From: Rufibacter glacialis
GTDB taxonomy: Bacteria; Bacteroidota; Bacteroidia; Cytophagales; Hymenobacteraceae
Direction of reading: 5' to 3'
Length of the DNA stretch: 64,000 bases
Assembly (NCBI RefSeq): GCF_008271745.1
Contig: NZ_VKKZ01000020.1
Coordinates: 1-64,000 of the forward strand
Both the position numbers and the translations under genes were made by a program. Positions 1 through 64,000 of this stretch are shown here, in pieces. The notes under the pieces were generated by a model. That model did no database searches, was not told where the DNA came from, and saw nothing but the letters and a program-made list of their open reading frames with translations. Within the stretch, counting starts at the first letter, position 1, and each line of letters begins with the position of its first letter.

Positions 1-461
1 TGCCGGTACCGGCCACTGGCGGCTGGCAGACCTACGCCACCCTGCGCGCCACGGTAACCTTGCCGGCCGGCGAGCAGACCCTGCGCCTCTTCGCCCCCAG
101 GGGCGGCTGGAACCTCAACTGGTTCGAAGCCACTACTGGTGCAATGGGAGCTACGGGCATGTCTTCCGCGCAAGTAGCTGATCCTGCCCTATTGAAGGAG
201 GATGCTTTTGCCCTTACCTGGTCGGTGTACCCTAACCCTACCACTGACAAGGTGCAAGTGCAGATTGGAAGTAAAATAGTAGGAGACCTGCAGATCATCC
301 TGATGGATGCATCAGGCCGGATCCTGAAAAATATTTCCTTGAAAAAACAGCCGGAGGAAATCACCCAAACCTTGTCTCTGGAGAACCTGACCAACGGCCT
401 TTACTTTATCCATTTAAAAGGCAAAGGGTTGAATGAGGTGAAAAAGGTGATTAAAAAATAA
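1..461 (+). CDS. C-terminal part of a secreted T9SS cargo protein (5' end outside window)
   Basis: The frame is open from the left edge, so only the last 150 or so residues are present. The first 40 residues (GGWQTY, then LRLFAPRGGWNLNWFE) resemble the end of a family 6 carbohydrate-binding module, where a conserved Trp/Phe-rich strand closes the beta-sandwich. After a linker comes a type A T9SS sorting domain with the hallmark VYPNPTTDKV, a LMDASGRIL strand and a GLYFIHLKG strand near the end. Such proteins are exported by Sec, moved across the outer membrane by the type IX system and usually anchored to the cell surface. The catalytic or adhesive part lies outside the window, so the substrate is unknown. 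Confidence is high for the sorting domain and moderate for the carbohydrate-binding module. Confidence 0.85.
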   Translation, partial: PVPATGGWQTYATLRATVTLPAGEQTLRLFAPRGGWNLNWFEATTGAMGATGMSSAQVADPALLKEDAFALTWSVYPNPTTDKVQVQIGSKIVGDLQIILMDASGRILKNISLKKQPEEITQTLSLENLTNGLYFIHLKGKGLNEVKKVIKK

Positions 462-599
462 GTTGAGGCTTGCCACTACAGGCAGTAGTGGAGGTAATGG
501 GGTAAGGTGAAGGCCGGCTTAATGTTTTGGACCTGTTTCTGAAAAATCTAGAGCTAAACGGCATTGAGCCCCCATCTTGTACCGACCATGAGTCCCATC

Positions 600-633
600 A
601 AAAAAGGCCGAAGCGAAAGCTCCGGCCTTTTTT
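600..633. terminator. Bidirectional rho-independent terminator
   Basis: The arms AAAAAAGGCCG and CGGCCTTTTTT enclose an inner AGC-gaaa-GCT stem. It lies between two convergent genes, and its A/T tracts allow termination in both directions. Confidence 0.85.
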
Positions 634-659
634 ATTTTTAGGTCATAAACGGTATCCGC

Positions 660-3600
660 TTATTTCCTGTGCATGATTCTGATGGTTTTAGTTTGGTTGT
701 TGATTCTCAGTTTGGCCAGGTAGATACCTGCTGGTAAGCTTCCGTCTAGGTTGAAGCTGTAGCTTCTGCCTGCTTCTGCTTTTCCTGCACTTACCTGCCG
801 CACCAATCTGCCTTTCATGTCATGGAGCACTAAAGAATACTCGCCCGCTTCCCCAATGGTAAAGTCAAGGGTGGCCGATTCAGTGAAGGGGTTAGGGAAG
901 GCCCGTAGTTCAATGCTAGATCTACCTGTTTTACCTGTGATAGCAATGGCAGAGGAGGAAGAGGTTGAACCAGGATCAAAGTTGGAATTGTTGAGCGGGC
1001 AACCTAGGTTGTTGGCTCTGTCCAATTCGTTTTTCAAAGCTTCCACACTTCCGTAGTAGGTTCCGCCCAAAGTGGCCGTGCCATTGTTAAAGGCGCTTGC
1101 TACTGCTTGTAGGATATCATTTCGTTCATAGGGGTAGTTGACACCGTTGTGGCAGGCATTCAAAAGCGCAGCTGTGGCATGGCGAACCAAGGCAGAATAG
1201 CCACCACCACCTTCATTCAATGCTCCATCAAGGGTAAGGCCTGAGCTTAATCCACGGGTTTGGCTTATACCAAACACTCCAAAGAAGGAAGTACCTGGTT
1301 CATACCCGCATCCCCATGACTGATGGTGGTTTTTCCAGTACCCAGGAGTGCAACCTGCCAATGGACGGCAACGGTCAAACCGAGGAGTTACTGATCCAAA
1401 ACCGGTGCAGCGTCGGTCATCGGTTACCACCACGCTGTAGGTGCCAGGTACCGTTGCATCAAAGCTTGCCACATTTCCTGGATCCATGGCCCCTGCTGGT
1501 ACTGTCCAGTCAAAAGTATATCCGCTTCCTGATCCTCCACTTGCGGTAGCAGTAATCCTAACCGTAGCTACATTTCTTACGCAGTAGGAAGGACTGGTCT
1601 CTACTCTGACTCTTGGATTTTCATACACCCTTATGGTGCATCTGGCTTCGCCTCGGCAACCGGTATCGCGGTCAGTGTAGCGGTAGATCAGTTCGTACTC
1701 ACCTGGATTTTCTGGGTTAAAGGTAGTAGCCTCCTGTCCATTCACGAAGTAAGTTCCGCCAGCAGGTTCCCCACCGGAAAGAGTAATCCTACCTGAACCC
1801 ACGCACACTCTAGGGCACTCGCGTAGAGTTACACGCGGTCTCTCATTGACAACTATCGTGCATCTTGCTTCACCACGGCAACCGGTCTCACGGTCAGTAT
1901 AGCGGTAAACAAGTTCATAGTTGCCTGGTGCTTCGGGATTAAAGGTGGTGGCCTCCTCTCCATTAACGAAATAAGTACCGCCAGCAGGCTCCCCGCCGGA
2001 GAGCGTGATTCTTCCTGAGCCTACGCATACCCTAGGGCATTCCCGTAAAGTAACGCGTGGTCTGTCCACTACCCTGATGGTGCATCTGGCTTCGCCTCGG
2101 CAACCGGTATCACGGTCAGTGTAACGATAGACCAGCTCATAATCACCTGGACTTTCGGGATTGAAGGTGGTCGCTTCTACGCCATTAACAAAGTAGGTTC
2201 CGCCGGCAGGTTCCCCACCGGAAAGAGTGATTCTTCCTGAGCCCACACAAAGCCGAGGGCACTCGCGAAGCGTAACGCGTGGTCTTTCATTGACAACTAT
2301 CGTGCAACGAGCCTCTCCACGACAGCCAGTTTCACGATCTGTGTAGCGGTAAACCAGCTCATAGTTGCCCGGTGCTTCGGGATTAAAGGTGGTGGCCTCC
2401 ACGCCGTTCACAAAGTAAGTGCCGCCCTCTGGCTGACCACCGGTAAGGGTAATCCTGCCGGAGCCCACGCACAGCCTAGGGCATTCGGGAAGGGTTACTC
2501 GGGGTCTGTCGTTGACCCTGATAATGCATCTGGCTTCGCCACGGCAGCCGGTTTCGCGGTCAGTGTAGCGGTAAACAAGTTCATAATCACCTGGTGCCTG
2601 AGGATCAAAGGTGGTGGCCTCCGCACCGTTCACGAAGTAGGTGCCGCCGCTTGGCTCCCCGCCGGAGAGCGTGAATCTACCTGAACCCACACATACCCTA
2701 GGACATTCCCGCAAAGTAACCCGTGGTCTGTCGTTCACCCTGATGGTGCATCTTGCCTCGGCTCTGCAACCGGATCTAGGGTCAGTATATTGATAAATCA
2801 CCTCGAAGTCTCCTGCGTTGACAGGGTCGAAGGTAGTTACTGCCACAAAAGTGCCCGCCTCATTTCTCATGAAATAAGTTCCGCCTTCAGGCTGACCGCC
2901 GGAGAGAGTGATCCTGCCGGAGCCCACGCACAGCCTTGGGCAATCCCGTAGGGTGACAATTGGAATTCGTGGCGGACACATGATGAAAGAGCTAGAGCCT
3001 ACTCCGTCTACAAAGCTTTCATTGATCAATGTTAAAGCTTCATGCAACTGAGAAAGGGAATAACTGGTGGGGCAACCAGCAAGTGCTTTGTTTGCCTCAG
3101 CTAAAACAAAGGCAACGGTTTTGCCTTGAAACGCACCGGTGGTAATCACCATGTCCTGCAAGGCAACATCGGAAGCCCCGAAATTCTCATCGTTGTTATC
3201 AAACCCCACGGAAAGGGTAAGCGCCACCACCTGTCCTGCAAATACGTTATTGTAATCAGGACCGGAAATTCCAGGGTTTATATAGCTTGTTTCTAAGGCT
3301 CTAGGTCTGCTACCAGAGGGTAGGAATTCTGTTACCGCTTCTGGGGAAGAAAGAAGGAGGGTTCTCCCTGTTCTGCAATCGTCTGAAGGGTTAATATCGC
3401 CCACTCGTACCCCGGAAGGAAATGCAGATCCAAAGTTTGCATATAGGTAAGAAGCAGGGTTATTTCCTCTGGGGGGAGCACCCCACCCGCCCTGGGTCTG
3501 GGTGCGGTTGACACAAGGTGTTGGGGGGCAAGGAGACGGAGGCGTATAGGTACCTCCACTGTAAACGGTGACTTTGTCTGAGTCAGAAGCAGGAATGGAT

Positions 3601-3725
3601 TCCCCATTAGCGTAGCTGCTAAAGAAACCAAAGGCCAGGAAGAAAGCCAGGTATCGTAAGAATCCCAGGGAATAATTAGGCAAGATAGTCCTGGCCTGAC
3701 AATGATAGTTGTAAGGATTAACCAT
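660..3725 (-). CDS. Large T9SS-secreted protein with six tandem 74-residue repeats
   Basis: 1021 residues, probably a surface or extracellular adhesin/structural protein. Visible in order: a hydrophobic signal segment (about 19-41); a unique region (42-250); six tandem repeats (255-705), each of the form CPR(L/V)CVGSGRITLSGG, then GGTYFVNG, then YELVYRYTDR, then GCRGEARCTI; a PKD-like segment (706-784); a block starting GCTPGYWKNH (791-911), a motif I know from other secreted bacterial proteins of unknown role; and a type A sorting domain (about 935-1021, AFPNPFTES). Each repeat holds four cysteines, which suggests disulphide-stabilised Ig-like modules. No enzymatic motif is visible. No strong Shine-Dalgarno precedes the ATG, as is usual in this phylum. 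The gene stands alone, convergent with the preceding T9SS gene. Confidence 0.9.
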   Translation of the reverse strand: MVNPYNYHCQARTILPNYSLGFLRYLAFFLAFGFFSSYANGESIPASDSDKVTVYSGGTYTPPSPCPPTPCVNRTQTQGGWGAPPRGNNPASYLYANFGSAFPSGVRVGDINPSDDCRTGRTLLLSSPEAVTEFLPSGSRPRALETSYINPGISGPDYNNVFAGQVVALTLSVGFDNNDENFGASDVALQDMVITTGAFQGKTVAFVLAEANKALAGCPTSYSLSQLHEALTLINESFVDGVGSSSFIMCPPRIPIVTLRDCPRLCVGSGRITLSGGQPEGGTYFMRNEAGTFVAVTTFDPVNAGDFEVIYQYTDPRSGCRAEARCTIRVNDRPRVTLRECPRVCVGSGRFTLSGGEPSGGTYFVNGAEATTFDPQAPGDYELVYRYTDRETGCRGEARCIIRVNDRPRVTLPECPRLCVGSGRITLTGGQPEGGTYFVNGVEATTFNPEAPGNYELVYRYTDRETGCRGEARCTIVVNERPRVTLRECPRLCVGSGRITLSGGEPAGGTYFVNGVEATTFNPESPGDYELVYRYTDRDTGCRGEARCTIRVVDRPRVTLRECPRVCVGSGRITLSGGEPAGGTYFVNGEEATTFNPEAPGNYELVYRYTDRETGCRGEARCTIVVNERPRVTLRECPRVCVGSGRITLSGGEPAGGTYFVNGQEATTFNPENPGEYELIYRYTDRDTGCRGEARCTIRVYENPRVRVETSPSYCVRNVATVRITATASGGSGSGYTFDWTVPAGAMDPGNVASFDATVPGTYSVVVTDDRRCTGFGSVTPRFDRCRPLAGCTPGYWKNHHQSWGCGYEPGTSFFGVFGISQTRGLSSGLTLDGALNEGGGGYSALVRHATAALLNACHNGVNYPYERNDILQAVASAFNNGTATLGGTYYGSVEALKNELDRANNLGCPLNNSNFDPGSTSSSSAIAITGKTGRSSIELRAFPNPFTESATLDFTIGEAGEYSLVLHDMKGRLVRQVSAGKAEAGRSYSFNLDGSLPAGIYLAKLRINNQTKTIRIMHRK
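1611..2963 (-). repeat. Six tandem in-gene repeats of about 222 bp
   Basis: These encode residues 255-705 of the T9SS protein. Copies 2-6 are exactly 74 codons. Copy 1 (82 codons) carries a short insertion after GGTYF. Protein identity between copies is very high while synonymous positions vary, so the copies are not all freshly duplicated. Arrays like this commonly vary in copy number between strains. Confidence 0.9.
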
Positions 3726-4776
3726 GATTTTTTGATTTAATGGAAGAGTAGATTTTGTAATTCAGATACTACCTCACAAAGTGATCCCAGTCCATAAATG
3801 GATATTACCCTTCATGGAAGGTTGGTGAAACATTTTACACTTCATTGATTTGAAGCATAAAATCAACGATTGGTTGGAAGTGTTTTTCTTATTTGGTTTT
3901 GATTAAAAAGAGGAAAAACTGTTTTAGTGGTCAGACAACTTAGATTGTGTAACAGCTAAATCTCGTTTTTTCAATCAGTCTGGAGTAAAGACTGTAGCTT
4001 GGGGAGCCTTGATGCAAGGGGGGAGGTGTGATCCATACACTCTACCACTAAGGAAATGGGTAGAGAAAGAAGGTTGACCTTAAGCCAAAAATAGGGCTGT
4101 TGCTATATAAATCACGCGTTAAGGTTTTTGTTTCCGAAACCGTAACTAAAAGTACTTTTTATTATGTAAAATACAAAATAAAACCGTGAAAAATTGTTAA
4201 AATTCTAATATAGCAATTAGAGACATCATTCTTGAAGGCTGTAATATTTACTGAAGTATTCTAATACATAGAATGACTGGGATTTGATAGAAATAATTTA
4301 AAAATCAAAAAATTTGTGATTAAAAGTATTATTTATGGCTCGCATGAGGATCTTCCCTTATAAATAATTCAAAAAATTGTTAAAAGTTATCATACCAGAC
4401 GGTTGTAAGAAAGTTAGTTCTTATAACCGTGACTCCTTCCTTTAAGCCCTTTAACTTCTTACTATCTTAAAATTTAAAACCCATCGCAGCTGCTCATTTG
4501 GGTTATCGGTTTATACTGAATGCAGGATAAAGTTGTAAATCAAAGGGTTATATAGTGGGAGAAAATGCGAAAACTTACCCTTTATTGGTGTAAAGAGCGC
4601 AATGGTGCGTTTTCCAACTCAGCGGCTTTATGGAGTGGTTTTCCTCCTTTATGGATTGTTTTTCCTTTAAATAAAGGAGTAGAGGGGCAGAGGGAGATAA
4701 CAAAATAAAGCTGCCACACCTTTGCGGCTTGTTCATGGATGGGAAACACTAGCTTAGGACTTGCGTTTGAAAAAGC
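3726..4776. other. AT-rich gene-free stretch (about 1 kb)
   Basis: No convincing coding region on either strand. It holds a 13-bp inverted repeat (4399-4430, arms starting ACGGTT and ending AACCGT, loop AGTTAG) and two copies of AAAAATTGTTAAAA (about 4189 and 4375). It must contain the leftward promoter of the repeat protein and the rightward promoter of the Gre-factor gene, but I could not identify either with confidence. Confidence 0.5.
4399..4430. repeat. 13-bp inverted repeat with AGTTAG loop
   Basis: The arms pair over 13 bp with a single G.T wobble. There is no T-tract directly after, so it is not an obvious terminator. It could be an operator or an RNA hairpin. The role is unknown. 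Confidence 0.5.
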
Positions 4777-5295
4777 ATGAGTAGAGCTTTTGTAAAAGAA
4801 GACGATTCGGGAGAGGCACCTCTCATTCCACCCAGGCCGGCCTTACCCCCAGGAACGGCCAATTATGTGACGCCGCATGGCTTGGAGCAACTGCGGAATG
4901 AACTGCGTGACCTAGAGGAAGCCCGAAGCCAGGCCGAGTCGGACAGATCTGACGAGGCCAACCGAACCCGGCAATTAACCATCCTTAAAGGCCAGATCCA
5001 GGCCCTTACCCAAAGAATTTCCACTGCCAAAGTAATAGAAGCCGCCCACCAGGCGCCTGATCAGGTCCGCTTTGGAACTACTGTCACCATGAAGACCCGC
5101 AAGGGCGGCCAGATAGGCCAGGAGCGTACCTTTACCATTGTAGGCGTAGATGAAGCCTCTATCACAGAAAAGAAAATTGCTTTTGTAGCCCCCTTGGCCA
5201 AGGCCATAATGGGAGGCAGGTTAGGCGAAATCGTAAAAGTGCAGCTTGGGAAAAATGAGGAGGAAGTAGAAATCACCTCCATTTCTTACAGTTAA
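4777..5295 (+). CDS. GreA/GreB-family transcription elongation factor
   Basis: 172 residues. Gre factors enter the secondary channel of backtracked RNA polymerase and stimulate cleavage of the 3' end of the transcript. The N-terminal half after residue 30 (YVTPHGLEQLRNELRDLEE and on) is the typical antiparallel coiled coil, with acidic residues at the expected tip region. The C-terminal half (about 95-170) is the FKBP-like domain, with TIVGVDEAS and PLAKAIMGG close to the family pattern VG..EAD and SPlgrALlG. The N-terminal MSRAFVKEDD plus proline-rich stretch is typical of the GreB-like branch. A monocistronic gene after an AT-rich gap. GreA versus GreB cannot be settled by eye. Confidence 0.85.
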   Translation: MSRAFVKEDDSGEAPLIPPRPALPPGTANYVTPHGLEQLRNELRDLEEARSQAESDRSDEANRTRQLTILKGQIQALTQRISTAKVIEAAHQAPDQVRFGTTVTMKTRKGGQIGQERTFTIVGVDEASITEKKIAFVAPLAKAIMGGRLGEIVKVQLGKNEEEVEITSISYS

Positions 5296-5750
5296 AAGCC
5301 CGGCTAAAGTTTCCTATTTTGGCCCCCTTTTTTGAAAATTACCCTTCAAACGGAGGTCCTGCCATAAGCCATTCTCCCAGGCTATCCTTTCGCCCTGTAT
5401 TTTTAGGCAGCGGTATTTTTACCCTCCTCCTTTTAAAGAGGCTTTCTGCCAGGAAGAAGCTAGATAATTACTGTAACCAAGTTTGGTAACCACTTCAACC
5501 TAAACTGGTAAACATGGGTTTGGTAAGGTATTAATTGAATCTGGAAAGGCGGAAGAAGCAGCTATTGGGCGGGTAGTGGAAGGTGTTGCTTTACTAGGTT
5601 TGACGGCCTTTTTCCTTAGCAGGTTTTCAGCTTAAAAAAGGAAAAGAAGGCTTACATCAGGGGACAGTAGAAAGAGAAATTTTTTCCCTTCTGAAAGGGT
5701 AGGAAACCCCTTTTAATGAGAGGGAGTAAGTTACGGCAGGGGAAGGGGCA
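5296..5750. other. Gene-free intergenic stretch
   Basis: Between the Gre-factor gene and the leftward tRNA terminator. I see no ORF with family character and no clear RNA structure. A weak imperfect palindrome around AACCAAGTTTGGT (about 5477-5489) is the only structure noted. Confidence 0.4.
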
Positions 5751-5791
5751 GAAAAGAAAAAAGGCCCAACACAGAATGTATTGAGCCTTTT
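5751..5791 (-). terminator. Terminator of the tRNA-Met gene
   Basis: Read leftward, AAAAGGC ... GCCTTTT forms the stem with an inner CAA/TTG pairing, followed by a T-rich tract. It sits immediately downstream of the tRNA. Confidence 0.75.
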
Positions 5792-5792
5792 G

Positions 5793-5866
5793 TAGCGGGG
5801 AGCAGAATCGAACTGCCGACCTCAGGGTTATGAATCCTGCGCTCTAACCATCTGAGCTACCCCGCC
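5793..5866 (-). tRNA. tRNA-Met (anticodon CAT)
   Basis: The leftward strand folds as a 74-nt cloverleaf. The acceptor stem starts GGCGGGG and ends CCCCGCT plus discriminator A. The D arm is GCTCAGATGGTTAGAGC, the anticodon loop TTCATAA reads CAT, and the T arm carries TTCGATT. CCA is not encoded, as usual in Bacteroidota. The loop and body suit elongator tRNA-Met. A CAT-decoding tRNA-Ile2 with lysidine cannot be fully excluded by eye. The first acceptor pair is G-U. Confidence 0.93.
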
Positions 5867-5877
5867 GAATTGTGGTG

Positions 5878-5910
5878 CAAATGTAGGGGAAAGATTTAAA
5901 ACCACACAAG
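5878..5910 (-). promoter_or_regulatory. Promoter of tRNA-Met
   Basis: Read leftward, TACATTTG (5885-5878) matches the -7 element TAnnTTTG. CTTG at 5910-5907 is a near match to the -33 TTTG. The predicted start falls a few bases before the tRNA 5' end. Confidence 0.6.
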
Positions 5911-5999
5911 TTTTTTTGTATAAAATTTTTTCCCTTAATTGAGTTGCATATTCCCCCACGACCCTGTACTACACCCTGTCCTTTTTAGCCTTGTTGTCT

Positions 6000-6395
6000 A
6001 TGAGCAAAATTAAGTTTGTGAGAGAGTATCCTCTTAATGCATCGCCCAAGATGCTTTATCCTTACCTGAGCACTGCCTCTGGGCTCTCTCAGTGGTTGTG
6101 TGATGCGGCCAAGCAGATAGGAGAACGGAGGTATCACCTTATCTGGGACAACCAAGAACACATTGCTGAAATGACGAGCCACCGGATGAACAAATCGGTG
6201 CGGTTCACCTTCCCCAACTCCAACAAAGGAGAGGCCCATGACTACAGCTACATTGATTTTTCCATTGAATCAGGGGAGCTTACCCAAGAGCAATTCCTGC
6301 GCGTGGTAGACTATACAGACGTGGGAGACGTTGAGCAGTTAACCGAACTGTGGGACAACCAGGTGTTAACCTTACGGGAGTTGATCGGAGGATAG
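6000..6395 (+). CDS. START-like domain protein
   Basis: 131 residues from the ATG at 6000; the frame extends upstream only through TTG codons. The pattern KFVREYPLNASPKMLYPYLSTASGLSQWLCD is the beginning of a helix-grip (START/SRPBCC, AHSA1-related) fold: a first beta strand, then a helix that puts a tryptophan at the pocket. The rest alternates strands (YHLIWD, SVRFTF, YSYIDFSI) and ends in a long C-terminal helix (TELWDNQVLTLRELIGG) that would lie over the ligand cavity. Members of this subfamily are widespread in Bacteroidota and uncharacterised; the ligand is unknown. It lies about 100 nt upstream of the LptF/G permease and may be co-transcribed with it. Confidence 0.75.
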   Translation: MSKIKFVREYPLNASPKMLYPYLSTASGLSQWLCDAAKQIGERRYHLIWDNQEHIAEMTSHRMNKSVRFTFPNSNKGEAHDYSYIDFSIESGELTQEQFLRVVDYTDVGDVEQLTELWDNQVLTLRELIGG

Positions 6396-6491
6396 CCCTG
6401 CTTTCGGCCGCTTTTCGTAAATTGGGCCACTTTTCCCCTGGAAGATGGTCACGTACGCTTGACCCGGCACGGAGGGAAGCGGTTTAACTGC

Positions 6492-7904
6492 ATGAAAAAA
6501 TTAGATAAACTTATCCTTAAGTCCTTCCTGGGGCCTTTTGTTCTCACCTTTGCCGTAGTGGAGTTCATTCTGCTCCTGCAGGTCATCCTGAAATACCTGG
6601 ATGATCTGATTGGGAAGGATCTGGGCGTGGCCGTGATCTCAGAGTTGTTGTTTTACTTCAGCCTGAACCTGGCACCCATGGCTTTTCCGCTGGCTATCCT
6701 TCTTTCGGCGCTCATGACCTTCGGGAACCTAGGGGAGCACCATGAGCTCACGGCCATCAAAACCTCCGGTATTTCTTTGGTTAGGGCGCTGCGGCCGGTC
6801 TTCTTCTTCGCCGTTATCCTGACGGTGGCCGCCTTCTTCTTCCATAACACCATTGTGCCCAAAGCTAACCTTAAGGCGTACAGCCTCATGTGGGACATAA
6901 GGCAGAAGAAACCGTCGTTGGACCTGAAGGAAGGGTCTTTCTACAATGGCCTACCTAACCGCAGCATCAGGGTGGGCAAGAAGTTTGAAGACGGACAAAC
7001 GCTCAAAGACATCATGATCTATGACCACTCCAACGGGCAGGGGAATGCGGTGATCATGCTCGCCGATTCAGGCAAGATGTACACCCAGTTCAACGACCAG
7101 TACCTGGTATTGGAGATGTTCAACGGCAAGACCTTCGCCGAGGAGCGCCCCAGCAGCGCCAACGGTTTTGGGCAGAACACCGGGTACCTGCGGCAGGCTT
7201 TTACCAAGAACAAGATCGTGGTGAACCTTTCCTCGTTCCAGATGACGCGCAGTAACTCGCAATGGTTCGCAGATAACAAGATGATGAAGAACATTGACCA
7301 GCTGAACCAGGTCACGGACTCGCTCCAGAAACAGATCAACAAAGAAACCACTTTGCTGGAGCCTAATGTAAGGCCGTTCTTTTCCCATTTTTCCACTCTT
7401 AAGACGGCAGATTCCCTCAAGATAAAGCCTGTGCCCTTGAAGAAACTGCCAGCGGTGACATTGCAAGACGTGCAGACCGCCGCCAACGCGGCCCGTAACG
7501 TGAAGAGCTTTACCAGTTCCTATGCCTCCCGGCTGACCACCATCCAGCGGGAGCGGAACAACTATGAGATTGAGATCCACCGTAAATTCACCCAGGCCTT
7601 CGCCTGTTTCATCATGTTCCTGATTGGGGCACCGCTGGGGGCCATCATCCGGAAGGGGGGCTTGGGCATGCCGGTGATCATCTCCATCGCCTTCTTCATT
7701 GTGTACTACGTGTTGAGCATCTTGGGCGAGAAATGGGGCAGGGAAGGAGTGGCACCCGTGGCCCTGGGCATGTGGGGCGCCAATATGATCCTGCTGCCGG
7801 TGGGGCTATTCTTCCTGTACCAGGCCCGTAACGACTCCAACCTGTTGGAATTTGACTTCTGGCGGAAAATTACCGCCCGGCTGCGGCGCCAGAAAGCGCT
7901 CTAG
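6492..7904 (+). CDS. LptF/LptG-family permease (YjgP/YjgQ)
   Basis: 470 residues from the ATG at 6492 (MKKLDKLILKSFLGPF), preferred over an upstream TTG at 6459. The family forms the membrane part of the LptB2FG ABC transporter, which pulls lipopolysaccharide from the inner membrane towards the LptA/C bridge. Three hydrophobic helices precede a large periplasmic beta-jellyroll region (about 130-370), and three more helices follow (about 375-460), the expected LptF/G topology. Bacteroidota often carry separately located copies, so LptF versus LptG cannot be told here. The periplasmic part includes a charged helical stretch (SLQKQINKETTLLEP) longer than in the E. coli proteins. It precedes rpsO, which has its own promoter. 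Confidence 0.85.
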   Translation: MKKLDKLILKSFLGPFVLTFAVVEFILLLQVILKYLDDLIGKDLGVAVISELLFYFSLNLAPMAFPLAILLSALMTFGNLGEHHELTAIKTSGISLVRALRPVFFFAVILTVAAFFFHNTIVPKANLKAYSLMWDIRQKKPSLDLKEGSFYNGLPNRSIRVGKKFEDGQTLKDIMIYDHSNGQGNAVIMLADSGKMYTQFNDQYLVLEMFNGKTFAEERPSSANGFGQNTGYLRQAFTKNKIVVNLSSFQMTRSNSQWFADNKMMKNIDQLNQVTDSLQKQINKETTLLEPNVRPFFSHFSTLKTADSLKIKPVPLKKLPAVTLQDVQTAANAARNVKSFTSSYASRLTTIQRERNNYEIEIHRKFTQAFACFIMFLIGAPLGAIIRKGGLGMPVIISIAFFIVYYVLSILGEKWGREGVAPVALGMWGANMILLPVGLFFLYQARNDSNLLEFDFWRKITARLRRQKAL

Positions 7905-7936
7905 CAGAAATATCAGTTCTATATTTGAATGAAATA

Positions 7937-7967
7937 TTTGAATATTAGGCTTTGTTTGCTAACTTTG
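7937..7967 (+). promoter_or_regulatory. Sigma-ABfr-type promoter of rpsO
   Basis: TTTG (7937-7940), a 19-nt spacer and TAACTTTG (7960-7967) match the Bacteroidota -33/-7 consensus exactly. The predicted start is about 40 nt before the rpsO ATG. Confidence 0.85.
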
Positions 7968-8016
7968 CGCCTTATATTCAGAACTGCGATACATAAGACA
8001 AGTACAGTTACACGCA

Positions 8017-8292
8017 ATGAAATTAACTACCGAAGCGAAAAAAGAAATCTTCCAAACCAGCGGTTTTTCTAAGTCAGCCACCGACACCGGTTCTGCTGAA
8101 TCACAGATCGCCTTGTTCACTGCCCGGATCAACCACCTGACAGAACATCTGAAATCAAATAAAAAAGACTTCTCAACTCGTTTGGGTCTTTTGAAACTGG
8201 TAGGTAAGAGAAGAAGACTCCTGAATTACCTGACTAAAACCGACATTACGCGCTACCGTGCTATTATCGCTGAGTTAGGCATTCGTAAATAA
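8017..8292 (+). CDS. rpsO: 30S ribosomal protein S15
   Basis: 91 residues, close to the 89 of E. coli. S15 binds 16S rRNA early in assembly of the 30S platform and bridges to the 50S subunit. The signature [20 protein letters not shown] and [10 protein letters not shown] is clear; the family pattern is LT.Hlk.h.kD...rrgLl.lv..Rr.LL.YL. It lies directly upstream of pnp, a gene order conserved in many bacteria, but here a terminator separates the two genes, so pnp is probably reached by partial read-through or has its own start. Confidence 0.97.
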
Positions 8293-8302
8293 CATTTGTA
8301 AG

Positions 8303-8342
8303 AGATTAGGGAATTCACACACGGGATTCCCTAATCTTTTTT
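8303..8342 (+). terminator. Terminator after rpsO
   Basis: AGATTAGGGAAT pairs with ATTCCCTAATCT (12 bp, 11-nt loop), followed by a run of T. It separates rpsO from pnp. Confidence 0.85.
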
Positions 8343-8433
8343 ATTGCCTCCGCTTTCCCCTTCTTGCTTTCAGCGCCCTGGGCTCTCTGCCTTTGGGTGC
8401 CTTTTACTTTGATTGCATCTTATATCAAGACCG

Positions 8434-10584
8434 ATGTCATATAACGCTATTACAAAAACTATCCGCATGGCCAATGGCCGTGATATAACCATTGAGACCG
8501 GCAAGCTTGCCAAGCAGGCAGACGGTTCTGTGGTGGTGAAGTGCGGAAATGCCATGCTGCTGGCTACGGTAGTATCAAACGTAGGTGCCCGCGAAGGTGT
8601 GGACTTCCTGCCATTGTCTGTTGACTACCAGGAGAAATTTGCCTCTTCGGGCAAAATACCGGGCGGTTTCCTGAAAAGAGAAGCCCGTCTTTCTGACTAT
8701 GAAGTACTGATCAGCCGTCTGGTAGACCGTATCCTGCGGCCTATGTTCCCTGATGATTACCATTCTGAGACGCAGGTGATCATCAACCTGATTTCTGCCG
8801 ATGCGGAGATCCTTCCTGATGCCTTGGCGGCTCTGGCTGCCTCTGCTGCCCTTTCCGTATCTGATATCCCCTTCAACGGACCTATCTCTGAAGTGCGCGT
8901 AGCACGTATTGATGGCCAGTTCCAGATCAACCCTTTGTTATCTGACCTGAAGCGTGCCGATATTGACCTGATTGTAGGTGGTACCGCTGACAGCGTGGCC
9001 ATGGTGGAAGGCGAAATGAGCGAGGTGTCTGAAGAAGACATGCTGGAAGCCATCCGTGTAGCCCATGCCGCTATCAAAGAACAGGTAGCTGTTCAGGTGG
9101 AGCTTGGCCAGGAGGTGGGCAAAACCACCAAGCGCGAGTACAGCCATGAGACCAATGACCTGGAGTTAAAGGAATTGATCTTCAAAGCGGTGTATGACAA
9201 AGCCTACCAGGTGGCCGCTTCCGGCAATGCTGTAAAAGCGGAGCGCAAAACTTCCTTTAAAGCCATCAAAGAAGAGTTTGTGGCCTCTTTGCCGGAAGAC
9301 CATACTTATGATGCTGCCTTGATTGGGAAGTATTTCCATGACGCGGAGAAAGAAGCCGTTCGTGACGCTGTCTTGAAAGAGCGTCGCCGGTTAGATGGCC
9401 GGGCATTGGATGAGATCCGTCCTATCTGGTCAGAGATCAACTACCTGCCCTCGGCGCACGGTTCTGCGGTATTCACCCGCGGTGAAACCCAGTCGTTGAC
9501 CACCGTGACCTTGGGTACCAAACTAGATGAGCAGATGATTGATGGCGCCATGTTCTCTGGCTACAACAAATTCATGCTGCACTATAACTTCCCTCCGTTC
9601 TCTACCGGTGAAGCCAAACCCATGCGTGGTACTGGTCGCCGCGAAGTAGGCCACGGAAACCTGGCTATGCGTTCCTTGAAGAAGGTATTGCCGGCGGAAG
9701 ACGAGAACCCTTACACCATCCGGATCGTTTCTGACATCCTGGAATCAAACGGTTCTTCTTCCATGGCAACTGTTTGCGCCGGTACTCTGGCCTTAATGGA
9801 TGCTGGTATCCAAATCAAAGCCCCGGTTTCTGGTATTGCCATGGGCCTGATCATGGACGAGGAAACTGGTAACTTCGCCGTTCTTTCTGACATTTTGGGT
9901 GATGAAGATCACCTGGGTGACATGGACTTCAAAGTTACAGGTACCGCCAAAGGCATCACTGCCTGCCAGATGGACATCAAGGTGAAAGGTCTTTCCTTTG
10001 AGATCTTAGGCCAAGCGTTGGCGCAAGCCAGAAATGGTCGTCTGCACATCTTAGGCGAGATGAACAAAACCATCGCGCAGCCTAACGCTGACTTCAAACC
10101 GCATACCCCGCGTTCTACCAATATCATCATTGAGAAAGAATTCATTGGGGCTATCATTGGACCAGGTGGTAAGGTGATCCAGCAGATCCAGCGTGATTCT
10201 GGTGCGGTTATCCAAATTGAGGAGAAAAACGACAAAGGCTACGTGAACGTGTTTGCTACCAACCAGGAAGCAATGCAGATGGCCGTGTCAAAAATCAAAG
10301 CCATTGTAGCCGTTCCGGAAGTGGGCGATACCTACACCGGTAAAGTTAAATCTATCCAGCCGTACGGTGCGTTCGTGGAGTTCATGCCGGGCAAAGACGG
10401 TCTGTTGCACATCTCTGAAGTGAAATGGGAGCGCCTGGAAAGCATGGAAGGCGTATTGGAATTAGGCGAGGAAATCCAGGTGAAACTGGTAGACGTTGAT
10501 CCTAAGACCGGTAAATTCAAACTTTCTCGCAAGGCTCTTTTGCCAAAGCCTGAGCGCCAGGAGTCTGCCCCTAAGAAAGACTAA
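8434..10584 (+). CDS. pnp: Polyribonucleotide nucleotidyltransferase (PNPase)
   Basis: 716 residues from the ATG at 8434 ([17 protein letters not shown]); the frame opens seven codons earlier, but this start matches the family. PNPase degrades RNA 3' to 5' by phosphorolysis and is a main exonuclease of the degradosome. Domains in order: RNase PH 1 (about 1-140), helical linker, RNase PH 2 (about 300-540, with FTRGETQSL and [16 protein letters not shown]), KH ([19 protein letters not shown]), S1 ([17 protein letters not shown]) and a short tail. All domains are complete. The tail rich in lysine and proline after S1 is short. The position behind rpsO is the conserved arrangement. Confidence 0.97.
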
Positions 10585-10600
10585 GCGGTTTTCACCATTG

Positions 10601-10647
10601 ACCCGGCTCCGCACGTTCCAATTCCTGGGCGTGAGGGGCCGGGTTTT
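10601..10647 (+). terminator. Terminator after pnp
   Basis: ACCCGGC pairs with GCCGGGT, with further inner pairing (CACG/CGTG), followed by TTTT. Confidence 0.7.
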
Positions 10648-10786
10648 GGGGCTGTTTCCCAAAAACAGGTCTGGAAGCACGAGAGTTAGCAGGTGATTTC
10701 ATTTTAAGAGAACTTTTGGAGCCTAGGGAGGTGTTACCCTAACAGCCAACCAATACAGAGATTTACACAGATAGAAATACACTCCA

Positions 10787-11650
10787 ATGAGACAGCTGAA
10801 AATAAGCAAGCAGATTACCAACCGCGAAAGCCAATCCCTAGACAAGTACCTGCAGGAGATTGGTAAGGTGGACTTGCTCACCCCAGACGAGGAGGTAACA
10901 CTTGCCCAGCGCATTAGAGAAGGTGACCAGTTCGCCCTCGAAAAATTAACCAAAGCTAACCTTCGCTTCGTGGTGTCGGTGGCGAAGCAGTACCAGAACC
11001 AGGGCTTGTCTCTGGGTGATTTGATCAACGAAGGCAACCTGGGCTTGATCAAGGCCGCCAAACGCTTTGACGAAACCCGTGGTTTCAAATTCATCTCCTA
11101 CGCCGTTTGGTGGATCCGTCAGTCTATTCTTCAGGCCCTGGCCGAACAGTCCAGGATTGTGCGTCTTCCTTTGAACCGGGTAGGTTCTTTGAACAAGATC
11201 TCCAAGTCTTTCTCAGAGCTGGAGCAGAAGTTTGAGCGGGAGCCATCACCGGAAGAAATCGCCGAAGTGCTGGAACTCACGACTGCTGAGGTAGTGGATA
11301 CCCTTAAGATCTCCGGCCGCCACGTGTCAGTGGATGCCCCTTTCGTGCAAGGCGAGGAAAACCGTTTATTGGACGTTCTGGAAAACGAAGACGAAGAGTC
11401 TCCTGACACCGGCCTCATGAACGATTCGTTGCGCAAAGAAGTACAGCGTGCCCTTTCTACTTTAACCAAACGCGAAGCAGATGTTATAACTCTTTACTTT
11501 GGATTGAACGGGGAGCATTCCCTTACTTTAGAAGAAATAGGCGAGAAATTCAACCTTACCCGTGAGCGGGTTCGCCAGATCAAAGAGAAAGCGATCCGTC
11601 GTTTACGCCATACTTCCCGCAGCAAAGCCTTAAAGCCTTATTTGGGATAA
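10787..11650 (+). CDS. rpoD: RNA polymerase primary sigma factor (RpoD/SigA)
   Basis: 287 residues, the usual size of the Bacteroidota housekeeping sigma factor, which lacks region 1.1 and the large non-conserved insert of E. coli RpoD. Region 1.2 ([20 protein letters not shown]), region 2 ([20 protein letters not shown] through [13 protein letters not shown]), region 3 and region 4 ([20 protein letters not shown], the helix-turn-helix that reads the -33 element) are all intact. It directs recognition of the TTTG / TAnnTTTG promoters seen in this window. Monocistronic, with its own terminator. I cannot point to a clear promoter in the 200 nt upstream. Confidence 0.95.
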
Positions 11651-11668
11651 GCCGTAGAAAAGTTTTCC

Positions 11669-11704
11669 AAAGCCTTGGTTTCAATAGGAACCAAGGCTTT
11701 TTTT
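11669..11704 (+). terminator. Terminator after rpoD
   Basis: AAAGCCTTGGTT / AACCAAGGCTTT form a 12-bp stem with an 8-nt loop, followed by a run of T. Confidence 0.88.
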
Positions 11705-12020
11705 GTTTCTTTCCGGTTTGGAAAAAGAAGGCTTGAAATAGGCAGGAGGTTCTCTCCGTTTTAAAAGCACCTGTTTTCAAGCAGGGGTTTAAACCCTGGG
11801 CCTGGGGAGATGTCTAAAGATAATTCTTGAGGCGAAGAATTCTTCCTTCCTCTATTTTGTTCTATTCTGGAAGAGGAAAAACCTCTTCTTTCTAAGGGAA
11901 AAGCGTGGTATTCAATCCCTTGTATAAAATTAATTTCATTTGGATACCATAGTAAACCAGCCTTGCTGGCCGTGTCTTTAAAATAATTCGTAATATTGCA
12001 CTCCCAAATTATTACCTGAT
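11705..12020. other. Intergenic stretch upstream of trxB
   Basis: About 316 nt without a credible gene. TAATATTG (11991-11998) is a one-mismatch -7 element for trxB, but no TTTG lies at the correct distance upstream. Confidence 0.4.
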
Positions 12021-12965
12021 ATGGAAAACCAAAAGGAGCGCGTAAAATGTCTGATCATAGGTTCCGGCCCTGCCGGGTATACCGCCGCCATCTACGCCTC
12101 ACGGGCCGGTCTTCAGCCGGTCATGTACCAGGGCCTTCAGCCCGGTGGTCAGTTGACCATTACCAATGACGTTGAGAATTACCCAGGATACCCTTCGGGC
12201 GTGAACGGCCCCCAGATGATGGAAGATTTCCGCCAGCAGGCCGCCCGTTTTGGGGCTGACATCCGCTACGGGATCGCTACTTCCGTTGACTTTTCGGGGA
12301 AACCCCATAAAGTGACCATTGATGAGCAAAAGGAAATAGAAGCCGATACGGTGATCATTGCCACCGGTGCCTCCGCTAAGTGGTTAGGTCTGGAGTCTGA
12401 AGCGCGCCTGAACGGCAGCGGCGTGTCTGCCTGCGCCGTGTGTGACGGTTTCTTCTACCGGGGCCAGGAAGTGGCCATTGTAGGGGCTGGCGACACCGCC
12501 TGTGAAGAAGCCCATTACCTCTCTAACCTTTGCTCCAAAGTGTACATGATCGTGCGCCGCAGTGAAATGCGTGCCTCTACCATCATGCAGAACCGCGTGA
12601 AGAATACTCCCAACATTGAGATCCTCTGGAACAGCGTGACAGAGGAAATCCTGGGAGAACATGGGGTGGAAGGTGCCCGCATCAAAGACACCGTAACCGG
12701 TGAAACCAGAGAAATAACTGTGAAGGGGTTCTTTGTGGCTATTGGGCACGAGCCTAACTCCAAGATTTTCCAGCCTTTCCTGGAGCATGATGAAAGCGGA
12801 TACCTGAAAACGGTAGCCGGCACGTCCAAGACCAACGTGGATGGCGTTTTCGCCTGTGGCGATGTACAGGATAATGTGTACCGCCAGGCGGTAACGGCCG
12901 CCGGCACCGGGTGCATGGCCGCCTTGGACGCAGAACGGTACCTGGCCTCTCTGGAGGACCATTAA
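12021..12965 (+). CDS. trxB: Thioredoxin-disulfide reductase
   Basis: 314 residues, typical low-molecular-weight TrxR. It passes electrons from NADPH through FAD and a redox-active disulphide to thioredoxin in the cytoplasm. The FAD-binding motif IIGSGPAGYTAAIYA is near residue 12. The redox pair is in SACAVCDGFF (Cys138/Cys141). The NADPH-binding motif VAIVGAGDTACEEA follows, and the C-terminal FAD motif is GVFACGDVQD. All key residues are present. In a bacillithiol-producing cell this enzyme works alongside the low-molecular-weight thiol made with BshB1, encoded 1.2 kb downstream. Confidence 0.96.
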   Translation: MENQKERVKCLIIGSGPAGYTAAIYASRAGLQPVMYQGLQPGGQLTITNDVENYPGYPSGVNGPQMMEDFRQQAARFGADIRYGIATSVDFSGKPHKVTIDEQKEIEADTVIIATGASAKWLGLESEARLNGSGVSACAVCDGFFYRGQEVAIVGAGDTACEEAHYLSNLCSKVYMIVRRSEMRASTIMQNRVKNTPNIEILWNSVTEEILGEHGVEGARIKDTVTGETREITVKGFFVAIGHEPNSKIFQPFLEHDESGYLKTVAGTSKTNVDGVFACGDVQDNVYRQAVTAAGTGCMAALDAERYLASLEDH

Positions 12966-12975
12966 AATAAAGGAA

Positions 12976-13028
12976 GAACAAGCCACTATGGGTTGCTGAG
13001 GCAATAAAATAGGGGCTTGTTCAGTTTT
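12976..13028 (+). terminator. Terminator after trxB
   Basis: GAACAAGCC pairs with GGCTTGTTC, with inner CTA/TAG and TTGC/GCAA pairing, followed by AGTTTT. A second hairpin (13033-13057, CCGAGCCT/AGGCTCGG) lies just before the next start. Confidence 0.75.
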
Positions 13029-13073
13029 AAAGCCGAGCCTGCCAACCTGAGGCTCGGTGATTAATTGGGTTAA

Positions 13074-14123
13074 ATGTTTTTTAAAAAACAAATTTTCTTT
13101 CTTTTGCTCGCCTGCTTTGCCTTTTTTGGGCAGACCGCGCAGGCCCAAAAAAAGAGGACAAACAAGGAATTCAGAAGCAAGGCTCCCAGAATAAAGCGGG
13201 TGAAGCCAGAAACCGCTGTTGAAGTCAAGCAGGAAACGTCACAAGACAAAGAGCAGCCAAACCGGGGGCAGTTCAACCCCGTGAAGAAGCTCTCTATTGT
13301 AAGTGAAGACACCACCTCGCTGGACCTGGGGGAACAAAGCATCATAGAGGTATCAGAGCAGATCCAGATGGACGACAGCGTCTGGGTAAAGATTGCCGCC
13401 TACTACGCCATCTGGGACACCCGAAATATCAACCCTTACCGCAAAGACGGCCGGCAGCTGAAAGACACCATAGATCTGAAACTCTATGACAACAAGCATG
13501 GCTATAAAATGCCGCTGGTAGAAACGCCTGTCACATCAGATTTTGGGTTCAGGGGCTATCGGTGGCACTACGGCACCGACCTGGACCTGGACACTGGGGA
13601 TTCAGTGAAAACCGCTTTTGACGGCGTGGTCCGGATCTCTAAGTGGGACGGTGGCGGCTACGGGAATTACCTGGTAGTACGGCACGTGAACGGGCTGGAG
13701 ACGCTTTATGGCCATTTAAGCAAGCCCATTGCCAAAGTAGGGCAATTTGTGAAAGCGGGTGAACTCATTGGCTGGGGCGGCAGTACAGGCCGCTCCTCGG
13801 GCCCGCATTTGCACTATGAGGTTCGCTACGAGGGAAACCCTATTGACCCCGAGGAACTGTACAATTTCCCGGATTACCTTCTGAAAGGAGCCAATTTCAA
13901 GGTTACCTCGGCCCTCTTCAATTATTACAACAAGGCGAAGAAAACCTCGTCATCTTCCTCGGCCAGCAAAGCCAGGAAAGTGGTGTACCACAAAGTAAGA
14001 AGCGGCGAGGTATTGGGCAGCATAGCCCGTAAGTATGGCGTGCCGGTTTCCCAGATTACCCGGTTAAACCGGATCTCCGCCAAGACCACCTTACGGGTAG
14101 GCCGAAGCCTCCGTATTAAATAA
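13074..14123 (+). CDS. Secreted M23 peptidase with C-terminal LysM domain
   Basis: 349 residues with a clear signal peptide (FFLLLACFAFFGQTAQAQ, cleavage near residue 24). A charged linker leads to a peptidase M23 (LytM) domain at about 145-250: HYGTDLDLDTGD carries the zinc His and Asp, and GPHLHYEVRYEG carries the HxH zinc site. A LysM peptidoglycan-binding domain forms the end (VYHKVRSGEVLGSIARKYGV to the C-terminus). It would act in the periplasm as a zinc endopeptidase on peptide cross-links, or as a regulator of amidases. It is followed after 11 nt by bshB1, so the two are probably one transcript. Confidence 0.92.
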   Translation: MFFKKQIFFLLLACFAFFGQTAQAQKKRTNKEFRSKAPRIKRVKPETAVEVKQETSQDKEQPNRGQFNPVKKLSIVSEDTTSLDLGEQSIIEVSEQIQMDDSVWVKIAAYYAIWDTRNINPYRKDGRQLKDTIDLKLYDNKHGYKMPLVETPVTSDFGFRGYRWHYGTDLDLDTGDSVKTAFDGVVRISKWDGGGYGNYLVVRHVNGLETLYGHLSKPIAKVGQFVKAGELIGWGGSTGRSSGPHLHYEVRYEGNPIDPEELYNFPDYLLKGANFKVTSALFNYYNKAKKTSSSSSASKARKVVYHKVRSGEVLGSIARKYGVPVSQITRLNRISAKTTLRVGRSLRIK

Positions 14124-14134
14124 GAATCAAATTC

Positions 14135-14863
14135 ATGAAGCTGGACATTGTAGCGTTTGCCTCCCATCCGGATGACGCAGAACTGGGGTGCGTGGGCACC
14201 TTGCTGGTGCACAAAGCCTTGGGCAAGAAAGTAGGCGTGGTAGATCTTACCCGCGGCGAACTGGGCACCAGAGGTACCCCAGAGACCCGGGCCCAGGAAG
14301 CGGCAGACGCGTCGGCAATAATTGGATTGGATGCGCGGGAGAACCTGGGCCTGGCCGATGGTTTTTTTCAGAACGACGAAGCCCACCAACGCAAGGTCAT
14401 CCAGGCCATCCGGAAATACAGACCAGAGATTGTGTTGATGAATGCGGTCCATGACCGGCACCCGGACCATGGCCGCGGCAGCAAACTGGTTTCTGAGGCT
14501 TGTTTCTTTGCCGGCTTACGGCAGGTGAAAACGCAGGACGAGTCCGGGGCTGACCAAGCCCCCTGGCGCCCGAAAGCCGTGTACCATTACATCCAGGACC
14601 GGTACATCACCCCAGACCTGGTGGTGGATATCACCCCTTTCTGGGAAAAGAAGGTAGAAGCGATCAGGGCCTTCAAAACCCAGTTTTTTACGGCTGATAA
14701 TCCAGACTCCTCTGAACCGCCTACTTATATCTCTTCCCCGGAGTTCATGCGTTTTGTGGAAGCCAGGGCCTTGGAGTTCGGTCATGCCATTGGCGCCACC
14801 TACGGCGAAGGATTCACCAAAGAGCGGTACCTGGGGGTGAAGAACCTGTTTGACCTGATATAG
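14135..14863 (+). CDS. bshB1: Bacillithiol biosynthesis deacetylase BshB1
   Basis: 242 residues, PIG-L/LmbE family. BshB hydrolyses N-acetylglucosaminyl-malate to glucosaminyl-malate, the second step of bacillithiol synthesis. The zinc and catalytic motif AFASHPDDAELG (residues 7-18) and the second metal motif HDRHPDHGRG (about 109-118) are intact. The segments VDLTRGELGTRGTPETRAQEA and ENLGLADGFF are characteristic of the BshB1 subgroup rather than mycothiol MshB. Other bacillithiol genes (bshA, bshC) are not in the window. It is probably co-transcribed with the upstream M23 peptidase. Confidence 0.93.
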   Translation: MKLDIVAFASHPDDAELGCVGTLLVHKALGKKVGVVDLTRGELGTRGTPETRAQEAADASAIIGLDARENLGLADGFFQNDEAHQRKVIQAIRKYRPEIVLMNAVHDRHPDHGRGSKLVSEACFFAGLRQVKTQDESGADQAPWRPKAVYHYIQDRYITPDLVVDITPFWEKKVEAIRAFKTQFFTADNPDSSEPPTYISSPEFMRFVEARALEFGHAIGATYGEGFTKERYLGVKNLFDLI

Positions 14864-14885
14864 TTAAATCAACTTTTAGGATAGG

Positions 14886-14943
14886 AGAGGCTCCATTTCA
14901 GGCTTGTTTTCAAAGAACAAGCCTGCAACGGAGCCTCTTTTTT
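14886..14943 (+). terminator. Two-part terminator hairpin after bshB1
   Basis: Outer stem AGAGGCTCC/GGAGCCTCT (9 bp), an internal loop, then inner stem CAGGCTTGTT/AACAAGCCTG (10 bp) with loop TTCAAAG, followed by six T. The stacked two-stem design recurs elsewhere in the window. Confidence 0.9.
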
Positions 14944-15090
14944 AAGTTAGGGTTTGTTCTCACCACATACGGTAAGGCAGTAAGAGGGAAGAAGGATATT
15001 CGCATAGTTTCTAACCTGGATGACAAGGGCCTACTTTTATGAGGGAACGGGTCACTCTATTTGCTTCTGGCAATAAAAGGTATAGAACAA

Positions 15091-15144
15091 AAACGCTCTG
15101 TTTTACTTCCGTTTTTAGATAAACAGAAGCAAAACAGAGCGTTT
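15091..15144 (-). terminator. Two-part terminator hairpin after accC
   Basis: Outer stem AAACGCTCTGTTTT / AAAACAGAGCGTTT (14 bp, perfect) and an inner TTC-GTTT/AAAC-GAA stem. Read leftward it ends in GCGTTTTTGTTC, so it terminates accC. Confidence 0.85.
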
Positions 15145-15162
15145 AATAAGAGAAGAGGAAGT

Positions 15163-16668
15163 TTACTTTAACCTGTTCTTCCGCCAGTCAGACATTCCGG
15201 ACGTTGGCGTAGTTGCAGTAGCCTGAGGAGAGGCTTTTTTAGTGTGGCCGGCGAACAGGGCCGCTAACACCGCTGCAATCTCCTCTTCCTCAGCAGAAGG
15301 AGCCGGCTTTAGAACACCGGGATCCTGGAAGTACAGCTCAATGAACTTGGTATCGAAATTCCCTGACCGGAACGCCTCGTGCTCCATGACAAACTTGCCG
15401 AAGGAGAGGGTTGTCTCAATGCCCGTGATCTGGTATTCGTCAATGGCCCTGATCATTTTCTCAATGGCCTCCTGGCGGTCTTTGCCATAGGTCACCAGTT
15501 TGGCAATCATAGGATCATAGTAAATGGGAATCTCCATGCCTTCCTCAAAGCCGTCATCTACCCGTACTCCTAGCCCTTGGGGGCGTTTGTAGGTGGTCAA
15601 GGTTCCTATGTCTGGCAGGAAATTGTTGGCCGGGTCTTCGGCGTACACGCGTAGTTCCATGGCGTGTCCGGTGATGGTGAGATCTTCCTGGGAGAAGGAG
15701 AGAGGCGCGCCTTGGGCTACCTTGATTTGCTCTTTTACCAGGTCCAGACCGGTGATCTGCTCGGTTACCGGGTGTTCCACCTGCAGGCGGGTGTTCATCT
15801 CCAGAAAGTAGAAGTTCAGGTTCTCATCCAGCAGGAACTCCACGGTACCGGCTCCTACGTAGTCGCAGGCCTTGGCCACGTCCACCGCGCAGCGGCCCAT
15901 CTGTTCTCTCAGCTCCGGGGTAAGCACTGCGGAAGGAGCTTCTTCAATCACTTTCTGGTGGCGGCGTTGGATGGAGCACTCGCGCTCAAATAGATGCACG
16001 ATGTTCCCGTGGGTATCGCCCAGCACCTGTATTTCAATGTGCCGCGGAGAGGAGACGTATTTTTCAATGAACACCGAACCGTCGCCGAAGGCGGAGGTGG
16101 CCTCACTGACCGCCAGCTGCATCTGTTCTTCAAATTGTGCAACATGGTCTACCACACGCATTCCCTTGCCGCCACCGCCGGCGCTGGCCTTGATCAGGAT
16201 GGGGAACCCAATGGAAGTGGCTATGGCTTTGGCTTCCTCAAGATCCGTGATGGCGTATTCCGTGCCCGGAACCATGGGAATGTTGTATTTGGCTACCGCC
16301 GCTTTGGCCGCCAATTTACTGCCCATGAGTTCAATGGCTTCGGGCGAAGGCCCTATGAAGGTGATTCCCGCCGCCTGTACCTGCCGGGCGAACCCTGCAT
16401 TCTCAGACAGAAACCCATACCCGGGGTGAATGGCATCCACGCCCAGGCGTTGGCATACGTCCAGAATAACATCAGTCCGCAGATAAGAGGCACTGGAGGC
16501 GGGTGGGCCCACGCAGACGGCCTCATCGGCGAAGCGCACGTGCAGCGCCTGGCGGTCGGCTTCTGAGTAGATGGCCACGGTCTTGATGCCCATCTCACGG
16601 GCAGAACGCATTACTCGCAGGGCAATTTCACCACGGTTGGCAACCAGAAGCTTTTGAATTTTTATCAT
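15163..16668 (-). CDS. accC: Acetyl-CoA carboxylase biotin carboxylase subunit
   Basis: 501 residues. It carboxylates biotin on the carrier protein with ATP and bicarbonate, the first half-reaction of malonyl-CoA formation. The N-terminal biotin carboxylase fold begins IQKLLVANRGEIALRV. The ATP-grasp domain carries SAGGGGKGMRVV (glycine-rich loop) and FLEMNTRLQVEHPVTE (metal and catalytic residues), and the C-terminal domain ends near residue 450. About 50 extra residues with an acidic and then Ala/Thr-rich stretch (SAEEEEIAAVLAALF) follow, which E. coli AccC (449 residues) lacks. There is no accB beside it, so it could instead serve a propionyl- or acyl-CoA carboxylase; the sequence looks like AccC. 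Divergent from the sphingolipid-type enzyme gene. Confidence 0.9.
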   Translation of the reverse strand: MIKIQKLLVANRGEIALRVMRSAREMGIKTVAIYSEADRQALHVRFADEAVCVGPPASSASYLRTDVILDVCQRLGVDAIHPGYGFLSENAGFARQVQAAGITFIGPSPEAIELMGSKLAAKAAVAKYNIPMVPGTEYAITDLEEAKAIATSIGFPILIKASAGGGGKGMRVVDHVAQFEEQMQLAVSEATSAFGDGSVFIEKYVSSPRHIEIQVLGDTHGNIVHLFERECSIQRRHQKVIEEAPSAVLTPELREQMGRCAVDVAKACDYVGAGTVEFLLDENLNFYFLEMNTRLQVEHPVTEQITGLDLVKEQIKVAQGAPLSFSQEDLTITGHAMELRVYAEDPANNFLPDIGTLTTYKRPQGLGVRVDDGFEEGMEIPIYYDPMIAKLVTYGKDRQEAIEKMIRAIDEYQITGIETTLSFGKFVMEHEAFRSGNFDTKFIELYFQDPGVLKPAPSAEEEEIAAVLAALFAGHTKKASPQATATTPTSGMSDWRKNRLK

Positions 16669-16716
16669 TGGGGCAGGTACAGTTCGGTTCGTTCTTCAAA
16701 GAAAGTTGATTACGGC

Positions 16717-16724
16717 CAAAGTTA
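16717..16724 (-). promoter_or_regulatory. Probable -7 element for accC
   Basis: Read leftward, TAACTTTG matches TAnnTTTG about 50 nt before the accC start. No clean TTTG lies 19 nt further upstream. Confidence 0.45.
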
Positions 16725-16758
16725 AAAGGTGAATTTACGTGGCCATTGCGGCAGCGGC

Positions 16759-16789
16759 TTTGTAATTGAGAACAATCAATGTAAATTTG
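16759..16789 (+). promoter_or_regulatory. Sigma-ABfr-type promoter of the serine-palmitoyltransferase-like gene
   Basis: TTTG (16759-16762), a 19-nt spacer, and TAAATTTG (16782-16789): a full match to the -33/-7 consensus. The leader is about 80 nt. Confidence 0.85.
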
Positions 16790-16874
16790 CCTACCTCTTG
16801 TAGGTTTATATTTTTGATTTAAGAAGGTTGTTTGCACGCCCTTCACATCATTAACCGCCTTAACATTATCTAAA

Positions 16875-18113
16875 GTGGATTTATTTGAAAAGTTATTGGC
16901 CAACCGCGGTCCGCTTGGCAGCCATTCCCATTACGCCCATGGTTATTTCGCTTTCCCTAAATTAGAAGGAGAGATCGCTCCTCGCATGAAATTCAGGGGG
17001 AAAGAAGTTCTGACCTGGAGCCTGAACAACTATTTAGGCTTGGCAAATCACCCAGAAGTACGCAAAGCCGATGCAGATGCGGCGGCGGAGTTTGGGATGG
17101 CTTTGCCCATGGGAGCCCGTATCATGTCTGGTAACTCCAATAACCACGAACGTTTAGAGAAGGAATTAGCGGAATTTGTGCAAAAAGAAGATTCTTTCCT
17201 GCTTAACTTCGGCTACCAAGGCGTAGTGTCTATTATTGATGCCCTGGTGGACCGCCATGACGTGATTGTGTACGACGCCGAATCCCATGCTTGTATTATT
17301 GACGGGGTGCGCCTGCACCAAGGCAAGCGCTTCGTGTACCAGCACAATGACATGGAAAGCCTGGAGAAACAGCTTACCCGTGCCACCCGCCTCACCCAGG
17401 AAAGCGGCGGCGCCATCTTGGTGATCACCGAAGGAGTGTTTGGCATGAGCGGTAACCTTGGCAAGCTGCAGGAAGTGGTAGCTCTGAAAGAAAAATTCAA
17501 CTTCCGTCTTCTGGTAGATGATGCCCACGGTTTTGGCACCATGGGGAAAACCGGAGCCGGTACCGGTGAATATTTAGGCGTGCAAGATGGCATTGACATC
17601 TACTTCTCTACGTTCGCCAAGTCTATGGCCAGCATTGGGGCCTTTGTTGCCAGCAATGAGCAAGTGGTGGAATACCTGCGCTACAACATGCGTTCCCAGA
17701 CCTTTGCCAAATCGTTGCCCATGACCCTGGTGGTAGGGGCTTTGAAGCGCCTGGAGTTGCTGCGTACCCAACCTGAACTGAAAGAAAACCTTTGGGTGAT
17801 TGTGGAGGCCTTGCAGTCTGGCTTACGGGAAAAGGGCTTCAACCTGGGTACTACCAATTCACCGGTGACCCCTGTGTTGCTCAACGGCCAGATCTCTGAT
17901 GCAACAGCTCTTACCTTGGACCTGCGCGAGAATTACAGTATTTTCTGTTCCATTGTGGTTTATCCGGTGGTGCCAAAAGACGTGATTATGCTCCGGTTGA
18001 TTCCTACCGCCATGCACACTTTAGAGGATGTGGCAGAAACGATTGCCGCGTTTGAGGCTATCTCAGCAAAATTGGACAAAGGTCTTTACACGAAATCTCC
18101 GGTAACAGCCTAG
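16875..18113 (+). CDS. Alpha-oxoamine synthase family enzyme, probably serine palmitoyltransferase
   Basis: 412 residues, PLP fold type I. The family condenses an amino acid with an acyl-CoA and releases CO2. The PLP aspartate is in LLVDDAHGFGTMG, and the Schiff-base lysine is in FSTFAKSMASIGAFVAS. The latter is closer to bacterial serine palmitoyltransferases than to 8-amino-7-oxononanoate synthase (GTLSKALG) or 2-amino-3-ketobutyrate ligase. Sphingolipids are common in Bacteroidota, so the likely reaction is L-serine plus palmitoyl-CoA (or an iso-branched acyl-CoA) to 3-ketosphinganine. No other sphingolipid or biotin genes are adjacent. A strong consensus promoter lies upstream. Confidence 0.75.
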   Translation: MDLFEKLLANRGPLGSHSHYAHGYFAFPKLEGEIAPRMKFRGKEVLTWSLNNYLGLANHPEVRKADADAAAEFGMALPMGARIMSGNSNNHERLEKELAEFVQKEDSFLLNFGYQGVVSIIDALVDRHDVIVYDAESHACIIDGVRLHQGKRFVYQHNDMESLEKQLTRATRLTQESGGAILVITEGVFGMSGNLGKLQEVVALKEKFNFRLLVDDAHGFGTMGKTGAGTGEYLGVQDGIDIYFSTFAKSMASIGAFVASNEQVVEYLRYNMRSQTFAKSLPMTLVVGALKRLELLRTQPELKENLWVIVEALQSGLREKGFNLGTTNSPVTPVLLNGQISDATALTLDLRENYSIFCSIVVYPVVPKDVIMLRLIPTAMHTLEDVAETIAAFEAISAKLDKGLYTKSPVTA

Positions 18114-18225
18114 AATCGTACTTTGTTAATAAAATAATACAAACGCTTATTTTTTTTGCACCTTATTTTATAATTCCTATATTAGAGCCATAAAACGAAA
18201 TGTTAAACCATTTAAACAAGCTCTA

Positions 18226-18423
18226 ATGAACAATTTTTCCAAACTTAAGGATCTGGTTCTGTCTCTGGAAGGTGACTTCGAGAAATTCTATGACAAGAAG
18301 AATTCAGCTGCCGGTACTCGTGTAAGAAAAGGCATGCAAGATCTGAAAAACATGGCACAAGACATCCGCAAGGAAGTTCAAGACATGAAGAACAGCGAAG
18401 ACACTGGTGCTTCCAAAAAATAA
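18226..18423 (+). CDS. Histone H1-like small protein (Hc1 family)
   Basis: 65 residues: MNNFSKLKDLVLSLEGDFEKFY, then KKNSAAGTRVRKGMQDLKNMAQ and a lysine-rich end. It matches the short Bacteroidota proteins annotated as histone H1-like, which share the N-terminal half of chlamydial Hc1. It is probably an abundant helical protein binding DNA without sequence preference. The region upstream is very T-rich. A strong terminator follows directly, so it is a single-gene transcript. The DNA-binding role is family knowledge; only the charge pattern and length are seen here. Confidence 0.8.
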   Translation: MNNFSKLKDLVLSLEGDFEKFYDKKNSAAGTRVRKGMQDLKNMAQDIRKEVQDMKNSEDTGASKK

Positions 18424-18446
18424 GTTGCTCTTAGAAAAGATATTAT

Positions 18447-18480
18447 AAAAAAAGGTGGGTCTTAAAACCCACCTTTTTTT
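18447..18480 (+). terminator. Terminator after the histone-like gene
   Basis: AAGGTGGGT / ACCCACCTT flanked by A and T runs, giving a 14-bp stem with a 6-nt loop and a T7 tail. Confidence 0.92.
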
Positions 18481-18494
18481 ATGCCTCATGATAT

Positions 18495-18551
18495 TAGAAA
18501 AGCTCCTGTTTCAGGCCTATTTCCTAAGAAATAGACTTAAAACAGGAGCCA
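18495..18551 (-). terminator. Two-part terminator hairpin after tyrS
   Basis: Outer stem GCTCCTGTTT/AAACAGGAGC and inner stem CTATTTC/GAAATAG with loop CTAA. Read leftward it ends in GCTTTTCT, downstream of the tyrS stop. Confidence 0.8.
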
Positions 18552-18582
18552 GTTGTTTTTGGATGATTTGGATAATTTCCTC

Positions 18583-19887
18583 TTATACCGCCTTCACCAG
18601 GTAGTAGTTCTTCTTGCCCTTCTGCACCACCAGGTATTTGCCCTGCAGGAAATCCTGGGACAAGGCCTCATCTGGTTTGCCTACCTTCTGGCGGTTAATG
18701 CTCACCCCGCCGTTCTGTATCATTTTCTTCGCCTCGCCTTTGGAATCAAAGATCTGGTTCTGGGTAAGGTCAGAAAGGAAATCAACCGCTGGCGTGCCGT
18801 CTGATATGTTTTCTTTAGCCACTTCAATCTGAGGAACGCCTTCAAACACGGCTAACAAGGTTTCTTCCGGTAGGTTGCGTAAGGTTTCCAGGTCACCTTT
18901 GCCGAACAAGATTTGGGAAGCCTCTACAGCACTCTCGTACTCCTCGGCAGAGTGCACCGTGGTGGTGACTTCTTTGGCCAAGGCCTTCTGCAGGATGCGC
19001 AGGTGCGGCGCCTGCTGGTGCTCGGCTACCAAAGCTTCAATCTCCGGTTGAGTCAAGAGGGTAAACCGCTTCACCAACTTCTCGGCTTCTTCATCGGCTA
19101 CGTTCAGCCAGAACTGGTAAAACTTGTAAGGCGATGTCATGGTAGGGTCCAACCAAACGTTGCCGCTCTCTGATTTCCCGAACTTGCTGCCGTCAGCCTT
19201 GGTCACCAAGGGGGTAGTGAGGGCGAACGCTTTGCCGCCTTCCATACGCCGAATCAGCTCAGTGCCCGAGGTGATGTTGCCCCACTGGTCAGAGCCGCCC
19301 ATCTGCAGCCGCACGTTCTTGTGCTTGTACAGGTGGTAGTAGTCATAGCCTTGCAGCAACTGGTACGAGAACTCGGTGAAGGAGAGGCCTTCGGCACCGT
19401 TTTCGCCTTCTTGGGCGGTAATGCGTTTCTGCACCGACTCCTTTTTCATCATGTAGTTCACCGTGAGGTGCTTGCCTACGTTACGCAGGAAATCCAGGAA
19501 AGAGAACTCCTTGAACCAGTCATAGTTGTTCACGATCTCGGCGGCATTCTGCACCCCCTCAAACTGCAGGAATTTCTCCAGCTGTTTCCTGATCCCATCC
19601 TGGTTAGCCCGCAAAACATCCTCAGAAAGGAGATTACGCTCCGCGTTTTTCCCTGATGGATCACCAATCATACCCGTGGCGCCGCCTACCAAGGCAATGG
19701 GCTTATGGCCCGCCCGTTGCAGGTGCACTAGTAGCATAATGGTGGCCAGGTTGCCGATATGGAGCGAAGAGGCGGTAGGGTCAAAGCCTATGTAGCCGGT
19801 GGTCATGCCTGCGTTCAGTTGTTCTTCCGTGCCTGGCATGGTGTCCTGCAACATGCCGCGCCAACGCAGTTCTTCAATTAAATTCAT
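18583..19887 (-). CDS. tyrS: Tyrosine--tRNA ligase
   Basis: 434 residues, class I aminoacyl-tRNA synthetase charging tRNA-Tyr. The HIGH-type motif is [10 protein letters not shown] (about 41-50). The KMSKS-type motif is [11 protein letters not shown] (about 235). The tyrosine-binding region [13 protein letters not shown] and the [11 protein letters not shown] motif are present, and a C-terminal S4-like RNA-binding domain (about 365-430, [10 protein letters not shown]) completes the TyrRS architecture. The gene is transcribed alone, divergent from holA across a 549-nt spacer. Confidence 0.97.
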
Positions 19888-19910
19888 GTAGCTTCGGTTT
19901 TTACAAGCGC

Positions 19911-19918
19911 CAAAGTTA
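19911..19918 (-). promoter_or_regulatory. Probable -7 element of tyrS
   Basis: Read leftward, TTAGGTAACTTTGG contains TAACTTTG, with a predicted start about 17 nt before the ATG. The -33 region is occupied by an AACTA-type repeat rather than TTTG. Confidence 0.5.
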
Positions 19919-20391
19919 CCTAAAATTAGTTGTTAGTTGATAGTTGTTGGTTTTTAGTGGAAGGCTGATAGTGCAGCTAATTCAAAATTTAGGAAGAAAG
20001 CAATGGGCTCCTTAACAGTACCTAGCCTTAGGAAATCCTGTAAGTAATTTCAGGATGCTAGAGTTAAGAAATAGGCTTCATTAGAGTCATTAGAGCCGCT
20101 ACCATTTTATCTGCTTGATTCCCTAAGCGCCCTGCTTTAATGACCTCGTAGTGTGCACAGCTCCTACGAGTGTCTATGCCAATGCCGTGTCAACCCCGTT
20201 TTCAATAAAACAGCCCGTTATTGCCTGGGCAATGTTTTTACCAATGGGGTTGGAGGCGGAAGAAGCATCTCCCTCTGAAAAAAGGAAAGGTTGTGGAGTT
20301 TTGAAGCTGGTTTCAGAAAATCACCACCAAAACATATTCTGGAACCTATAAGGAAGCTCCTAATCACGAAGAACTAAAAACTAAAATTAGG
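19919..20391. other. Spacer between divergent tyrS and holA
   Basis: No credible gene. Next to the tyrS promoter is a low-complexity repeat (TTAGTTGTTAGTTGATAG and on, 19926-19957). Next to the holA promoter is AACTAAAAACTAAAATTAG in the opposite orientation. Confidence 0.5.
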
Positions 20392-20399
20392 TACCTTTG
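20392..20399 (+). promoter_or_regulatory. Probable -7 element of holA
   Basis: TACCTTTG within TTAGGTACCTTTGG matches TAnnTTTG about 38 nt before the holA ATG. No TTTG lies at -33. Confidence 0.5.
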
Positions 20400-20436
20400 G
20401 GAGCGAATCGTTTAACCTTCCCATCCTTTACTGCCC

Positions 20437-21489
20437 ATGGCCCTGACCGCAGATGACATCCTGAAGCAACTCAAGAACCGTGAATTTGCCCCTGTCTATT
20501 TTTTGCAGGGTGAGGAACCGTTCTACATTGACATGCTCTCTGACTACATTGAGCAGCATGCCTTGAATGACATGGAGAAAGGCTTCAACCAGGTGGTCAT
20601 GTACGGCAAAGACACCGACATCTCTACCGTGCTGCTGCAAGCCAAGCGGTTCCCTATGATGTCTGATCGGCAGGTGGTGATTGTGAAGGAAGCGCAGAAC
20701 CTGGCCAACCTGGAGGCGGACCCGGAGAAGGACCCAGCCGCCAAACAACTGGATGCCTACCTCAACAACCCTCTGCCTTCCACCATTCTGGTGTTCTGCC
20801 ACAAGCACAAGTCCGTAGATGGGCGAAAACGGTTGGGTAAGTTGCTAGCCAAGAAGGCGGTGCTGCTCACCACCAAGAAGCTCTATGAGAACCAGGTACC
20901 CGGCTGGCTTACCCAGTACATCAAAAACAAGAACCTGCTGGCTAACCCGCAGGCGGTGATGATGCTGGCCGAGTTCATCGGCTCTGACCTTTCCCGTTTA
21001 GCCAATGAAATTGAGAAACTGGCCATTAACCTGAAACCAGGGCAGACCATTGATGAGCGGCTGGTGCAGGAGAACATTGGCATGAGCAAGGAGTACAATA
21101 TTTTCGAACTCCAGAATGCCATCACCCGGCTAGATGTACTCAAAGCCAACCGCATCCTGAATTATTTCGAGTCCAACCCCAAAGACAACCCGCTGATCCC
21201 TAACCTGGTGCTGCTGTTTTCCTTTTTCTCCAAACTGATGACCCTGCACCTGCTGCCCCAGATCACGGAGCAGACGGTAGCCAAGGAATTAGGCAACCGA
21301 GGCTTTCTTGCCAAGGAGTACCTGCAGGCCCTGAGGGCGTACCCATACCGCCGCGTGCTGCAGATCATCGGGTTTATTCACCAGGCAGACTTGCAGAGTA
21401 AGGGCATAGAAGGCGGTTCCCTGTCAGATGCCGCTATTTTAAAAGAATTGGTCTTCAAGATCATGCATCCGGTACCGGTGCACGCGTAG
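20437..21489 (+). CDS. holA: DNA polymerase III delta subunit
   Basis: 350 residues. Delta opens the beta clamp within the clamp loader. The N-terminal RecA/AAA-like domain shows PVYFLQGEEPFYIDMLSDYIE (16-36) and MMSDRQVVIVKEAQNL, the family's characteristic 'rFPmm..rqvVivkEaq' stretch. The middle contains FIGSDLSRLANEIEKL, a conserved segment of the lid domain, and the C-terminal helical collar ends near residue 345. Delta lacks a working P-loop, as expected. The next ATG-started gene begins 221 nt downstream, so coupling with it is unclear. Confidence 0.93.
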   Translation: MALTADDILKQLKNREFAPVYFLQGEEPFYIDMLSDYIEQHALNDMEKGFNQVVMYGKDTDISTVLLQAKRFPMMSDRQVVIVKEAQNLANLEADPEKDPAAKQLDAYLNNPLPSTILVFCHKHKSVDGRKRLGKLLAKKAVLLTTKKLYENQVPGWLTQYIKNKNLLANPQAVMMLAEFIGSDLSRLANEIEKLAINLKPGQTIDERLVQENIGMSKEYNIFELQNAITRLDVLKANRILNYFESNPKDNPLIPNLVLLFSFFSKLMTLHLLPQITEQTVAKELGNRGFLAKEYLQALRAYPYRRVLQIIGFIHQADLQSKGIEGGSLSDAAILKELVFKIMHPVPVHA

Positions 21490-21710
21490 CATTTTGTTTG
21501 ATCTGCCTTTTTTCCAAACCAGGCCCTAAACAGAATTTTAGTGGCGGCCCAGATGCTAAAGGTTCTAAAGAAGCGTTGCAACGTAGGAGCAGCCTGGTAA
21601 AATTAAGCTGTCGCTTACCCACTTTTTTTCTAATTTTGAAGGACAGGCCCGGCACAGTGGCAGAGCAAAACTGCTTTGGGCGCTGCCGAAGGCCTAAAGC
21701 CTATTTACCT

Positions 21711-24700
21711 ATGAAACTACCTCACAAGTTAGCCTTGGCTACCGCCTTGCTGGGAGGGGCTCAGGTTGCGCACGCGCAGCAAACCCTGACCTTCCGTTCT
21801 GAAGAGCGCTTCTTCCAGGAAGGGTTAGAGCTGTTTGACCGCGAAAAGTTTGGGGCTGCCCAACAAGCCTTTGGAGAGTACATCCGGCTCATCAATGACC
21901 CGCAGAAAACCGCTGATGCGCAGTATTATTACGCCATCAGTGGCTTGCACCTCTTTCACCCAGACGCGGAACAGCTGGTCTTGCAGTTTGCGGCCCGGTA
22001 CCCGGCGCACCCCAAGGCAGCCACGGCCTTCTTTGAGTTAGGCACGTCTTTCTTTGACAACAAGAATTATGACAAAGCCATTCAGTACCTGGAGAAAGCA
22101 CCGGCCGACCGCTTAGATGAGGCCCAGCTGCGAGAATCGGAATTCAAGCTGGGATATTCCTATTTCTCTAAAAAGAATTTCAAGAAAGCCAAGGTGTTGT
22201 TTGACCGCAACAAGAAAGGCAAGCACGACTATACCTACGCTTCCAGCTACTACGCCGGCTACCTGGCCTACCGGGAGGGCGACTATATCGGCGCCAAGCT
22301 GGACCTGAAAGTAGCCGAGCAGGACGAGAATTATAAGACGGTGGTGCCCTACATGCTCACCGAGGTCTTGTACAAGGAGAAGAACTTCCCGGAGGTCATC
22401 AGCTACGGAGAGAAATCTCTGAAAATGACGCCGCCGGTGCAGAACCCAGAGGAGATCCAGCTGCTGGTAGGGGATGCCTATTTCCAGAGCAGCGACTTCA
22501 AATCCGCTTCGCAGTACTTCAAGGGGTATGCCCAAGGCAAAAAGACCCTGGACAAGACGGTGCAGTACAAAATGGGTATTGCCGACTACAAGAACAACGA
22601 TTTCAAGAGCGCTATCCAGAACCTGAAGGCCGTAGCCTTCCATTCTGATTCCCTGGGTCAGAATGCTTCTTACCACCTGGGGTTGAGCTACCTCAAAGAC
22701 AACAACAAGCAGTTCGCCCTGGGCGCCTTTGACCAGGCCCGCAAGATGAACATTGACAAGAATGTGAAGGAGGGGGCCACCGTGAAATACGCGCAGCTGA
22801 ACTATGAGCTGGGCCGCTTCTCGGAGGTCATCAACTCATTGGCCTCTTTCACCAAAGATTACCCAGACTCCCGCTTCAGCGACGAGGTGGATGATATCCT
22901 GAGCGATGCCTACCTCAACTCCAGCAACTACGTGGAGGCGATCCAGCACATTGAGAAACTGCCCAAACGCAGCCACCGCATCAACGAGACCTACCAACGC
23001 GTTACCTACTACCAAGCCGTAAAACTCTACAATGACCAGCTGTTCCAGCAAGCGGTAGCCATGCTGGATAAGTCTCTCGGCTTCCCGTATGACAAAGAGA
23101 TGGAGGCAGGGAGCCATTTCCTGAAAGGAGAGGCGTATTCCATTGGGCAGCGCTGGCCCCAGGCCATCAACAGCTACGGAGCCGTGTTCCAGACGGTGAA
23201 CTCAGGCCGCACCGAGTTTTACGTGAAGTCCCGCTACGGCATTGGGTACGCGTATTACAACGAGAAGCAGTACGAGAAAGCCCTCACGCACTTCAAGGCC
23301 TACCTGAACGACAACACCATCAAAGCGGGCAACCCCAACTACGCAGATGCCATGGTTCGCTTAGCCGATTGCTATTACGTGACCAAAGATTACGCCTCGG
23401 CACTTTCTTACTATGACCAGGCCCTGGCCGCCCGTACCCCCGATGCAGACTACGTTCTCTTCCAGAAGGGAGTGGTATACAACCTGACGGGCCGCCGGGA
23501 GCAGGGGATCCAAAGTTTGCAGACCTTGCTGAAGACCTACCCAAAATCCAGGTACGCCGATGATGCTGTGTACCAGAAAGGCGTCATTGACTTTGAGAAC
23601 TCCAACTATGCCCCGGCCATTGCCTCTTTCACTACGCTGATTGACAATTACGGCAGCAGCACCCTGGTACCAAATGCCTTGCAGAAACGTGGGGTTTCTT
23701 ATATGAACCTCAAGCGGCAGAATGAGGGAATCGCGGACTTCAAACGGGTGATTGACCAGTACCCAACCCATGAAGTGGCCAACAATGCCCTCTATTCTCT
23801 ACAGGAAGCCTTGGGTGCCGCCAACCAGACCGAGCAGCTGGATACCTACCTCACCAAATTCAAGACCGCTAACCCAGAAAGCGATGCTTTAGAAAGTGTT
23901 GAATTTGAATCGGCTAAGTCGCTTTATTTCAATGAGAAATACCAGCAAGCCATTCCAAAGTTTGAAGCCTTCTTGAAAAGCTACCCGGCCAGCGCCTCCG
24001 TGGCTAATGCCCGGTACTTCCTGGGAGATTCCTACTTGCGCAGCGGCGACAAAGCCAATGCCTTGCGCAGCCTTAAGGAAGTAGCCATTGAAGGAAAGTC
24101 AGAATACCTGAGCAAAGCGGTGCAGCGCGTAGCCGACATGGAGTTTGAGAACGGCAACTACACAGAGGCCGCCAACTTCTATTCGCGTCTACGTGATTTG
24201 GCGGTGAACAAGAAGGAGCAGGCCAATGCCTTGCTGGGGCTTATGAAGAGTTTCTACTTCACCAATGACTTCAACAACACCATTCTTATTGCCGATGAAT
24301 TGATTGCCCGCGGCAACTCTACCCTGAATGCCTACAACTCTGCCTTGTTGTTCAGAGGCAAAGCCAGCTACGCCTTAGGAAGGCAAGAGCAGGCCCAGAA
24401 GGAGTTCAAGACGGCTTACACCTCGGCTACTGATGTCAATGGGGCAGAGGCCCATTACCTCATGTCTGAGATCCTCTTCAAGCAGCAGAAATACAAAGAA
24501 GCGTTAGACCATGCCCTGGAGTTCAGCAAGTCCTTTGCGGATTATGAGCTATGGTTAGGCAAAACCTTTTTGCTGATCTCAGATATCTATGTGGCCCAGA
24601 ACGAGGCTTTCCAGGCGAAGGCGACTTTGAATTCCATCATTGAGAACACCAGCCTGGAAGAAATCAAAACCGAAGCAAGAGCCAAGTTGGCAGAACTGGA

Positions 24701-24740
24701 GAACACCGTTGCTCCCGTTACTACCACTCCTAAAAAATAG
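21711..24740 (+). CDS. Large periplasmic/secreted tetratricopeptide-repeat protein
   Basis: 1009 residues from the ATG at 21711 (MKLPHKLALATALLGGAQVAHAQ, a signal peptide); the frame is open to 21498, but the upstream part is not protein-like. The mature protein is almost entirely TPR and Sel1/BamD/YbgF-like helical repeats, for example FFDNKNYDKAIQYLEKAPA, YYNEKQYEKALTHFKAYL and YQQAIPKFEAFLKSYPAS, covering roughly residues 30-1000. Such superhelices act as protein-binding scaffolds. It starts an eight-gene run with 4-nt spacing to the outer-membrane barrel, suggesting that the two form a complex. No catalytic motif. A TAATTTTG at 21631-21638 could be its -7 element. Confidence 0.88.
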   Translation: MKLPHKLALATALLGGAQVAHAQQTLTFRSEERFFQEGLELFDREKFGAAQQAFGEYIRLINDPQKTADAQYYYAISGLHLFHPDAEQLVLQFAARYPAHPKAATAFFELGTSFFDNKNYDKAIQYLEKAPADRLDEAQLRESEFKLGYSYFSKKNFKKAKVLFDRNKKGKHDYTYASSYYAGYLAYREGDYIGAKLDLKVAEQDENYKTVVPYMLTEVLYKEKNFPEVISYGEKSLKMTPPVQNPEEIQLLVGDAYFQSSDFKSASQYFKGYAQGKKTLDKTVQYKMGIADYKNNDFKSAIQNLKAVAFHSDSLGQNASYHLGLSYLKDNNKQFALGAFDQARKMNIDKNVKEGATVKYAQLNYELGRFSEVINSLASFTKDYPDSRFSDEVDDILSDAYLNSSNYVEAIQHIEKLPKRSHRINETYQRVTYYQAVKLYNDQLFQQAVAMLDKSLGFPYDKEMEAGSHFLKGEAYSIGQRWPQAINSYGAVFQTVNSGRTEFYVKSRYGIGYAYYNEKQYEKALTHFKAYLNDNTIKAGNPNYADAMVRLADCYYVTKDYASALSYYDQALAARTPDADYVLFQKGVVYNLTGRREQGIQSLQTLLKTYPKSRYADDAVYQKGVIDFENSNYAPAIASFTTLIDNYGSSTLVPNALQKRGVSYMNLKRQNEGIADFKRVIDQYPTHEVANNALYSLQEALGAANQTEQLDTYLTKFKTANPESDALESVEFESAKSLYFNEKYQQAIPKFEAFLKSYPASASVANARYFLGDSYLRSGDKANALRSLKEVAIEGKSEYLSKAVQRVADMEFENGNYTEAANFYSRLRDLAVNKKEQANALLGLMKSFYFTNDFNNTILIADELIARGNSTLNAYNSALLFRGKASYALGRQEQAQKEFKTAYTSATDVNGAEAHYLMSEILFKQQKYKEALDHALEFSKSFADYELWLGKTFLLISDIYVAQNEAFQAKATLNSIIENTSLEEIKTEARAKLAELENTVAPVTTTPKK

Positions 24741-24744
24741 CACC

Positions 24745-26415
24745 ATGAGAGATACTAGAAAATGGGCGGGCATTTCCGCCTTGTTTTTACTGGGCTTACT
24801 TCCAGCAGCCCACGCCCAGACGGGCTGGGGCGAAGGCAACAAGTTGGAGAGTACAGAGATTGTAGTAGAGAAAAACCGCGTGCTGGAATTACCGGAAGCC
24901 AACCGAAATTTTCAGAAGTTCCTGATCCAGCCCCCCAAGCTGGGCGACCGGAAGGTAACCTACCGCTTCAATGAGTACCGTTTGCCGGAACATTACATCA
25001 ACCTGCCCATGAAGGTGTTGACCATTGAGCAGGAAGCCCTGTCAAAACTGTATGGCAACTATGTGAAAGGAGCCATTGGGAACTACGGTACGGTGTATGC
25101 CAAAGGATACTTCCATAACAAACGCAGCGACGAATCCTCTTTTGGGGCGCAGGTAGGGCACGTGTCTTCGGCCCACGGGCCGATTGAGAACTCAGGATCA
25201 GCCAGCTCCTACGTGAAGGCGAACGGAGACCTTTACTTTGGTCCGCTTACGGTGGGCGGGAAACTGGGCTACGAACGCGACCAGAACTATTTCTACGGCC
25301 GGAAGAATGTAGCTGAAGTAGAAAAAGGCACTATTAAACAGGTATATAACCGCTTTGGGGTGGAGGGGCACTTGAACAACCTCACAGATGTCAAAAATCC
25401 TTTCCAGTACGAGGGAAGGGTGGGCCTGAACTACACCAATGACAACTACAACGCCAAAGAAACCCACCTGTACGGAAGGTTAGAATCTAACTATGCCCTG
25501 AGTGACGTGTCTAAAGTAGTGGTAGACCTGGATCTGGCTTACACCAACCTGAAAGATTCGTTGTCCACCGGAAGGGGACTGTTCAAAATACGGCCCGCCT
25601 ACGCCTTGCAAATGGACAAACTGGGATTGGTATTGGGGGCCACCATTGCTTATACCGGTGACACCATCAATGATGCCCGCAAGTTCAACATCTATCCAGC
25701 GCTGGAAGCCAATTACCAGGTCATCCAGGATAAGCTGACGGTCTTTGTGGGCGCCGGCGGCGATTTACAGCGGACTACCTTGTATTCTTTGAGCAAAGAG
25801 AACCCCTTCCTGAACCAGAACCTGCAGATCGCTGACGTGAACAAAGGGCTGGAGGTGTACGGGGGCTTCAACGGCAGCATCAGCAAAACGGTGCAGTTCA
25901 CCGCCCGGGTGGCGCTGCAGAACTACCGCAACCTGTACTTCTTTAATAACACCGCCTCAGATTCTTCCCGGTTTGACCTCGTGTATGACAACGGGGTGAC
26001 CAAGGTGTTCCAGTTCTTCGGGCAGCTGACCTTCAACCAGTCGGAGGAATTACGGCTGGGGCTCAAGGCAGAAAACAATAACTATACAACTACCACACTG
26101 CGTGCGCCTTACCACCGGCCAGACATGAAAGTGACGGCCTTCGGGACATATAATCTTTCTGACAAGATTCTCTTCAACACTGAACTTTACTATATTAGCA
26201 GTTCGTTCGGGGAAATAACCCGTACAAATGGTTCTACCTGGTTACAAGAGACAGACACCATCGTGGACCTGAACCTGAAAGCAGATTACCTGTTTTCGCC
26301 AAGGTTTTCAGCGTTCCTGATGGGTAATAATCTCTTGGGGAGCAAGTACCAAAGGTTTGTGAATTACCCTTCGCAAGGAATTTCCTTCTTAGGCGGGGTT
26401 ACCTATTCGTTCTAA
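24745..26415 (+). CDS. Outer-membrane beta-barrel protein (TonB-receptor-like, no plug)
   Basis: 556 residues from the ATG at 24745, with signal peptide WAGISALFLLGLLPAAHAQ. After about 100 residues the protein alternates amphipathic strands (YVKGAIGNYGTVYAKGYFH, LTVGGKLGYERD, YEGRVGLNYTND and so on) to the end, finishing in ISFLGGVTYSF, a typical C-terminal barrel strand with terminal Phe. The size and strand pattern suit a barrel of TonB-receptor type, but I see no plug domain with the usual PGV/GG(D/N) motifs. It lies between the TPR protein and the SPOR/ExbBD/TonB genes, so it may be the outer-membrane partner of that energised system. Confidence 0.8.
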   Translation: MRDTRKWAGISALFLLGLLPAAHAQTGWGEGNKLESTEIVVEKNRVLELPEANRNFQKFLIQPPKLGDRKVTYRFNEYRLPEHYINLPMKVLTIEQEALSKLYGNYVKGAIGNYGTVYAKGYFHNKRSDESSFGAQVGHVSSAHGPIENSGSASSYVKANGDLYFGPLTVGGKLGYERDQNYFYGRKNVAEVEKGTIKQVYNRFGVEGHLNNLTDVKNPFQYEGRVGLNYTNDNYNAKETHLYGRLESNYALSDVSKVVVDLDLAYTNLKDSLSTGRGLFKIRPAYALQMDKLGLVLGATIAYTGDTINDARKFNIYPALEANYQVIQDKLTVFVGAGGDLQRTTLYSLSKENPFLNQNLQIADVNKGLEVYGGFNGSISKTVQFTARVALQNYRNLYFFNNTASDSSRFDLVYDNGVTKVFQFFGQLTFNQSEELRLGLKAENNNYTTTTLRAPYHRPDMKVTAFGTYNLSDKILFNTELYYISSSFGEITRTNGSTWLQETDTIVDLNLKADYLFSPRFSAFLMGNNLLGSKYQRFVNYPSQGISFLGGVTYSF

Positions 26416-26420
26416 GCATC

Positions 26421-27638
26421 ATGGTTCAAAGCCACATTAAATCACTGCTATACGCATATGACTGCGTGATCATCCCCAATTTTGGAGGGCTGATCACGCA
26501 TTATGCGCCGGCCAAAATCCATCCGGTAAAACATATGTTTTCTCCGCCCTCTAAGCGGGTGGCCTTCAATGAGCAACTGAAGGCAAATGATGGGCTTCTG
26601 ATTTCTTCCCTGGCCCAAAAGAACCAGTGGCCCATGACGCAGGCACAGATGGCGGTGGCCGAATTTGTGTTAGATCTGAAAGAACAGCTCAGAACCCAGC
26701 ACCGTTTTGAATTGGAGGATGTGGGCGTGTTCCGATATAACGCGGAGCGCAAGCTGGTGTTTGAGACCATTGAAAGCGACAATTTCCTGGAGCAGGCGTT
26801 TGGCTTGCCTGAGTTGGTAGCTAAGCCTATCTCGGGCAAAGACACCCTTATCCTGAGGGGCAAATACCAAGACCAGATGGCCCAACAAGCCGCGGGAAAG
26901 AAAGGCGCCTCCAAGTGGCGGAAGCTTTACCGCATTGGGGCAAGCCTGGTCATTGGCGGGTTATCCGTTTCTGCGGTGTACCTTCTTTCCTTGCAGAGTG
27001 ATGTAGCATTAAGCTCATTGAACCCCATTTCGTTGCTGTCCAACTCAGAGACAACCTCGGCCCCTGCACCAGAAGGGAATGCTCAAATAGCTGAGGTAGA
27101 TGCTTTTGACCAAGCCCAATTAACGGAACAGTATAAGGAAACCTTGCCGGTTGAGCCTTCCATAGAGGCAGAACTGGCCGCCGAGGACTCCGTTTTAGCC
27201 TCTTTTCCTAAAACCGCGCCTGAAACCGTTTCTAAGGAAGCGGCCACAACCAAGGCGCCTGTTCCCGTTAAAGCCACCCCGGAAAAAGTTAACCCTGTCG
27301 CGCCCAAAGTAGCCGTAGCCGCTCCCGCCAAAACGGAGAAAGCGGTAGAGGTGAAGGAAGAGGAAAAAGCGGCACCTGCTGCCTCTTCTGCAATTAAACG
27401 CAAGACAGGCCGTTTCTACATCATCATGGGGGTATTTGACGCCTCCAACGGGTACGCTACCATGAACCAGAAGCGGTTACTCAAGAAAGGATTTGAAGCC
27501 AAGATCATTACCTCTGTCTATGATTCCAAAAGGCAGCGGGTTTCAGTAGCAGATTATGCCTCTGAGGCCGAGGCCTTTGCAGCTCTTCCGGCGTTGCGTT
27601 CTAAAATAAGCAATGAACTTTGGGTATATAACTATTAA
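26421..27638 (+). CDS. HU-CCDC81 domain / SPOR domain membrane protein
   Basis: 405 residues. The N-terminal part (about 1-140; SHIKSLLYAYDCVIIPNFGG, VAFNEQLKANDGLL, FELEDVGVFR) matches the bacterial HU-CCDC81 domains, an HU-like fold found in Bacteroidota with a C-terminal SPOR domain. A single transmembrane helix follows (about 173-193, LVIGGLSVSAVYLLSL). Next comes a long Ala/Pro/Lys-rich linker, then a SPOR domain (about 330-405, FYIIMGVFDASNGYATMNQK) that should bind denuded peptidoglycan. Predicted topology: HU part cytoplasmic, SPOR part periplasmic. Whether the HU-like fold binds DNA or protein is unknown. It could link the chromosome or cytoskeleton to the division-site cell wall. 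Confidence 0.85.
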   Translation: MVQSHIKSLLYAYDCVIIPNFGGLITHYAPAKIHPVKHMFSPPSKRVAFNEQLKANDGLLISSLAQKNQWPMTQAQMAVAEFVLDLKEQLRTQHRFELEDVGVFRYNAERKLVFETIESDNFLEQAFGLPELVAKPISGKDTLILRGKYQDQMAQQAAGKKGASKWRKLYRIGASLVIGGLSVSAVYLLSLQSDVALSSLNPISLLSNSETTSAPAPEGNAQIAEVDAFDQAQLTEQYKETLPVEPSIEAELAAEDSVLASFPKTAPETVSKEAATTKAPVPVKATPEKVNPVAPKVAVAAPAKTEKAVEVKEEEKAAPAASSAIKRKTGRFYIIMGVFDASNGYATMNQKRLLKKGFEAKIITSVYDSKRQRVSVADYASEAEAFAALPALRSKISNELWVYNY

Positions 27639-27639
27639 C

Positions 27640-28347
27640 ATGAACTCTTTACTGCTCCAGATCACCACTTCCGCTCCAGTAGACACGTTGGCCAATGCTG
27701 CAACTGCCGCAGAAACCACCCCAGAAACCGTTTCTTTATTAGACCTCACCATGGCTGGTGGGTGGGCTATGTTTCCCCTGGCAGCCCTCTCCCTGGTAGC
27801 CATTTACATTTTCGTGGAACGGTTCCTGACCATCAAGAAAGCGGCGCAGAACCCCGCTAACTTTATAGGAAGATTGAAGGCCCTGGTGATTGCCGGCGAC
27901 GTGCAGGGAGCCCGCATGTTGTGCGCCCAAACCAATTCGCCTATTTCCCGCATGCTGGAAAAAGGGATTTCCCGCATTGGTCAGCCTTTGAAAAGCATTG
28001 AGGCCTCTATTGAGAACGTAGGGAAGATCGAGATTGCGCGTTTAGAGAAAAACCTCTCAGGTCTGGCCACGGTAGCGGGTGCCGCACCTATGCTGGGGTT
28101 CCTGGGAACCGTAACCGGTATGATTGGGGCATTTATTGCCATTGCCCAGGCCGAAGGTTCTATTAGCCCTAAACTCCTTTCCGGGGGTATCTATGAGGCC
28201 ATGGTGACTACTGCCGCTGGGCTAATCATAGGCCTTCCCGCTTATGTTGGGTACAACTACCTTGTTTCTAAGATTGACAGCATTGTGCATGACATGGAAT
28301 ACAGTTCCATTGAATTCATTGACTTATTACAGGAGCCCCAAGCCTAA
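27640..28347 (+). CDS. MotA/TolQ/ExbB proton channel family protein
   Basis: 235 residues from the ATG at 27640; an upstream in-frame ATG at 27613 overlaps the previous gene. Three transmembrane helices are visible: about 45-65 (GGWAMFPLAALSLVAIYIFVERF), about 145-175 (VAGAAPMLGFLGTVTGMIGAF) and about 188-210. The conserved TolQ/ExbB signature PMLGFLGTVTGMI is intact. With ExbD it forms the proton channel that energises TonB. Start and stop are one nucleotide from the neighbouring genes, so it is translationally coupled. TolQ and ExbB are indistinguishable by eye; the adjacent tonB favours ExbB. Confidence 0.92.
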   Translation: MNSLLLQITTSAPVDTLANAATAAETTPETVSLLDLTMAGGWAMFPLAALSLVAIYIFVERFLTIKKAAQNPANFIGRLKALVIAGDVQGARMLCAQTNSPISRMLEKGISRIGQPLKSIEASIENVGKIEIARLEKNLSGLATVAGAAPMLGFLGTVTGMIGAFIAIAQAEGSISPKLLSGGIYEAMVTTAAGLIIGLPAYVGYNYLVSKIDSIVHDMEYSSIEFIDLLQEPQA

Positions 28348-28748
28348 TGAACCTAAGATCTAAAAACAGGATCAGCGCAGAGTTCAGTATGTCGTCTATG
28401 ACAGACATCATCTTTCTGCTGCTGATCTTTTTCATGCTGACCTCCAACTTTGTCACGCCCACGGCCTTGCCGGTAAACTTGCCTTCCAGCACCAAAGGCA
28501 GTATTGTGATGCAGAAGGTGAGCGTGACCATTACCTCAGACCTCAAGTATTACGTAAATGACAAGGCCAGCAGCCTTGAATCTCTCCAACCTATGTTGGC
28601 CGCGGCCCTGGGTGGCGCTGAGGATGGCATGGGAGTTGTAGTGCTGAATGTAGATAAATCCGTACCGGTAGAATACCTGGTGAAAGTGGGCAGTATTGCC
28701 AATGACTTGAAGGCCAAAGTTTCTATCGCCACTATTGCCACCGAATAA
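28347..28748 (+). CDS. ExbD/TolR family biopolymer transport protein
   Basis: 133 residues; the ATG overlaps the exbB stop by one base. One N-terminal transmembrane helix (about 15-33) contains SMTDIIFLLLIFFMLTSNFV, with the functional Asp of the family (MTDIIFLLL) at residue 14. The periplasmic domain includes VSVTITSDLKYYVNDK and VVVLNVDKSVPVEYLVKVG, as in ExbD/TolR. It works with the upstream channel subunit and the downstream TonB. Confidence 0.92.
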   Translation: MNLRSKNRISAEFSMSSMTDIIFLLLIFFMLTSNFVTPTALPVNLPSSTKGSIVMQKVSVTITSDLKYYVNDKASSLESLQPMLAAALGGAEDGMGVVVLNVDKSVPVEYLVKVGSIANDLKAKVSIATIATE

Positions 28749-28756
28749 CAGATAAA

Positions 28757-29605
28757 ATGGTTGCCTTAACGCAAGAAGAAGAAAAAAACAAACGCATTGC
28801 CATGGTCGTGAGCCTGGTGGTACATGCGCTTTTACTCCTTTTTCTTTTTTTCTTCCTGGCCTGGCAAGCACCTGATCCGCCACTGGATCAATTGGGAGGC
28901 ATTGAAATGTCTTTTGGTACCACTGAGACGGGCAGCGGCGATGTGCACAGCAAAGCCCAACCCAATCCTTCTCCTAATACCGAAGACAGCAAACCAGCTG
29001 CCGTGGCTCCTAAGGTAACGCCCACGCCACAGCCCCAACCTCAACCCGTAGAGGAAGCCAAACCTGAAAAGGTAGTCACCACTACCATGGAGTCTCCGGT
29101 ATCAGTGAAGGAGGAGCCTAAGCCCAAAGAGGTAGAGAAGCCAAAAGAGGAAGTAAAGAAAGTAGATAACCGGGCTTTGTTCCCAGGGAAAGCCAAAACG
29201 GGTGCGGGCAACGGTACCGCCGGAACCAGCAACCAACCCACCGGGAACAACAACGGTGATGAAGGAGACGTAGGGGACAAAGGAAATCCTGCTGGTCTTT
29301 ACCCTGGCAAGAAGAACGGCAAGGGCGGTAGCGGCGGAGGATCCTTGAACATGCCTGGTTGGCGCTATGACATTGCCCCCAGCCCAGACCCGTATGAGAA
29401 TGAGAGTGGGCGCGTGGTTTTCCAAATCAAGATTGACGGTGACGGCGACCTGGTAAGCGTGAAAGTGATTGAAAGCAACGTGAGCCCCAAAGTCATCAAC
29501 TGGTACAAAGAGCAGGTACAGAGAACCTCTTTCAGCCGTATAAGTAGTGGCTCTTCCAGCGCCGGGGCTACCGGAACCATCACCTTTATCATCAGATCCA
29601 ATTAA
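28757..29605 (+). CDS. Energy transducer TonB
   Basis: 282 residues. A single N-terminal transmembrane helix (about 13-36, IAMVVSLVVHALLLLFLFFF, with the functional His in SLVVHALLL) is followed by a Pro/Lys/Glu-rich spacer (about 60-140) and a Gly/Asn-rich segment. The C-terminal domain (about 195-282, RVVFQIKIDGDGDLVSVKVI) resembles TonB, although it lacks the usual YP motif. It carries force from ExbB/ExbD to outer-membrane proteins. The TPR/barrel pair in the same operon is the natural candidate client. Confidence 0.85.
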   Translation: MVALTQEEEKNKRIAMVVSLVVHALLLLFLFFFLAWQAPDPPLDQLGGIEMSFGTTETGSGDVHSKAQPNPSPNTEDSKPAAVAPKVTPTPQPQPQPVEEAKPEKVVTTTMESPVSVKEEPKPKEVEKPKEEVKKVDNRALFPGKAKTGAGNGTAGTSNQPTGNNNGDEGDVGDKGNPAGLYPGKKNGKGGSGGGSLNMPGWRYDIAPSPDPYENESGRVVFQIKIDGDGDLVSVKVIESNVSPKVINWYKEQVQRTSFSRISSGSSSAGATGTITFIIRSN

Positions 29606-29617
29606 AAGACGACCTTC

Positions 29618-30910
29618 GTGACCTACGAACAAGCCTTAGAATATCTTTACCAGCAGTTGCCGATGTTTCACCGCATCGGCAACGCTGCTTTTAAGAAGAG
29701 CCTGGACAACGTTTTGGCCCTTACCGCGGCCTTAGATCACCCCCAGCATAAGTTCAAAAGTGTGCACGTGGCCGGGACTAATGGCAAGGGCAGCTCTTCT
29801 TCCATGTTAGCCGCGGTGCTACAAGCCGCCGGTTATAAAACCGGACTCTACACCTCACCGCACCTGAAGGAGTTCACAGAGCGCATCAGGGTGAACGGGC
29901 AGATGATCAGCCGCGAAAAGGTAGCCGCCTTCACCACCAACCACAAAGGACTGTTTGAGCAAGTGCAACCCTCTTTCTTTGAAATGACGGTAGCCTTAGC
30001 TTTTGAGCATTTCGTGGAAGAGCAGGTAGACATTGCCATCATTGAGGTAGGCTTGGGAGGACGTCTGGATTCCACGAACATCATCACGCCTTTGGTTTCC
30101 CTGATCACCAACATCGGGTTAGACCACCAGGCCTTGTTAGGAAACTCATTACCAGAGATAGCCGCCGAAAAGGCAGGCATCATCAAACCTGAGGTACCGG
30201 CGGTGGTAAGTACCACTCAAGCCGCTATTTCACAGGTGTTTTTAGAAAGGAGCCTGGAAACCAGAAGCCCGCTTACTTTCGCAGACCAACGCTTTACGGT
30301 AGAGCCTTTAAGAACTACAGGAACAGCAACTTATTACAACGTGGTCCGGCAAGGGGAGCCTTACCTGGACGAATTGGAGCTTTCGCTCCTAGGAAATTAC
30401 CAGCGGCATAACCTGCCTGGGGTATTGGCTACCCTGGAGGAACTCCAAAAGCAGGGCTTCTCTATTTCTGAAAGTCAAGTGCGGGAAGGGTTGCGCCAGG
30501 TACAAAGTCTTACCGGCCTTAAGGGGCGTTGGCAAGTGTTGGGGCAGCAACCGCTCATGATCTGTGACACCGGGCATAACATTGACGGCCTGACCCAGGT
30601 GGTGAAACAGTTACTAGCCTTACAGGCAAAGCAGGTACATTTCGTTTTTGGGGCGGTAAACGACAAAGACATCCAAAGCGTGCTGCGTCTGCTGCCCGTG
30701 AGTTACCGGTATTACTTTTGTGAGGCCCAGATTCCCCGGGCGCTTCCCGTGCAGAAGCTTTATGAGGAAGCGCAGTTCGCCGGTCTGAAAGGGAACGCAT
30801 ATCCTACTGTGGAAGACGCCATTCTGGCCGCCAAAGCCTTTGCCCAGGAAGATGAGGTAATTTTCATTGGCGGTAGTACCTTTGTGGTGGCGGAAATCGC
30901 CGATCTATAA
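29618..30910 (+). CDS. folC: Bifunctional dihydrofolate synthase / folylpolyglutamate synthase
   Basis: 430 residues with a GTG start (MTYEQALEYLYQQLPMFHRIG). It adds glutamate to dihydropteroate and extends the polyglutamate tail of folates. The Mur-ligase-type P-loop is AGTNGKGSSSSML (about 49-61). The DHFS signature ALAFEHFVEEQVDIAIIEVGLGGRLDSTN and the second motif TNIGLDHQALLG are present. It is 12 nt behind tonB and 4 nt before trmB, so it belongs to the same transcript although it is unrelated in function. This order (exbB-exbD-tonB-folC) recurs in Bacteroidota as far as I recall. Confidence 0.94.
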   Translation: MTYEQALEYLYQQLPMFHRIGNAAFKKSLDNVLALTAALDHPQHKFKSVHVAGTNGKGSSSSMLAAVLQAAGYKTGLYTSPHLKEFTERIRVNGQMISREKVAAFTTNHKGLFEQVQPSFFEMTVALAFEHFVEEQVDIAIIEVGLGGRLDSTNIITPLVSLITNIGLDHQALLGNSLPEIAAEKAGIIKPEVPAVVSTTQAAISQVFLERSLETRSPLTFADQRFTVEPLRTTGTATYYNVVRQGEPYLDELELSLLGNYQRHNLPGVLATLEELQKQGFSISESQVREGLRQVQSLTGLKGRWQVLGQQPLMICDTGHNIDGLTQVVKQLLALQAKQVHFVFGAVNDKDIQSVLRLLPVSYRYYFCEAQIPRALPVQKLYEEAQFAGLKGNAYPTVEDAILAAKAFAQEDEVIFIGGSTFVVAEIADL

Positions 30911-30914
30911 CAAC

Positions 30915-31568
30915 ATGGGCAGAGGGAAATTAGAAAAGTTTGCCGTGAACGCTACCCGCCGCAATGTGGTGGAGCCGGGCAAAGAACTGTATGAACAATT
31001 GAAAGGCCGCTGGAACAGTGATTTTTTCCAGAACAGCCATCCCATCATCTTGGAGGTGGGCTGCGGCAAAGGGGAGTACACTATTGGCATGGCCGAACGC
31101 TATCCTGAGAAGAACTTCGTTGGCATTGACATCAAAGGCAACCGCATTTGGAAAGGCAGCACCATGGCCGAGGAAGCCGGACTCCAGAACGTAGGCTTCC
31201 TGCGCATCTTCATTGAGAACCTGGACCAGCATTTCGGGGAGCAGGAGGTAGATGAGATTTGGATCACATTTCCTGACCCCCGCCCGCGGAAGCGGGATAT
31301 CAAGCGCCGGCTTACCTCACCCCGGTTTTTGGAGATGTATGAACGCATCCTGAAACCAGGCGGTAAACTGCACCTGAAAACCGACAGCGCCTCCCTGTTT
31401 GAATACTCAGTGGAAGTGCTCACGGAACGGAATGTCAACAACTTCCTGCACACCTGGGATTTATACAGCTCAGACCTGCAGGAACACACCATGGGCATCT
31501 ACACAACCTTTGAGAAAACCTACCTGGAGCAGGAAGTTCCCATCAAGTACCTGCAGTATACTCTTTAA
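30915..31568 (+). CDS. trmB: tRNA (guanine46-N7)-methyltransferase
   Basis: 217 residues from the ATG at 30915 (MGRGKLEKFAVN), preferred over an upstream in-frame codon inside folC. It methylates G46 in the tRNA variable loop using SAM. SAM-binding motif ILEVGCGKGEYTIGMA (about 45-60) and FVGIDIKGNRIWKG. The family-specific ITFPDPRPRKRDIKRRLTSP (about 117-136) holds the catalytic Asp. C-terminal IYTTFEKTYLEQEVPIKYL is typical. It is the last gene of the run that begins with the TPR gene. Confidence 0.95.
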   Translation: MGRGKLEKFAVNATRRNVVEPGKELYEQLKGRWNSDFFQNSHPIILEVGCGKGEYTIGMAERYPEKNFVGIDIKGNRIWKGSTMAEEAGLQNVGFLRIFIENLDQHFGEQEVDEIWITFPDPRPRKRDIKRRLTSPRFLEMYERILKPGGKLHLKTDSASLFEYSVEVLTERNVNNFLHTWDLYSSDLQEHTMGIYTTFEKTYLEQEVPIKYLQYTL

Positions 31569-31569
31569 T

Positions 31570-31880
31570 TTGAAGAAGTATAAATTTGAAGATTTGGAGA
31601 TGAGCTAATTATTGCAAAACCCTTGAGGTTTTTCTAATTGCACCGCCACTTACATAATTAAAATGGCAGGCAACCTATAGAATAAAGGCTTTACAAAGTA
31701 AGATCCCTTTTTAGTCTGTTTTTCTTAAAACAGACTAAAAAGGGATCTTACTTTGTAATCATCATGAGATTTAGAAATCCTGTTCTAAATGTTGTTTAGC
31801 ATATCTTCACATCACCCAATCTTCAAATCTCCAAATTGAAAATTAGCACATCAGCACATTAAACAATTAGCACATTAAGA
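31570..31880. repeat. Repeat-filled intergenic region with a 32-bp perfect palindrome
   Basis: Contains a TTTGAAGATTTGGAGATG-type low-complexity repeat (31582-31605) and the same motif in reverse (31818-31840). Between them is a weak trmB terminator (31616-31633) and a perfect 32-bp inverted repeat. AATTAGCACATTA-type units follow up to 31876. Confidence 0.75.
31691..31758. repeat. Perfect 32-bp inverted repeat (hairpin, 4-nt loop)
   Basis: Left arm 31691-31722 begins TTACAAAGTAAGATCCC, loop TCTT, right arm 31727-31758 ends GGGATCTTACTTTGTAA, with no mismatch. It lies between the convergent trmB and TrpF-like genes, so a bidirectional terminator or cruciform-forming element is plausible. Confidence 0.9.
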
Positions 31881-32501
31881 TTAGTCTTCCAGCTGTTCAA
31901 AAATTTCCTCCAGTTCATCGAAATTCTTGAAGCCTGGCCTGATTTCCTGGCCTCCTTTTAGGGCGATGCCGGCGGGGTGGATCTTATCCAGGGCTTCGCG
32001 GGTATTGTCTTTGGTCAGGCCAAATCCTAGCAACACGGGGTACTTGTCTGAGAGATCGCGCAGGAAACGCAGGTTGGTATCATCAATAAAGGAGAAATCC
32101 TCTGAGTCAATCAAGAAGTATTCTACGTGGTGGTGGTACGTTTCCAGGGTACTGATGAGGTTTTCCTCAACCGTGTCTTTGTCAATGAGCACCCGCAGGA
32201 TAATGGGCAGCGGAAGGTCGTCTAATTCCTCAATGAAGTAGAGGCTGTTGAGTTGCAGCATATCTACTTTATAGTCCAAGAGCAATTCTTCCAGCTCCTG
32301 CACCGGTAGGTCTGTCACCTCGCCCACCAGCTTCACCCCAGAAACCCAGCCAGAAATTTCCTTGAACTCCGCAGGGGTCAGGTGTTGGGGCTGCCCGGGT
32401 TGCAGCGAGAAGCCCAGCATTTCCACGCCCATTCCGGCGCAATACCGGGCGTCACTTAAGTTGGAGATCTGGTTGACGAGGACTATAGTAGTAAGTGCCA
32501 T
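31881..32501 (-). CDS. TrpF-like (beta/alpha)8 protein lacking the catalytic cysteine
   Basis: 206 residues from the ATG at 32501 (MALTTIVLVNQIS); the frame continues upstream without protein character. Overall it aligns with phosphoribosylanthranilate isomerase: NLSDARYCAGMGVEMLGF corresponds to the TrpF stretch NL.DA.....GAD.vGF, YFLIDSE to the strand with the general acid Asp, and LLGFGLTKDN to LSGGL.P.N. However, the TrpF motif KICGIT is LVNQIS here, so the general-base Cys is replaced by Asn, and the phosphate-binding SSGVE-type end is KGGQE. No other trp gene is in the window. A different sugar-phosphate or non-enzymatic function is likely. Confidence 0.7.
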   Translation of the reverse strand: MALTTIVLVNQISNLSDARYCAGMGVEMLGFSLQPGQPQHLTPAEFKEISGWVSGVKLVGEVTDLPVQELEELLLDYKVDMLQLNSLYFIEELDDLPLPIILRVLIDKDTVEENLISTLETYHHHVEYFLIDSEDFSFIDDTNLRFLRDLSDKYPVLLGFGLTKDNTREALDKIHPAGIALKGGQEIRPGFKNFDELEEIFEQLED

Positions 32502-32725
32502 GTGTTTTTTACTAGTTTTCTGGAAAAGAGGCTTTAAATGGCCGTTTCTGCGCCAAAAGTACTCCGTTTCATAGTTCAAGCCTATAGATACCTTAAAAAT
32601 TGTATGGCTTTTACTGGAGAGGTACTTGCCTTGGTTCTATAAACTATTCTTTCTGACTTTTGGTTTTCAAAGGTACAAGAGTAAGTGGTTCAGTCTCAGG
32701 GCAAGGCGAAGCGCTACAATTTCAC

Positions 32726-32733
32726 TATATTTG
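32726..32733 (+). promoter_or_regulatory. Probable -7 element of mnmA
   Basis: TATATTTG matches TAnnTTTG. The predicted start near 32740 supports translation from the ATG at 32783 rather than the one at 32738. No TTTG lies at the -33 distance. Confidence 0.5.
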
Positions 32734-32782
32734 CCCCATGTTTTTCGGCGGGACTGTGAATCCCGTTTCATCTAAGAAAAAA

Positions 32783-33889
32783 ATGAGTTCAAAAGGAAGA
32801 GTATTGGTCGCCATGAGTGGCGGCATTGATTCCTCGGTGGCAGCCGTGTTGCTCCACGAGCAGGGATACGAAGTAGTGGGCATGACCATGAAGACCTGGG
32901 ATTATTCCAGTTCCGGGGGAAGCAAAAAGGAAACCGGCTGCTGCAGCCTTGATTCCATTAATGACGCCCGCGACATAGCTGTACAGCTGGGATTCCCGCA
33001 CTACATCATTGACATTCGGGAGGAGTTCGGTGATTTCGTCATCAACCATTTCACCGACGAGTACATTGCCGGCCGTACGCCTAACCCTTGTGTGCTGTGC
33101 AACACCCATATTAAATGGGATGCCTTGCTCCGACGCGCCGACAAGCTGGGTTGTGACTTCATTGCCACCGGGCATTATGCCAACATCCGGGAGGAAAACG
33201 GCCGGTTCGTGATCTCCAAAGGCAAGGACCACCACAAAGACCAGTCGTATGCCCTGTGGGGGATCTCTCAGGAAAGTCTGAGCCGGACCATCTTCCCGCT
33301 GGGGCAACTGCACAAGACCGAGATCAGACAGATGGCCATGGACCGGGGGTTTGACGCTTTGGTGAAAAAAGCGGAATCGTATGAAATCTGCTTTATTCCG
33401 GACAATGACTACCGGGGCTTCCTGAAAAGAAGGGTTCCTACCTTACAGGCCGAAGTGGCCGGGGGGGAATTCGTGTTGGAAGACGGAACCGTGGTAGGCA
33501 AGCATGAAGGCTATCCGTTCTACACCATCGGGCAAAGGAAAGGGCTGGGGGTTGCCTTAGGGTACCCGGCTTTTGTAACCCGCATTGAGAAAGAAACGAA
33601 TAGGGTAGTGCTGGGTAACTATGAGCAACTTGCCAAAAACGGAATGAACGTGGGCAAGCTGAGCATGGGGAAATACGAGAACCTGTTGGGGCTTCCTACG
33701 GAGACCATCACCAAAGTTCGTTACAATGACCCTGGCACCGCTGCCACCATTGAACAAGTGGGCGACAAGATGCTGGTGAAGTTCCACGCAGGTGTCAATG
33801 CCATTGCCCCCGGACAGGCGGCTGTCTTCTATGAAGGCGACGATGTCATTGGAGGCGGATGGATAGAAACCAGCTTTATGCTAGACTAA
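32783..33889 (+). CDS. mnmA: tRNA 2-thiouridine(34) synthase MnmA
   Basis: 368 residues from the ATG at 32783 (MSSKGRVLVAMSGGIDSSVA). It activates U34 of tRNA-Lys/Glu/Gln with ATP and inserts sulphur received from a relay. The PP-loop is AMSGGIDSSVAAVLL. The catalytic cysteine pair is in GRTPNPCVLCNTHIKW (first Cys) and ESYEICFIPDNDYRGFL (second Cys). TGHYANI and the C-terminal beta-barrel domains are present. The segment WDYSSSGGSKKETGCCSLDS is a longer insertion after the first strands, as in Bacteroidota/plant-type members. The lipoprotein gene follows after 18 nt. Confidence 0.95.
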   Translation: MSSKGRVLVAMSGGIDSSVAAVLLHEQGYEVVGMTMKTWDYSSSGGSKKETGCCSLDSINDARDIAVQLGFPHYIIDIREEFGDFVINHFTDEYIAGRTPNPCVLCNTHIKWDALLRRADKLGCDFIATGHYANIREENGRFVISKGKDHHKDQSYALWGISQESLSRTIFPLGQLHKTEIRQMAMDRGFDALVKKAESYEICFIPDNDYRGFLKRRVPTLQAEVAGGEFVLEDGTVVGKHEGYPFYTIGQRKGLGVALGYPAFVTRIEKETNRVVLGNYEQLAKNGMNVGKLSMGKYENLLGLPTETITKVRYNDPGTAATIEQVGDKMLVKFHAGVNAIAPGQAAVFYEGDDVIGGGWIETSFMLD

Positions 33890-33907
33890 AACAGTCAATT
33901 TTTTCTT

Positions 33908-34639
33908 ATGAGAAAACTCCTGCTCTCCCTGGTTTTACTGACCAGCCTGCTTTCTTCCTGCGGTGACGATGAAATCACCAGAGATCCAGACAAAATGGGC
34001 CTGGCGTACTTCCCCTTACAAGTAGGTAAGTATTGGGTTTTTGACGTGACAGAGACAAAATACGTCAATAATATTACCTCCAAAACCAATTTCCAGATCA
34101 GAGAAGAAATTGACGAGGTCACGAAAGACCAGTTAGGCAAAGAATGGTTCAGGATGAAGGTGAGTAAAAGGAATTCCCCTACTAGCGCCTGGAACATCAT
34201 TGGCGTGAAAATGGTGGCTGCCACTAATACTGATCTGCAGGTGAAAGACAATAACCGCACGACCGTTGAACTTGTCTTTCCTATGGCAGAAGGTAAAAAG
34301 TGGAACCCAAATGCCTTCAACAGCGCGTACGGCAAAGACGAGGAAGCACAAAACCAATCTCATTATTTTTACAAAGGGATAGACCAACCTTTTGATATGG
34401 AAGGAAAGGTTTTCCCTTTCACGGTGACGGTGGTCAAGGCGGAAGGAACGCCGAAAGATATATCCTTTACCGATGTAGTGGAGGTATATTCCAAAGACCA
34501 GGGACCCGTATACCGTGCTGCCAAGAACCGTTATTACTGTGACGCAGGCCCCGGTACAAATTGTGAAATTGGCAGTGGGTATATCATCAGCGGTTTAGAC
34601 AGGGTTGAGAAACTTTTGGAGGCAGGGAAAGCCAATTAG
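33908..34639 (+). CDS. Secreted lipoprotein, function unknown
   Basis: 243 residues. The signal peptide MRKLLLSLVLLTSLLSSC ends in the lipobox LLSSC, so Cys18 should be lipidated; the following GDDE is typical of Bacteroidota lipoproteins, which are often surface-exposed. The mature part begins YFPLQVGKYWVFDVTETKY, a pattern seen in many Bacteroidota lipoproteins with a beta-rich domain. No catalytic motif recognised. Two cysteines near the end (YYCDAGPGTNCEIG) may form a disulphide. It follows mnmA closely and ends at a strong terminator. Confidence 0.8.
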   Translation: MRKLLLSLVLLTSLLSSCGDDEITRDPDKMGLAYFPLQVGKYWVFDVTETKYVNNITSKTNFQIREEIDEVTKDQLGKEWFRMKVSKRNSPTSAWNIIGVKMVAATNTDLQVKDNNRTTVELVFPMAEGKKWNPNAFNSAYGKDEEAQNQSHYFYKGIDQPFDMEGKVFPFTVTVVKAEGTPKDISFTDVVEVYSKDQGPVYRAAKNRYYCDAGPGTNCEIGSGYIISGLDRVEKLLEAGKAN

Positions 34640-34680
34640 CGCTCCCAAACCTTATATATTATTTCTTTTACCTCATTTTT

Positions 34681-34710
34681 GATCCCCTTTAACTTACCTT
34701 AAAGGGGATC
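34681..34710 (+). terminator. Terminator after the lipoprotein gene
   Basis: GATCCCCTTTAA / TTAAAGGGGATC form a 12-bp perfect stem with loop CTTACC, followed by AGCCTTTTAT. Confidence 0.8.
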
Positions 34711-34791
34711 AGCCTTTTATAGGGAGTTAGGCAGCCTGTACATTGCTTTTTGCCCATAGAAAGTGTTGCTTTGTAGGATAACAATTTAAAA

Positions 34792-35448
34792 ATGGCTCAT
34801 TTAATAGCTCCATCGGTTCTTGCCGCCAACTTTGGGCAGTTAGACCAAGACGTAGAAATGCTTAACCAAAGTACCGCCGACTGGATACACGTAGATGTCA
34901 TGGACGGCCGCTTTGTCCCTAATATCTCCTTCGGGTTTCCGGTTCTGCAGGCCATCCAGAAAAAGGCGACCAAACCTTTGGATGTGCACTTGATGATTGA
35001 GCACCCGGAGCTGTATATAGAGCAATTCAGGGCGGCGGGGGCTGACGTCATCACTGTGCATTATGAGGCGTGCCCGCACTTGCACCGCACCCTGCAACAG
35101 ATAAAAGCCACCGGAGCCAAAGCCGGAGTAGCCTTAAACCCGCATACTCCAATCAGCCTCCTTTCTGACCTGATCCAAGACATTGATTTGGTTTGTATCA
35201 TGTCGGTGAACCCGGGATTTGGAGGGCAGAAGTTTATCCTGCATACCTACCAGAAAATCAAGGAACTTAAAAGATTGATAAAGGAGAAAGGCTCTCCTTG
35301 TATGATTGAGATAGACGGTGGGGTAAACCAGGAGAATGCTTCTCAATTATTAGCGGCGGGCGCCGACGTCTTAGTGGCCGGATCTTTTGTGTTTCAGTCC
35401 CAGAATCCGCCGCAAACCATTGAAGACCTAAAACAAATCGCTCTATAA
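34792..35448 (+). CDS. rpe: Ribulose-phosphate 3-epimerase
   Basis: 218 residues, TIM barrel of the pentose phosphate pathway interconverting ribulose 5-phosphate and xylulose 5-phosphate. Motifs: APSVLAANFGQL at the start, the metal/catalytic stretch IHVDVMDGRFVPNISFG (His and Asp), LDVHLMIEHPE, VCIMSVNPGFGGQKFI and EIDGGVNQENA. All metal ligands of the family appear present. The TonB-dependent receptor starts 11 nt downstream, so the two may be co-transcribed by chance of packing. Confidence 0.96.
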   Translation: MAHLIAPSVLAANFGQLDQDVEMLNQSTADWIHVDVMDGRFVPNISFGFPVLQAIQKKATKPLDVHLMIEHPELYIEQFRAAGADVITVHYEACPHLHRTLQQIKATGAKAGVALNPHTPISLLSDLIQDIDLVCIMSVNPGFGGQKFILHTYQKIKELKRLIKEKGSPCMIEIDGGVNQENASQLLAAGADVLVAGSFVFQSQNPPQTIEDLKQIAL

Positions 35449-35459
35449 ATAAAAAGAGT

Positions 35460-37916
35460 ATGGGCAGAGGTTGGTGGATTGGGCTTATTTTGGTGTTGCT
35501 ACAGGTACCAGCCCTGGCCCAACAGGCGTATGTACAAGGGGTGGTGCAGGATGCCAGACAACAACCTTTGATTGGCGCCACGGTGACCATAGAAGGAAAG
35601 AATATTGCCACAGCTACTGATGCCCGAGGTAGGTTTTCCCTCACCCTGGAGCCTAACGTACGCGTTTGGTTGGTGGTCCGGTACATTGGTTTCCAGACGA
35701 ACCGGGAAGAACTGGAATTACTGCCGCAGGAGAAGCGGTTCCTTACGGTGGAGCTGCAGGAGGAAAAAACGAACCTAACCGAGGTCCGGATTTTGGGCAA
35801 GAACCCCGAAGATACCCGGGAGCAAATCAGCATTACCAAGTTAGATCCCCGGCTCACCCAAACCTTACCGGCCCCGTTCCAGGAATTCAATAAGATTCTC
35901 TTGACCCTGCCTGGGGTGACCAGCAACAATGAACTCTCCTCCAGCTACTCTGTGCGGGGGGGCAATTTTGATGAGAACCTGGTCTATGTGAATGGCATTG
36001 AGGTGTACCGGCCTTTCCTGAACATCAGCGGGCAACAGGAAGGGCTGAGCTTCGTGAACCCAGATCTGGTGGAGGATGTCACCTTTTCTTCCGGCGGTTG
36101 GAAACCGCAATACGGCGATAAACTCTCTTCGGTGTTGGACATCCAGTATCGCCGCCCGAACAAGTTTGCTGCCACCCTTTCAGGTAGCCTTACCGGTGGC
36201 TCTGTGCATACCGAAGGAACCGCAGCGGCCGGGCGTTTTACTTATTTGGTGGGGGCCAGGCATAAGAATGCGGCCTACGTTTTAAACAGCCTGGAAGTAG
36301 AAGGGGATTATCGGCCCAAATTCTCTGATGTGCAGACTTACCTCACTTATGACCTTTCCTCGCAAACCCACCGGGATGCGGGATTGGAGCCTAAAACGCA
36401 GCTGAGTTTCCTGGGTAATATTGCGCAGAACAACTACCAAGTACGCCCTGAGACCCGCGAAACCACCTTCGGTACCGTGAACCAGATGTTGAGGTTACTG
36501 GTAGGGTATGACGGGCAGGAGCAAATGAAGTACACTACCTACCAAGGAGGAGTTCGGCTTCAACATGCCTTCAACGCCAACCTTTCGTCAGAGCTTATTT
36601 ATTCCGGGTTGTACAGCCAGGAGCGGGAATTCCGGGATCTGGAGGCGGGGTACCGGTTCTGTGATGTCATGCCATCCCCTGGCGTTTCCCCCTTTAACCG
36701 CTGCGCCGGAGAGCGGGGTGTAGGAACCCGCTATGAGTACTCCCGGAACAGACTCAAAGCCGCCATGCAACATATGGAAGCCAGAACCACCTGGTCGCCT
36801 ACGGTCCAGAGTCAATTCAGTGCTGGCATAAAAGGCTCCCGGGAGAAAATCTCTGATATACTGCAGGAGTATTCGTTCCAGGATTCTTCCGACTATGTCT
36901 ATAACCTTGGCCAGCTACAATCCCGGCAAGACCTTTCCTCCTGGCGGTTCCAAGGCTTTGCGCAGCATCAATGGGCGGTAGATAGCCTGAAGACGCTTAC
37001 CTATGGGGTGCGCTTCCATTACTGGACGGTGAACCAACAGCTATCGCTGAGTCCCAGAATCCAATATGCCATGCAGTTTTCAAAATTGCCTGATTGGTCT
37101 TTCAAGGTAGCGAGTGGGGTATATGTGCAAGCACCTATTTACCGGGAGTTACGGGATGCCCAGGGCGAATTAGTCAAGGATGTGGCCAACCAAAGATCGT
37201 GGCATTTTATCTCCGGAACAGAATACAGGTTTAAAAAATGGGGCCGACCATTCAAACTCACCGCTGAGGCTTATTATAAGTACCTTCCCTCGGTGATTCC
37301 TTATGAGCTGGACAACATGCGGGTACGCTACTTGCCGCACGTGAACGCCACCGCCTACGCTATGGGGTTAGATGTACGGGTGAACGGTGAATTTATCAAA
37401 GGAGAGGAGTCGTGGTTCAGCCTGGGGCTGCTCAGGACGAGAGAGAACCTGGCAGGGGATTCTGTTATTACCCGTGACCCAAGTACCGGGAAAGTGGTTT
37501 CCAGAACAGAGCGCGGGTACTTGCGCAGGCCCACGGACCAACTCCTCAATTTTGGCGTGTTTTTCCAGGATCACCTCCCAAACCACCCTACCTGGCGTAT
37601 GTACCTGAACATGGTCTTCTCCACCGGGGTACCATTTAGCCCGCCGGGGGATATTAATTTCCGGAGCTCCTTTCCTGGTCAAGACTATAAACGCGTGGAT
37701 ATAGGGTTCTCTAAACTTCTCACGCTCCGGAAAACGGAGGAAGAGAATGGGGTAGGGTTGAAAAGCATTTGGTTAAGCCTGGAGGTGCTGAACCTGATCT
37801 CGGCTAATAATGTGATCTCCTACAACTATGTGAAGGATTATAACAGCATTACCTACGCAGTGCCCAATTATCTTACTGGAAGACTCCTCAACCTGCGGTG
37901 TATCGTGAAGCTGTAA
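35460..37916 (+). CDS. TonB-dependent receptor with N-terminal carboxypeptidase-regulatory-like domain
   Basis: 818 residues, signal peptide WWIGLILVLLQVPALAQ. A CarboxypepD_reg-like beta-sandwich occupies about 22-105 (VQGVVQDARQQPLIGATVTI, GRFSLTL). The plug domain (about 120-235) has LPGVTSNNELSSSYSVRGG and VYVNGIEVYRPF, the standard pattern of Bacteroidota receptors. The rest is a 22-strand-type barrel ending LTGRLLNLRCIVKL. No SusD partner is adjacent, so it is not a typical polysaccharide-utilisation pair. A siderophore, vitamin or peptide substrate is possible but undetermined. The last strand ends in Leu rather than Phe. Confidence 0.92.
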   Translation: MGRGWWIGLILVLLQVPALAQQAYVQGVVQDARQQPLIGATVTIEGKNIATATDARGRFSLTLEPNVRVWLVVRYIGFQTNREELELLPQEKRFLTVELQEEKTNLTEVRILGKNPEDTREQISITKLDPRLTQTLPAPFQEFNKILLTLPGVTSNNELSSSYSVRGGNFDENLVYVNGIEVYRPFLNISGQQEGLSFVNPDLVEDVTFSSGGWKPQYGDKLSSVLDIQYRRPNKFAATLSGSLTGGSVHTEGTAAAGRFTYLVGARHKNAAYVLNSLEVEGDYRPKFSDVQTYLTYDLSSQTHRDAGLEPKTQLSFLGNIAQNNYQVRPETRETTFGTVNQMLRLLVGYDGQEQMKYTTYQGGVRLQHAFNANLSSELIYSGLYSQEREFRDLEAGYRFCDVMPSPGVSPFNRCAGERGVGTRYEYSRNRLKAAMQHMEARTTWSPTVQSQFSAGIKGSREKISDILQEYSFQDSSDYVYNLGQLQSRQDLSSWRFQGFAQHQWAVDSLKTLTYGVRFHYWTVNQQLSLSPRIQYAMQFSKLPDWSFKVASGVYVQAPIYRELRDAQGELVKDVANQRSWHFISGTEYRFKKWGRPFKLTAEAYYKYLPSVIPYELDNMRVRYLPHVNATAYAMGLDVRVNGEFIKGEESWFSLGLLRTRENLAGDSVITRDPSTGKVVSRTERGYLRRPTDQLLNFGVFFQDHLPNHPTWRMYLNMVFSTGVPFSPPGDINFRSSFPGQDYKRVDIGFSKLLTLRKTEEENGVGLKSIWLSLEVLNLISANNVISYNYVKDYNSITYAVPNYLTGRLLNLRCIVKL

Positions 37917-38003
37917 AGGGGTTGTTTTTAGAAAAGGCCTCTGAAACAAATCAAATTCCAGCTATTACCTTTTAGGTGTAAGTATAGTGAGTAACCATTA
38001 CCA

Positions 38004-38041
38004 AACAGAAAGGCCACCCCAATAGGAGTGGCCTTTCTGTT
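38004..38041. terminator. Bidirectional terminator between convergent genes
   Basis: AACAGAAAGGCCAC / GTGGCCTTTCTGTT, a 14-bp perfect stem plus CC/GG, with a short loop. Confidence 0.75.
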
Positions 38042-38059
38042 AACCCAAAAGCAGGCAGA

Positions 38060-38932
38060 TCAATTACCTGCAAAGCGTTTCTCTTTCCAAAGCACGGCGG
38101 CGTCTTCTATCTCAGTGGCGTAGGGTTGATAGGCCTCTTGCGACTTTTTCCCTAGCTTCTGCGCCTTTTTGTTCAGTTCCAGAGCTTCCGCATACTCATT
38201 TTTTTGGGCCAGGAGCTTTGCCTTGAGAAAGGTATTGTAGAAATTCTCCTCCAGGGAAATGGATTTATTCACCCATTCCAGGGCTTGCTCATGGTCGGCG
38301 TTCTGCTGGATCAGGTAATTGACCGCCTGAGCGTAAGCATTCCAATCCTTGGGTGAAGCAGAGGACAAAGTTTGCCGCAGAAGGTTCATGGTCTGTTTAT
38401 GGGAATCTACCCGAATGGGTACCCTAACTTGTTTGTTGGCCCAGTTTAAGGTCAGGAAACCACTGGTAGGCGTAATGTCTTGAACCGTGTATTGAAAGGT
38501 TTCATGGAAAGCCGCGGGCTGGGCTCCATAGGGCAACCTCACCTGGTCTTGTTTGGGATCATACCCCTCGGTGCCCCAAAGGCCCTTCTGCTTGCTCAGG
38601 ATAAACGTCCAATTAACAGAATCTGCGGGTAAAAAATAGAGGGTGTAAGTGCCTGCCGGAATGTTCTCCTGCGAGATCCGCACGTCGGTGCTGAAGGTAA
38701 TGGTGGTAGCCTCATTCGCACCCGCGCGCCACACCTGGCCATAAGGCACAAGTTTCCCGAATACCTCTCTGCCTTTCACTCCTGGGGCCCCATAATTGAT
38801 GGTGACATCGGTCACGCCTATGGTGTATTTTAAGATGGCCCGGGGGCTGGGTTGGGGAAGCTTTAAAACCGTTTGGGAGAACCCGGAGAAAGAAAGAAGG
38901 AGCAAGAAAGAGAAAAGCGTGAATTTTGCCAT
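38060..38932 (-). CDS. DUF2911 domain protein, secreted
   Basis: 290 residues, signal peptide MAKFTLFSFLLLLSFSGFSQ. The DUF2911 core (about 25-190) is recognised from LPQPSPRAILKYTIGVTDVTINYGAPGVKGREVFG and VPYGQVWRAGANEATTITFSTDV, then GTYTLYFLPADSVNWTFILSK. The C-terminal part (about 195-290) is helical and TPR-like (QNADHEQALEWVNKSISLEE; LLAQKNEYAEALELNKKAQKLG). The function of DUF2911 is unknown; it is common in Bacteroidota and probably periplasmic. Single gene, convergent with the TonB receptor. Confidence 0.85.
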   Translation of the reverse strand: MAKFTLFSFLLLLSFSGFSQTVLKLPQPSPRAILKYTIGVTDVTINYGAPGVKGREVFGKLVPYGQVWRAGANEATTITFSTDVRISQENIPAGTYTLYFLPADSVNWTFILSKQKGLWGTEGYDPKQDQVRLPYGAQPAAFHETFQYTVQDITPTSGFLTLNWANKQVRVPIRVDSHKQTMNLLRQTLSSASPKDWNAYAQAVNYLIQQNADHEQALEWVNKSISLEENFYNTFLKAKLLAQKNEYAEALELNKKAQKLGKKSQEAYQPYATEIEDAAVLWKEKRFAGN

Positions 38933-39097
38933 AGAAGATCAATTAACGAAGGGGATTCTACAAAGGAATCCTATTGCAACACCAGGGGCAAAGAAAATAC
39001 CATGCCATACAATTTGGTCTTTTTGCTTATTTTATAGGATAAAACAAATAACGAAGTAAAACAGAAACAAAACAAATCAAAAAGAGTTAAAATCTTG

Positions 39098-39127
39098 TTT
39101 GATAATTAAGAGAACGTACTACCTTTG
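39098..39127 (+). promoter_or_regulatory. Sigma-ABfr-type promoter of the histidine operon
   Basis: TTTG (39098-39101), an 18-nt spacer and TACCTTTG (39120-39127). The predicted start lies only a few bases before the leader-peptide ATG at 39137. Confidence 0.8.
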
Positions 39128-39136
39128 GCCTACATT

Positions 39137-39226
39137 ATGAGCAGCACCAACAAAAATACTCTCCTCTCTCTCGCCGCCACCGCGGTGCACGGGGTGCATT
39201 GTGCTCATTTCCATCATTCCTCTTAG
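39137..39226 (+). CDS. Histidine-rich leader peptide of the his operon
   Basis: 29 codons followed by TAG. The second half reads AVHGVHCAHFHHSS: five histidines within ten codons (residues 18-27), far above chance and just upstream of hisG. The known logic of such peptides is that ribosomes stall at His codons when charged tRNA-His is scarce and thereby change the folding of the leader RNA. The ATG lies about 10 nt after the -7 element, so the mRNA is almost leaderless. It is not in frame with hisG. The stop codon sits in the loop of a 7-bp hairpin (39216-39233). The coding potential and His cluster are seen; the regulatory role is inferred by analogy with hisL. Confidence 0.75.
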   Translation: MSSTNKNTLLSLAATAVHGVHCAHFHHSS

Positions 39227-39324
39227 GAGGAATACTACTACCATATCGTCCATTCTGGGGCTGGGCTCCATTTAACCCTTCGCTATTCTGTTAAGATGCA
39301 GCGGACTGGTTCTATCTTTGTTTT
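39216..39324 (+). promoter_or_regulatory. Candidate attenuator of the his operon
   Basis: Three elements: a 7-bp hairpin ATTCCTC-TTAG-GAGGAAT over the leader stop; a possible hairpin TTTAAC (39271-39276) / GTTAAG (39290-39295); and an alternative AACC (39274-39277) + CGCT / AGCG + GGTT (39308-39311) hairpin followed by the U-rich CTATCTTTGTTTT. The last two share bases and exclude each other, as expected of antiterminator and terminator. The stems are short, so this is tentative. Confidence 0.45.
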
Positions 39325-39354
39325 CACACAACACGCTTCACAGCATTATCCTAC

Positions 39355-40206
39355 ATGATTCGGCTAGCCATCCAAAAATCAGGTCGCTTATCAGACGACT
39401 CCCTCAAGCTTATCCGTGAGTGCGGTATTTCCTTTATCAGCACTACCTCTAAATTAAAGACCGAAGCCACCAACTTTCCCCTTGAAATCCTGTTCCTGCG
39501 CGACGACGACATTCCGGGCTATGTGGCTGACGGGGTGGCCGACATTGGGATTGTGGGCCAGAACGTGCTGGTGGAAGAGGGCCTGCAGCGGTTGACGGTG
39601 AAGAACCTGGGTTTTAGCAAATGCCGGCTGTCTCTGGCCGTCTCTAAGGGAGATACCTACCCTGATGTTTCTTCTTTACAAGGCAAAAGCATTGCCACCT
39701 CTTACCCTAACCTGCTCCAGGAATTCCTGACTTCCAAAGGGGTGACCGCCGATATTCATACCATTAGCGGCTCTGTAGAGATAGCGCCCAGTATAGGCTT
39801 AGCGGATGCGGTGTGTGACATTGTCTCTTCAGGCTCTACGCTCATCAGCAACGGCCTGCGCGAGGTGGAGACGGTCTTCAAATCTGAAGCAGTCCTGATC
39901 GCGAACCAGAACTTGGGGCAGGAGAAGAACCGGTTGTTGCAACAACTTTTGTTCCGCATGGAAGCGGTGCAGAAAGCCCAGAAATCAAAATACGTGGTGT
40001 TGAACGCCCCTAACTCCGCCATTCCGCAGATTAAGCCGCTGTTGCCGGGTATCAAATCACCCACTATCATTCCGCTGGCTACGGAAGGCTGGAGCTCGCT
40101 GCACTCGGTGGTAAATGAAGACGATTTCTGGGACATCATCCAGAAATTGAAAGAAGCCGGCGCCGAAGGTATTCTGGTGGTTCCCATTGAAAAGATGATC
40201 AGCTAA
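39355..40206 (+). CDS. hisG: ATP phosphoribosyltransferase, long form
   Basis: 283 residues; first step of histidine synthesis, joining ATP and PRPP. Begins IRLAIQKSGRLSDDSLKLI. The two periplasmic-binding-like lobes follow, with the PRPP-binding stretch SGSVEIAPSIGLADAVCDIVSSGSTL (about 143-168) typical of HisG. The C-terminal ACT-like domain (about 210-283) carries the histidine feedback site, so this is the hexameric long form that does not need HisZ. First gene of a complete operon; hisD starts 2 nt after the stop. Confidence 0.96.
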   Translation: MIRLAIQKSGRLSDDSLKLIRECGISFISTTSKLKTEATNFPLEILFLRDDDIPGYVADGVADIGIVGQNVLVEEGLQRLTVKNLGFSKCRLSLAVSKGDTYPDVSSLQGKSIATSYPNLLQEFLTSKGVTADIHTISGSVEIAPSIGLADAVCDIVSSGSTLISNGLREVETVFKSEAVLIANQNLGQEKNRLLQQLLFRMEAVQKAQKSKYVVLNAPNSAIPQIKPLLPGIKSPTIIPLATEGWSSLHSVVNEDDFWDIIQKLKEAGAEGILVVPIEKMIS

Positions 40207-40207
40207 G

Positions 40208-41494
40208 ATGAGAACGTACCTATATCCAGCGCAGGCGGAATGGGCCGCCCTCACTCAGCGCCCGGTGCAGAAACTGGATCAACTGCGGGCGGGCGTGCAA
40301 CAGACCTTTGACCTGATACAACAGCGCGGCGATGCTGCTTTAATTGAATTAGCTGCCAAATTTGACAAAGCCACCCTTTCCAGCGTGTGGGTGACCCCAG
40401 AAGAAGTAGCCGCTGCTGTACCAAAAGTTACGGAAGAATTGAAGTCGGCTATTGAATTAGCGTACAACAATATACGCCAGTTCCATGAAGCGCAGCATGA
40501 ACCAGTGCTGCAGGTGGAAACCATGCCTGGTGTAACTTGCTGGCGAAAATCAGTAGGTATCCAAAAAGTAGGTTTGTACATACCGGGTGGTTCAGCGCCT
40601 TTGTTCTCTACCTTGCTTATGCTGGGAATACCGGCCCAGATTGCCGGTTGCCGTGACATCATCCTGGCCACTCCACCCAGCGCCGACGGTTCTATCAATG
40701 CCACCATCCTCTACACCGCCCACAGATTAGGCATCACCCGCATCTTGAAGGCCGGTGGCGCCCAGGCCGTGGCCGCTTTAGCCTTCGGCACGGAGACGGT
40801 GCCGGCAGTAGACAAGATTTTTGGGCCCGGCAACCAGTACGTGACCGCCGCCAAGCAGATGGTGACGCAAGTAGGCGTGGCTATTGACATGCCAGCCGGT
40901 CCGTCAGAGGTATTGGTCATCGCAGATGATTCCGCTGATCCGGCCTTCGTGGCAGCTGACTTACTTTCCCAGGCCGAACATGGTCCGGATTCACAGGTTG
41001 TTTTGGTCACTGTTTCAGAAAACCAGCTCCAAAAGGTACAGGCCGCAGTGGCCGAACAGGTGGCCCAACTTCCAAGGCAGGCCGTAGCGGAACAAGCCCT
41101 GGACAACAGCATCGGGGTAGTGGTGGACTCCTTGGAAGAGGCCTTGGCTTTCTCTAATCTTTATGCCCCAGAGCACTTAATCCTTTCGGTGGCGCAGCCT
41201 GAAGCCCTGGCCGAGCAGGTAACACAGGCTGGTTCGGTCTTCATGGGCCACTTTAGCCCAGAAAGTGTAGGCGATTATGCCTCAGGTACCAACCACACCT
41301 TGCCCACCAACGGATACGCCCGAAATTACAGCGGCGTCTCCCTGGACAGCTTCGTGAAGAAAATCACCTTCCAGCACCTCACCCGCGCAGGGTTGGAGCG
41401 CATCGGCCCCGCCGTAGAAATCATGGCAGAAGCCGAAGGATTGCATGCCCACAAGCATGCAGTAACGCTTAGGCTTGGTAAAATTAGAAGATGA
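40208..41494 (+). CDS. hisD: Histidinol dehydrogenase
   Basis: 428 residues. Zinc enzyme oxidising L-histidinol to histidine in two NAD-dependent steps (last steps of the pathway). Visible are PGGSAPLFSTLLML and KAGGAQAVAALAFGTETV. Next is the signature DMPAGPSEVLVIADDSADPAFVAADLLSQAEHGPDSQ (about 228-264), with the zinc and catalytic Glu/His residues. Further motifs are YAPEHLIL and TNHTLPTNGYARNYSGVS. Typical length. hisC follows after a 152-nt repeat-containing gap. Confidence 0.97.
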   Translation: MRTYLYPAQAEWAALTQRPVQKLDQLRAGVQQTFDLIQQRGDAALIELAAKFDKATLSSVWVTPEEVAAAVPKVTEELKSAIELAYNNIRQFHEAQHEPVLQVETMPGVTCWRKSVGIQKVGLYIPGGSAPLFSTLLMLGIPAQIAGCRDIILATPPSADGSINATILYTAHRLGITRILKAGGAQAVAALAFGTETVPAVDKIFGPGNQYVTAAKQMVTQVGVAIDMPAGPSEVLVIADDSADPAFVAADLLSQAEHGPDSQVVLVTVSENQLQKVQAAVAEQVAQLPRQAVAEQALDNSIGVVVDSLEEALAFSNLYAPEHLILSVAQPEALAEQVTQAGSVFMGHFSPESVGDYASGTNHTLPTNGYARNYSGVSLDSFVKKITFQHLTRAGLERIGPAVEIMAEAEGLHAHKHAVTLRLGKIRR

Positions 41495-41646
41495 GAAGAT
41501 GTGAAAATTTGGAAATGAATTCTCACAGGAAGGGTTACTGCTTTATTATAGATGAACGAATGGATTTGGAGGAAAAATAAAAGATAAATCATCTTCAAAT
41601 CTCCTAATTTCCAAATCCCCAAATCTTTATCTCCAAATTTGATAAA
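41488..41646. repeat. Low-complexity inverted repeats between hisD and hisC
   Basis: The left part (AGATGAGAAGATGTGAAAATT, from 41489) and the right part (41588-41637, CATCTTCAAATCTCC then AATTTCCAAATCCCC) carry the same GATTTGNAGATG-type unit in opposite orientation, with an unrelated centre. Confidence 0.7.
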
Positions 41647-42714
41647 ATGTTTTCCATAGAGACTTTCATCCGCCCGCACTTGTTATCGCTGAAGCCATAT
41701 TCTTCGGCGCGCGATGAGTTTGAGGGCGAAGCCAGCGTCTACCTGGACGCGAACGAGAACAACTTGGGCAGCCTGGCCGGAGGCACCGACTATAACCGCT
41801 ACCCAGACCCCTACCAGAAAACCATCAAGGAAAAGCTGAGCAAGCTGAAAGGGGTGAAACCCGAGCAAATCTTCATTGGAAACGGATCAGACGAGGCCAT
41901 TGACCTGTTGGTGCGTCTGGTCTGCGAACCGGGTCGTGACGAGGTGCTGTTGTTGCCGCCTACCTACGGCATGTATGAGGTGAGCGCGAACATCCACAAC
42001 ATTGGTATTCAGCGCGTGCCGCTCGACGAGCATTTTCAGCCTGTTTTTGAGAAAATAACTGCTGAACAGACGGAGCAGACCAAAATCCTTTTCCTCTGTT
42101 CGCCCAATAACCCTACCGGTAATATTTTAGAACCTGCCACCGTAGAGAAATTGATCACCTCCTTTAACGGTTTGGTGGTGGTAGATGAGGCCTATATCGA
42201 TTTCACCCAATCCCCCAGTTGGAGTACCAGATTAGAGGAATTCCCTAACCTGGTGGTGCTGCAAACGCTGTCAAAGGCTTGGGGCATGGCGGGACTTCGC
42301 TTGGGAATGGCCTTCGGCTCACCGGAGATCATTGGGTACCTGAACAAGATTAAGCCGCCTTACAACATCAACGCCGTGACGCAGGAGTTGGTAAGCGCCG
42401 CCTTAGATAAAACCGCCCAACTGCACGACATGCTGGCAGTTATCAAAAATGAGCGAGACCGGTTGGTGGAAGCCTTTGCAGCTTTTCCGCTGATTGAGAA
42501 AGTATTTCCCTCTGATGCTAACTTCGTGCTGGTGCAAGTGCCTAACGCGAATGCCTTGTATGGGTATCTGCTGGAACGAGGTGTAGTGGTTAGAAACCGA
42601 TCCACCCAACCCGGTTGCGCCAACTGTCTCCGGATCACCATTGGTACGCCTGCGGAGAATGACCATTTGCTGGAAGCCCTTCAAACTTATGCTGCTCAGG
42701 CTACAGCTGTATAA
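41647..42714 (+). CDS. hisC: Histidinol-phosphate aminotransferase
   Basis: 355 residues, PLP fold type I, converting imidazole-acetol phosphate to histidinol phosphate with glutamate as amino donor. YLDANENNLGSLAGGTDYNRYPDP near the start, IGNGSDEAIDLLVRLVCEPG, LCSPNNPTGN, VVVDEAYIDFTQSPSW and the Schiff-base lysine in LQTLSKAWGMAGLRLGMAFG are all as in HisC. The C-terminal VRNRSTQPGCANCLRITIGTPAEN is typical of the Bacteroidota group. Complete. Confidence 0.96.
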   Translation: MFSIETFIRPHLLSLKPYSSARDEFEGEASVYLDANENNLGSLAGGTDYNRYPDPYQKTIKEKLSKLKGVKPEQIFIGNGSDEAIDLLVRLVCEPGRDEVLLLPPTYGMYEVSANIHNIGIQRVPLDEHFQPVFEKITAEQTEQTKILFLCSPNNPTGNILEPATVEKLITSFNGLVVVDEAYIDFTQSPSWSTRLEEFPNLVVLQTLSKAWGMAGLRLGMAFGSPEIIGYLNKIKPPYNINAVTQELVSAALDKTAQLHDMLAVIKNERDRLVEAFAAFPLIEKVFPSDANFVLVQVPNANALYGYLLERGVVVRNRSTQPGCANCLRITIGTPAENDHLLEALQTYAAQATAV

Positions 42715-43009
42715 CCGCGTTTGGTGCCCATTATTTCAGAAAGGCGCCAGAAACAGGGCCGGAAAGTAAAGGTACTGAAAGACTAGCCCGTACTTGCGCG
42801 ATTCTCAAGACTGGTGCTTATTAAAATTGGGTAGTTTCTGACTTACCTCGCGCGTCTGAGAAAAGGAAAAGGGAAAACAGGCGGTTTTTAGAAAACTGCC
42901 TTCAAATAAAGAACACCTAGGCGCAAGCTGATGCTTTACACCTAGAAATAACAGAAAAAACAAAATACTGTCGTGTTGTTAGCAACACGAAACCTGCTAC
43001 TAACAAACC
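42715..43009. other. hisC-hisB intergenic region with hairpins
   Basis: 295 nt without a gene. It holds GGCGGTTTT-TAG-AAAACTGCC (about 42880-42900) and, just before hisB, a perfect 7-bp hairpin CGTGTTG-TTAG-CAACACG (42972-42989). Neither has a proper T-tract. There is no clear promoter. Confidence 0.55.
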
Positions 43010-44104
43010 ATGAAAAAAGTCTTATTCATTGACCGCGACGGCACCATCTTGCTGGAGCCGCCCACCGATTACCAGGTGGATTCTTTTGAGAAATTCTCCT
43101 TTTACCCCAAATTGATTCGGAACCTCTACAAGATGTACACCGAATTGGATTACGAGTTTGTGATGGTCACAAACCAGGACGGCCTCGGCACTGATTCTTA
43201 CCCTGAAGACACTTTTTGGCCTTATCAAAACAAGATGTTGGAAATATTGGCCGGCGAAGGAATAGAGTTTTCGCACATCCACATTGACCGCAGCTTTGAA
43301 CACGAGAACAGCCCCAACCGCAAGCCCCGTCTGGGAATGTTAAACCAATATCTCACCGGCGACTATGACCTGGCCAATTCCTATGTGATCGGGGACCGGC
43401 TCACCGATGTGCAGATGGCCCAAAACCTTGGAGCCAAAAGTATCTTGTTACAACCGGAAGCGCACCCTGAGGCCACCTTCACCAGCACTGACTGGGACGA
43501 GATCTATAGCTTCCTGCGGTTGCCCGCCCGCAAAGCCACCATCCAGCGCAACACCAATGAGACGCAGATCAGCGTGGAGATTAATCTGGACGGGGAAGGC
43601 AAATCAGACATGCAGACCGGATTAGGTTTCTTTGACCACATGCTGGATCAATTGGCCCGCCATTCAGGGGTAGACATGCGCATCCAGGTGAAAGGCGACC
43701 TGCACATTGACGAGCACCATACTATTGAAGACACCGCCTTGGCCCTGGGGGAAGCCTTCGCCCAAGCCATCGGGGACAAGCGCGGCATCAGCCGGTATGG
43801 CTTCCTGCTGCCCATGGATGATGCCCTGGTGCATGCCGCCATTGACTTCTCCGGCCGGCCCTGGCTGGTGTGGGACGCCAAATTCAGTCGCGAGAAGATA
43901 GGGGATATGCCCACCGAGATGTTCATGCACTTCTTTAAGTCGTTCTCAGACACGTCCAAATCCAACCTCAATATCAAAGCTGAGGGCGAGAACGAGCACC
44001 ACAAGATTGAGGCTATTTACAAAGCCGTGGCTAAAGCCATGAAGATGGCGCTGGTGCGCGACGTGAACAAAATGGAGATTCCCAGCACCAAAGGCATCTT
44101 ATAA
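43010..44104 (+). CDS. hisB: Bifunctional histidinol-phosphatase / imidazoleglycerol-phosphate dehydratase
   Basis: 364 residues; a fusion as in E. coli HisB. The N-terminal HAD phosphatase (1-165) begins [17 protein letters not shown] (the two catalytic Asp in DRDGT) and has [20 protein letters not shown]. The C-terminal dehydratase (about 175-364) carries the duplicated metal motifs [14 protein letters not shown] and [17 protein letters not shown], and later [15 protein letters not shown]. It thus catalyses two non-consecutive steps. The stop overlaps the hisH ATG. Confidence 0.97.
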
Positions 44105-44685
44105 TGAAAACCGTTATTGTTGATTATAAAGCCGGCAATGTGCAGAGCGTCCTTTTCGCGCTGGAGCGGCTGGGGGTGCAGGCCACTGTCTCGGCAAACG
44201 CCGAAGAAATCCAAAGTGCGGACAAAGTGATTTTCCCGGGTGTGGGAGAGGCATCCTCGGCTATGCGTGCGCTCAAAGCCCACCACCTGGACCAGTTGCT
44301 GCCCACCTTGACGCAGCCTTTTTTAGGCGTATGCCTGGGCATGCAACTGCTCTGTCAGCACTCTGAAGAAGGCGATACTGATATGTTAGGTATTATTCCC
44401 GTGCAGGTGAAAAGGTTTGAAGTAGCCATGAAAGTGCCGCACATGGGCTGGAACAACCTGCACCACCTTAAGGGTGATTTATTCACTGGTATCAAGGATG
44501 ATGAGTACGCGTACTTCGTGCATAGCTTTTACGCGCCGGTTACCGAATATACCATTGCCCAAAGCTCTTACCCAGAGCCCTTCAGTGCCGCCCTGCAGTA
44601 CAAAAACTTCTACGCGGTCCAGTTTCACACCGAGAAAAGCGGGGCCCCGGGCGCGCAGATTCTCCAGAACTTCCTAAACCTGTAA
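44104..44685 (+). CDS. hisH: Imidazole glycerol phosphate synthase, glutaminase subunit
   Basis: 193 residues, class I glutamine amidotransferase. The nucleophile Cys is in PFLGVCLGMQLLCQHS (about 72-87), and the His/Glu of the triad are in AVQFHTEKSGAPG. VIFPGVGEASSAMRAL and VPHMGWNNL are HisH-specific. It supplies ammonia to HisF through the barrel tunnel. Its start overlaps the hisB stop by one base, and hisA follows after 2 nt. Confidence 0.97.
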   Translation: MKTVIVDYKAGNVQSVLFALERLGVQATVSANAEEIQSADKVIFPGVGEASSAMRALKAHHLDQLLPTLTQPFLGVCLGMQLLCQHSEEGDTDMLGIIPVQVKRFEVAMKVPHMGWNNLHHLKGDLFTGIKDDEYAYFVHSFYAPVTEYTIAQSSYPEPFSAALQYKNFYAVQFHTEKSGAPGAQILQNFLNL

Positions 44686-44687
44686 GC

Positions 44688-45407
44688 ATGGAAATAATCC
44701 CAGCTATTGACCTCATAGGCGGCCAGTGCGTGCGCCTCACCGAAGGTGATTTCTCGCAACAGACCACCTACCACTCAGACCCTGTGGAAGTAGCCAAGCA
44801 ATTTGAAAGCTTGGGATTGCGCCGCCTGCACCTGGTGGACTTAGACGGAGCCCGCGCCAAGCAGCCTGTCAATTTGCCAATTCTGGCCCGCATCGCCCGC
44901 GAAACTAACCTGCACATTGACTATGGTGGAGGCCTGCAAAGCAGCGAAGCCATCCAGCAGGCCTTTGATGCCGGTGCCAAACAGGTCACGGCCGGCAGCA
45001 TTGCCGTGCGTGAACCAAAGACCGTTCAGAAATGGCTCACCCAATACGGTTCGGACCGAATCATTGTAGGTGCTGATTTCAAAGATAACTTCATTGCCAT
45101 CAATGCCTGGGCTGATCAAAGTGACCTCACCCTGGAGTCGTTTCTCACCTCTTTTTCTGAAAAAGGCGCCAAAACCTTCATCTGCACTGATGTGAGCAAA
45201 GATGGCAAACTGCAAGGCTCCTCCTTGGAGATTTACCAACAGTTGATCCTGAAATTCCCTTCTTTGCAATTCATTGCGAGCGGCGGCGTAACCACCATTG
45301 AAGAGGTGCGCCACCTCCGCGAAGCGGGCCTGCACGGTGCCATCATAGGAAAAGCCATCTATGAAGGCACCATCACCTTGGAGGATCTGGCGAAGGAAGT
45401 AGTTTAA
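44688..45407 (+). CDS. hisA: Phosphoribosylformimino-5-aminoimidazole carboxamide ribotide isomerase
   Basis: 239 residues, (beta/alpha)8 barrel performing an Amadori rearrangement. General-base Asp in IPAIDLIGGQCVRLTEGDF (residue 8) and general-acid Asp in FICTDVSKDGKLQG (about 167). HLVDLDGAR, DYGGGLQS and FIASGGVTTIEEV mark the half-barrel repeat and the phosphate sites. Tightly coupled behind hisH. A 437-nt repeat-containing gap then separates it from hisF. Confidence 0.97.
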   Translation: MEIIPAIDLIGGQCVRLTEGDFSQQTTYHSDPVEVAKQFESLGLRRLHLVDLDGARAKQPVNLPILARIARETNLHIDYGGGLQSSEAIQQAFDAGAKQVTAGSIAVREPKTVQKWLTQYGSDRIIVGADFKDNFIAINAWADQSDLTLESFLTSFSEKGAKTFICTDVSKDGKLQGSSLEIYQQLILKFPSLQFIASGGVTTIEEVRHLREAGLHGAIIGKAIYEGTITLEDLAKEVV

Positions 45408-45844
45408 ATTAATTGGGAATTAAGAATTAGGAATTAAGAATTGAGTGTTCAGTCTAGGTTTTTGGCTAATTCCCGGCCAATTTAATTGATAGACTGTCTA
45501 CTCAATTTGTCATCCTGAAAGGATCTTGTGGGCGAACGGTAGTGTCAGTAAACCATTACTTTTCTAGTTCCTACTTAAGATTTCAATCTGGCGCGAGTTT
45601 TCAGACTCGTGCCACAGGATGAAGCGAGTCTCCAGACTCGCCGGGAGCCAGGAGCCTAACCGAATACTGGAGCCTGGTGATTCATCCCATCAAACGTCCT
45701 AAGCTTAAAGACTTGCGTCAGAGAAAAGAAAACTGTTGTTTTAAGGCAGTTTATGAAAAATAGGCCTTAAAACCGTACCACTGATAAAATAGAAGAACCC
45801 TGCTCTGCTTTCCCACAGAAACGGAGGCAGGGGAGGCCAACCCT
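45408..45844. repeat. Repeat-rich gap splitting hisA from hisF
   Basis: Contains AATTAAGAATTAGGAATTAAG-type repeats (45412-45446), a short palindromic element GTCATCCTGAAAGGATCTTG (about 45510-45529), a REP-like pair (45590-45641) and a hairpin GTTTTAAGGC/GCCTTAAAAC (45737-45772). No gene seen. It looks like accumulated mobile or passive repeats inside an operon. Confidence 0.7.
45590..45641. repeat. REP-like palindromic pair
   Basis: GGCGCGAGT-tttcag-ACTCGTGCC, then GCGAGTCT-cc-AGACTCGC. Two adjacent imperfect/perfect palindromes sharing the core CGAGTCT, resembling REP elements dispersed by RAYT transposases. No RAYT gene is in the window. Confidence 0.65.
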
Positions 45845-46597
45845 ATGCTAACAAAACGAATCATTCCTTGCCTGGACATCAAGAACGGCCGTACCGTGAA
45901 GGGCGTGCGGTTTGAGGATATCAGAGATGCCGGAGACCCGGTGGAACTGGCGGCGCTATACGCCAAACAAGGCGCCGATGAATTGGTGTTCCTGGACATC
46001 ACAGCCACTAATGAGAAACGCAAAACTTTGCGCGATTTGGTGCGCGAGGTGGCCAGGCACATTGATATTCCGTTCACGGTGGGCGGTGGCATCAGTGCGG
46101 TGGAAGACGTGGAGGTGCTGCTTCAGAACGGGGCCGATAAGGTGTCGGTAAACTCTTCTGCGCTGCACCGCCCGGAGTTGATCACGGAGTTGGCCAGCCG
46201 GTTCGGGAGCCAATGCGTGACAGTGGCCATTGATACCAAGAACACCTCAGAAGGTTGGAAGGTCTTCAGCAAGGCGGGAACCGTTGATACCGGTTTGTTT
46301 GCTCTGGACTGGGCGAAGGAAGTGGTGGAGCGTGGGGCGGGTGAGATCCTGCTCACCTCCATGAGCAACGATGGCACCAAAGGCGGCTTCGCGCTGGACA
46401 TTACCGGTGAAATCTCCAGGAACGTGATTGTGCCGGTTATTGCCTCAGGCGGCGCCGGAAACCAGCAACACTTCCTGGACGTGTTCGCCGCCGGGGCAGA
46501 TGCCGCCCTGGCCGCCAGTATCTTCCACTTCCAGGAAGTGCCCTTGCCGGAACTGAAACAGTTTCTGGCCCAAAATAATATTGACATCCGTATATGA
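45845..46597 (+). CDS. hisF: Imidazole glycerol phosphate synthase, cyclase subunit
   Basis: 250 residues, (beta/alpha)8 barrel that uses ammonia from HisH to form imidazole glycerol phosphate and AICAR. Catalytic Asp11 in [19 protein letters not shown] and Asp130 in [45 protein letters not shown] and [15 protein letters not shown] are diagnostic. Normally adjacent to hisA; here separated from it by a repeat-filled gap, and 89 nt before hisIE. Confidence 0.97.
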
Positions 46598-46686
46598 GAC
46601 ACAAGACCCAGGATAGAAGACTCTAGACTTGTACAGAGTAAAACTTATCCTTTAAGTCTTGCCTCTTATGTCTCAAAAAGAATTAT
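46598..46686. repeat. Low-complexity inverted repeat between hisF and hisIE
   Basis: TGAGACACAAGACCCAGGAT near the hisF stop is partly mirrored by ATCCTTTAAGTCTTGCCTC and TTATGTCTCA before hisIE. Units of AGAC(T/A)(C/T)AAGA type. Confidence 0.6.
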
Positions 46687-47337
46687 ATGACCATAGATTT
46701 CAAGAAAGGTGAGGGCTTGGTGCCCGCCATCATCCAAGACGCCGGTACCGGAAAAGTTCTGATGTTGGGCTACATGAACCAGGAAGCCTTCCAGCAGACC
46801 CAGCAAACTGGATTGGTGACCTTTTTCTCCCGTTCCAAAAACCGCCTCTGGACCAAAGGCGAAACTTCGGGCAATACCTTAACAGTGGTGCACATAGAGC
46901 TGGACTGCGACCAAGATACGCTTCTGGTGTTGGTGAACCCAACCGGTCCTGCCTGTCACCGCAACACGGAAACCTGCTTTGATACGGAAGGCTCCGCCCA
47001 ATCTTACCACCATAGAAGTTTTCAGTCGTTTACCCCAACTGAGCAGGCCCTGCAGTTCATTGCCCAATTAGAGCAAACAATCAAAGAGAGGGTGAAAAAC
47101 CCAATTGAAGGTTCCTATACCAATTTCCTCTTTGACAAAGGTCTCCATAAAATGGCCCAGAAAGTTGGCGAGGAAGCGGTGGAAGTAGTCATTGACGCCG
47201 TAGCCGGAAAAACCGAAACCATGAAAGGCGAAGCCGCTGATTTGATATTCCACTTACTGGTGCTGTTGGAAGCCTCTGGCTTGTCCTTAGCTGAAGTAGT
47301 GCAGGTGCTGGAAAGCAGGCATAAACCGAGGGAGTAG
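46687..47337 (+). CDS. hisIE: Bifunctional phosphoribosyl-AMP cyclohydrolase / phosphoribosyl-ATP pyrophosphatase
   Basis: 216 residues, steps 2 and 3 of the pathway fused. The N-terminal HisI part (1-110) has MLGYMNQEAFQQT, FFSRSKNRLWTKGETSGN and the zinc/magnesium sites in ELDCDQDTLLV and GPACHRNTETCF. The C-terminal HisE part (about 125-216), a MazG-like helical domain, has YTNFLFDKGLHKMAQKVGEEAVEVVIDA. Last gene of the his operon, making the set of enzymes complete. Confidence 0.97.
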   Translation: MTIDFKKGEGLVPAIIQDAGTGKVLMLGYMNQEAFQQTQQTGLVTFFSRSKNRLWTKGETSGNTLTVVHIELDCDQDTLLVLVNPTGPACHRNTETCFDTEGSAQSYHHRSFQSFTPTEQALQFIAQLEQTIKERVKNPIEGSYTNFLFDKGLHKMAQKVGEEAVEVVIDAVAGKTETMKGEAADLIFHLLVLLEASGLSLAEVVQVLESRHKPRE

Positions 47338-47534
47338 GGGAAACATTATTAAAGAAAATATTTAAATTCCTGAGGCCAACTTCTTGTAAAGGAAGAGATA
47401 AACTCCAACTTTATATTTTTTGGAAGAGTAAATAGTATTGAGGGTGAAATATCAATGGCTAACGCAGAAAATCTCCTGCCAATGAAGACCTCTTCTTTTT
47501 GAACCGACTGTTGTCCATCTTTCATTGAAGAAGC

Positions 47535-48101
47535 ATGAAACTCTCCTTGCGCCAACTCCAGCCTGCCGACATCACCACTATTACCCATTATTGGTTGACA
47601 TCAGACGCTGCCTTTCTAGAGGGAATGGGAGTAGACTTAACAAAGCTTCCTAGCCCAGAAGAATGGTCCCAGATGCTTACGGAGCAAATCAACACACCGC
47701 TGGCGCAGAAGCAGTCGTATTGCCTTATTTGGGAAGTAGACGGCAATGCCGTTGGGCATAGCAACGTGAACAAAATTGTCTGGGGAGAAGAGGCATATTT
47801 GCACCTGCACCTTTGGTTTCCTGAAGGACGCAAATCAGGGTTTGGCACCGAACTTTTGAAGCGCACCTTGCCGCACTTCTTCCTGGACCTGCACCTCCAA
47901 AGAATTTACTGCGAACCCTACGCGCTTAACCCAGCCCCCAATAAAACGCTGGAGAAGGTGGGGTTCCATTTAGAAAAGGAATACATTACCACTCCTGGCT
48001 GGATCAATTTTGAGCAGCCTGTAAAACGTTGGGTCATGCACCGAGTACAATTCGAAGCCCTCTATGGTCCATTACAGGATCTTCCCGTTCCTACTGCCTG
48101 A
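47535..48101 (+). CDS. GNAT family N-acetyltransferase
   Basis: 188 residues. Begins MKLSLRQLQPADITTITHYWLTSDA, a typical RimJ/RimL-like opening. The acetyl-CoA-binding part is around WFPEGRKSGFGTELLKRTLPHFFLDLHLQRIYCEPYALNPAPNKTLEKVGF, which corresponds to GNAT motif A and the following 'N..s.r..eK.GF' signature. The substrate is unknown (a protein N-terminus, a small amine or an antibiotic are all possible). It lies 197 nt behind the his operon and is probably independent of it. Confidence 0.85.
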   Translation: MKLSLRQLQPADITTITHYWLTSDAAFLEGMGVDLTKLPSPEEWSQMLTEQINTPLAQKQSYCLIWEVDGNAVGHSNVNKIVWGEEAYLHLHLWFPEGRKSGFGTELLKRTLPHFFLDLHLQRIYCEPYALNPAPNKTLEKVGFHLEKEYITTPGWINFEQPVKRWVMHRVQFEALYGPLQDLPVPTA

Positions 48102-48183
48102 GTTTCTATTTGTCTATATTGGTTCAGGCTTGTCAGCCATGGCAGGCTGATGGGTACAGAATTTAAGTGACGAAGAATTCTTT

Positions 48184-49056
48184 TTATAAGGTAGTACCTT
48201 TTAAAAATTCACTGATTTTTCCGGTTACTTCCTCCGGCGCTTCTTCCTGTAAGAAGTGACCTGCTTTAATAGTTTTTATTTCAGCCTGAGGAAAGGCTTC
48301 CTGCCATTTTTCTAAAAAAGAAGCCGGAATCAATTGGTCTTCCGTTCCCCAGAGCACCAAGGCTGGCTTTTCTTTTAAAAAAACCTTTTGGCGGTTTATT
48401 TCTTCAAAAAAAGGAGATTCCTGACGAAGGGCTTTGGCAAAATGCCAGGTGCCTAGGAGGTCTTGTTTTTTCTGGAAGGGGAGCAGGTACTGCTGGTGCA
48501 GCTTTTTAGTTAACTTCTTTTTTTGGTAAAAAGCTTGGGGCAGCAATACCTGAGGGGAGAATTTAAATTGCTGGTAGATAAACTTCCCAATAGCACTTCC
48601 AAAGAATCTACTGGCCTGCATCATGCGTTTCTCTTGGGTGAGGGGCCACATCCAAGAGTTCAGGATAATGATACGGGCCACTTTCTCAGGGTTCTGCACA
48701 GCCCACCCTAACCCGATAGGCCCTCCAAAATCATGGACCACCAAAGTGACCTCAGTCAATTGCAAGTGATTCACCAGGCGGGCCAGGTTTTGACTATGTT
48801 CTTGTAAAGAATAGGAGAAGTGAAGCGGCTTTGCTGATAAGCCAAACCCCAGGTGGTCTACCGCAATACAGCTATAGTGGTTGGAAAGAGCCTTGATTTG
48901 GTTACGCCACAAAAAAGACCAGGTGGGGGTTCCATGAACAAACAATAGGGGAGGACCTTCCCCTTCCACAATATAATGCTGCTCTCCAGCCGGTTGACTG
49001 AAATAGTGGGAGGCAAAAGGATACGCCGTTTGGTCAAGCGTGTCAGGTCTTTCCAT
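48184..49056 (-). CDS. Alpha/beta hydrolase of haloalkane-dehalogenase type
   Basis: 290 residues. HGTPTWSFLWR (41-51) gives the oxyanion region. The nucleophile is an aspartate, Asp109 in LVVHDFGGPIG, instead of the usual serine. The acid is Asp240 in LWGTEDQLIP and the histidine His267 in KAGHFLQEE. An Asp nucleophile with HGxPT is the haloalkane dehalogenase / epoxide hydrolase pattern. In dehalogenases the residue after the nucleophile is a halide-binding Trp; here it is Phe110, so true dehalogenase activity is doubtful, although Trp46 and the Trp pair in NSWMWP resemble that family. Single gene. The TAATTTTG at 49071-49064 (read leftward) may be its -7 element, leaving almost no leader. 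Confidence 0.8.
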   Translation of the reverse strand: MERPDTLDQTAYPFASHYFSQPAGEQHYIVEGEGPPLLFVHGTPTWSFLWRNQIKALSNHYSCIAVDHLGFGLSAKPLHFSYSLQEHSQNLARLVNHLQLTEVTLVVHDFGGPIGLGWAVQNPEKVARIIILNSWMWPLTQEKRMMQASRFFGSAIGKFIYQQFKFSPQVLLPQAFYQKKKLTKKLHQQYLLPFQKKQDLLGTWHFAKALRQESPFFEEINRQKVFLKEKPALVLWGTEDQLIPASFLEKWQEAFPQAEIKTIKAGHFLQEEAPEEVTGKISEFLKGTTL

Positions 49057-49364
49057 GGCAGCCCAAAATTAATGTTCTTAATTACGCTATGAGAAAAGCA
49101 GAAATTTAGGTGCTAAAACCACTTTATCTAAGGAAGTAATAGGTGGTTAATGGTCATAATATTACAAATGCCTTTATCAGGGCCTACCCTCGTATATCTC
49201 CCGTCCTAACAATGGTAAAGCCTTATTTAACTTATAGTCTCTTCCAGCCTTAATTAACTTGAAGAACTAAGTAATATAGGCTTTTACCGTTTTGGTTCTT
49301 CTTTAGCAGGAATAGAGTTAAATCTTTCTTTGGCTTTTGTAGGAAGAAGGTCGGGAATATTCCA
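49057..49364. other. Gene-free stretch between two leftward genes
   Basis: About 308 nt. Apart from the possible -7 element near 49064, I see nothing supportable. Confidence 0.4.
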
Positions 49365-49420
49365 GTGAAAACAAAACCCCGTTTACCACCTTCTTTTCTA
49401 AAAAGGACGTTAAACGGGGT
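49365..49420 (-). terminator. Terminator of the LytTR regulator gene
   Basis: Read leftward, ACCCCGTTTA / TAAACGGGGT form the outer stem with an inner CCTTTTT/AAGAAGG-like stem, followed by TTTTGTTTTC. Confidence 0.8.
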
Positions 49421-49453
49421 GGTCAAATACCTGGCTACTGCCGGTAGGATTTA

Positions 49454-50176
49454 TTACAGTTTATTGATGCGGCCGTAGAATTTGCTCTGGTAAGAACCGC
49501 CTATGGGAATGTATTTGTCTTGCATGAACACCGAATCGTCTTCAATGAGCTCAATCTTTCTGAGGTTGATGATGAAAGAGCGGTGAATGCGAAGGAACAG
49601 ATCTTCGGGCAGCTTTTTGTCAATGGCGCTCATAGTGGTGTACACAATGTGTTTTTTGCTGTCTGTGTTGATCACCACATAATCGCCCCGCGCCTCAATA
49701 AAAGAAATGTTGTTGAGGTTAAGCTTGATGATTTTGTTGTCCACCTTCACAAACAATTCATCTGGGAGGGCCGCCGCCGCTACCGGAGCGGGGGCAATCT
49801 GAGGCTGCAACTTCTTGATGGTGTTCAGCACGGCTTGGGTAAACCGGGTAAAATCAACGGGTTTGAGGAGATAATCTGACACCTGCAGCTCAAAGGCCTG
49901 TAAGGCAAAATCCTTGTGTGACGTGATCAGGATGGTCTCTGGTTTCTGGGGAAGGGTCCGGAGGAGTTCCAACCCGGTCATCTCCGGCATCTCCACGTCC
50001 AGGAAAAGCAGGTCAATGGGTTCATTCTTCAGGAGCCAGGCCAGGCCGTCCACACTGGAGCCAAAGGCTTGCACCAATTCCAGGGAAGGGGTTGCCTGGA
50101 TGTGGCGTTCCAGAATCATTCGGCTCAGCTCATCATCATCAATGATGATAGCGCGGTAGGGGGAGTGCGTTTTCAA
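49454..50176 (-). CDS. LytTR-family response regulator
   Basis: 240 residues. Receiver domain (about 8-125): acidic pocket IIIDDDELS, phosphoacceptor Asp in DLLFLDVEMPEMTG, conserved Thr/Ser in TILITSHKD and Lys in DYLLKPVDF. LytTR DNA-binding domain (about 145-240): LFVKVDNKIIKLNLNNISFIEARGDYVVI and FLRIHRSFIINLRKIELIE. It should bind direct-repeat operators upstream of its targets when phosphorylated. No histidine kinase gene is adjacent, so it is an orphan here. It is divergent from the C39/ATP-grasp operon, which is an obvious candidate target. Confidence 0.93.
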   Translation of the reverse strand: MKTHSPYRAIIIDDDELSRMILERHIQATPSLELVQAFGSSVDGLAWLLKNEPIDLLFLDVEMPEMTGLELLRTLPQKPETILITSHKDFALQAFELQVSDYLLKPVDFTRFTQAVLNTIKKLQPQIAPAPVAAAALPDELFVKVDNKIIKLNLNNISFIEARGDYVVINTDSKKHIVYTTMSAIDKKLPEDLFLRIHRSFIINLRKIELIEDDSVFMQDKYIPIGGSYQSKFYGRINKL

Positions 50177-50448
50177 ATCTGTCCTATTGAAATCTGTACT
50201 ATATACTTATAAAGAATTCGCCTCTAGCCGTAAAGGTATTATTCTTTAGCACTTTTCACCTGCCAGGCAGAGGAAATATTCTTTTAAGGCATCCAGTTTT
50301 CCCTTTTGGAAATAAGCCTGTAAAGCCATTGTTGGGCTAATATATCAAAAACCATTGAAAAGAAACCCTGAAAGCAAAAAGCAGAATGGTCCGTTTGGTA
50401 ACTACCTCGAAAAAACACGTATAAAAGGCACAAAAAGAACTGTCGCCT

Positions 50449-51234
50449 GTGCTTCCCGTTACCTTACTCAATTCGCTTAAAATCCTTACCCAACCAGATG
50501 ATTCCACCTGCGGGCCCACCAGTCTGCACGCGGTGTATCATTATTTCAAAGATACAGTCCCCTTGGACCAGGTAATCTCTGAGGTGTCTTTCCTGGAAGA
50601 AGGAGGCACCCTGGCGGTGTTGTTGGGCTGCCATGCCTTGCGCCGGGGTTACCAGGCCCGCATTTACACCTACAACCTGCATGTTTTTGACCCCACCTGG
50701 TTTAAATTGAGCAAGGAGAAGCTGATTGCCAACCTCAAGGAGCAGTTAATCTATAAATCAGATGCCAAGTTGCACGTGGCCACCCATGCCTACATTGAGT
50801 TCCTGCGGTTGGGAGGGGAGATTTTTCACAAAGACCTTACCCTTAGCCTGCTGGACAGGTACTTCTCTAAAGGGGTTCCCTTGTTGGCGGGCCTCAGTGC
50901 CACCTACCTCTATAACTGCGCCCGCGAGCGAACCAATGACCGGGGCGAGGCCATTTATGACGATGTGAGAGGGGAGCCTCTGGGGCATTTCGTGGTTTTG
51001 GCAGGCTTTGACAACGAGCAGGAAAAAGAAAACGTGATCGTGGCCGACCCTTACCAGGAGAACCCGCTGTCTAAGAACAATTACTACAACGTTCCTATTA
51101 CCCGGCTGCTCAACGCCATCATGCTGGGCATAGTGACCTATGATGCCAATTTATTGGCCATTGAACCAAAAATCACCTCAAACCAACCATCAGAACAACC
51201 CAATCTTCATGCGCAAACTAGTAGTGGTCAATAA
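50449..51234 (+). CDS. C39-like (papain-fold) peptidase of an amidoligase operon
   Basis: 261 residues with a GTG start; no ATG occurs before the conserved part. The catalytic Cys is in TQPDDSTCGPTSLHAVYHYF (about 14-33), and the His and Asp are in PLGHFVVLAGFDNE and VIVADPYQENPL. This is the C39/papain-like arrangement of Gln-less-spaced Cys, His, Asp. There is no signal peptide or transporter domain, so it should act in the cytoplasm rather than on exported bacteriocins. The last 26 nt overlap the ATP-grasp gene, indicating translational coupling. It may cleave or condition the product or substrate of that ligase. Confidence 0.8.
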   Translation: MLPVTLLNSLKILTQPDDSTCGPTSLHAVYHYFKDTVPLDQVISEVSFLEEGGTLAVLLGCHALRRGYQARIYTYNLHVFDPTWFKLSKEKLIANLKEQLIYKSDAKLHVATHAYIEFLRLGGEIFHKDLTLSLLDRYFSKGVPLLAGLSATYLYNCARERTNDRGEAIYDDVRGEPLGHFVVLAGFDNEQEKENVIVADPYQENPLSKNNYYNVPITRLLNAIMLGIVTYDANLLAIEPKITSNQPSEQPNLHAQTSSGQ

Positions 51235-52675
51235 TCCCAAAGACTGGGATCTTGATGTAGAGGATGTGGAAGTGGTAGACGCGCAACGGTACCTGACAGA
51301 CCCCGCCTACATTGAGCTTAAAAGTGCCCGTATCTTCAACCTTTGCCGGTCTTATAAATACCAGAGCAGTGGCTATTACGTCTCTTTGCTGGCAGAGGCC
51401 AGGGGGCACCGGGCCATCCCCAATGTGACCACCATTCAGGACCTGAAGTCCCAGACCATTGTTCGGGCCATCACCGATGAGATCAATGAAACCATTCAGA
51501 AGAGCCTGGCCAAGCTGAAATCAAAGAACTTCACGTTAAGCATCTATTTTGGGCAAAACGTGGCCAAACAGTATGATAAGCTAAGCAAACAGTTGCATGA
51601 CCTGTTCCAGGCGCCTTTGCTGCGCGCCCAGTTTGTGTACAACAAAGAGTGGGTACTGGAAAGCATCAATCCAATACCGGTGAACGAGGTTCCGGAACAC
51701 CACCTGAAAGACCTGTTCAGGTTTGCCAAGGCATATTTTGCCCGCAACCGGTTCTCCAGCATCCGGATGAACAAGAAAATCTATGATCTGGCCATCCTTG
51801 TAAACCCCGCCGACAGCGATCCACCCTCTAATGACAAAGCCATCCAGAATTTTGTGGAGGCCGCAGAATCTTTGGGCTTCTACACCGAGTTGATCACCAA
51901 GGAAGACTACCGGCGCCTCTCTGAATTTGATGCCCTTTTCATCAGAGAGACCACCTCTGTCAACCACCACACGTACCGGTTTGCCCGCCGGGCGTACGCC
52001 GAAGGGCTGGTGGTCATTGACGACCCAGTTTCCATTTTGCGCTGCACGAACAAGGTGTACCTGGCGGAGCTGCTGACCAAGGCCAAGGTGCCTATTCCCA
52101 AAAGCATGATCATCCACAGAGACAACTGCTGCAAGGTAGTGGAGGAATTGGGGTTGCCTTGTGTGCTTAAGAAACCAGATTCTTCCTTTTCCCAAGGCGT
52201 GGTAAAAGTGAAAACCAGCGATGAACTGGAGGATCAACTGAAAGAAATGCTCTCTGAATCTGACCTGATCATTGGCCAGGAATTCAAACCCACCGATTTT
52301 GACTGGCGCATTGGCGTATTGGACAAGCAGCCCCTGTACGCCTGCAAGTATTTCATGGCCAAAGACCACTGGCAGATCTACAACTGGGAAGGCAAGAAAA
52401 AAGACATCACCGGTAATTTTGAGACCGTTCCCTTTGAACAGGTGCCTTTCTTCGTGCTCCACACGGCGCTCAAGGCGGCCAATCTGATTGGTGATGGCCT
52501 CTATGGGGTAGACGTGAAAGAGATAAACGGGAAGGCCTATGTGATTGAGGTAAATGACAACCCCAACATTGACCATGGCGTGGAAGACCGCATCTTGAAG
52601 AAAAGCCTCTACCTCACCATTCTAAAGTCCATTAAGCGCCGTATTGATAACCAGAAGAAATTTATCCTGCCATGA
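51209..52675 (+). CDS. RLAN-domain / RimK-like ATP-grasp amidoligase
   Basis: 488 residues from the ATG at 51209 (MRKLVVVNNPKDWDLD). The N-terminal ~190 residues (YIELKSARIFNLCRSYKYQSSGYYVSLLAEARGH and on) match the RLAN domain, found almost only fused to RimK-like ligases. The ATP-grasp domain (about 270-485) has the ATP-binding lysines in GLPCVLKKPDSSFSQGVVKV, IIGQEFKPTDFDWRIGVLD, and the Mg-binding Glu/Asn in AYVIEVNDNPNIDHG. ATP-grasp ligases activate a carboxylate as acyl-phosphate and join it to an amine; RimK-like ones usually add glutamate or build peptides. The 3' end overlaps the GCS2 gene by 4 nt. Confidence 0.88.
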   Translation: MRKLVVVNNPKDWDLDVEDVEVVDAQRYLTDPAYIELKSARIFNLCRSYKYQSSGYYVSLLAEARGHRAIPNVTTIQDLKSQTIVRAITDEINETIQKSLAKLKSKNFTLSIYFGQNVAKQYDKLSKQLHDLFQAPLLRAQFVYNKEWVLESINPIPVNEVPEHHLKDLFRFAKAYFARNRFSSIRMNKKIYDLAILVNPADSDPPSNDKAIQNFVEAAESLGFYTELITKEDYRRLSEFDALFIRETTSVNHHTYRFARRAYAEGLVVIDDPVSILRCTNKVYLAELLTKAKVPIPKSMIIHRDNCCKVVEELGLPCVLKKPDSSFSQGVVKVKTSDELEDQLKEMLSESDLIIGQEFKPTDFDWRIGVLDKQPLYACKYFMAKDHWQIYNWEGKKKDITGNFETVPFEQVPFFVLHTALKAANLIGDGLYGVDVKEINGKAYVIEVNDNPNIDHGVEDRILKKSLYLTILKSIKRRIDNQKKFILP

Positions 52676-53913
52676 GCGTAGCAAAAAGATTGGGATTGTT
52701 CGCAGGCTACGGCGTGGAGATGGAATACATGATCGTGGACCGCGACACGCTGCAGGTGCGGCCCATGTCAGACCAGGTATTACAGGCAGAAGCCGGTCAC
52801 CTCACCTCAGATGTGGAACGGGGAGCCATGGCCTGGTCAAATGAACTGGTGCTCCATGTGCTGGAACTGAAGACAAATGGTCCGGCCCCTGCTTTGGCGC
52901 CCTTAGCTCAAATGTTCCATTCCGAAGTGGTGCGGGTAAACCAATTGCTCTTGCCGTTCAATGCCATGTTGTTGCCTTCCGGGACCCATCCGTTTATGGA
53001 CCCTTTTTCAGAAACGAAGCTCTGGCCGCATGAAGCCAACGAGATCTACGAAGCCTACAACCGCATTTTCAACTGCCAGGGCCATGGCTGGGCTAACCTG
53101 CAAAGTACGCACCTGAACCTTCCTTTCCAGGATGATGGGGAATTTGGGAGGCTACACGCGGCTATCCGGCTCCTGCTGCCGCTCATCCCGGCCCTTAGTG
53201 CGGCCTCCCCGGTATTGGATAGTGCCGTCACTGGCTTGCTGGATACCCGGTTAGAGGTGTACCGCAAAAACCAGCAGAAGATCCCGCTCATAGCGGGGGA
53301 AGTGGTACCGGAGCCGGTCTTTTCAGAAGCCAATTACCAAAGCCAAATTTTCCAGCCCATGTTCCAGGCAATTTCGCTGTATGACCCGGAAGGCGAACTG
53401 CAGGAGGAGTTCCTCAATTCCAGGGGGGCCATAGCACGTTTCAGCCGGGGCGCCATTGAGATCAGAATCATTGACAACCAGGAATGCCCCTTGGCCGACA
53501 TCGCCATTGTCACCCTGGTTTCTGAGGTGCTAAAGAAACTGGTGGCTCAAAGCTGGAGCAGTTATGAAGAACAGCAGCAAGTCCAGACAGTGGGTTTAGC
53601 GGCCGTTTTCATCCAATCTTTGAAAAACGGGCCCCTAACTGAGGTAGCTGACGCAGCTTATTTGCGCCACTTCGGGCTGGGTCAGGAAAAGGCTACTGTT
53701 CAGGAGATTTGGGACTATCTGTGGCAGGAAGTGCAGCAAGAACAGGCTTTTACCCCAGAAATAAGCCAGGCCGTGGAGGTCCTTCTTCGGCAAGGCTGCC
53801 TTTCTTTGCGAATTTTAAAGTTTCTGGGTCCTAATCCTTCCTTAGAAAAGTTGAAAGCCGTATATAAAATTCTAGCAACTTGTTTGTCTGAGAATAAACT
53901 GTTTCAGCCGTGA
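52672..53913 (+). CDS. GCS2-type glutamate-cysteine ligase family (YbdK-like) enzyme
   Basis: 413 residues. GLFAGYGVEMEYMIVDRDTLQV at the start is the glutamine-synthetase-like fold with the metal-binding Glu pair of the GCS2 family (pattern G.E.E..lvd). VLELKTNGPAPAL, LLPSGTHPFMDP, GWANLQSTHLNLPF and SRGAIEIRIIDNQECPLADIAI are recognisable family segments; the last holds the conserved Arg/Glu. Family members join glutamate (or another carboxylate) to an amine using ATP. Translation is coupled on both sides by 4-nt overlaps. The true substrates are unknown; glutathione synthesis is unlikely in a bacillithiol producer. Confidence 0.85.
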   Translation: MSVAKRLGLFAGYGVEMEYMIVDRDTLQVRPMSDQVLQAEAGHLTSDVERGAMAWSNELVLHVLELKTNGPAPALAPLAQMFHSEVVRVNQLLLPFNAMLLPSGTHPFMDPFSETKLWPHEANEIYEAYNRIFNCQGHGWANLQSTHLNLPFQDDGEFGRLHAAIRLLLPLIPALSAASPVLDSAVTGLLDTRLEVYRKNQQKIPLIAGEVVPEPVFSEANYQSQIFQPMFQAISLYDPEGELQEEFLNSRGAIARFSRGAIEIRIIDNQECPLADIAIVTLVSEVLKKLVAQSWSSYEEQQQVQTVGLAAVFIQSLKNGPLTEVADAAYLRHFGLGQEKATVQEIWDYLWQEVQQEQAFTPEISQAVEVLLRQGCLSLRILKFLGPNPSLEKLKAVYKILATCLSENKLFQP

Positions 53914-54608
53914 AAGACGAGCGGTTCAAAATAATTGTGACGTGTGAGCACGGCGGGAACGAGATTCCTGAAGAATATGCCTCGGGTTTCAAACCCGCGG
54001 ATGGGGTGCTTTCTTCGCACCGGGGCTATGACATTGGCGCATTGGAGTTGTTCCAGAAGTTTAAACCGGTAGCAGATTTTTCCCTCTATAGTACCACCAG
54101 CCGCCTGGTAGTGGAATTGAACCGGTCATTGCACCACCCCCAGTTGTTTTCTGAATTCATGCTCCCGCTATCTACCGCCCAGGCAGAAAAGGTGCTGGAG
54201 CAGCATTACTATCCCTACCGCCAGAGGGCCGAAGCTAAGATTGAGGATTGGGTCCAGCAAAAATTCCTAGTGGTCCATTTGTCGGTGCACACGTTTACGC
54301 CTGAACTGGACGGAAAAGCCCGGAAAACCGACATCGGGTTTTTGTATGACCCTAAACGGGAGCGGGAGCAGTTTCTGGCTGCCCGCTGGCGCCAGCAGAT
54401 GCAGATGAAAACCAAACACAAAATCAGGTACAATTACCCTTACAAAGGCACCGCAGATGGTTTCGTGACGCAGTTGCGAAGAAATTATTCCAACGACCAA
54501 TATACTGGAATAGAACTGGAAGTAAGCCAGCGCTTTCCGGTGGAGAACGGGCCTGAATGGCAGCAGCTTCAGGACACCTTGGTGGCTACTTTTAAACTGG
54601 CGCTTTAA
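53910..54608 (+). CDS. N-formylglutamate amidohydrolase family protein
   Basis: 232 residues, GTG start overlapping the previous stop by 4 nt. VTCEHGGNEIPEEYASGF (zinc and substrate site) and VLSSHRGYDIGALELFQKF at the start, then VELNRSLHHPQLFSEF and VVHLSVHTFTPELDGKARKTDIGFLYDP, are the FGase family motifs. The family hydrolyses N-formyl-glutamate in histidine degradation, but here there are no hut genes; in this ligase cluster it more likely removes an acyl or amino-acid group from a conjugate. The FGase domain is related to peptidoglycan amidases of the same fold class. Confidence 0.87.
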   Translation: MKDERFKIIVTCEHGGNEIPEEYASGFKPADGVLSSHRGYDIGALELFQKFKPVADFSLYSTTSRLVVELNRSLHHPQLFSEFMLPLSTAQAEKVLEQHYYPYRQRAEAKIEDWVQQKFLVVHLSVHTFTPELDGKARKTDIGFLYDPKREREQFLAARWRQQMQMKTKHKIRYNYPYKGTADGFVTQLRRNYSNDQYTGIELEVSQRFPVENGPEWQQLQDTLVATFKLAL

Positions 54609-54640
54609 CCTCTTCCTACTTTTTACAGTATATGTGCAAA

Positions 54641-54657
54641 CAGACAAGTACTGTCTG
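54641..54657. repeat. Short inverted repeat upstream of the holin-family gene
   Basis: CAGACA-agtac-TGTCTG. Could be an operator; there is no further support. Confidence 0.3.
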
Positions 54658-54695
54658 GTACGCGAATCAACAGTTCTACCTAACTATGAAAAACT

Positions 54696-55097
54696 ATGGA
54701 CTTTTTAATTAACCTGCTTGTGAGTGCTGGTATTTTGATGCTGTTAGCTTACCTAATGCCACAAGTACATATCAAAAGTTTCTGGACTGCCCTTTGGGTA
54801 GCCTTTTTGATTGGTATTCTCAATGCCACCCTAGGATTGCTTATCCGGTTTCCGCTGAACCTGGTAACCTTGTTCTTCCTCCAATTTGTGGTGAAACTGG
54901 TGGTGACGGCCATTATTATTAAAGTAGTAGATGCCCTGATCAAGAACTTTGAGGTGAAAGGCTTTTGGCCGGCCTTGGTGATCGCCATTGCCTTAGCCGT
55001 TGCCAGTACCTTAATTGAGCGCAACGACGAGGAATATGATTCTGCTGAATATCAGAATGCGCTGGTGCAGCCCACGCAACCCAGCATGATTGGATAA
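54696..55097 (+). CDS. Holin_4_2-family (DUF-type) inner membrane protein
   Basis: 133 residues with four hydrophobic helices (about 3-20, 28-50, 55-77, 90-107: LINLLVSAGILMLLAYLMP, FWTALWVAFLIGILNATLGL, FFLQFVVKLVVTAIII, FWPALVIAIALAVAST) and an acidic tail. It matches the small membrane proteins of the 'phage holin family 4' group, which are mostly chromosomal and not phage-linked; there is no phage gene nearby. Function unknown, probably membrane-associated housekeeping. It ends at a strong terminator. Confidence 0.8.
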   Translation: MDFLINLLVSAGILMLLAYLMPQVHIKSFWTALWVAFLIGILNATLGLLIRFPLNLVTLFFLQFVVKLVVTAIIIKVVDALIKNFEVKGFWPALVIAIALAVASTLIERNDEEYDSAEYQNALVQPTQPSMIG

Positions 55098-55118
55098 AGG
55101 GAATAAAGCCCTTATAAG

Positions 55119-55162
55119 CCAAAAGCGCCCGTTCCAGTAGGAGCGGGCGCTTTTGGTTTTTT
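55119..55162 (+). terminator. Strong terminator after the holin-family gene
   Basis: CCAAAAGCGCCCG pairs with CGGGCGCTTTTGG, with TCC/GGA continuing inside, loop AGTA, T6 tail. Confidence 0.92.
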
Positions 55163-55223
55163 ATAAAAAAGCTATTCTATAAAAAAGGAAGTTTCAACTT
55201 CTGAACCATGGAGTAAAAGGATT

Positions 55224-56156
55224 CTAATACCCCCGGGAGAGCGTTACTTTATCTGGTACTTCCTGGCCGGCCAGGAACAGCTGAAGGTTCTTGAGGAAAC
55301 GGTCTATTTTGCCTTCCACCTCCAGGGCTTGCCCGCCGCCTGTGTGTTGGGTAAGCACCACATTGTCTAGTTCCCATAATGGGCTTTGCGCTGGAAGAGG
55401 TTCCTGTTCGGTTACATCTAGTACTGCCCCGGCCAAATGCCCTTCTTTTAGTGCCTTGATGAGGGCCGCCTCATCTGTGGTGTTGCCTCGGCCTACATTG
55501 GCATACACGCTCCCTTGCTTCATTTTCTGTAAAAACGCCTCAGAAACGTAGTTGTCCAGGTTGCCCGGCAGGGTGTTGATCACCAGATCTGTTTTGGGTA
55601 ATTGGGCCAACAAATCATCATAAGAAAGGATTTGTGCCGCAGGATTGGTTTTAGCCGACAATTTAACGCTGGTGCCAAACCCTTCCAGAATGCGCTTTAT
55701 GGCTTGGGCAATGGTTCCCGCACCTAAGATGATGGCAGTTTTATGGCCTAGCAACTCCAGCCGGGCCCGTACCTCTTTCCCTTGCCAGGTTTTCTCCCCT
55801 TGGAGACGGAGCAGGGAGGGAAGGCCCCGGTAAAAAGCCAGCACTCCGGCCACCACCGTTTCCGCACAGGGCTGGGCGAAATAATCCCCCATATTGGCCA
55901 CCTGCCCAGTTAGCTCCACCTGTTGGTACTGGTCAAATCCCGCTGATTCTAATTGCCAGAATAAGAGAGCCGGGGAAGAGATTTGAAACCAGGAGGAGGG
56001 AGGGTTCCCGAAAAGAAGGTCCGCAGCCGCAAAGGCGTCCTCACTTTCTTTAGAGGAATCCCCAGAATAAAAATAAGGCGTGATAGTGGCGGGTAACTGA
56101 GATGAAAGGTACGTTTGCTGATTGAGGTCCAGGTCAGCGAAGATAAACAGGTTCAT
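55224..56156 (-). CDS. D-2-hydroxyacid dehydrogenase family protein
   Basis: 310 residues from the ATG at 56156 (MNLFIFADLDLNQQ); the longer frame upstream is not protein-like. NAD-dependent oxidoreductase of the 2-hydroxyacid family. Rossmann motif TAIILGAGTIAQAIKRILEGFG (about 144-165), catalytic Arg in YANVGRGNTTDEAAL, Glu in VLDVTEQEPLP and His in VVLTQHTGGG. The N-terminal half (about 1-95) is divergent, closer to the GhrA/glyoxylate reductase branch. Possible substrates are glyoxylate, hydroxypyruvate or another 2-oxo acid. Confidence 0.88.
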   Translation of the reverse strand: MNLFIFADLDLNQQTYLSSQLPATITPYFYSGDSSKESEDAFAAADLLFGNPPSSWFQISSPALLFWQLESAGFDQYQQVELTGQVANMGDYFAQPCAETVVAGVLAFYRGLPSLLRLQGEKTWQGKEVRARLELLGHKTAIILGAGTIAQAIKRILEGFGTSVKLSAKTNPAAQILSYDDLLAQLPKTDLVINTLPGNLDNYVSEAFLQKMKQGSVYANVGRGNTTDEAALIKALKEGHLAGAVLDVTEQEPLPAQSPLWELDNVVLTQHTGGGQALEVEGKIDRFLKNLQLFLAGQEVPDKVTLSRGY

Positions 56157-56338
56157 TTTCAATAAGCTTTGGCTCAAACAGAAAGGAGAGCAGTGGGAGT
56201 GAAGTAGCCCTTTTTTTAAAGAAGGGCTACCTGCATAGACGTAAAGACCCACTCTGGTGTTTTAGCAAAGAACAGGATTACCCACCGACCCTGCTCCATA
56301 TTGGATTGTGAAACCCCTGATCCTTTGCTAATTAAGCG

Positions 56339-57379
56339 TTATTCCTCGTCCTCGAAATAGAGTTTATAATACTTACGGCCGTCTTCGTCTACGCCTTTCT
56401 CAATCATGTCTTTGTTACCATGAATGTACACGTGGAAGTTCTTGTCCAGTTTAAGCACGCTTTTAAAAACCCGGGCTTGTTTCTTCACCGCCTGGGGAGA
56501 GATTTCAAAGCTGTCTTCCAACTCCACGTCATAGTTCTGGCGGTACTCGGTGTCATAGTTCCTGAAGGACTCAATCAGCTCTGGTTGCCCGAATACCTCG
56601 GTAGCAAACTCATCTTTGTCAAAGGTCTCGTGTTTGTTGAAATATTCCACTGACTTGTTCAGAAGCACGATCTGGTCGGTTTTCTCTACCTCAAATTCCT
56701 CTGACATACGCTCTGAGATGAATTCCTTGGTGAGGTTAAGCAAATGGCTGGTTTGGTGGAACTCATTTTTCACCTGCGTCAGACCCAGGAAATTCTCGCG
56801 CCAGTATTGGGCTTCCTCGCCGCGGTTCTGGTTGTCAATGATGGCCACTATGAATCCTTCGTCACCACGCGTGTTGAAGATGATACAGCCTTTGTCAAAC
56901 TTGTTGCTGTCAATGCCTTCCAGATAGGACATGGTGAAGTCGCGGTTTTTCCGGCTTACGTCAAAGAAACCGTTTTTCACCTCGGTCTTGAAAATACCAA
57001 CGGCCTCTACCACGCGCTCTTCCACCTCGCAGTTGATGAAGTGCGCCACGTACAATTCCCCAGGCTTGATTTTTGGGTGCGTGGTGCTTTCAAACAGGTG
57101 CCGCGCAATGTTGCGGGAGTTCTCGTGGAACGCTTCCTTGTTGGCGAAAATATTGTCGGCGTAGCTGTACACCTCATTGAACTGCAAAGAGGAGGGATGG
57201 GTGAATTTGAATCGCTCATGGGCCTGGGCAAACTTGGTGAGAAAGAACTTCTCCAGTTTCTCGGTGAGGCTGTCGCCAAAATCAAAGGTGTTCTCTGACA
57301 AGGTCAGTTTCTGTTCCAAGCCCTTGTTGCCTACGTGGTGAATGGAAAGGTTAGTGAGGGAGGCGGTGTCAAATTTCAT
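56339..57379 (-). CDS. Nucleoid-associated protein, NdpA/YejK family
   Basis: 346 residues from the ATG at 57379 (MKFDTASLTNLSIHHVGNKG). The family's opening (…i..l.iH.vgnk.......l), the central KPGELYVAHFINCEVEERVVEAVGIFKTE and CIIFNTRGDEGFIVAIIDNQNRGEEAQYWRENFL match NdpA-type proteins, which in E. coli associate with the nucleoid; a 37-kDa size is usual. The C-terminal part is charged and helical. Biochemical role not established. TATTTTTG at 57438-57431 (read leftward) may be its -7 element. Confidence 0.85.
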   Translation of the reverse strand: MKFDTASLTNLSIHHVGNKGLEQKLTLSENTFDFGDSLTEKLEKFFLTKFAQAHERFKFTHPSSLQFNEVYSYADNIFANKEAFHENSRNIARHLFESTTHPKIKPGELYVAHFINCEVEERVVEAVGIFKTEVKNGFFDVSRKNRDFTMSYLEGIDSNKFDKGCIIFNTRGDEGFIVAIIDNQNRGEEAQYWRENFLGLTQVKNEFHQTSHLLNLTKEFISERMSEEFEVEKTDQIVLLNKSVEYFNKHETFDKDEFATEVFGQPELIESFRNYDTEYRQNYDVELEDSFEISPQAVKKQARVFKSVLKLDKNFHVYIHGNKDMIEKGVDEDGRKYYKLYFEDEE

Positions 57380-57718
57380 GTATAACGGAAAACTAAGCGA
57401 ATCTCGTAGAAGCCAAAAGGCAGGAAAAGACAAAAATACGCAATCTGCCGTATCCGCTACCAGCCAAAAGTAATTACCTGGAACATTCTTGTTTTGGTCC
57501 TCTTTTTCAAAAAGAAACCGGAAAGGAGGAACCAATCAATGCGATAAAGTGCTCACCCGATGTATTTTAAGCTTTTTGGAGAAGGTTAAATGTCGATTGA
57601 AGTTTTTGGAGCGTTTTCGGTAAAGAAAGGGAAAACCAACCCAGGTCTTTAATATGGAGTATCTTTATCCATCTGGGCTGCAATAAAATGGTTTCCAGAG
57701 GTTTTTACTTTATTCTCC
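57380..57718. other. Intergenic region between divergent genes
   Basis: 339 nt, holding the putative NdpA -7 element (57431-57438). Otherwise I see nothing supportable. Confidence 0.4.
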
Positions 57719-58393
57719 TTGAAAACTGCCTTGGTCTTTGTCTCTTATGCATTATTGGCGCTTTTAGCTGGCGTGGTGGTTTATTTTATCGCCGCTTTTT
57801 TATTGTCACGCATGAGTGTTCGGCCTGAACCTCAGTCTAATCCTGAGATCCCTATTTTTATTTTAACCAATGGCGTGCATACAGATCTGGTGGTCCCAAT
57901 CAGGAATGAGGTGGCAGACTGGAGCTCATTTGTTCAGGTACAGGACACCAAAGGCCAGGACCAGCACGTGAACTGGGTGGCCTTTGGGTGGGGCGACAAA
58001 GGCTTTTACCTGGAAACACCCACGTGGGCAGATTTAAAAGCCAGCACCGCCTTCAAAGCCGCCACTGGTCTCAGCGAATCTGCGATTCACGCCACTTTTT
58101 ATAAAAGCGTTGAGGAAAACGAAGCCTGCAAACGGATTATGCTCAGCCGGGTGCAGTATGAAAAACTGGTCCAATTTATCAAAAGCCGTTTTGACACTAA
58201 GGCTGATGGCTTGCCCATTTATATTCCAACCAACGCCAATTAAGGCGAGAATGATGCCTTTTATGAGGCCAAGGGAAGTTATAATCTGTTCTATACCTGT
58301 AATTCCTGGGCCAACGACGGTTTGAAAGCCTGCGGTCAGAAAGCCTGCGTCTGGACGCCTTTTTACCACGGGATTTTTTACCAGTATAGGTAG
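57719..58393 (+). pseudogene. DUF2459 / TIGR02117-type membrane protein interrupted by an in-frame stop
   Basis: From a TTG start (KTALVFVSYALLALLAGVVVYF, a membrane anchor) the frame codes 174 residues, including TNGVHTDLVVPIRNEVADW and WVAFGWGDKGFYLETPTWADLK, both diagnostic of the family. It then meets TAA at 58241-58243. The same frame continues without shift for 49 more codons, GENDAFYEAKGSYNLFYTCN and SWANDGLKACGQKACVWTPF, which is clearly the conserved family C-terminus, to TAG at 58391. The stop replaces what should be a Tyr codon (TAT/TAC) before GENDAFYEA. So this is a recent nonsense mutation, a sequencing error or read-through. The family's function is unknown. Confidence 0.85.
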
Positions 58394-58644
58394 ACCGTTT
58401 TAAAATTGATCTAGTATTTGCCGAGTTTGCTTACTTACTTAACATAAGCGTCTCTACTTAACATATAATAAGGTATAAGGCTTAATGTATAGGTCTACTT
58501 TAGTTAATGGGCTGCATAATAAAATGACCGATTTAATAGTCTTATAATTTATATTATGTAAAGTAAGTGTTTCTCTATGGAATGTAATTACTCACCTTAA
58601 CTACTTCTTCCAAGTATAAATCAGATTCCCCTACACCTACAATA

Positions 58645-58704
58645 ATAACATGGTTTTATGGCCGAAGTTAGATTTCTCTACTAACAGCCATAGAACCATG
58701 TTAT
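58645..58704. repeat. Two-part palindrome (18-bp outer arms)
   Basis: Outer arms ATAACATGGTTTTATGGC / GCCATAGAACCATGTTAT (18 bp, one G.T), inner GTTAG/CTAAC. Confidence 0.85.
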
Positions 58705-58739
58705 CCTAATGCCTACTGTCAACTTATTTTGACCTTGGT

Positions 58740-58828
58740 AAGGAAGTTTCCCTGGATTTTCTTTTAAACCCGTTTTAGCCTTCGTTTGGCCAAAACAGGC
58801 TCAAAAGAAAATCCAGGGAAACTTCCTT
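58740..58828. terminator. Long two-part palindrome, probable bidirectional terminator
   Basis: 26-bp perfect outer arms (left starts AAGGAAGTTTCCCTGG, right ends CCAGGGAAACTTCCTT) with a looser inner stem (GTTTTAGCC / GGCCAAAAC). It lies just after the stop of the leftward giant gene. Confidence 0.75.
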
Positions 58829-58836
58829 TAGTAGAA

Positions 58837-61800
58837 CTACAAGTTCCGGACAAGCTTCATGACTTTCCTGAAAGATTTGTCCGTTGTCTCCACCTCAATC
58901 AGATACAGGTTGTTTCTCGGGATCTTGCTCTCCTCAAAATCAAAGGTTATGGTTTCTGGCCCTGAAGATGTTCCAGTGAATTCCCGCTGGAAGAGCTGCC
59001 GGCCCATCAAATCCATTACCCTGATCCTGAACTGCTGCGGAACTTCTGAGGAAACCTTTAGATTCACTGACTGGTCAAAAGGATTCGGAGAAACTGAAAC
59101 AGCTATTCCTTTCTGGTTGGGTTCCGGCTTTTCGGCCACAGAGGCTACTGCCATGGCGGTGGAAGTTCCGCTCACTGCACCAGACACCTCAATAGCTGAG
59201 ATTTTAGGATTGTCTATGCCCCCGTCAGCTGCCAGGGAACTCAGGCGCAAGTCCAGCACCCCATCTGTGACATTCACCGTGAAGGTTTCCGTCACCGCCG
59301 CGCGCCAACCTACTTTTTTCACGATGTCATAGTTGTCCATTACCTTGGCTCCTTCTAAAAACACGTCAAAAACCCGTTTACCCGCCTTATTATGAACCAG
59401 TTCTGCAAAGTGGAGCACCACCTTGTATTGCCCGTTTATCACCGGAATAGCGTAGGTGAGCGTCTTGTCACCGTAGCGTTCTGTCTGGTACAAAAGCTGA
59501 TCTGAGGTGCCTGAAATAGATTTGCTGTTAAAGTTGGCATACGAAACGCCCGTATAATACTGGTCCGCGGAGAAAGCCCCAAAGGAAGTGTTCAGCGCCC
59601 CCCCTCCCGCGTTCAGGCGGTACGTAGACGTAGAGGTTGGAGGCTGCGGGTTCACCTTCACGGCCACCTGGTCGGCCGGGCTCACGCCCGCCGAGGAGGT
59701 CACCTTCAGGCTGAAGACGTAGTCGCCGGCCACCAGGCCGCTCACCGTGGGCGAGGCAACGGTCTTGGAGCTGAAGGCGGCCGTGTTGGGGCCGCTCACC
59801 TGCGCCCACTCGTAGGCGGTGATGGCGCCCGAGGAGCTGGTGCCCGAACCGCTCAACGTCACGCTGTTCACCGGCAGGGTGATCGTCTGGTCAGGCCCTG
59901 CGTTGGCCACTGGTAACGAAGGCGGCGGCGGGGTTGTTCCGGTGCTATACACCTCAATCCCTGAAATCTTGGGATTGTCCATCCCCCCATCGGCCGCCAG
60001 GGCAGACATATAGAGACTCAACGATCCATCCGTCACTGACACGGTGAAGGTCTCACTAACCGCTGCCATCGCCCCTACTTTCTTGACAATGTCGTAGTTG
60101 TCGAGCACTTTGACGCCCTCCAGGTTCACATCAAACACCCGTTGGCCTAGGTTCTGGAAGTAAATTTCGGCGAAGTGCAGCACCACCCGGTACTGGCCAC
60201 TGGCCACCGGTATGGCATACGAAAGCGTTTGGCCCCAGCCGTACCGCTCACTCTGGTAGAGCGCATCATCTGTGGTATTGGCAATACCGTTCCCGGTGGT
60301 GTAGGTTCCTCCGCTAGCGTAGTACTGGTCCGCAGAGAAGTCTCCCAGGGAAGTGCTTATTGCCCCCCCTCCCGAGTTAAGCCTATACAAGGCGGTGGAC
60401 GAGGTAGGCTGCGGGTTCACCTTCACAGCCACCTGGTCGGCCGGGCTCACGCCCGCCGAGGAGGTCACCTTCAGGCTGAACACGTAGTCGCCGGCCACCA
60501 GGCCGCTCACCGTGGGCGAGGCCACGGTCTTGGAGCTGAAGGCGGCCGTGTTGGGGCCGCTCACCTGCGCCCACTCGTAGGCCGTGATGGCACCCGAGGA
60601 GCTGGTGCCCGAGCCGCTCAGCGTCACGCTGCTCACCGGCAAAGTGATGCTCTGGTCAGGACCTGCGTTGGCCACTGGTAACGAAGGCGGAGGCGTGGTT
60701 CCGGTGCTATACACTTCAATAGCAGAGATTTTCGGATTATCCAACCCACCATCGGCTGGTGCCGAACTCAACAACAGGTTCAGCATGTCGTCAGAAACTG
60801 AAACGGTGAAGGTCTCCATGACAGCTGCCCGTGGGCCTACTTTCCCGGTGATATCATAATTATCCAGCACTTTGGTCCCTTCCAGACTCACATCAAACAC
60901 CCGCTGCCCAGGGCTTTGGAAATAAATCTCGGCGAAGTGCAGTACCACCCGGTACTGGCCGGTTGACACCGGTATGGCGTACGAAAGCGTTCCTGGTCCC
61001 CACCGCTCGGTTTGGTAGAGGCCGTCGTCAGTGGTATTGGCAATGGCGTCTCCCACAGAGAACGGGGACCCACCCGAGAAATATTGGTCTGCAGAGAAAT
61101 TACCCATGGAAGTGTTCAGCGCCCCCCCTCCTGCGTTCAGCCGGTAAAGGGCGGTGGACGAGGTAGGCTGCGGGTTCACCTTCACGGCCACCTGATCAGC
61201 CGGGCTCACGCCCGCCGAGGAGGTCACCTTCAGGCTGAACACGTAGTCGCCGGCCACCAGGCCGCTCACCGTGGGCGAGGCCACCGTCTTGGAGCTGAAG
61301 GCCGCCGTGTTGGGGCCACTCACCTGCGCCCACTCGTAGGCCGTGATGGCTCCCGAGGAGCTGGTGCCCGAGCCGCTCAGCGTCACGCTGCTCACCGGCA
61401 AAGTGATGCTCTGGTCAGGACCTGCGTTGGCCACCGGCAGCGAAGGCGGAGGCGTAGATCCCCCAGGGTAGACCTCAATACCAGAGATCTTTGGATTGTC
61501 CATCCCCCCATCGGCTGCCAGGGCAGACATGTTGAGGTTCAACGACCCATCCGTCACCGACACGATGAAGGTCTCTGTGACGGCAGCCAAAGGTCCAACT
61601 TTCTTGACGATGTCGTAGTTGTCTAGCACTTTTGCCCCTTCCAAACTTACATCGAATACCCGTTGCCCAAGGTTCTGGAAGTAAATTTCAGCGAAGTGCA
61701 GCACCACCCGGTACTGCCCATTGCTCACTGGTATGGCATACGAGAGGGTCTGGCCCCAGCCGTACCGCTCGCTTTGATAGAGGGCATCATCTGTGGTGTT

Positions 61801-64000
61801 GGCAATGGCGTTCCCGGTGGTGTAGGTGCCTCCATTGGAGAAGTATTGGTCCGCAGAAAATGGTCCCATAGAGGTGTTCACTGCCCCCCCACCGGAGTTA
61901 ATCTGGTACAAAGCCGGTTGGGCGGTGGTAGGACCATCATAATTTATTTTGATAAAGTCCCAGGTGGCGGTGAAGGCGCTTCCTCCTCTGGAAGTAGAGA
62001 TAATACCGGTGGCCACTGGGGTTCCTCCCTGCATAGTGGTCAAGAGGGAGCCCCCTAGTTGAATGGGAGAACCTAAAGCCGTAATGGCGCCTCCATCTTT
62101 GGCATACTTAGGCTGAACCATTCCGGTAGAAGGATTAACGGAGAAATAGAGATCCAGCGCAGAGGATGGCAGGCCACCCGGCAAAGGGTACTGGAACTTG
62201 GTGACCACGCCTGCATTTTCATAGACCACCTCAATGCCTCCTACCCCGCCATTCGCGTTCAAGACAATTTTAAGGTAGTTGTCCTGATCCCCTTTCCCTA
62301 AGAAGATCCCCTGAGATTGGAACCCAGTAGGGGTGTTTCCATTGAAGAAGGGACCCAAGCACCTTCCCTGCACCGTATAGGCAGAAGCGGAAGCTTTATA
62401 ACCGAACTGGAAGGCATTTTCCTGGTTATTCAGGGTGCCTAACGCATCACCCGCTGACACTGCCACCACAGAGAAGGCCCCTACCGCTCCGCCAGCGATC
62501 AGGTTTTCCTCATAATACAGGTTGTAATAATCATTGGTGGCCTGGCCATTGGTCATGAGCCCGGTAAACCCTAACCCAAAGAAGCCTGTGCCCGGGCTAT
62601 TATTGAACAGTTCATAATTGATAGGTATGTTGGTGTTCACTCCATTTGTGGCATCAATGGGAAAGAAGTCCACATTGTCCCCTACACTATCATTGTCATC
62701 ATCTGGGTCATTCAGGTCAGATTTCTTATCGCTATCATTGTCTGGGGGCATGCTGGAAGACGAACATGGGTTAGATGCATTGTCTATCTCGTCTTGATTA
62801 GAATACCCATCTCCGTCTTCATCAGAGGTACTGTAACTGCCGGTACAAACAAAGGCATCTTGGGGCTCAAAAATAGTGATGGCATCTGCCCCGTAGGTGC
62901 TGGCCCAAACCGTGCCTGGGAAAATATCAGTGTCACCCTGGGTAGTGACATCTAAGGGTTGGGAACCGAATCCTGAGGCAAAAGGTAAATCAGTATTGGT
63001 CTTATCAGAGGTGGTCTTGGAATTGGTGACATTGGTACCGTCTTCTGTGGGTGTGATCCTGAAAATATCACCAGAAAAGCTAGCGGCCAGTAAGGATCCT
63101 TTTAACCCATTGCTAAAATTAGAGGCAGTGTATTCGGCTATCCCATTGGTGGAAGTATGGAAGGTGAGCAGGGCCTTGTCGGTCACGCCCGGCATTTGGA
63201 AATCCCCTTCAATAGGATTGGCTTTGGTTACCGGCACTGGAGGCCAATCTACAGGCAAAGGATTGGCTCCTGAGGTACTTGTGCGCCAGACCCCAGAAGA
63301 GCCATTATGGGTATACAACCCGGCGCCGCCTGGGTTTGCTCTCAAAGGATTAGGGTGACCACCGTAATGGCTTCCGGGAACATAGGTAGCTGTATTCCCT
63401 ATGTAATGTAAGTTATCCTTGTTATTCACCATGGGGTCATTGACGCCGGGGCCTGTTGAACCTGGTTCGCTGGAAAGGTAATTGTTCGTAGCCGTGCCAC
63501 CAGGTCCTTCTTTATCAGGATATCCTCCCCACCCTTGGTTTGCCCCATTGTCTATGGTATAGATGCGGCCGGCTTTCCCGGGGGTTTTGGTGATAAGCAA
63601 ATCAAAGGAATTCCTGAAACCTGGGGAATAGATCTGCACCGGTCCCCCAGTGACTAATTTGGCTTGGTTGAGGCCGTCATTACCCCCAAAAGGATCCCCT
63701 ACATCGGCAGTGCCTACGTTGGCCCGGGTAGGGTCATCCAGGGTGGGCAAATCATATTTATAGGCCGTGTTACCGCTTTCTTTGGTAGGCATGGCATTGA
63801 TGGCATTCAGGTCGATAGACAGAATAGCCGCACTCAAGGCAAACTCATTTAAATAGGCGAAGTTAACGGACGGGGCCCCTGCATTGGTATGGCCTCCCAA
63901 GGCCAGGTAAAGGATATTCTTCGCCTCGTCTAGCTGTATGCCATTGGTAGAGTGGTTTTCTTCCGAGCGGGGTAATCCTCTTACCAAGTCTATTTTACTC
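58837..64000 (-). CDS. Giant T9SS-secreted protein with propeller-like, malectin-like and PKD-like modules (N-terminus outside window)
   Basis: About 1720 residues are in the window, and the frame runs off the right edge. Order (residues counted from 63987): a propeller-like region (1-385; YLALGGHTNAGAPS, NGANQGWGGYP), possibly related to PQQ/sorbosone-dehydrogenase-type propellers. Next, calcium-binding thrombospondin-3-like repeats (DEDGDGYSNQDE, DPDDDNDSVGDNVD, 386-450) and a beta-sandwich (452-685). Then four malectin-like domains (about 692-837, 946-1090, 1199-1345, 1454-1597; hallmark YRVVLHFAEIYF and RVFDV.LEG) alternating with three PKD-like domains (PVANAGPDQSITLPVSSVTL). The end is a type A T9SS sorting domain (1632-1716; VSPNPFDQSVNL). 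Malectins bind glucans, so surface-bound carbohydrate binding or adhesion is likely. Confidence 0.9.
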   Translation of the reverse strand, partial: SKIDLVRGLPRSEENHSTNGIQLDEAKNILYLALGGHTNAGAPSVNFAYLNEFALSAAILSIDLNAINAMPTKESGNTAYKYDLPTLDDPTRANVGTADVGDPFGGNDGLNQAKLVTGGPVQIYSPGFRNSFDLLITKTPGKAGRIYTIDNGANQGWGGYPDKEGPGGTATNNYLSSEPGSTGPGVNDPMVNNKDNLHYIGNTATYVPGSHYGGHPNPLRANPGGAGLYTHNGSSGVWRTSTSGANPLPVDWPPVPVTKANPIEGDFQMPGVTDKALLTFHTSTNGIAEYTASNFSNGLKGSLLAASFSGDIFRITPTEDGTNVTNSKTTSDKTNTDLPFASGFGSQPLDVTTQGDTDIFPGTVWASTYGADAITIFEPQDAFVCTGSYSTSDEDGDGYSNQDEIDNASNPCSSSSMPPDNDSDKKSDLNDPDDDNDSVGDNVDFFPIDATNGVNTNIPINYELFNNSPGTGFFGLGFTGLMTNGQATNDYYNLYYEENLIAGGAVGAFSVVAVSAGDALGTLNNQENAFQFGYKASASAYTVQGRCLGPFFNGNTPTGFQSQGIFLGKGDQDNYLKIVLNANGGVGGIEVVYENAGVVTKFQYPLPGGLPSSALDLYFSVNPSTGMVQPKYAKDGGAITALGSPIQLGGSLLTTMQGGTPVATGIISTSRGGSAFTATWDFIKINYDGPTTAQPALYQINSGGGAVNTSMGPFSADQYFSNGGTYTTGNAIANTTDDALYQSERYGWGQTLSYAIPVSNGQYRVVLHFAEIYFQNLGQRVFDVSLEGAKVLDNYDIVKKVGPLAAVTETFIVSVTDGSLNLNMSALAADGGMDNPKISGIEVYPGGSTPPPSLPVANAGPDQSITLPVSSVTLSGSGTSSSGAITAYEWAQVSGPNTAAFSSKTVASPTVSGLVAGDYVFSLKVTSSAGVSPADQVAVKVNPQPTSSTALYRLNAGGGALNTSMGNFSADQYFSGGSPFSVGDAIANTTDDGLYQTERWGPGTLSYAIPVSTGQYRVVLHFAEIYFQSPGQRVFDVSLEGTKVLDNYDITGKVGPRAAVMETFTVSVSDDMLNLLLSSAPADGGLDNPKISAIEVYSTGTTPPPSLPVANAGPDQSITLPVSSVTLSGSGTSSSGAITAYEWAQVSGPNTAAFSSKTVASPTVSGLVAGDYVFSLKVTSSAGVSPADQVAVKVNPQPTSSTALYRLNSGGGAISTSLGDFSADQYYASGGTYTTGNGIANTTDDALYQSERYGWGQTLSYAIPVASGQYRVVLHFAEIYFQNLGQRVFDVNLEGVKVLDNYDIVKKVGAMAAVSETFTVSVTDGSLSLYMSALAADGGMDNPKISGIEVYSTGTTPPPPSLPVANAGPDQTITLPVNSVTLSGSGTSSSGAITAYEWAQVSGPNTAAFSSKTVASPTVSGLVAGDYVFSLKVTSSAGVSPADQVAVKVNPQPPTSTSTYRLNAGGGALNTSFGAFSADQYYTGVSYANFNSKSISGTSDQLLYQTERYGDKTLTYAIPVINGQYKVVLHFAELVHNKAGKRVFDVFLEGAKVMDNYDIVKKVGWRAAVTETFTVNVTDGVLDLRLSSLAADGGIDNPKISAIEVSGAVSGTSTAMAVASVAEKPEPNQKGIAVSVSPNPFDQSVNLKVSSEVPQQFRIRVMDLMGRQLFQREFTGTSSGPETITFDFEESKIPRNNLYLIEVETTDKSFRKVMKLVRNL
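59642..61450 (-). repeat. Three near-identical 285-bp PKD modules in a ~762-bp periodic array
   Basis: Copies at 59642-59926, 60407-60691 and 61166-61450 differ by roughly 10-14 positions each by eye, mostly synonymous. The malectin-like modules between them are more diverged. The array also produces long spurious open frames on the plus strand. Confidence 0.9.

Follow-up and report, generated by a model that had tools for sequence, protein, structure and literature searches.

Organization of the locus

The window, i.e. the whole stretch of 64,000 nucleotides of Rufibacter glacialis DNA analysed here, contains a cassette of four consecutive genes (Table 1). The longest open reading frame of the ATP-grasp gene opens at 51140. 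When 24 sequences were aligned, most of the relatives without GNAT were seen to start at the residue matching the ATG at 51209, and the start was therefore placed at this position. With this start, the successive genes overlap by 26, 4 and 4 nt, in agreement with the 4-26 nt given in the initial annotation. No Rfam match was found between positions 48000 and 56500. Six promoter-like signals were counted (4.4 in shuffled sequences), as well as seven terminator-like signals (6.5 in shuffled sequences).

Table 1. Features of the cassette, with positions in the window.
Feature	Positions	Strand	Remarks
C39-like papain-fold cysteine peptidase gene	50449..51234	+	GTG start, 261 aa
RLAN/RimK-like ATP-grasp ligase gene	51209..52675	+	start corrected from 51140 to ATG 51209
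RLAN domain (PF14401)	51281..51712	+	Pfam; predicted fold ATP-grasp-like, minus lid
GCS2 carboxylate-amine ligase gene, divergent subfamily	52672..53913	+	413 aa
FGase (N-formylglutamate amidohydrolase-like hydrolase) gene	53910..54608	+	GTG start, 232 aa

Sequence and structural features of the four proteins

The four family names initially proposed (C39-like, RLAN/ATP-grasp, GCS2 and FGase) are backed by Pfam matches. The C39-like protein matches Peptidase_C39_2 (2.3e-7) and Peptidase_C39 (8.2e-5), and its residues Gln15, Cys21, His180 and Asp200 are invariant. More generally, the catalytic-type residues chosen from the alignments of the cassette proteins are near-invariant across 72-197 sequences. 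The conserved active-site stretch of the C39-like protein starts at residue 15, which, as read from the sequence, leaves little space for a signal peptide. The enzyme is thus probably cytosolic, as expected from its first description as a papain-fold peptidase without secretion signal. By structure comparison with the PDB, its predicted model is nearest to peptidases, the best match being the pseudomurein endoisopeptidase PeiR. The 50 listed matches, out of 296 at E 10 or better, comprise papain-fold peptidases, transporter C39 domains and papain-like toxins, and include no phytochelatin synthase. A role as C39 leader peptidase of an export transporter is disfavoured: the protein stands alone without fusion (Pfam), no exporter adjoins it in the window, and an ABC ATPase family was found near only 6 of 120 loci.

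The second protein displays a RLAN domain (2.7e-50, 170.3 bits for a cut-off of 25) and a RimK domain (2.2e-9, 37.7 bits for a cut-off of 21). Its ATP-grasp half most resembles the glutamate ligases of the RimK/LysX type, and its scores lie below the cut-offs of the RimK alpha-L-glutamate ligases (rimK_fam TIGR00768, 66 of 143.4 bits; PRK10446, 23.3 of 331). We know of no function for RLAN. The 50 listed of the 730 PDB matches of its predicted model (best E 2e-5, rmsd 7-13, TM 0.42-0.59 by query) are presumably ATP-grasp-fold proteins, whereas sequence profile comparison of RLAN with ATP-grasp gives no support (probability 0.5 per cent). The predicted structure thus suggests, against the sequence profile, that RLAN may be a duplicated or decayed ATP-grasp domain devoid of lid.

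The GCS2 protein belongs to the Pfam family GCS2 (1e-25, 91.1 bits for a cut-off of 21) and remains below the YbdK/glutamate-cysteine ligase cut-offs (TIGR02050, the YbdK family, 49.3 of 176.4 bits; TIGR02048, 42.8 of 249.05). By these curated cut-offs, neither ligase is an ordinary RimK or glutamate-cysteine ligase, in line with the initial annotation. No sequence in the PDB was credibly matched by the GCS2 profile, which does match four proteins of the canonical GCS2 type, over 344 columns. From this latter match and from knowledge of the family, we infer that glutamate would be the donor. The FGase matches the Pfam family of this name (3.7e-20) and no NCBIfam family at E 1.

Conservation and taxonomic distribution of the cassette

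Before counting, rows L001-L008 (copies), the duplicates L056, L073 and L107, and row L009, in which the ATP-grasp and GCS2 genes are each split over two frames, were removed. The order and strand of the genes are preserved in all 56 other four-gene loci, so that a chance arrangement is rejected. Where each gene is present as a separate gene, the C39 gene is upstream of the ligase (91/91 loci), and GCS2 (110/110) and FGase (73/73) are downstream. In one planctomycete the ATP-grasp and GCS2 proteins are fused in a single ORF of 988 aa. The pairwise distance correlations of the four genes range from 0.46 to 0.72 over 57 loci, figures that carry no species-tree baseline.

In the phylum of the window, RLAN was detected in 44 of 395 genomes. 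The GCS2 subfamily of the cassette has 30 strong matches, which all fall within these 44 genomes, and its C39 subfamily has 27 matches, all within the 30; every one of these matches lies beside RLAN (genome lists and coordinates of the three families compared by eye). These counts and the 56 loci support the view, already put forward from the window, that the four genes belong together as a single conserved module, and they run clearly against the refuting condition set in the initial annotation, a lack of co-occurrence elsewhere. The two ligases would represent its core and the two hydrolases, C39 and FGase, would be optional. RLAN occurs in 44/395, 72/398 and 37/149 sampled genomes of three phyla. 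Named four-gene loci were found in nine phyla and, by a biased scan, the GCS2 form in named records of 16 phyla.

Apparent alternation of GCS2 and GNAT beside the same ligase

Among the 195 scored rows beside the RLAN ligase, 110 contain GCS2 only, 77 GNAT only, six neither and two both. The GNAT matches in these last two rows are weak (39 and 30 bits, versus at least 131 bits in four GNAT-type loci compared). FGase is found with GCS2 in 73 rows and without it in one. For the tree counts, L086 and L094 (contig ends) were additionally removed, and the states of the window (GCS2 present, GNAT absent) were assigned by hand. Seven independent pairs differ in GCS2; GNAT is opposite in 2.4 of them on average and the same in 4.6, and the sign test is not significant. 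GCS2 and a RimI-like GNAT thus look like alternatives beside one ligase, with few independent changes behind the pattern, and the association of FGase with GCS2 also rests on few evolutionary changes. Both linked GNAT proteins examined resemble the protein N-terminal acetyltransferase RimI most closely, with scores of 78.7 and 64.7 of 86.4 bits. According to Pfam, no GNAT adjoins the cassette of the window, which is not a GNAT-DUF3335 + RLAN neighbourhood. An Acetyltransf_3 gene (47535-48101) lies 2.3 kb away, separated from it by two genes on the opposite strand.

A literature search of titles and abstract openings found no paper on the four-gene set. The link of the GNAT-DUF3335 proteins to RLAN is reportedly in print. 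From the gene order pagP, SDR, RimK, PA1345 may be an RLAN protein. PMC12802237 names PA1345 a 'hypothetical ATP-binding protein' and gives it a predicted CpxR motif that lacks DAP-Seq support. The fusion of GNAT to the C39-like family DUF3335 appears in PMC10318531 (2023), which cites Iyer et al. 2009, and this 2009 survey may already contain part of the four-gene set. The system may thus be less undescribed than first thought: RLAN is a named Pfam domain and the GNAT-DUF3335 fusion has been published. The apparent GCS2/GNAT alternation and the FGase-GCS2 association are new here.

Genomic neighbourhood and mobility

Over 120 loci, no widely recurrent transporter or target gene was found beside the cassette. 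The commonest additional neighbour family, present in 10/120 loci and usually encoded on the opposite strand, is kinase-like. Small ORFs of 20-100 aa on the same strand and within 900-nt flanks were compared by blastp (E 1e-3), and none is common to more than four GCS2-type loci; a highly variable precursor could escape this search. A graspetide (RiPP) system is disfavoured by this lack of a recurrent precursor ORF beside the ATP-grasp ligase. The PADLOC models recovered no anti-phage family for any of the four proteins, which disfavours a defence function. No match to the cassette was found in phages and none was confirmed in viral contigs. The search of plasmids gave 11 records, of which the Legionella 'plasmid' looks like a piece of chromosome.

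Proposed function and alternative explanations

Our preferred reading of the cassette, still tentative, is that of a cytosolic module able both to make and to dismantle a short N-capped peptide. It is grounded on the conservation and fixed order of the genes, the one fusion, the near-exclusive presence of GCS2 or GNAT, the catalytic-type residues, and the lack of precursor and of recurrent transporter in the searches above. Against it stand the few independent changes behind the GCS2/GNAT contrast, the likeness of the linked GNAT to RimI, the want of a credible PDB sequence match for GCS2, and the FGase-family genes found outside cassettes, as in Blastopirellula marina. GCS2 would use ATP to activate the gamma-carboxyl of glutamate and join it to the amine of an acceptor X, giving gamma-Glu-X. 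The RLAN/ATP-grasp ligase would then activate, again with ATP, the free carboxylate of the capped compound and add an amino acid or amine Y, by analogy with glutathione synthetase or RimK chemistry. In an optional third step, both kinds of amide bond may be cut by the C39-like cysteine hydrolase and FGase, so as to trim or recycle the product. Where a RimI-like GNAT would take the place of GCS2, as in the sister form, the product would carry an acetyl (or other acyl) cap rather than a gamma-glutamyl one. It is possible, with less confidence, that these forms make a hitherto unrecognised class of N-capped peptides spread throughout the bacteria, with one conserved RimK-like ligase whose RLAN part would itself be ATP-grasp-like and devoid of lid, interchangeable capping by GCS2 (gamma-glutamyl) or RimI-like GNAT (acyl), and adjoining recycling hydrolases. 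If so, the metabolic maps lack a metabolite that is common in environmental bacteria, the substrate of FGase would be the product of GCS2, and GNAT-type genomes would make the acylated counterpart.

That an ordinary glutamate-cysteine ligase and RimK adjoin by chance is hardly credible. The automatic annotation of one related GCS2-type record does use such generic names (RimK family protein, glutamate-cysteine ligase family protein), but the conserved order, the fusion, the scores under both curated cut-offs and the co-occurrence in phylum genomes and four-gene loci contradict this explanation. FGase could also be the deformylase of histidine degradation, next to three unrelated genes. The initial annotation had noted no hut or glutathione gene, a statement that does not extend to the whole genome, where a urocanase match (on another contig than the cassette) and a further, canonical GCS2 are present. 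The cassette FGase is the sole FGase match found in this genome, and urocanase is present in 8 of the 10 genomes searched. However, all 73 loci that carry FGase as a separate gene have it downstream of the ligase, it accompanies GCS2 in 73/74 cases, in Thiobacillus thioparus the cassette FGase occurs without any urocanase match, and the window FGase falls in no NCBIfam family at E 1; this explanation is thus very unlikely.

A thiol pathway of the glutathione or phytochelatin type, where GCS2 makes gamma-Glu-Cys, the ATP-grasp ligase extends it and the papain-fold enzyme acts as transpeptidase, would follow the same logic with the same enzyme classes (gamma-glutamyl ligase, ATP-grasp ligase, papain fold). 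We regard it as improbable, since GCS2 scores far under the glutamate-cysteine ligase cut-offs and phytochelatin synthase is not among the listed PDB matches of the C39 model. Moreover, eleven of the 12 RLAN genomes searched carry a GCS2-type locus, and a glutathione synthetase domain is strongly matched (E 5e-38 or better) in 7 of the 12, including 6 of the 11, so that the cassette cannot be viewed as a mere substitute. Protein tagging has a somewhat better, though still modest, chance of being correct: the RLAN ligase would add amino acids to a protein in the manner of RimK, GCS2 or GNAT would cap the tag or the N-terminus, and C39 and FGase would remove it. The proximity of the ATP-grasp half to RimK/LysX-type ligases and the missing precursor gene in cis agree with tagging, and the RimI likeness of the two linked GNAT proteins fits a protein target equally well. 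The pairing of ligase and peptidase also recalls RimK/RimB (PMC12239564). Against tagging, no target gene recurs nearby. In addition, the known substrates of GCS2 and FGase enzymes are small molecules.

Comparison with known systems

Like glutathione biosynthesis, the cassette combines a member of the gamma-glutamyl ligase superfamily with an ATP-grasp ligase; it differs by its divergent subfamilies, its two operon hydrolases and its RLAN domain. With RimK/RimB it shares the pairing of a peptidase and an ATP-grasp ligase of RimK type, whereas its ligase scores below the RimK cut-off, its peptidase has a C39 fold instead of a retropepsin fold, and RLAN, GCS2 and FGase are additional. N-acetylglutaminylglutamine is an N-capped dipeptide made by a similar GNAT and ATP-grasp logic. 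However, its synthetase (TIGR03103) is absent from the best 25 of the 39 matches that the window ATP-grasp protein has in NCBIfam, and one linked GNAT matches it weakly (27.5 of 569 bits). The RLAN/ATP-grasp + GNAT-C39 (DUF3335) loci of Pseudomonadota have a ligase of the same family, whose RLAN part shows 24-33% identity in the rows sampled from this phylum, and which also adjoins a C39-like protein. Unlike in the cassette, a GNAT, usually fused to C39, replaces GCS2 and FGase in these loci, and 31 of the 59 members of the GNAT-C39 neighbour cluster are located on the opposite strand.

Gene content of the cassette

The four genes lie on the forward strand exactly where the initial annotation had placed them, with overlaps of 26, 4 and 4 nt. 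The start of the ATP-grasp gene was set to the ATG at 51209 instead of the longest-ORF start (51140), because its relatives begin at 51209. Among the matches listed, the closest to the window ATP-grasp protein is from Rufibacter roseus (90% identity), and the window is, judged by sequence, Rufibacter-like.

Features of the cassette and its surroundings in the window
Feature	Position	Strand	Domains or matches
Histidine biosynthesis genes, shortly upstream of the cassette	39355-47337	+	HisG, histidinol dehydrogenase, aminotransferase, HisB-type, two His_biosynth, PRA-CH/PRA-PH
C39-like peptidase	50449-51234	+	C39
RLAN/ATP-grasp ligase	51209-52675	+	RLAN plus RimK
GCS2	52672-53913	+	GCS2
FGase	53910-54608	+	FGase
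Small membrane protein, directly 3' of the cassette	54696-55097	+	PF04020 (four-TM family)
Long protein	58837-63987	-	Repeated malectin and PKD-type domains

Conservation and distribution

RLAN was detected in 44 of the 395 sampled genomes of the window's phylum. Forty loci were fetched (leaving out the window genome, G360, and the weak RLAN matches of G155 and G370) and 39 were tallied after removal of L009 (genome G179), in which the ATP-grasp and GCS2 genes are each split over two frames, by decay or assembly error. C39, GCS2 and FGase accompany the ligase in 17 of these loci, C39 and GCS2 in 8, GCS2 and FGase in 3, and in the other 11 RLAN/ATP-grasp is fused to a GNAT. With their own profiles searched against the 395 genomes, all 30 strong GCS2 matches adjoin RLAN (a 31st, at 9e-6, is in G109, a genome without RLAN) and all 27 C39 matches occur in GCS2 genomes, at the cassette; adjacency was judged by eye from lists and coordinates, and a further copy could be missed because at most 4 (GCS2) or 7 (C39) candidates per genome were scored. 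Within the reach of these profile searches, both subfamilies are confined to the cassette in the window's phylum. The four-gene set is a real module: the neighbourhood survey proposed initially reveals that the genes do co-occur elsewhere, with order and strand kept in all 56 four-gene loci examined.

A scan of named genomes, biased to window-like copies because only the best 80 of at least 586 relatives were kept (77 after removing three duplicates), contained all four genes in 31 loci from nine phyla: Pseudomonadota, Bacteroidota, Thermodesulfobacteriota, Planctomycetota, Omnitrophota, Fibrobacterota, Ignavibacteriota, Nitrospirota and Acidobacteriota. A gap of 0.5-1.3 kb precedes FGase in a few GCS2-type loci (L077, L114), and in one planctomycete (L207:2391-5357) RLAN, ATP-grasp and GCS2 are joined in one ORF of 988 aa. 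Several phyla do not form single clades in the ATP-grasp tree, which may reflect transfer; many of the records are metagenome bins. RimK, GCS2 and FGase-type genes were also observed with fur and dapF on a 9-kb circular 'plasmid' of Legionella adelaidensis (NZ_LR134436.1), which looks like a chromosome fragment.

Apparent alternation of GCS2 and GNAT

Among Pseudomonadota, RLAN gave 75 matches in 72 of 398 genomes. Of the 60 fetched, 39 adjoin a GNAT and a DUF3335 (C39-like) match, 17 a GNAT only, three combine a GNAT-RLAN fusion with GNAT and DUF3335, one has neither, and none has GCS2 beside RLAN; these domain types were verified by Pfam on two proteins. The biased named scan contains 13 GCS2-type loci out of 17 in this phylum, one of which (L091, genome G397) is among the 15 unfetched matches. 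For Planctomycetota (40 matches in 37 of 149 genomes), 16 of the 20 fetched loci have GCS2, three GNAT and one neither.

Over 195 scored rows, GCS2 alone is found in 110, GNAT alone in 77, neither in six and both in two, where the GNAT hits are weak. On the tree, GCS2 changes state at least 10 times and GNAT 8 times. The mutual exclusivity is suggestive and statistically not established, because in seven independent pairs differing in GCS2, GNAT differs in only 2.4 on average, always or nearly always in the opposite direction.

Enzyme features

The C39 proteins conserve Gln15 and Cys21 in 90/90 sequences and His180 and Asp200 in 92/92, and the ATP-grasp proteins Lys344, Asp458, Glu470 and Asn472 in 197/197; such constancy is partly expected, because the residues were picked from the alignments. 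The nearest PDB folds to the C39 model (pLDDT 92.6) are the pseudomurein endoisopeptidase PeiR (3e-6) and C39 leader peptidase domains, cathepsins being more distant. For the RLAN model (pLDDT 93.2), the 50 nearest structures listed all have an ATP-grasp fold (ArgX, LysX, RimK, synapsin and inositol phosphate kinases, for example); sequence profile comparison gives no confirmation of homology. GCS2 aligns with four canonical GCS2 proteins (344 columns, E 1e-17), sharing the N-terminal motif G-x-E-x-E, and has a conserved GHGW segment. FGase aligns with Atu2144 (2odf; 1.5e-35); of the invariant residues of FGase, His14, His37, Asp41 and His127 recur there and His123 does not.

Proposed function

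GCS2 and ATP-grasp are the core of the cassette. In 199 loci, duplicates and some cut by contig ends included, C39 was not seen in 16 GCS2+FGase loci, FGase in 33 C39+GCS2 loci, and neither beside GCS2 in 7; three GCS2+FGase genomes of the window's phylum (G198, G226, G355) gave no profile match to the C39 subfamily. A trimming or recycling role therefore suits both hydrolases better than an obligatory one. FGase occurs with GCS2 in 73 of the 195 scored rows and without it in one (39 GCS2 rows lack FGase), which suggests that its substrate would be what GCS2 makes. Since GNAT seems to take the place of GCS2, both may cap an amine ahead of the RLAN ligase.

The cassette is probably neither a disguised glutathione pathway nor one of histidine degradation. 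A glutathione synthetase domain was sought in 12 RLAN genomes: seven gave a strong match and five, the window genome among them, only weaker ones. A histidine-degradation role of FGase is possible in the window genome, given its urocanase match and its sole FGase match, that of the cassette; for Thiobacillus thioparus, which carries the cassette FGase, no urocanase match was found. Neither a shared precursor ORF beside GCS2-type loci nor a further widely recurrent neighbour beside cassette loci was found, which points to common metabolites, or a protein encoded at another locus, as the probable substrates. Protein tagging is conceivable, if rather unlikely; a small capped peptide is the product that we tentatively propose, at slightly less than even chances.

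Comparison with known systems

Iyer 2009 reportedly surveyed amidoligase neighbourhoods, RLAN included, and the four-gene set may already be there. Among the papers listed by our literature search, none assigns a product to the cassette. We have not seen stated earlier the privacy of the C39 and GCS2 subfamilies, the GCS2/GNAT alternation, the association of FGase with GCS2, the ATP-grasp-GCS2 fusion or the ATP-grasp-like fold of RLAN. RLAN itself is already a Pfam domain, and the GNAT-DUF3335 fusion is already published (PMC10318531, citing Iyer 2009).
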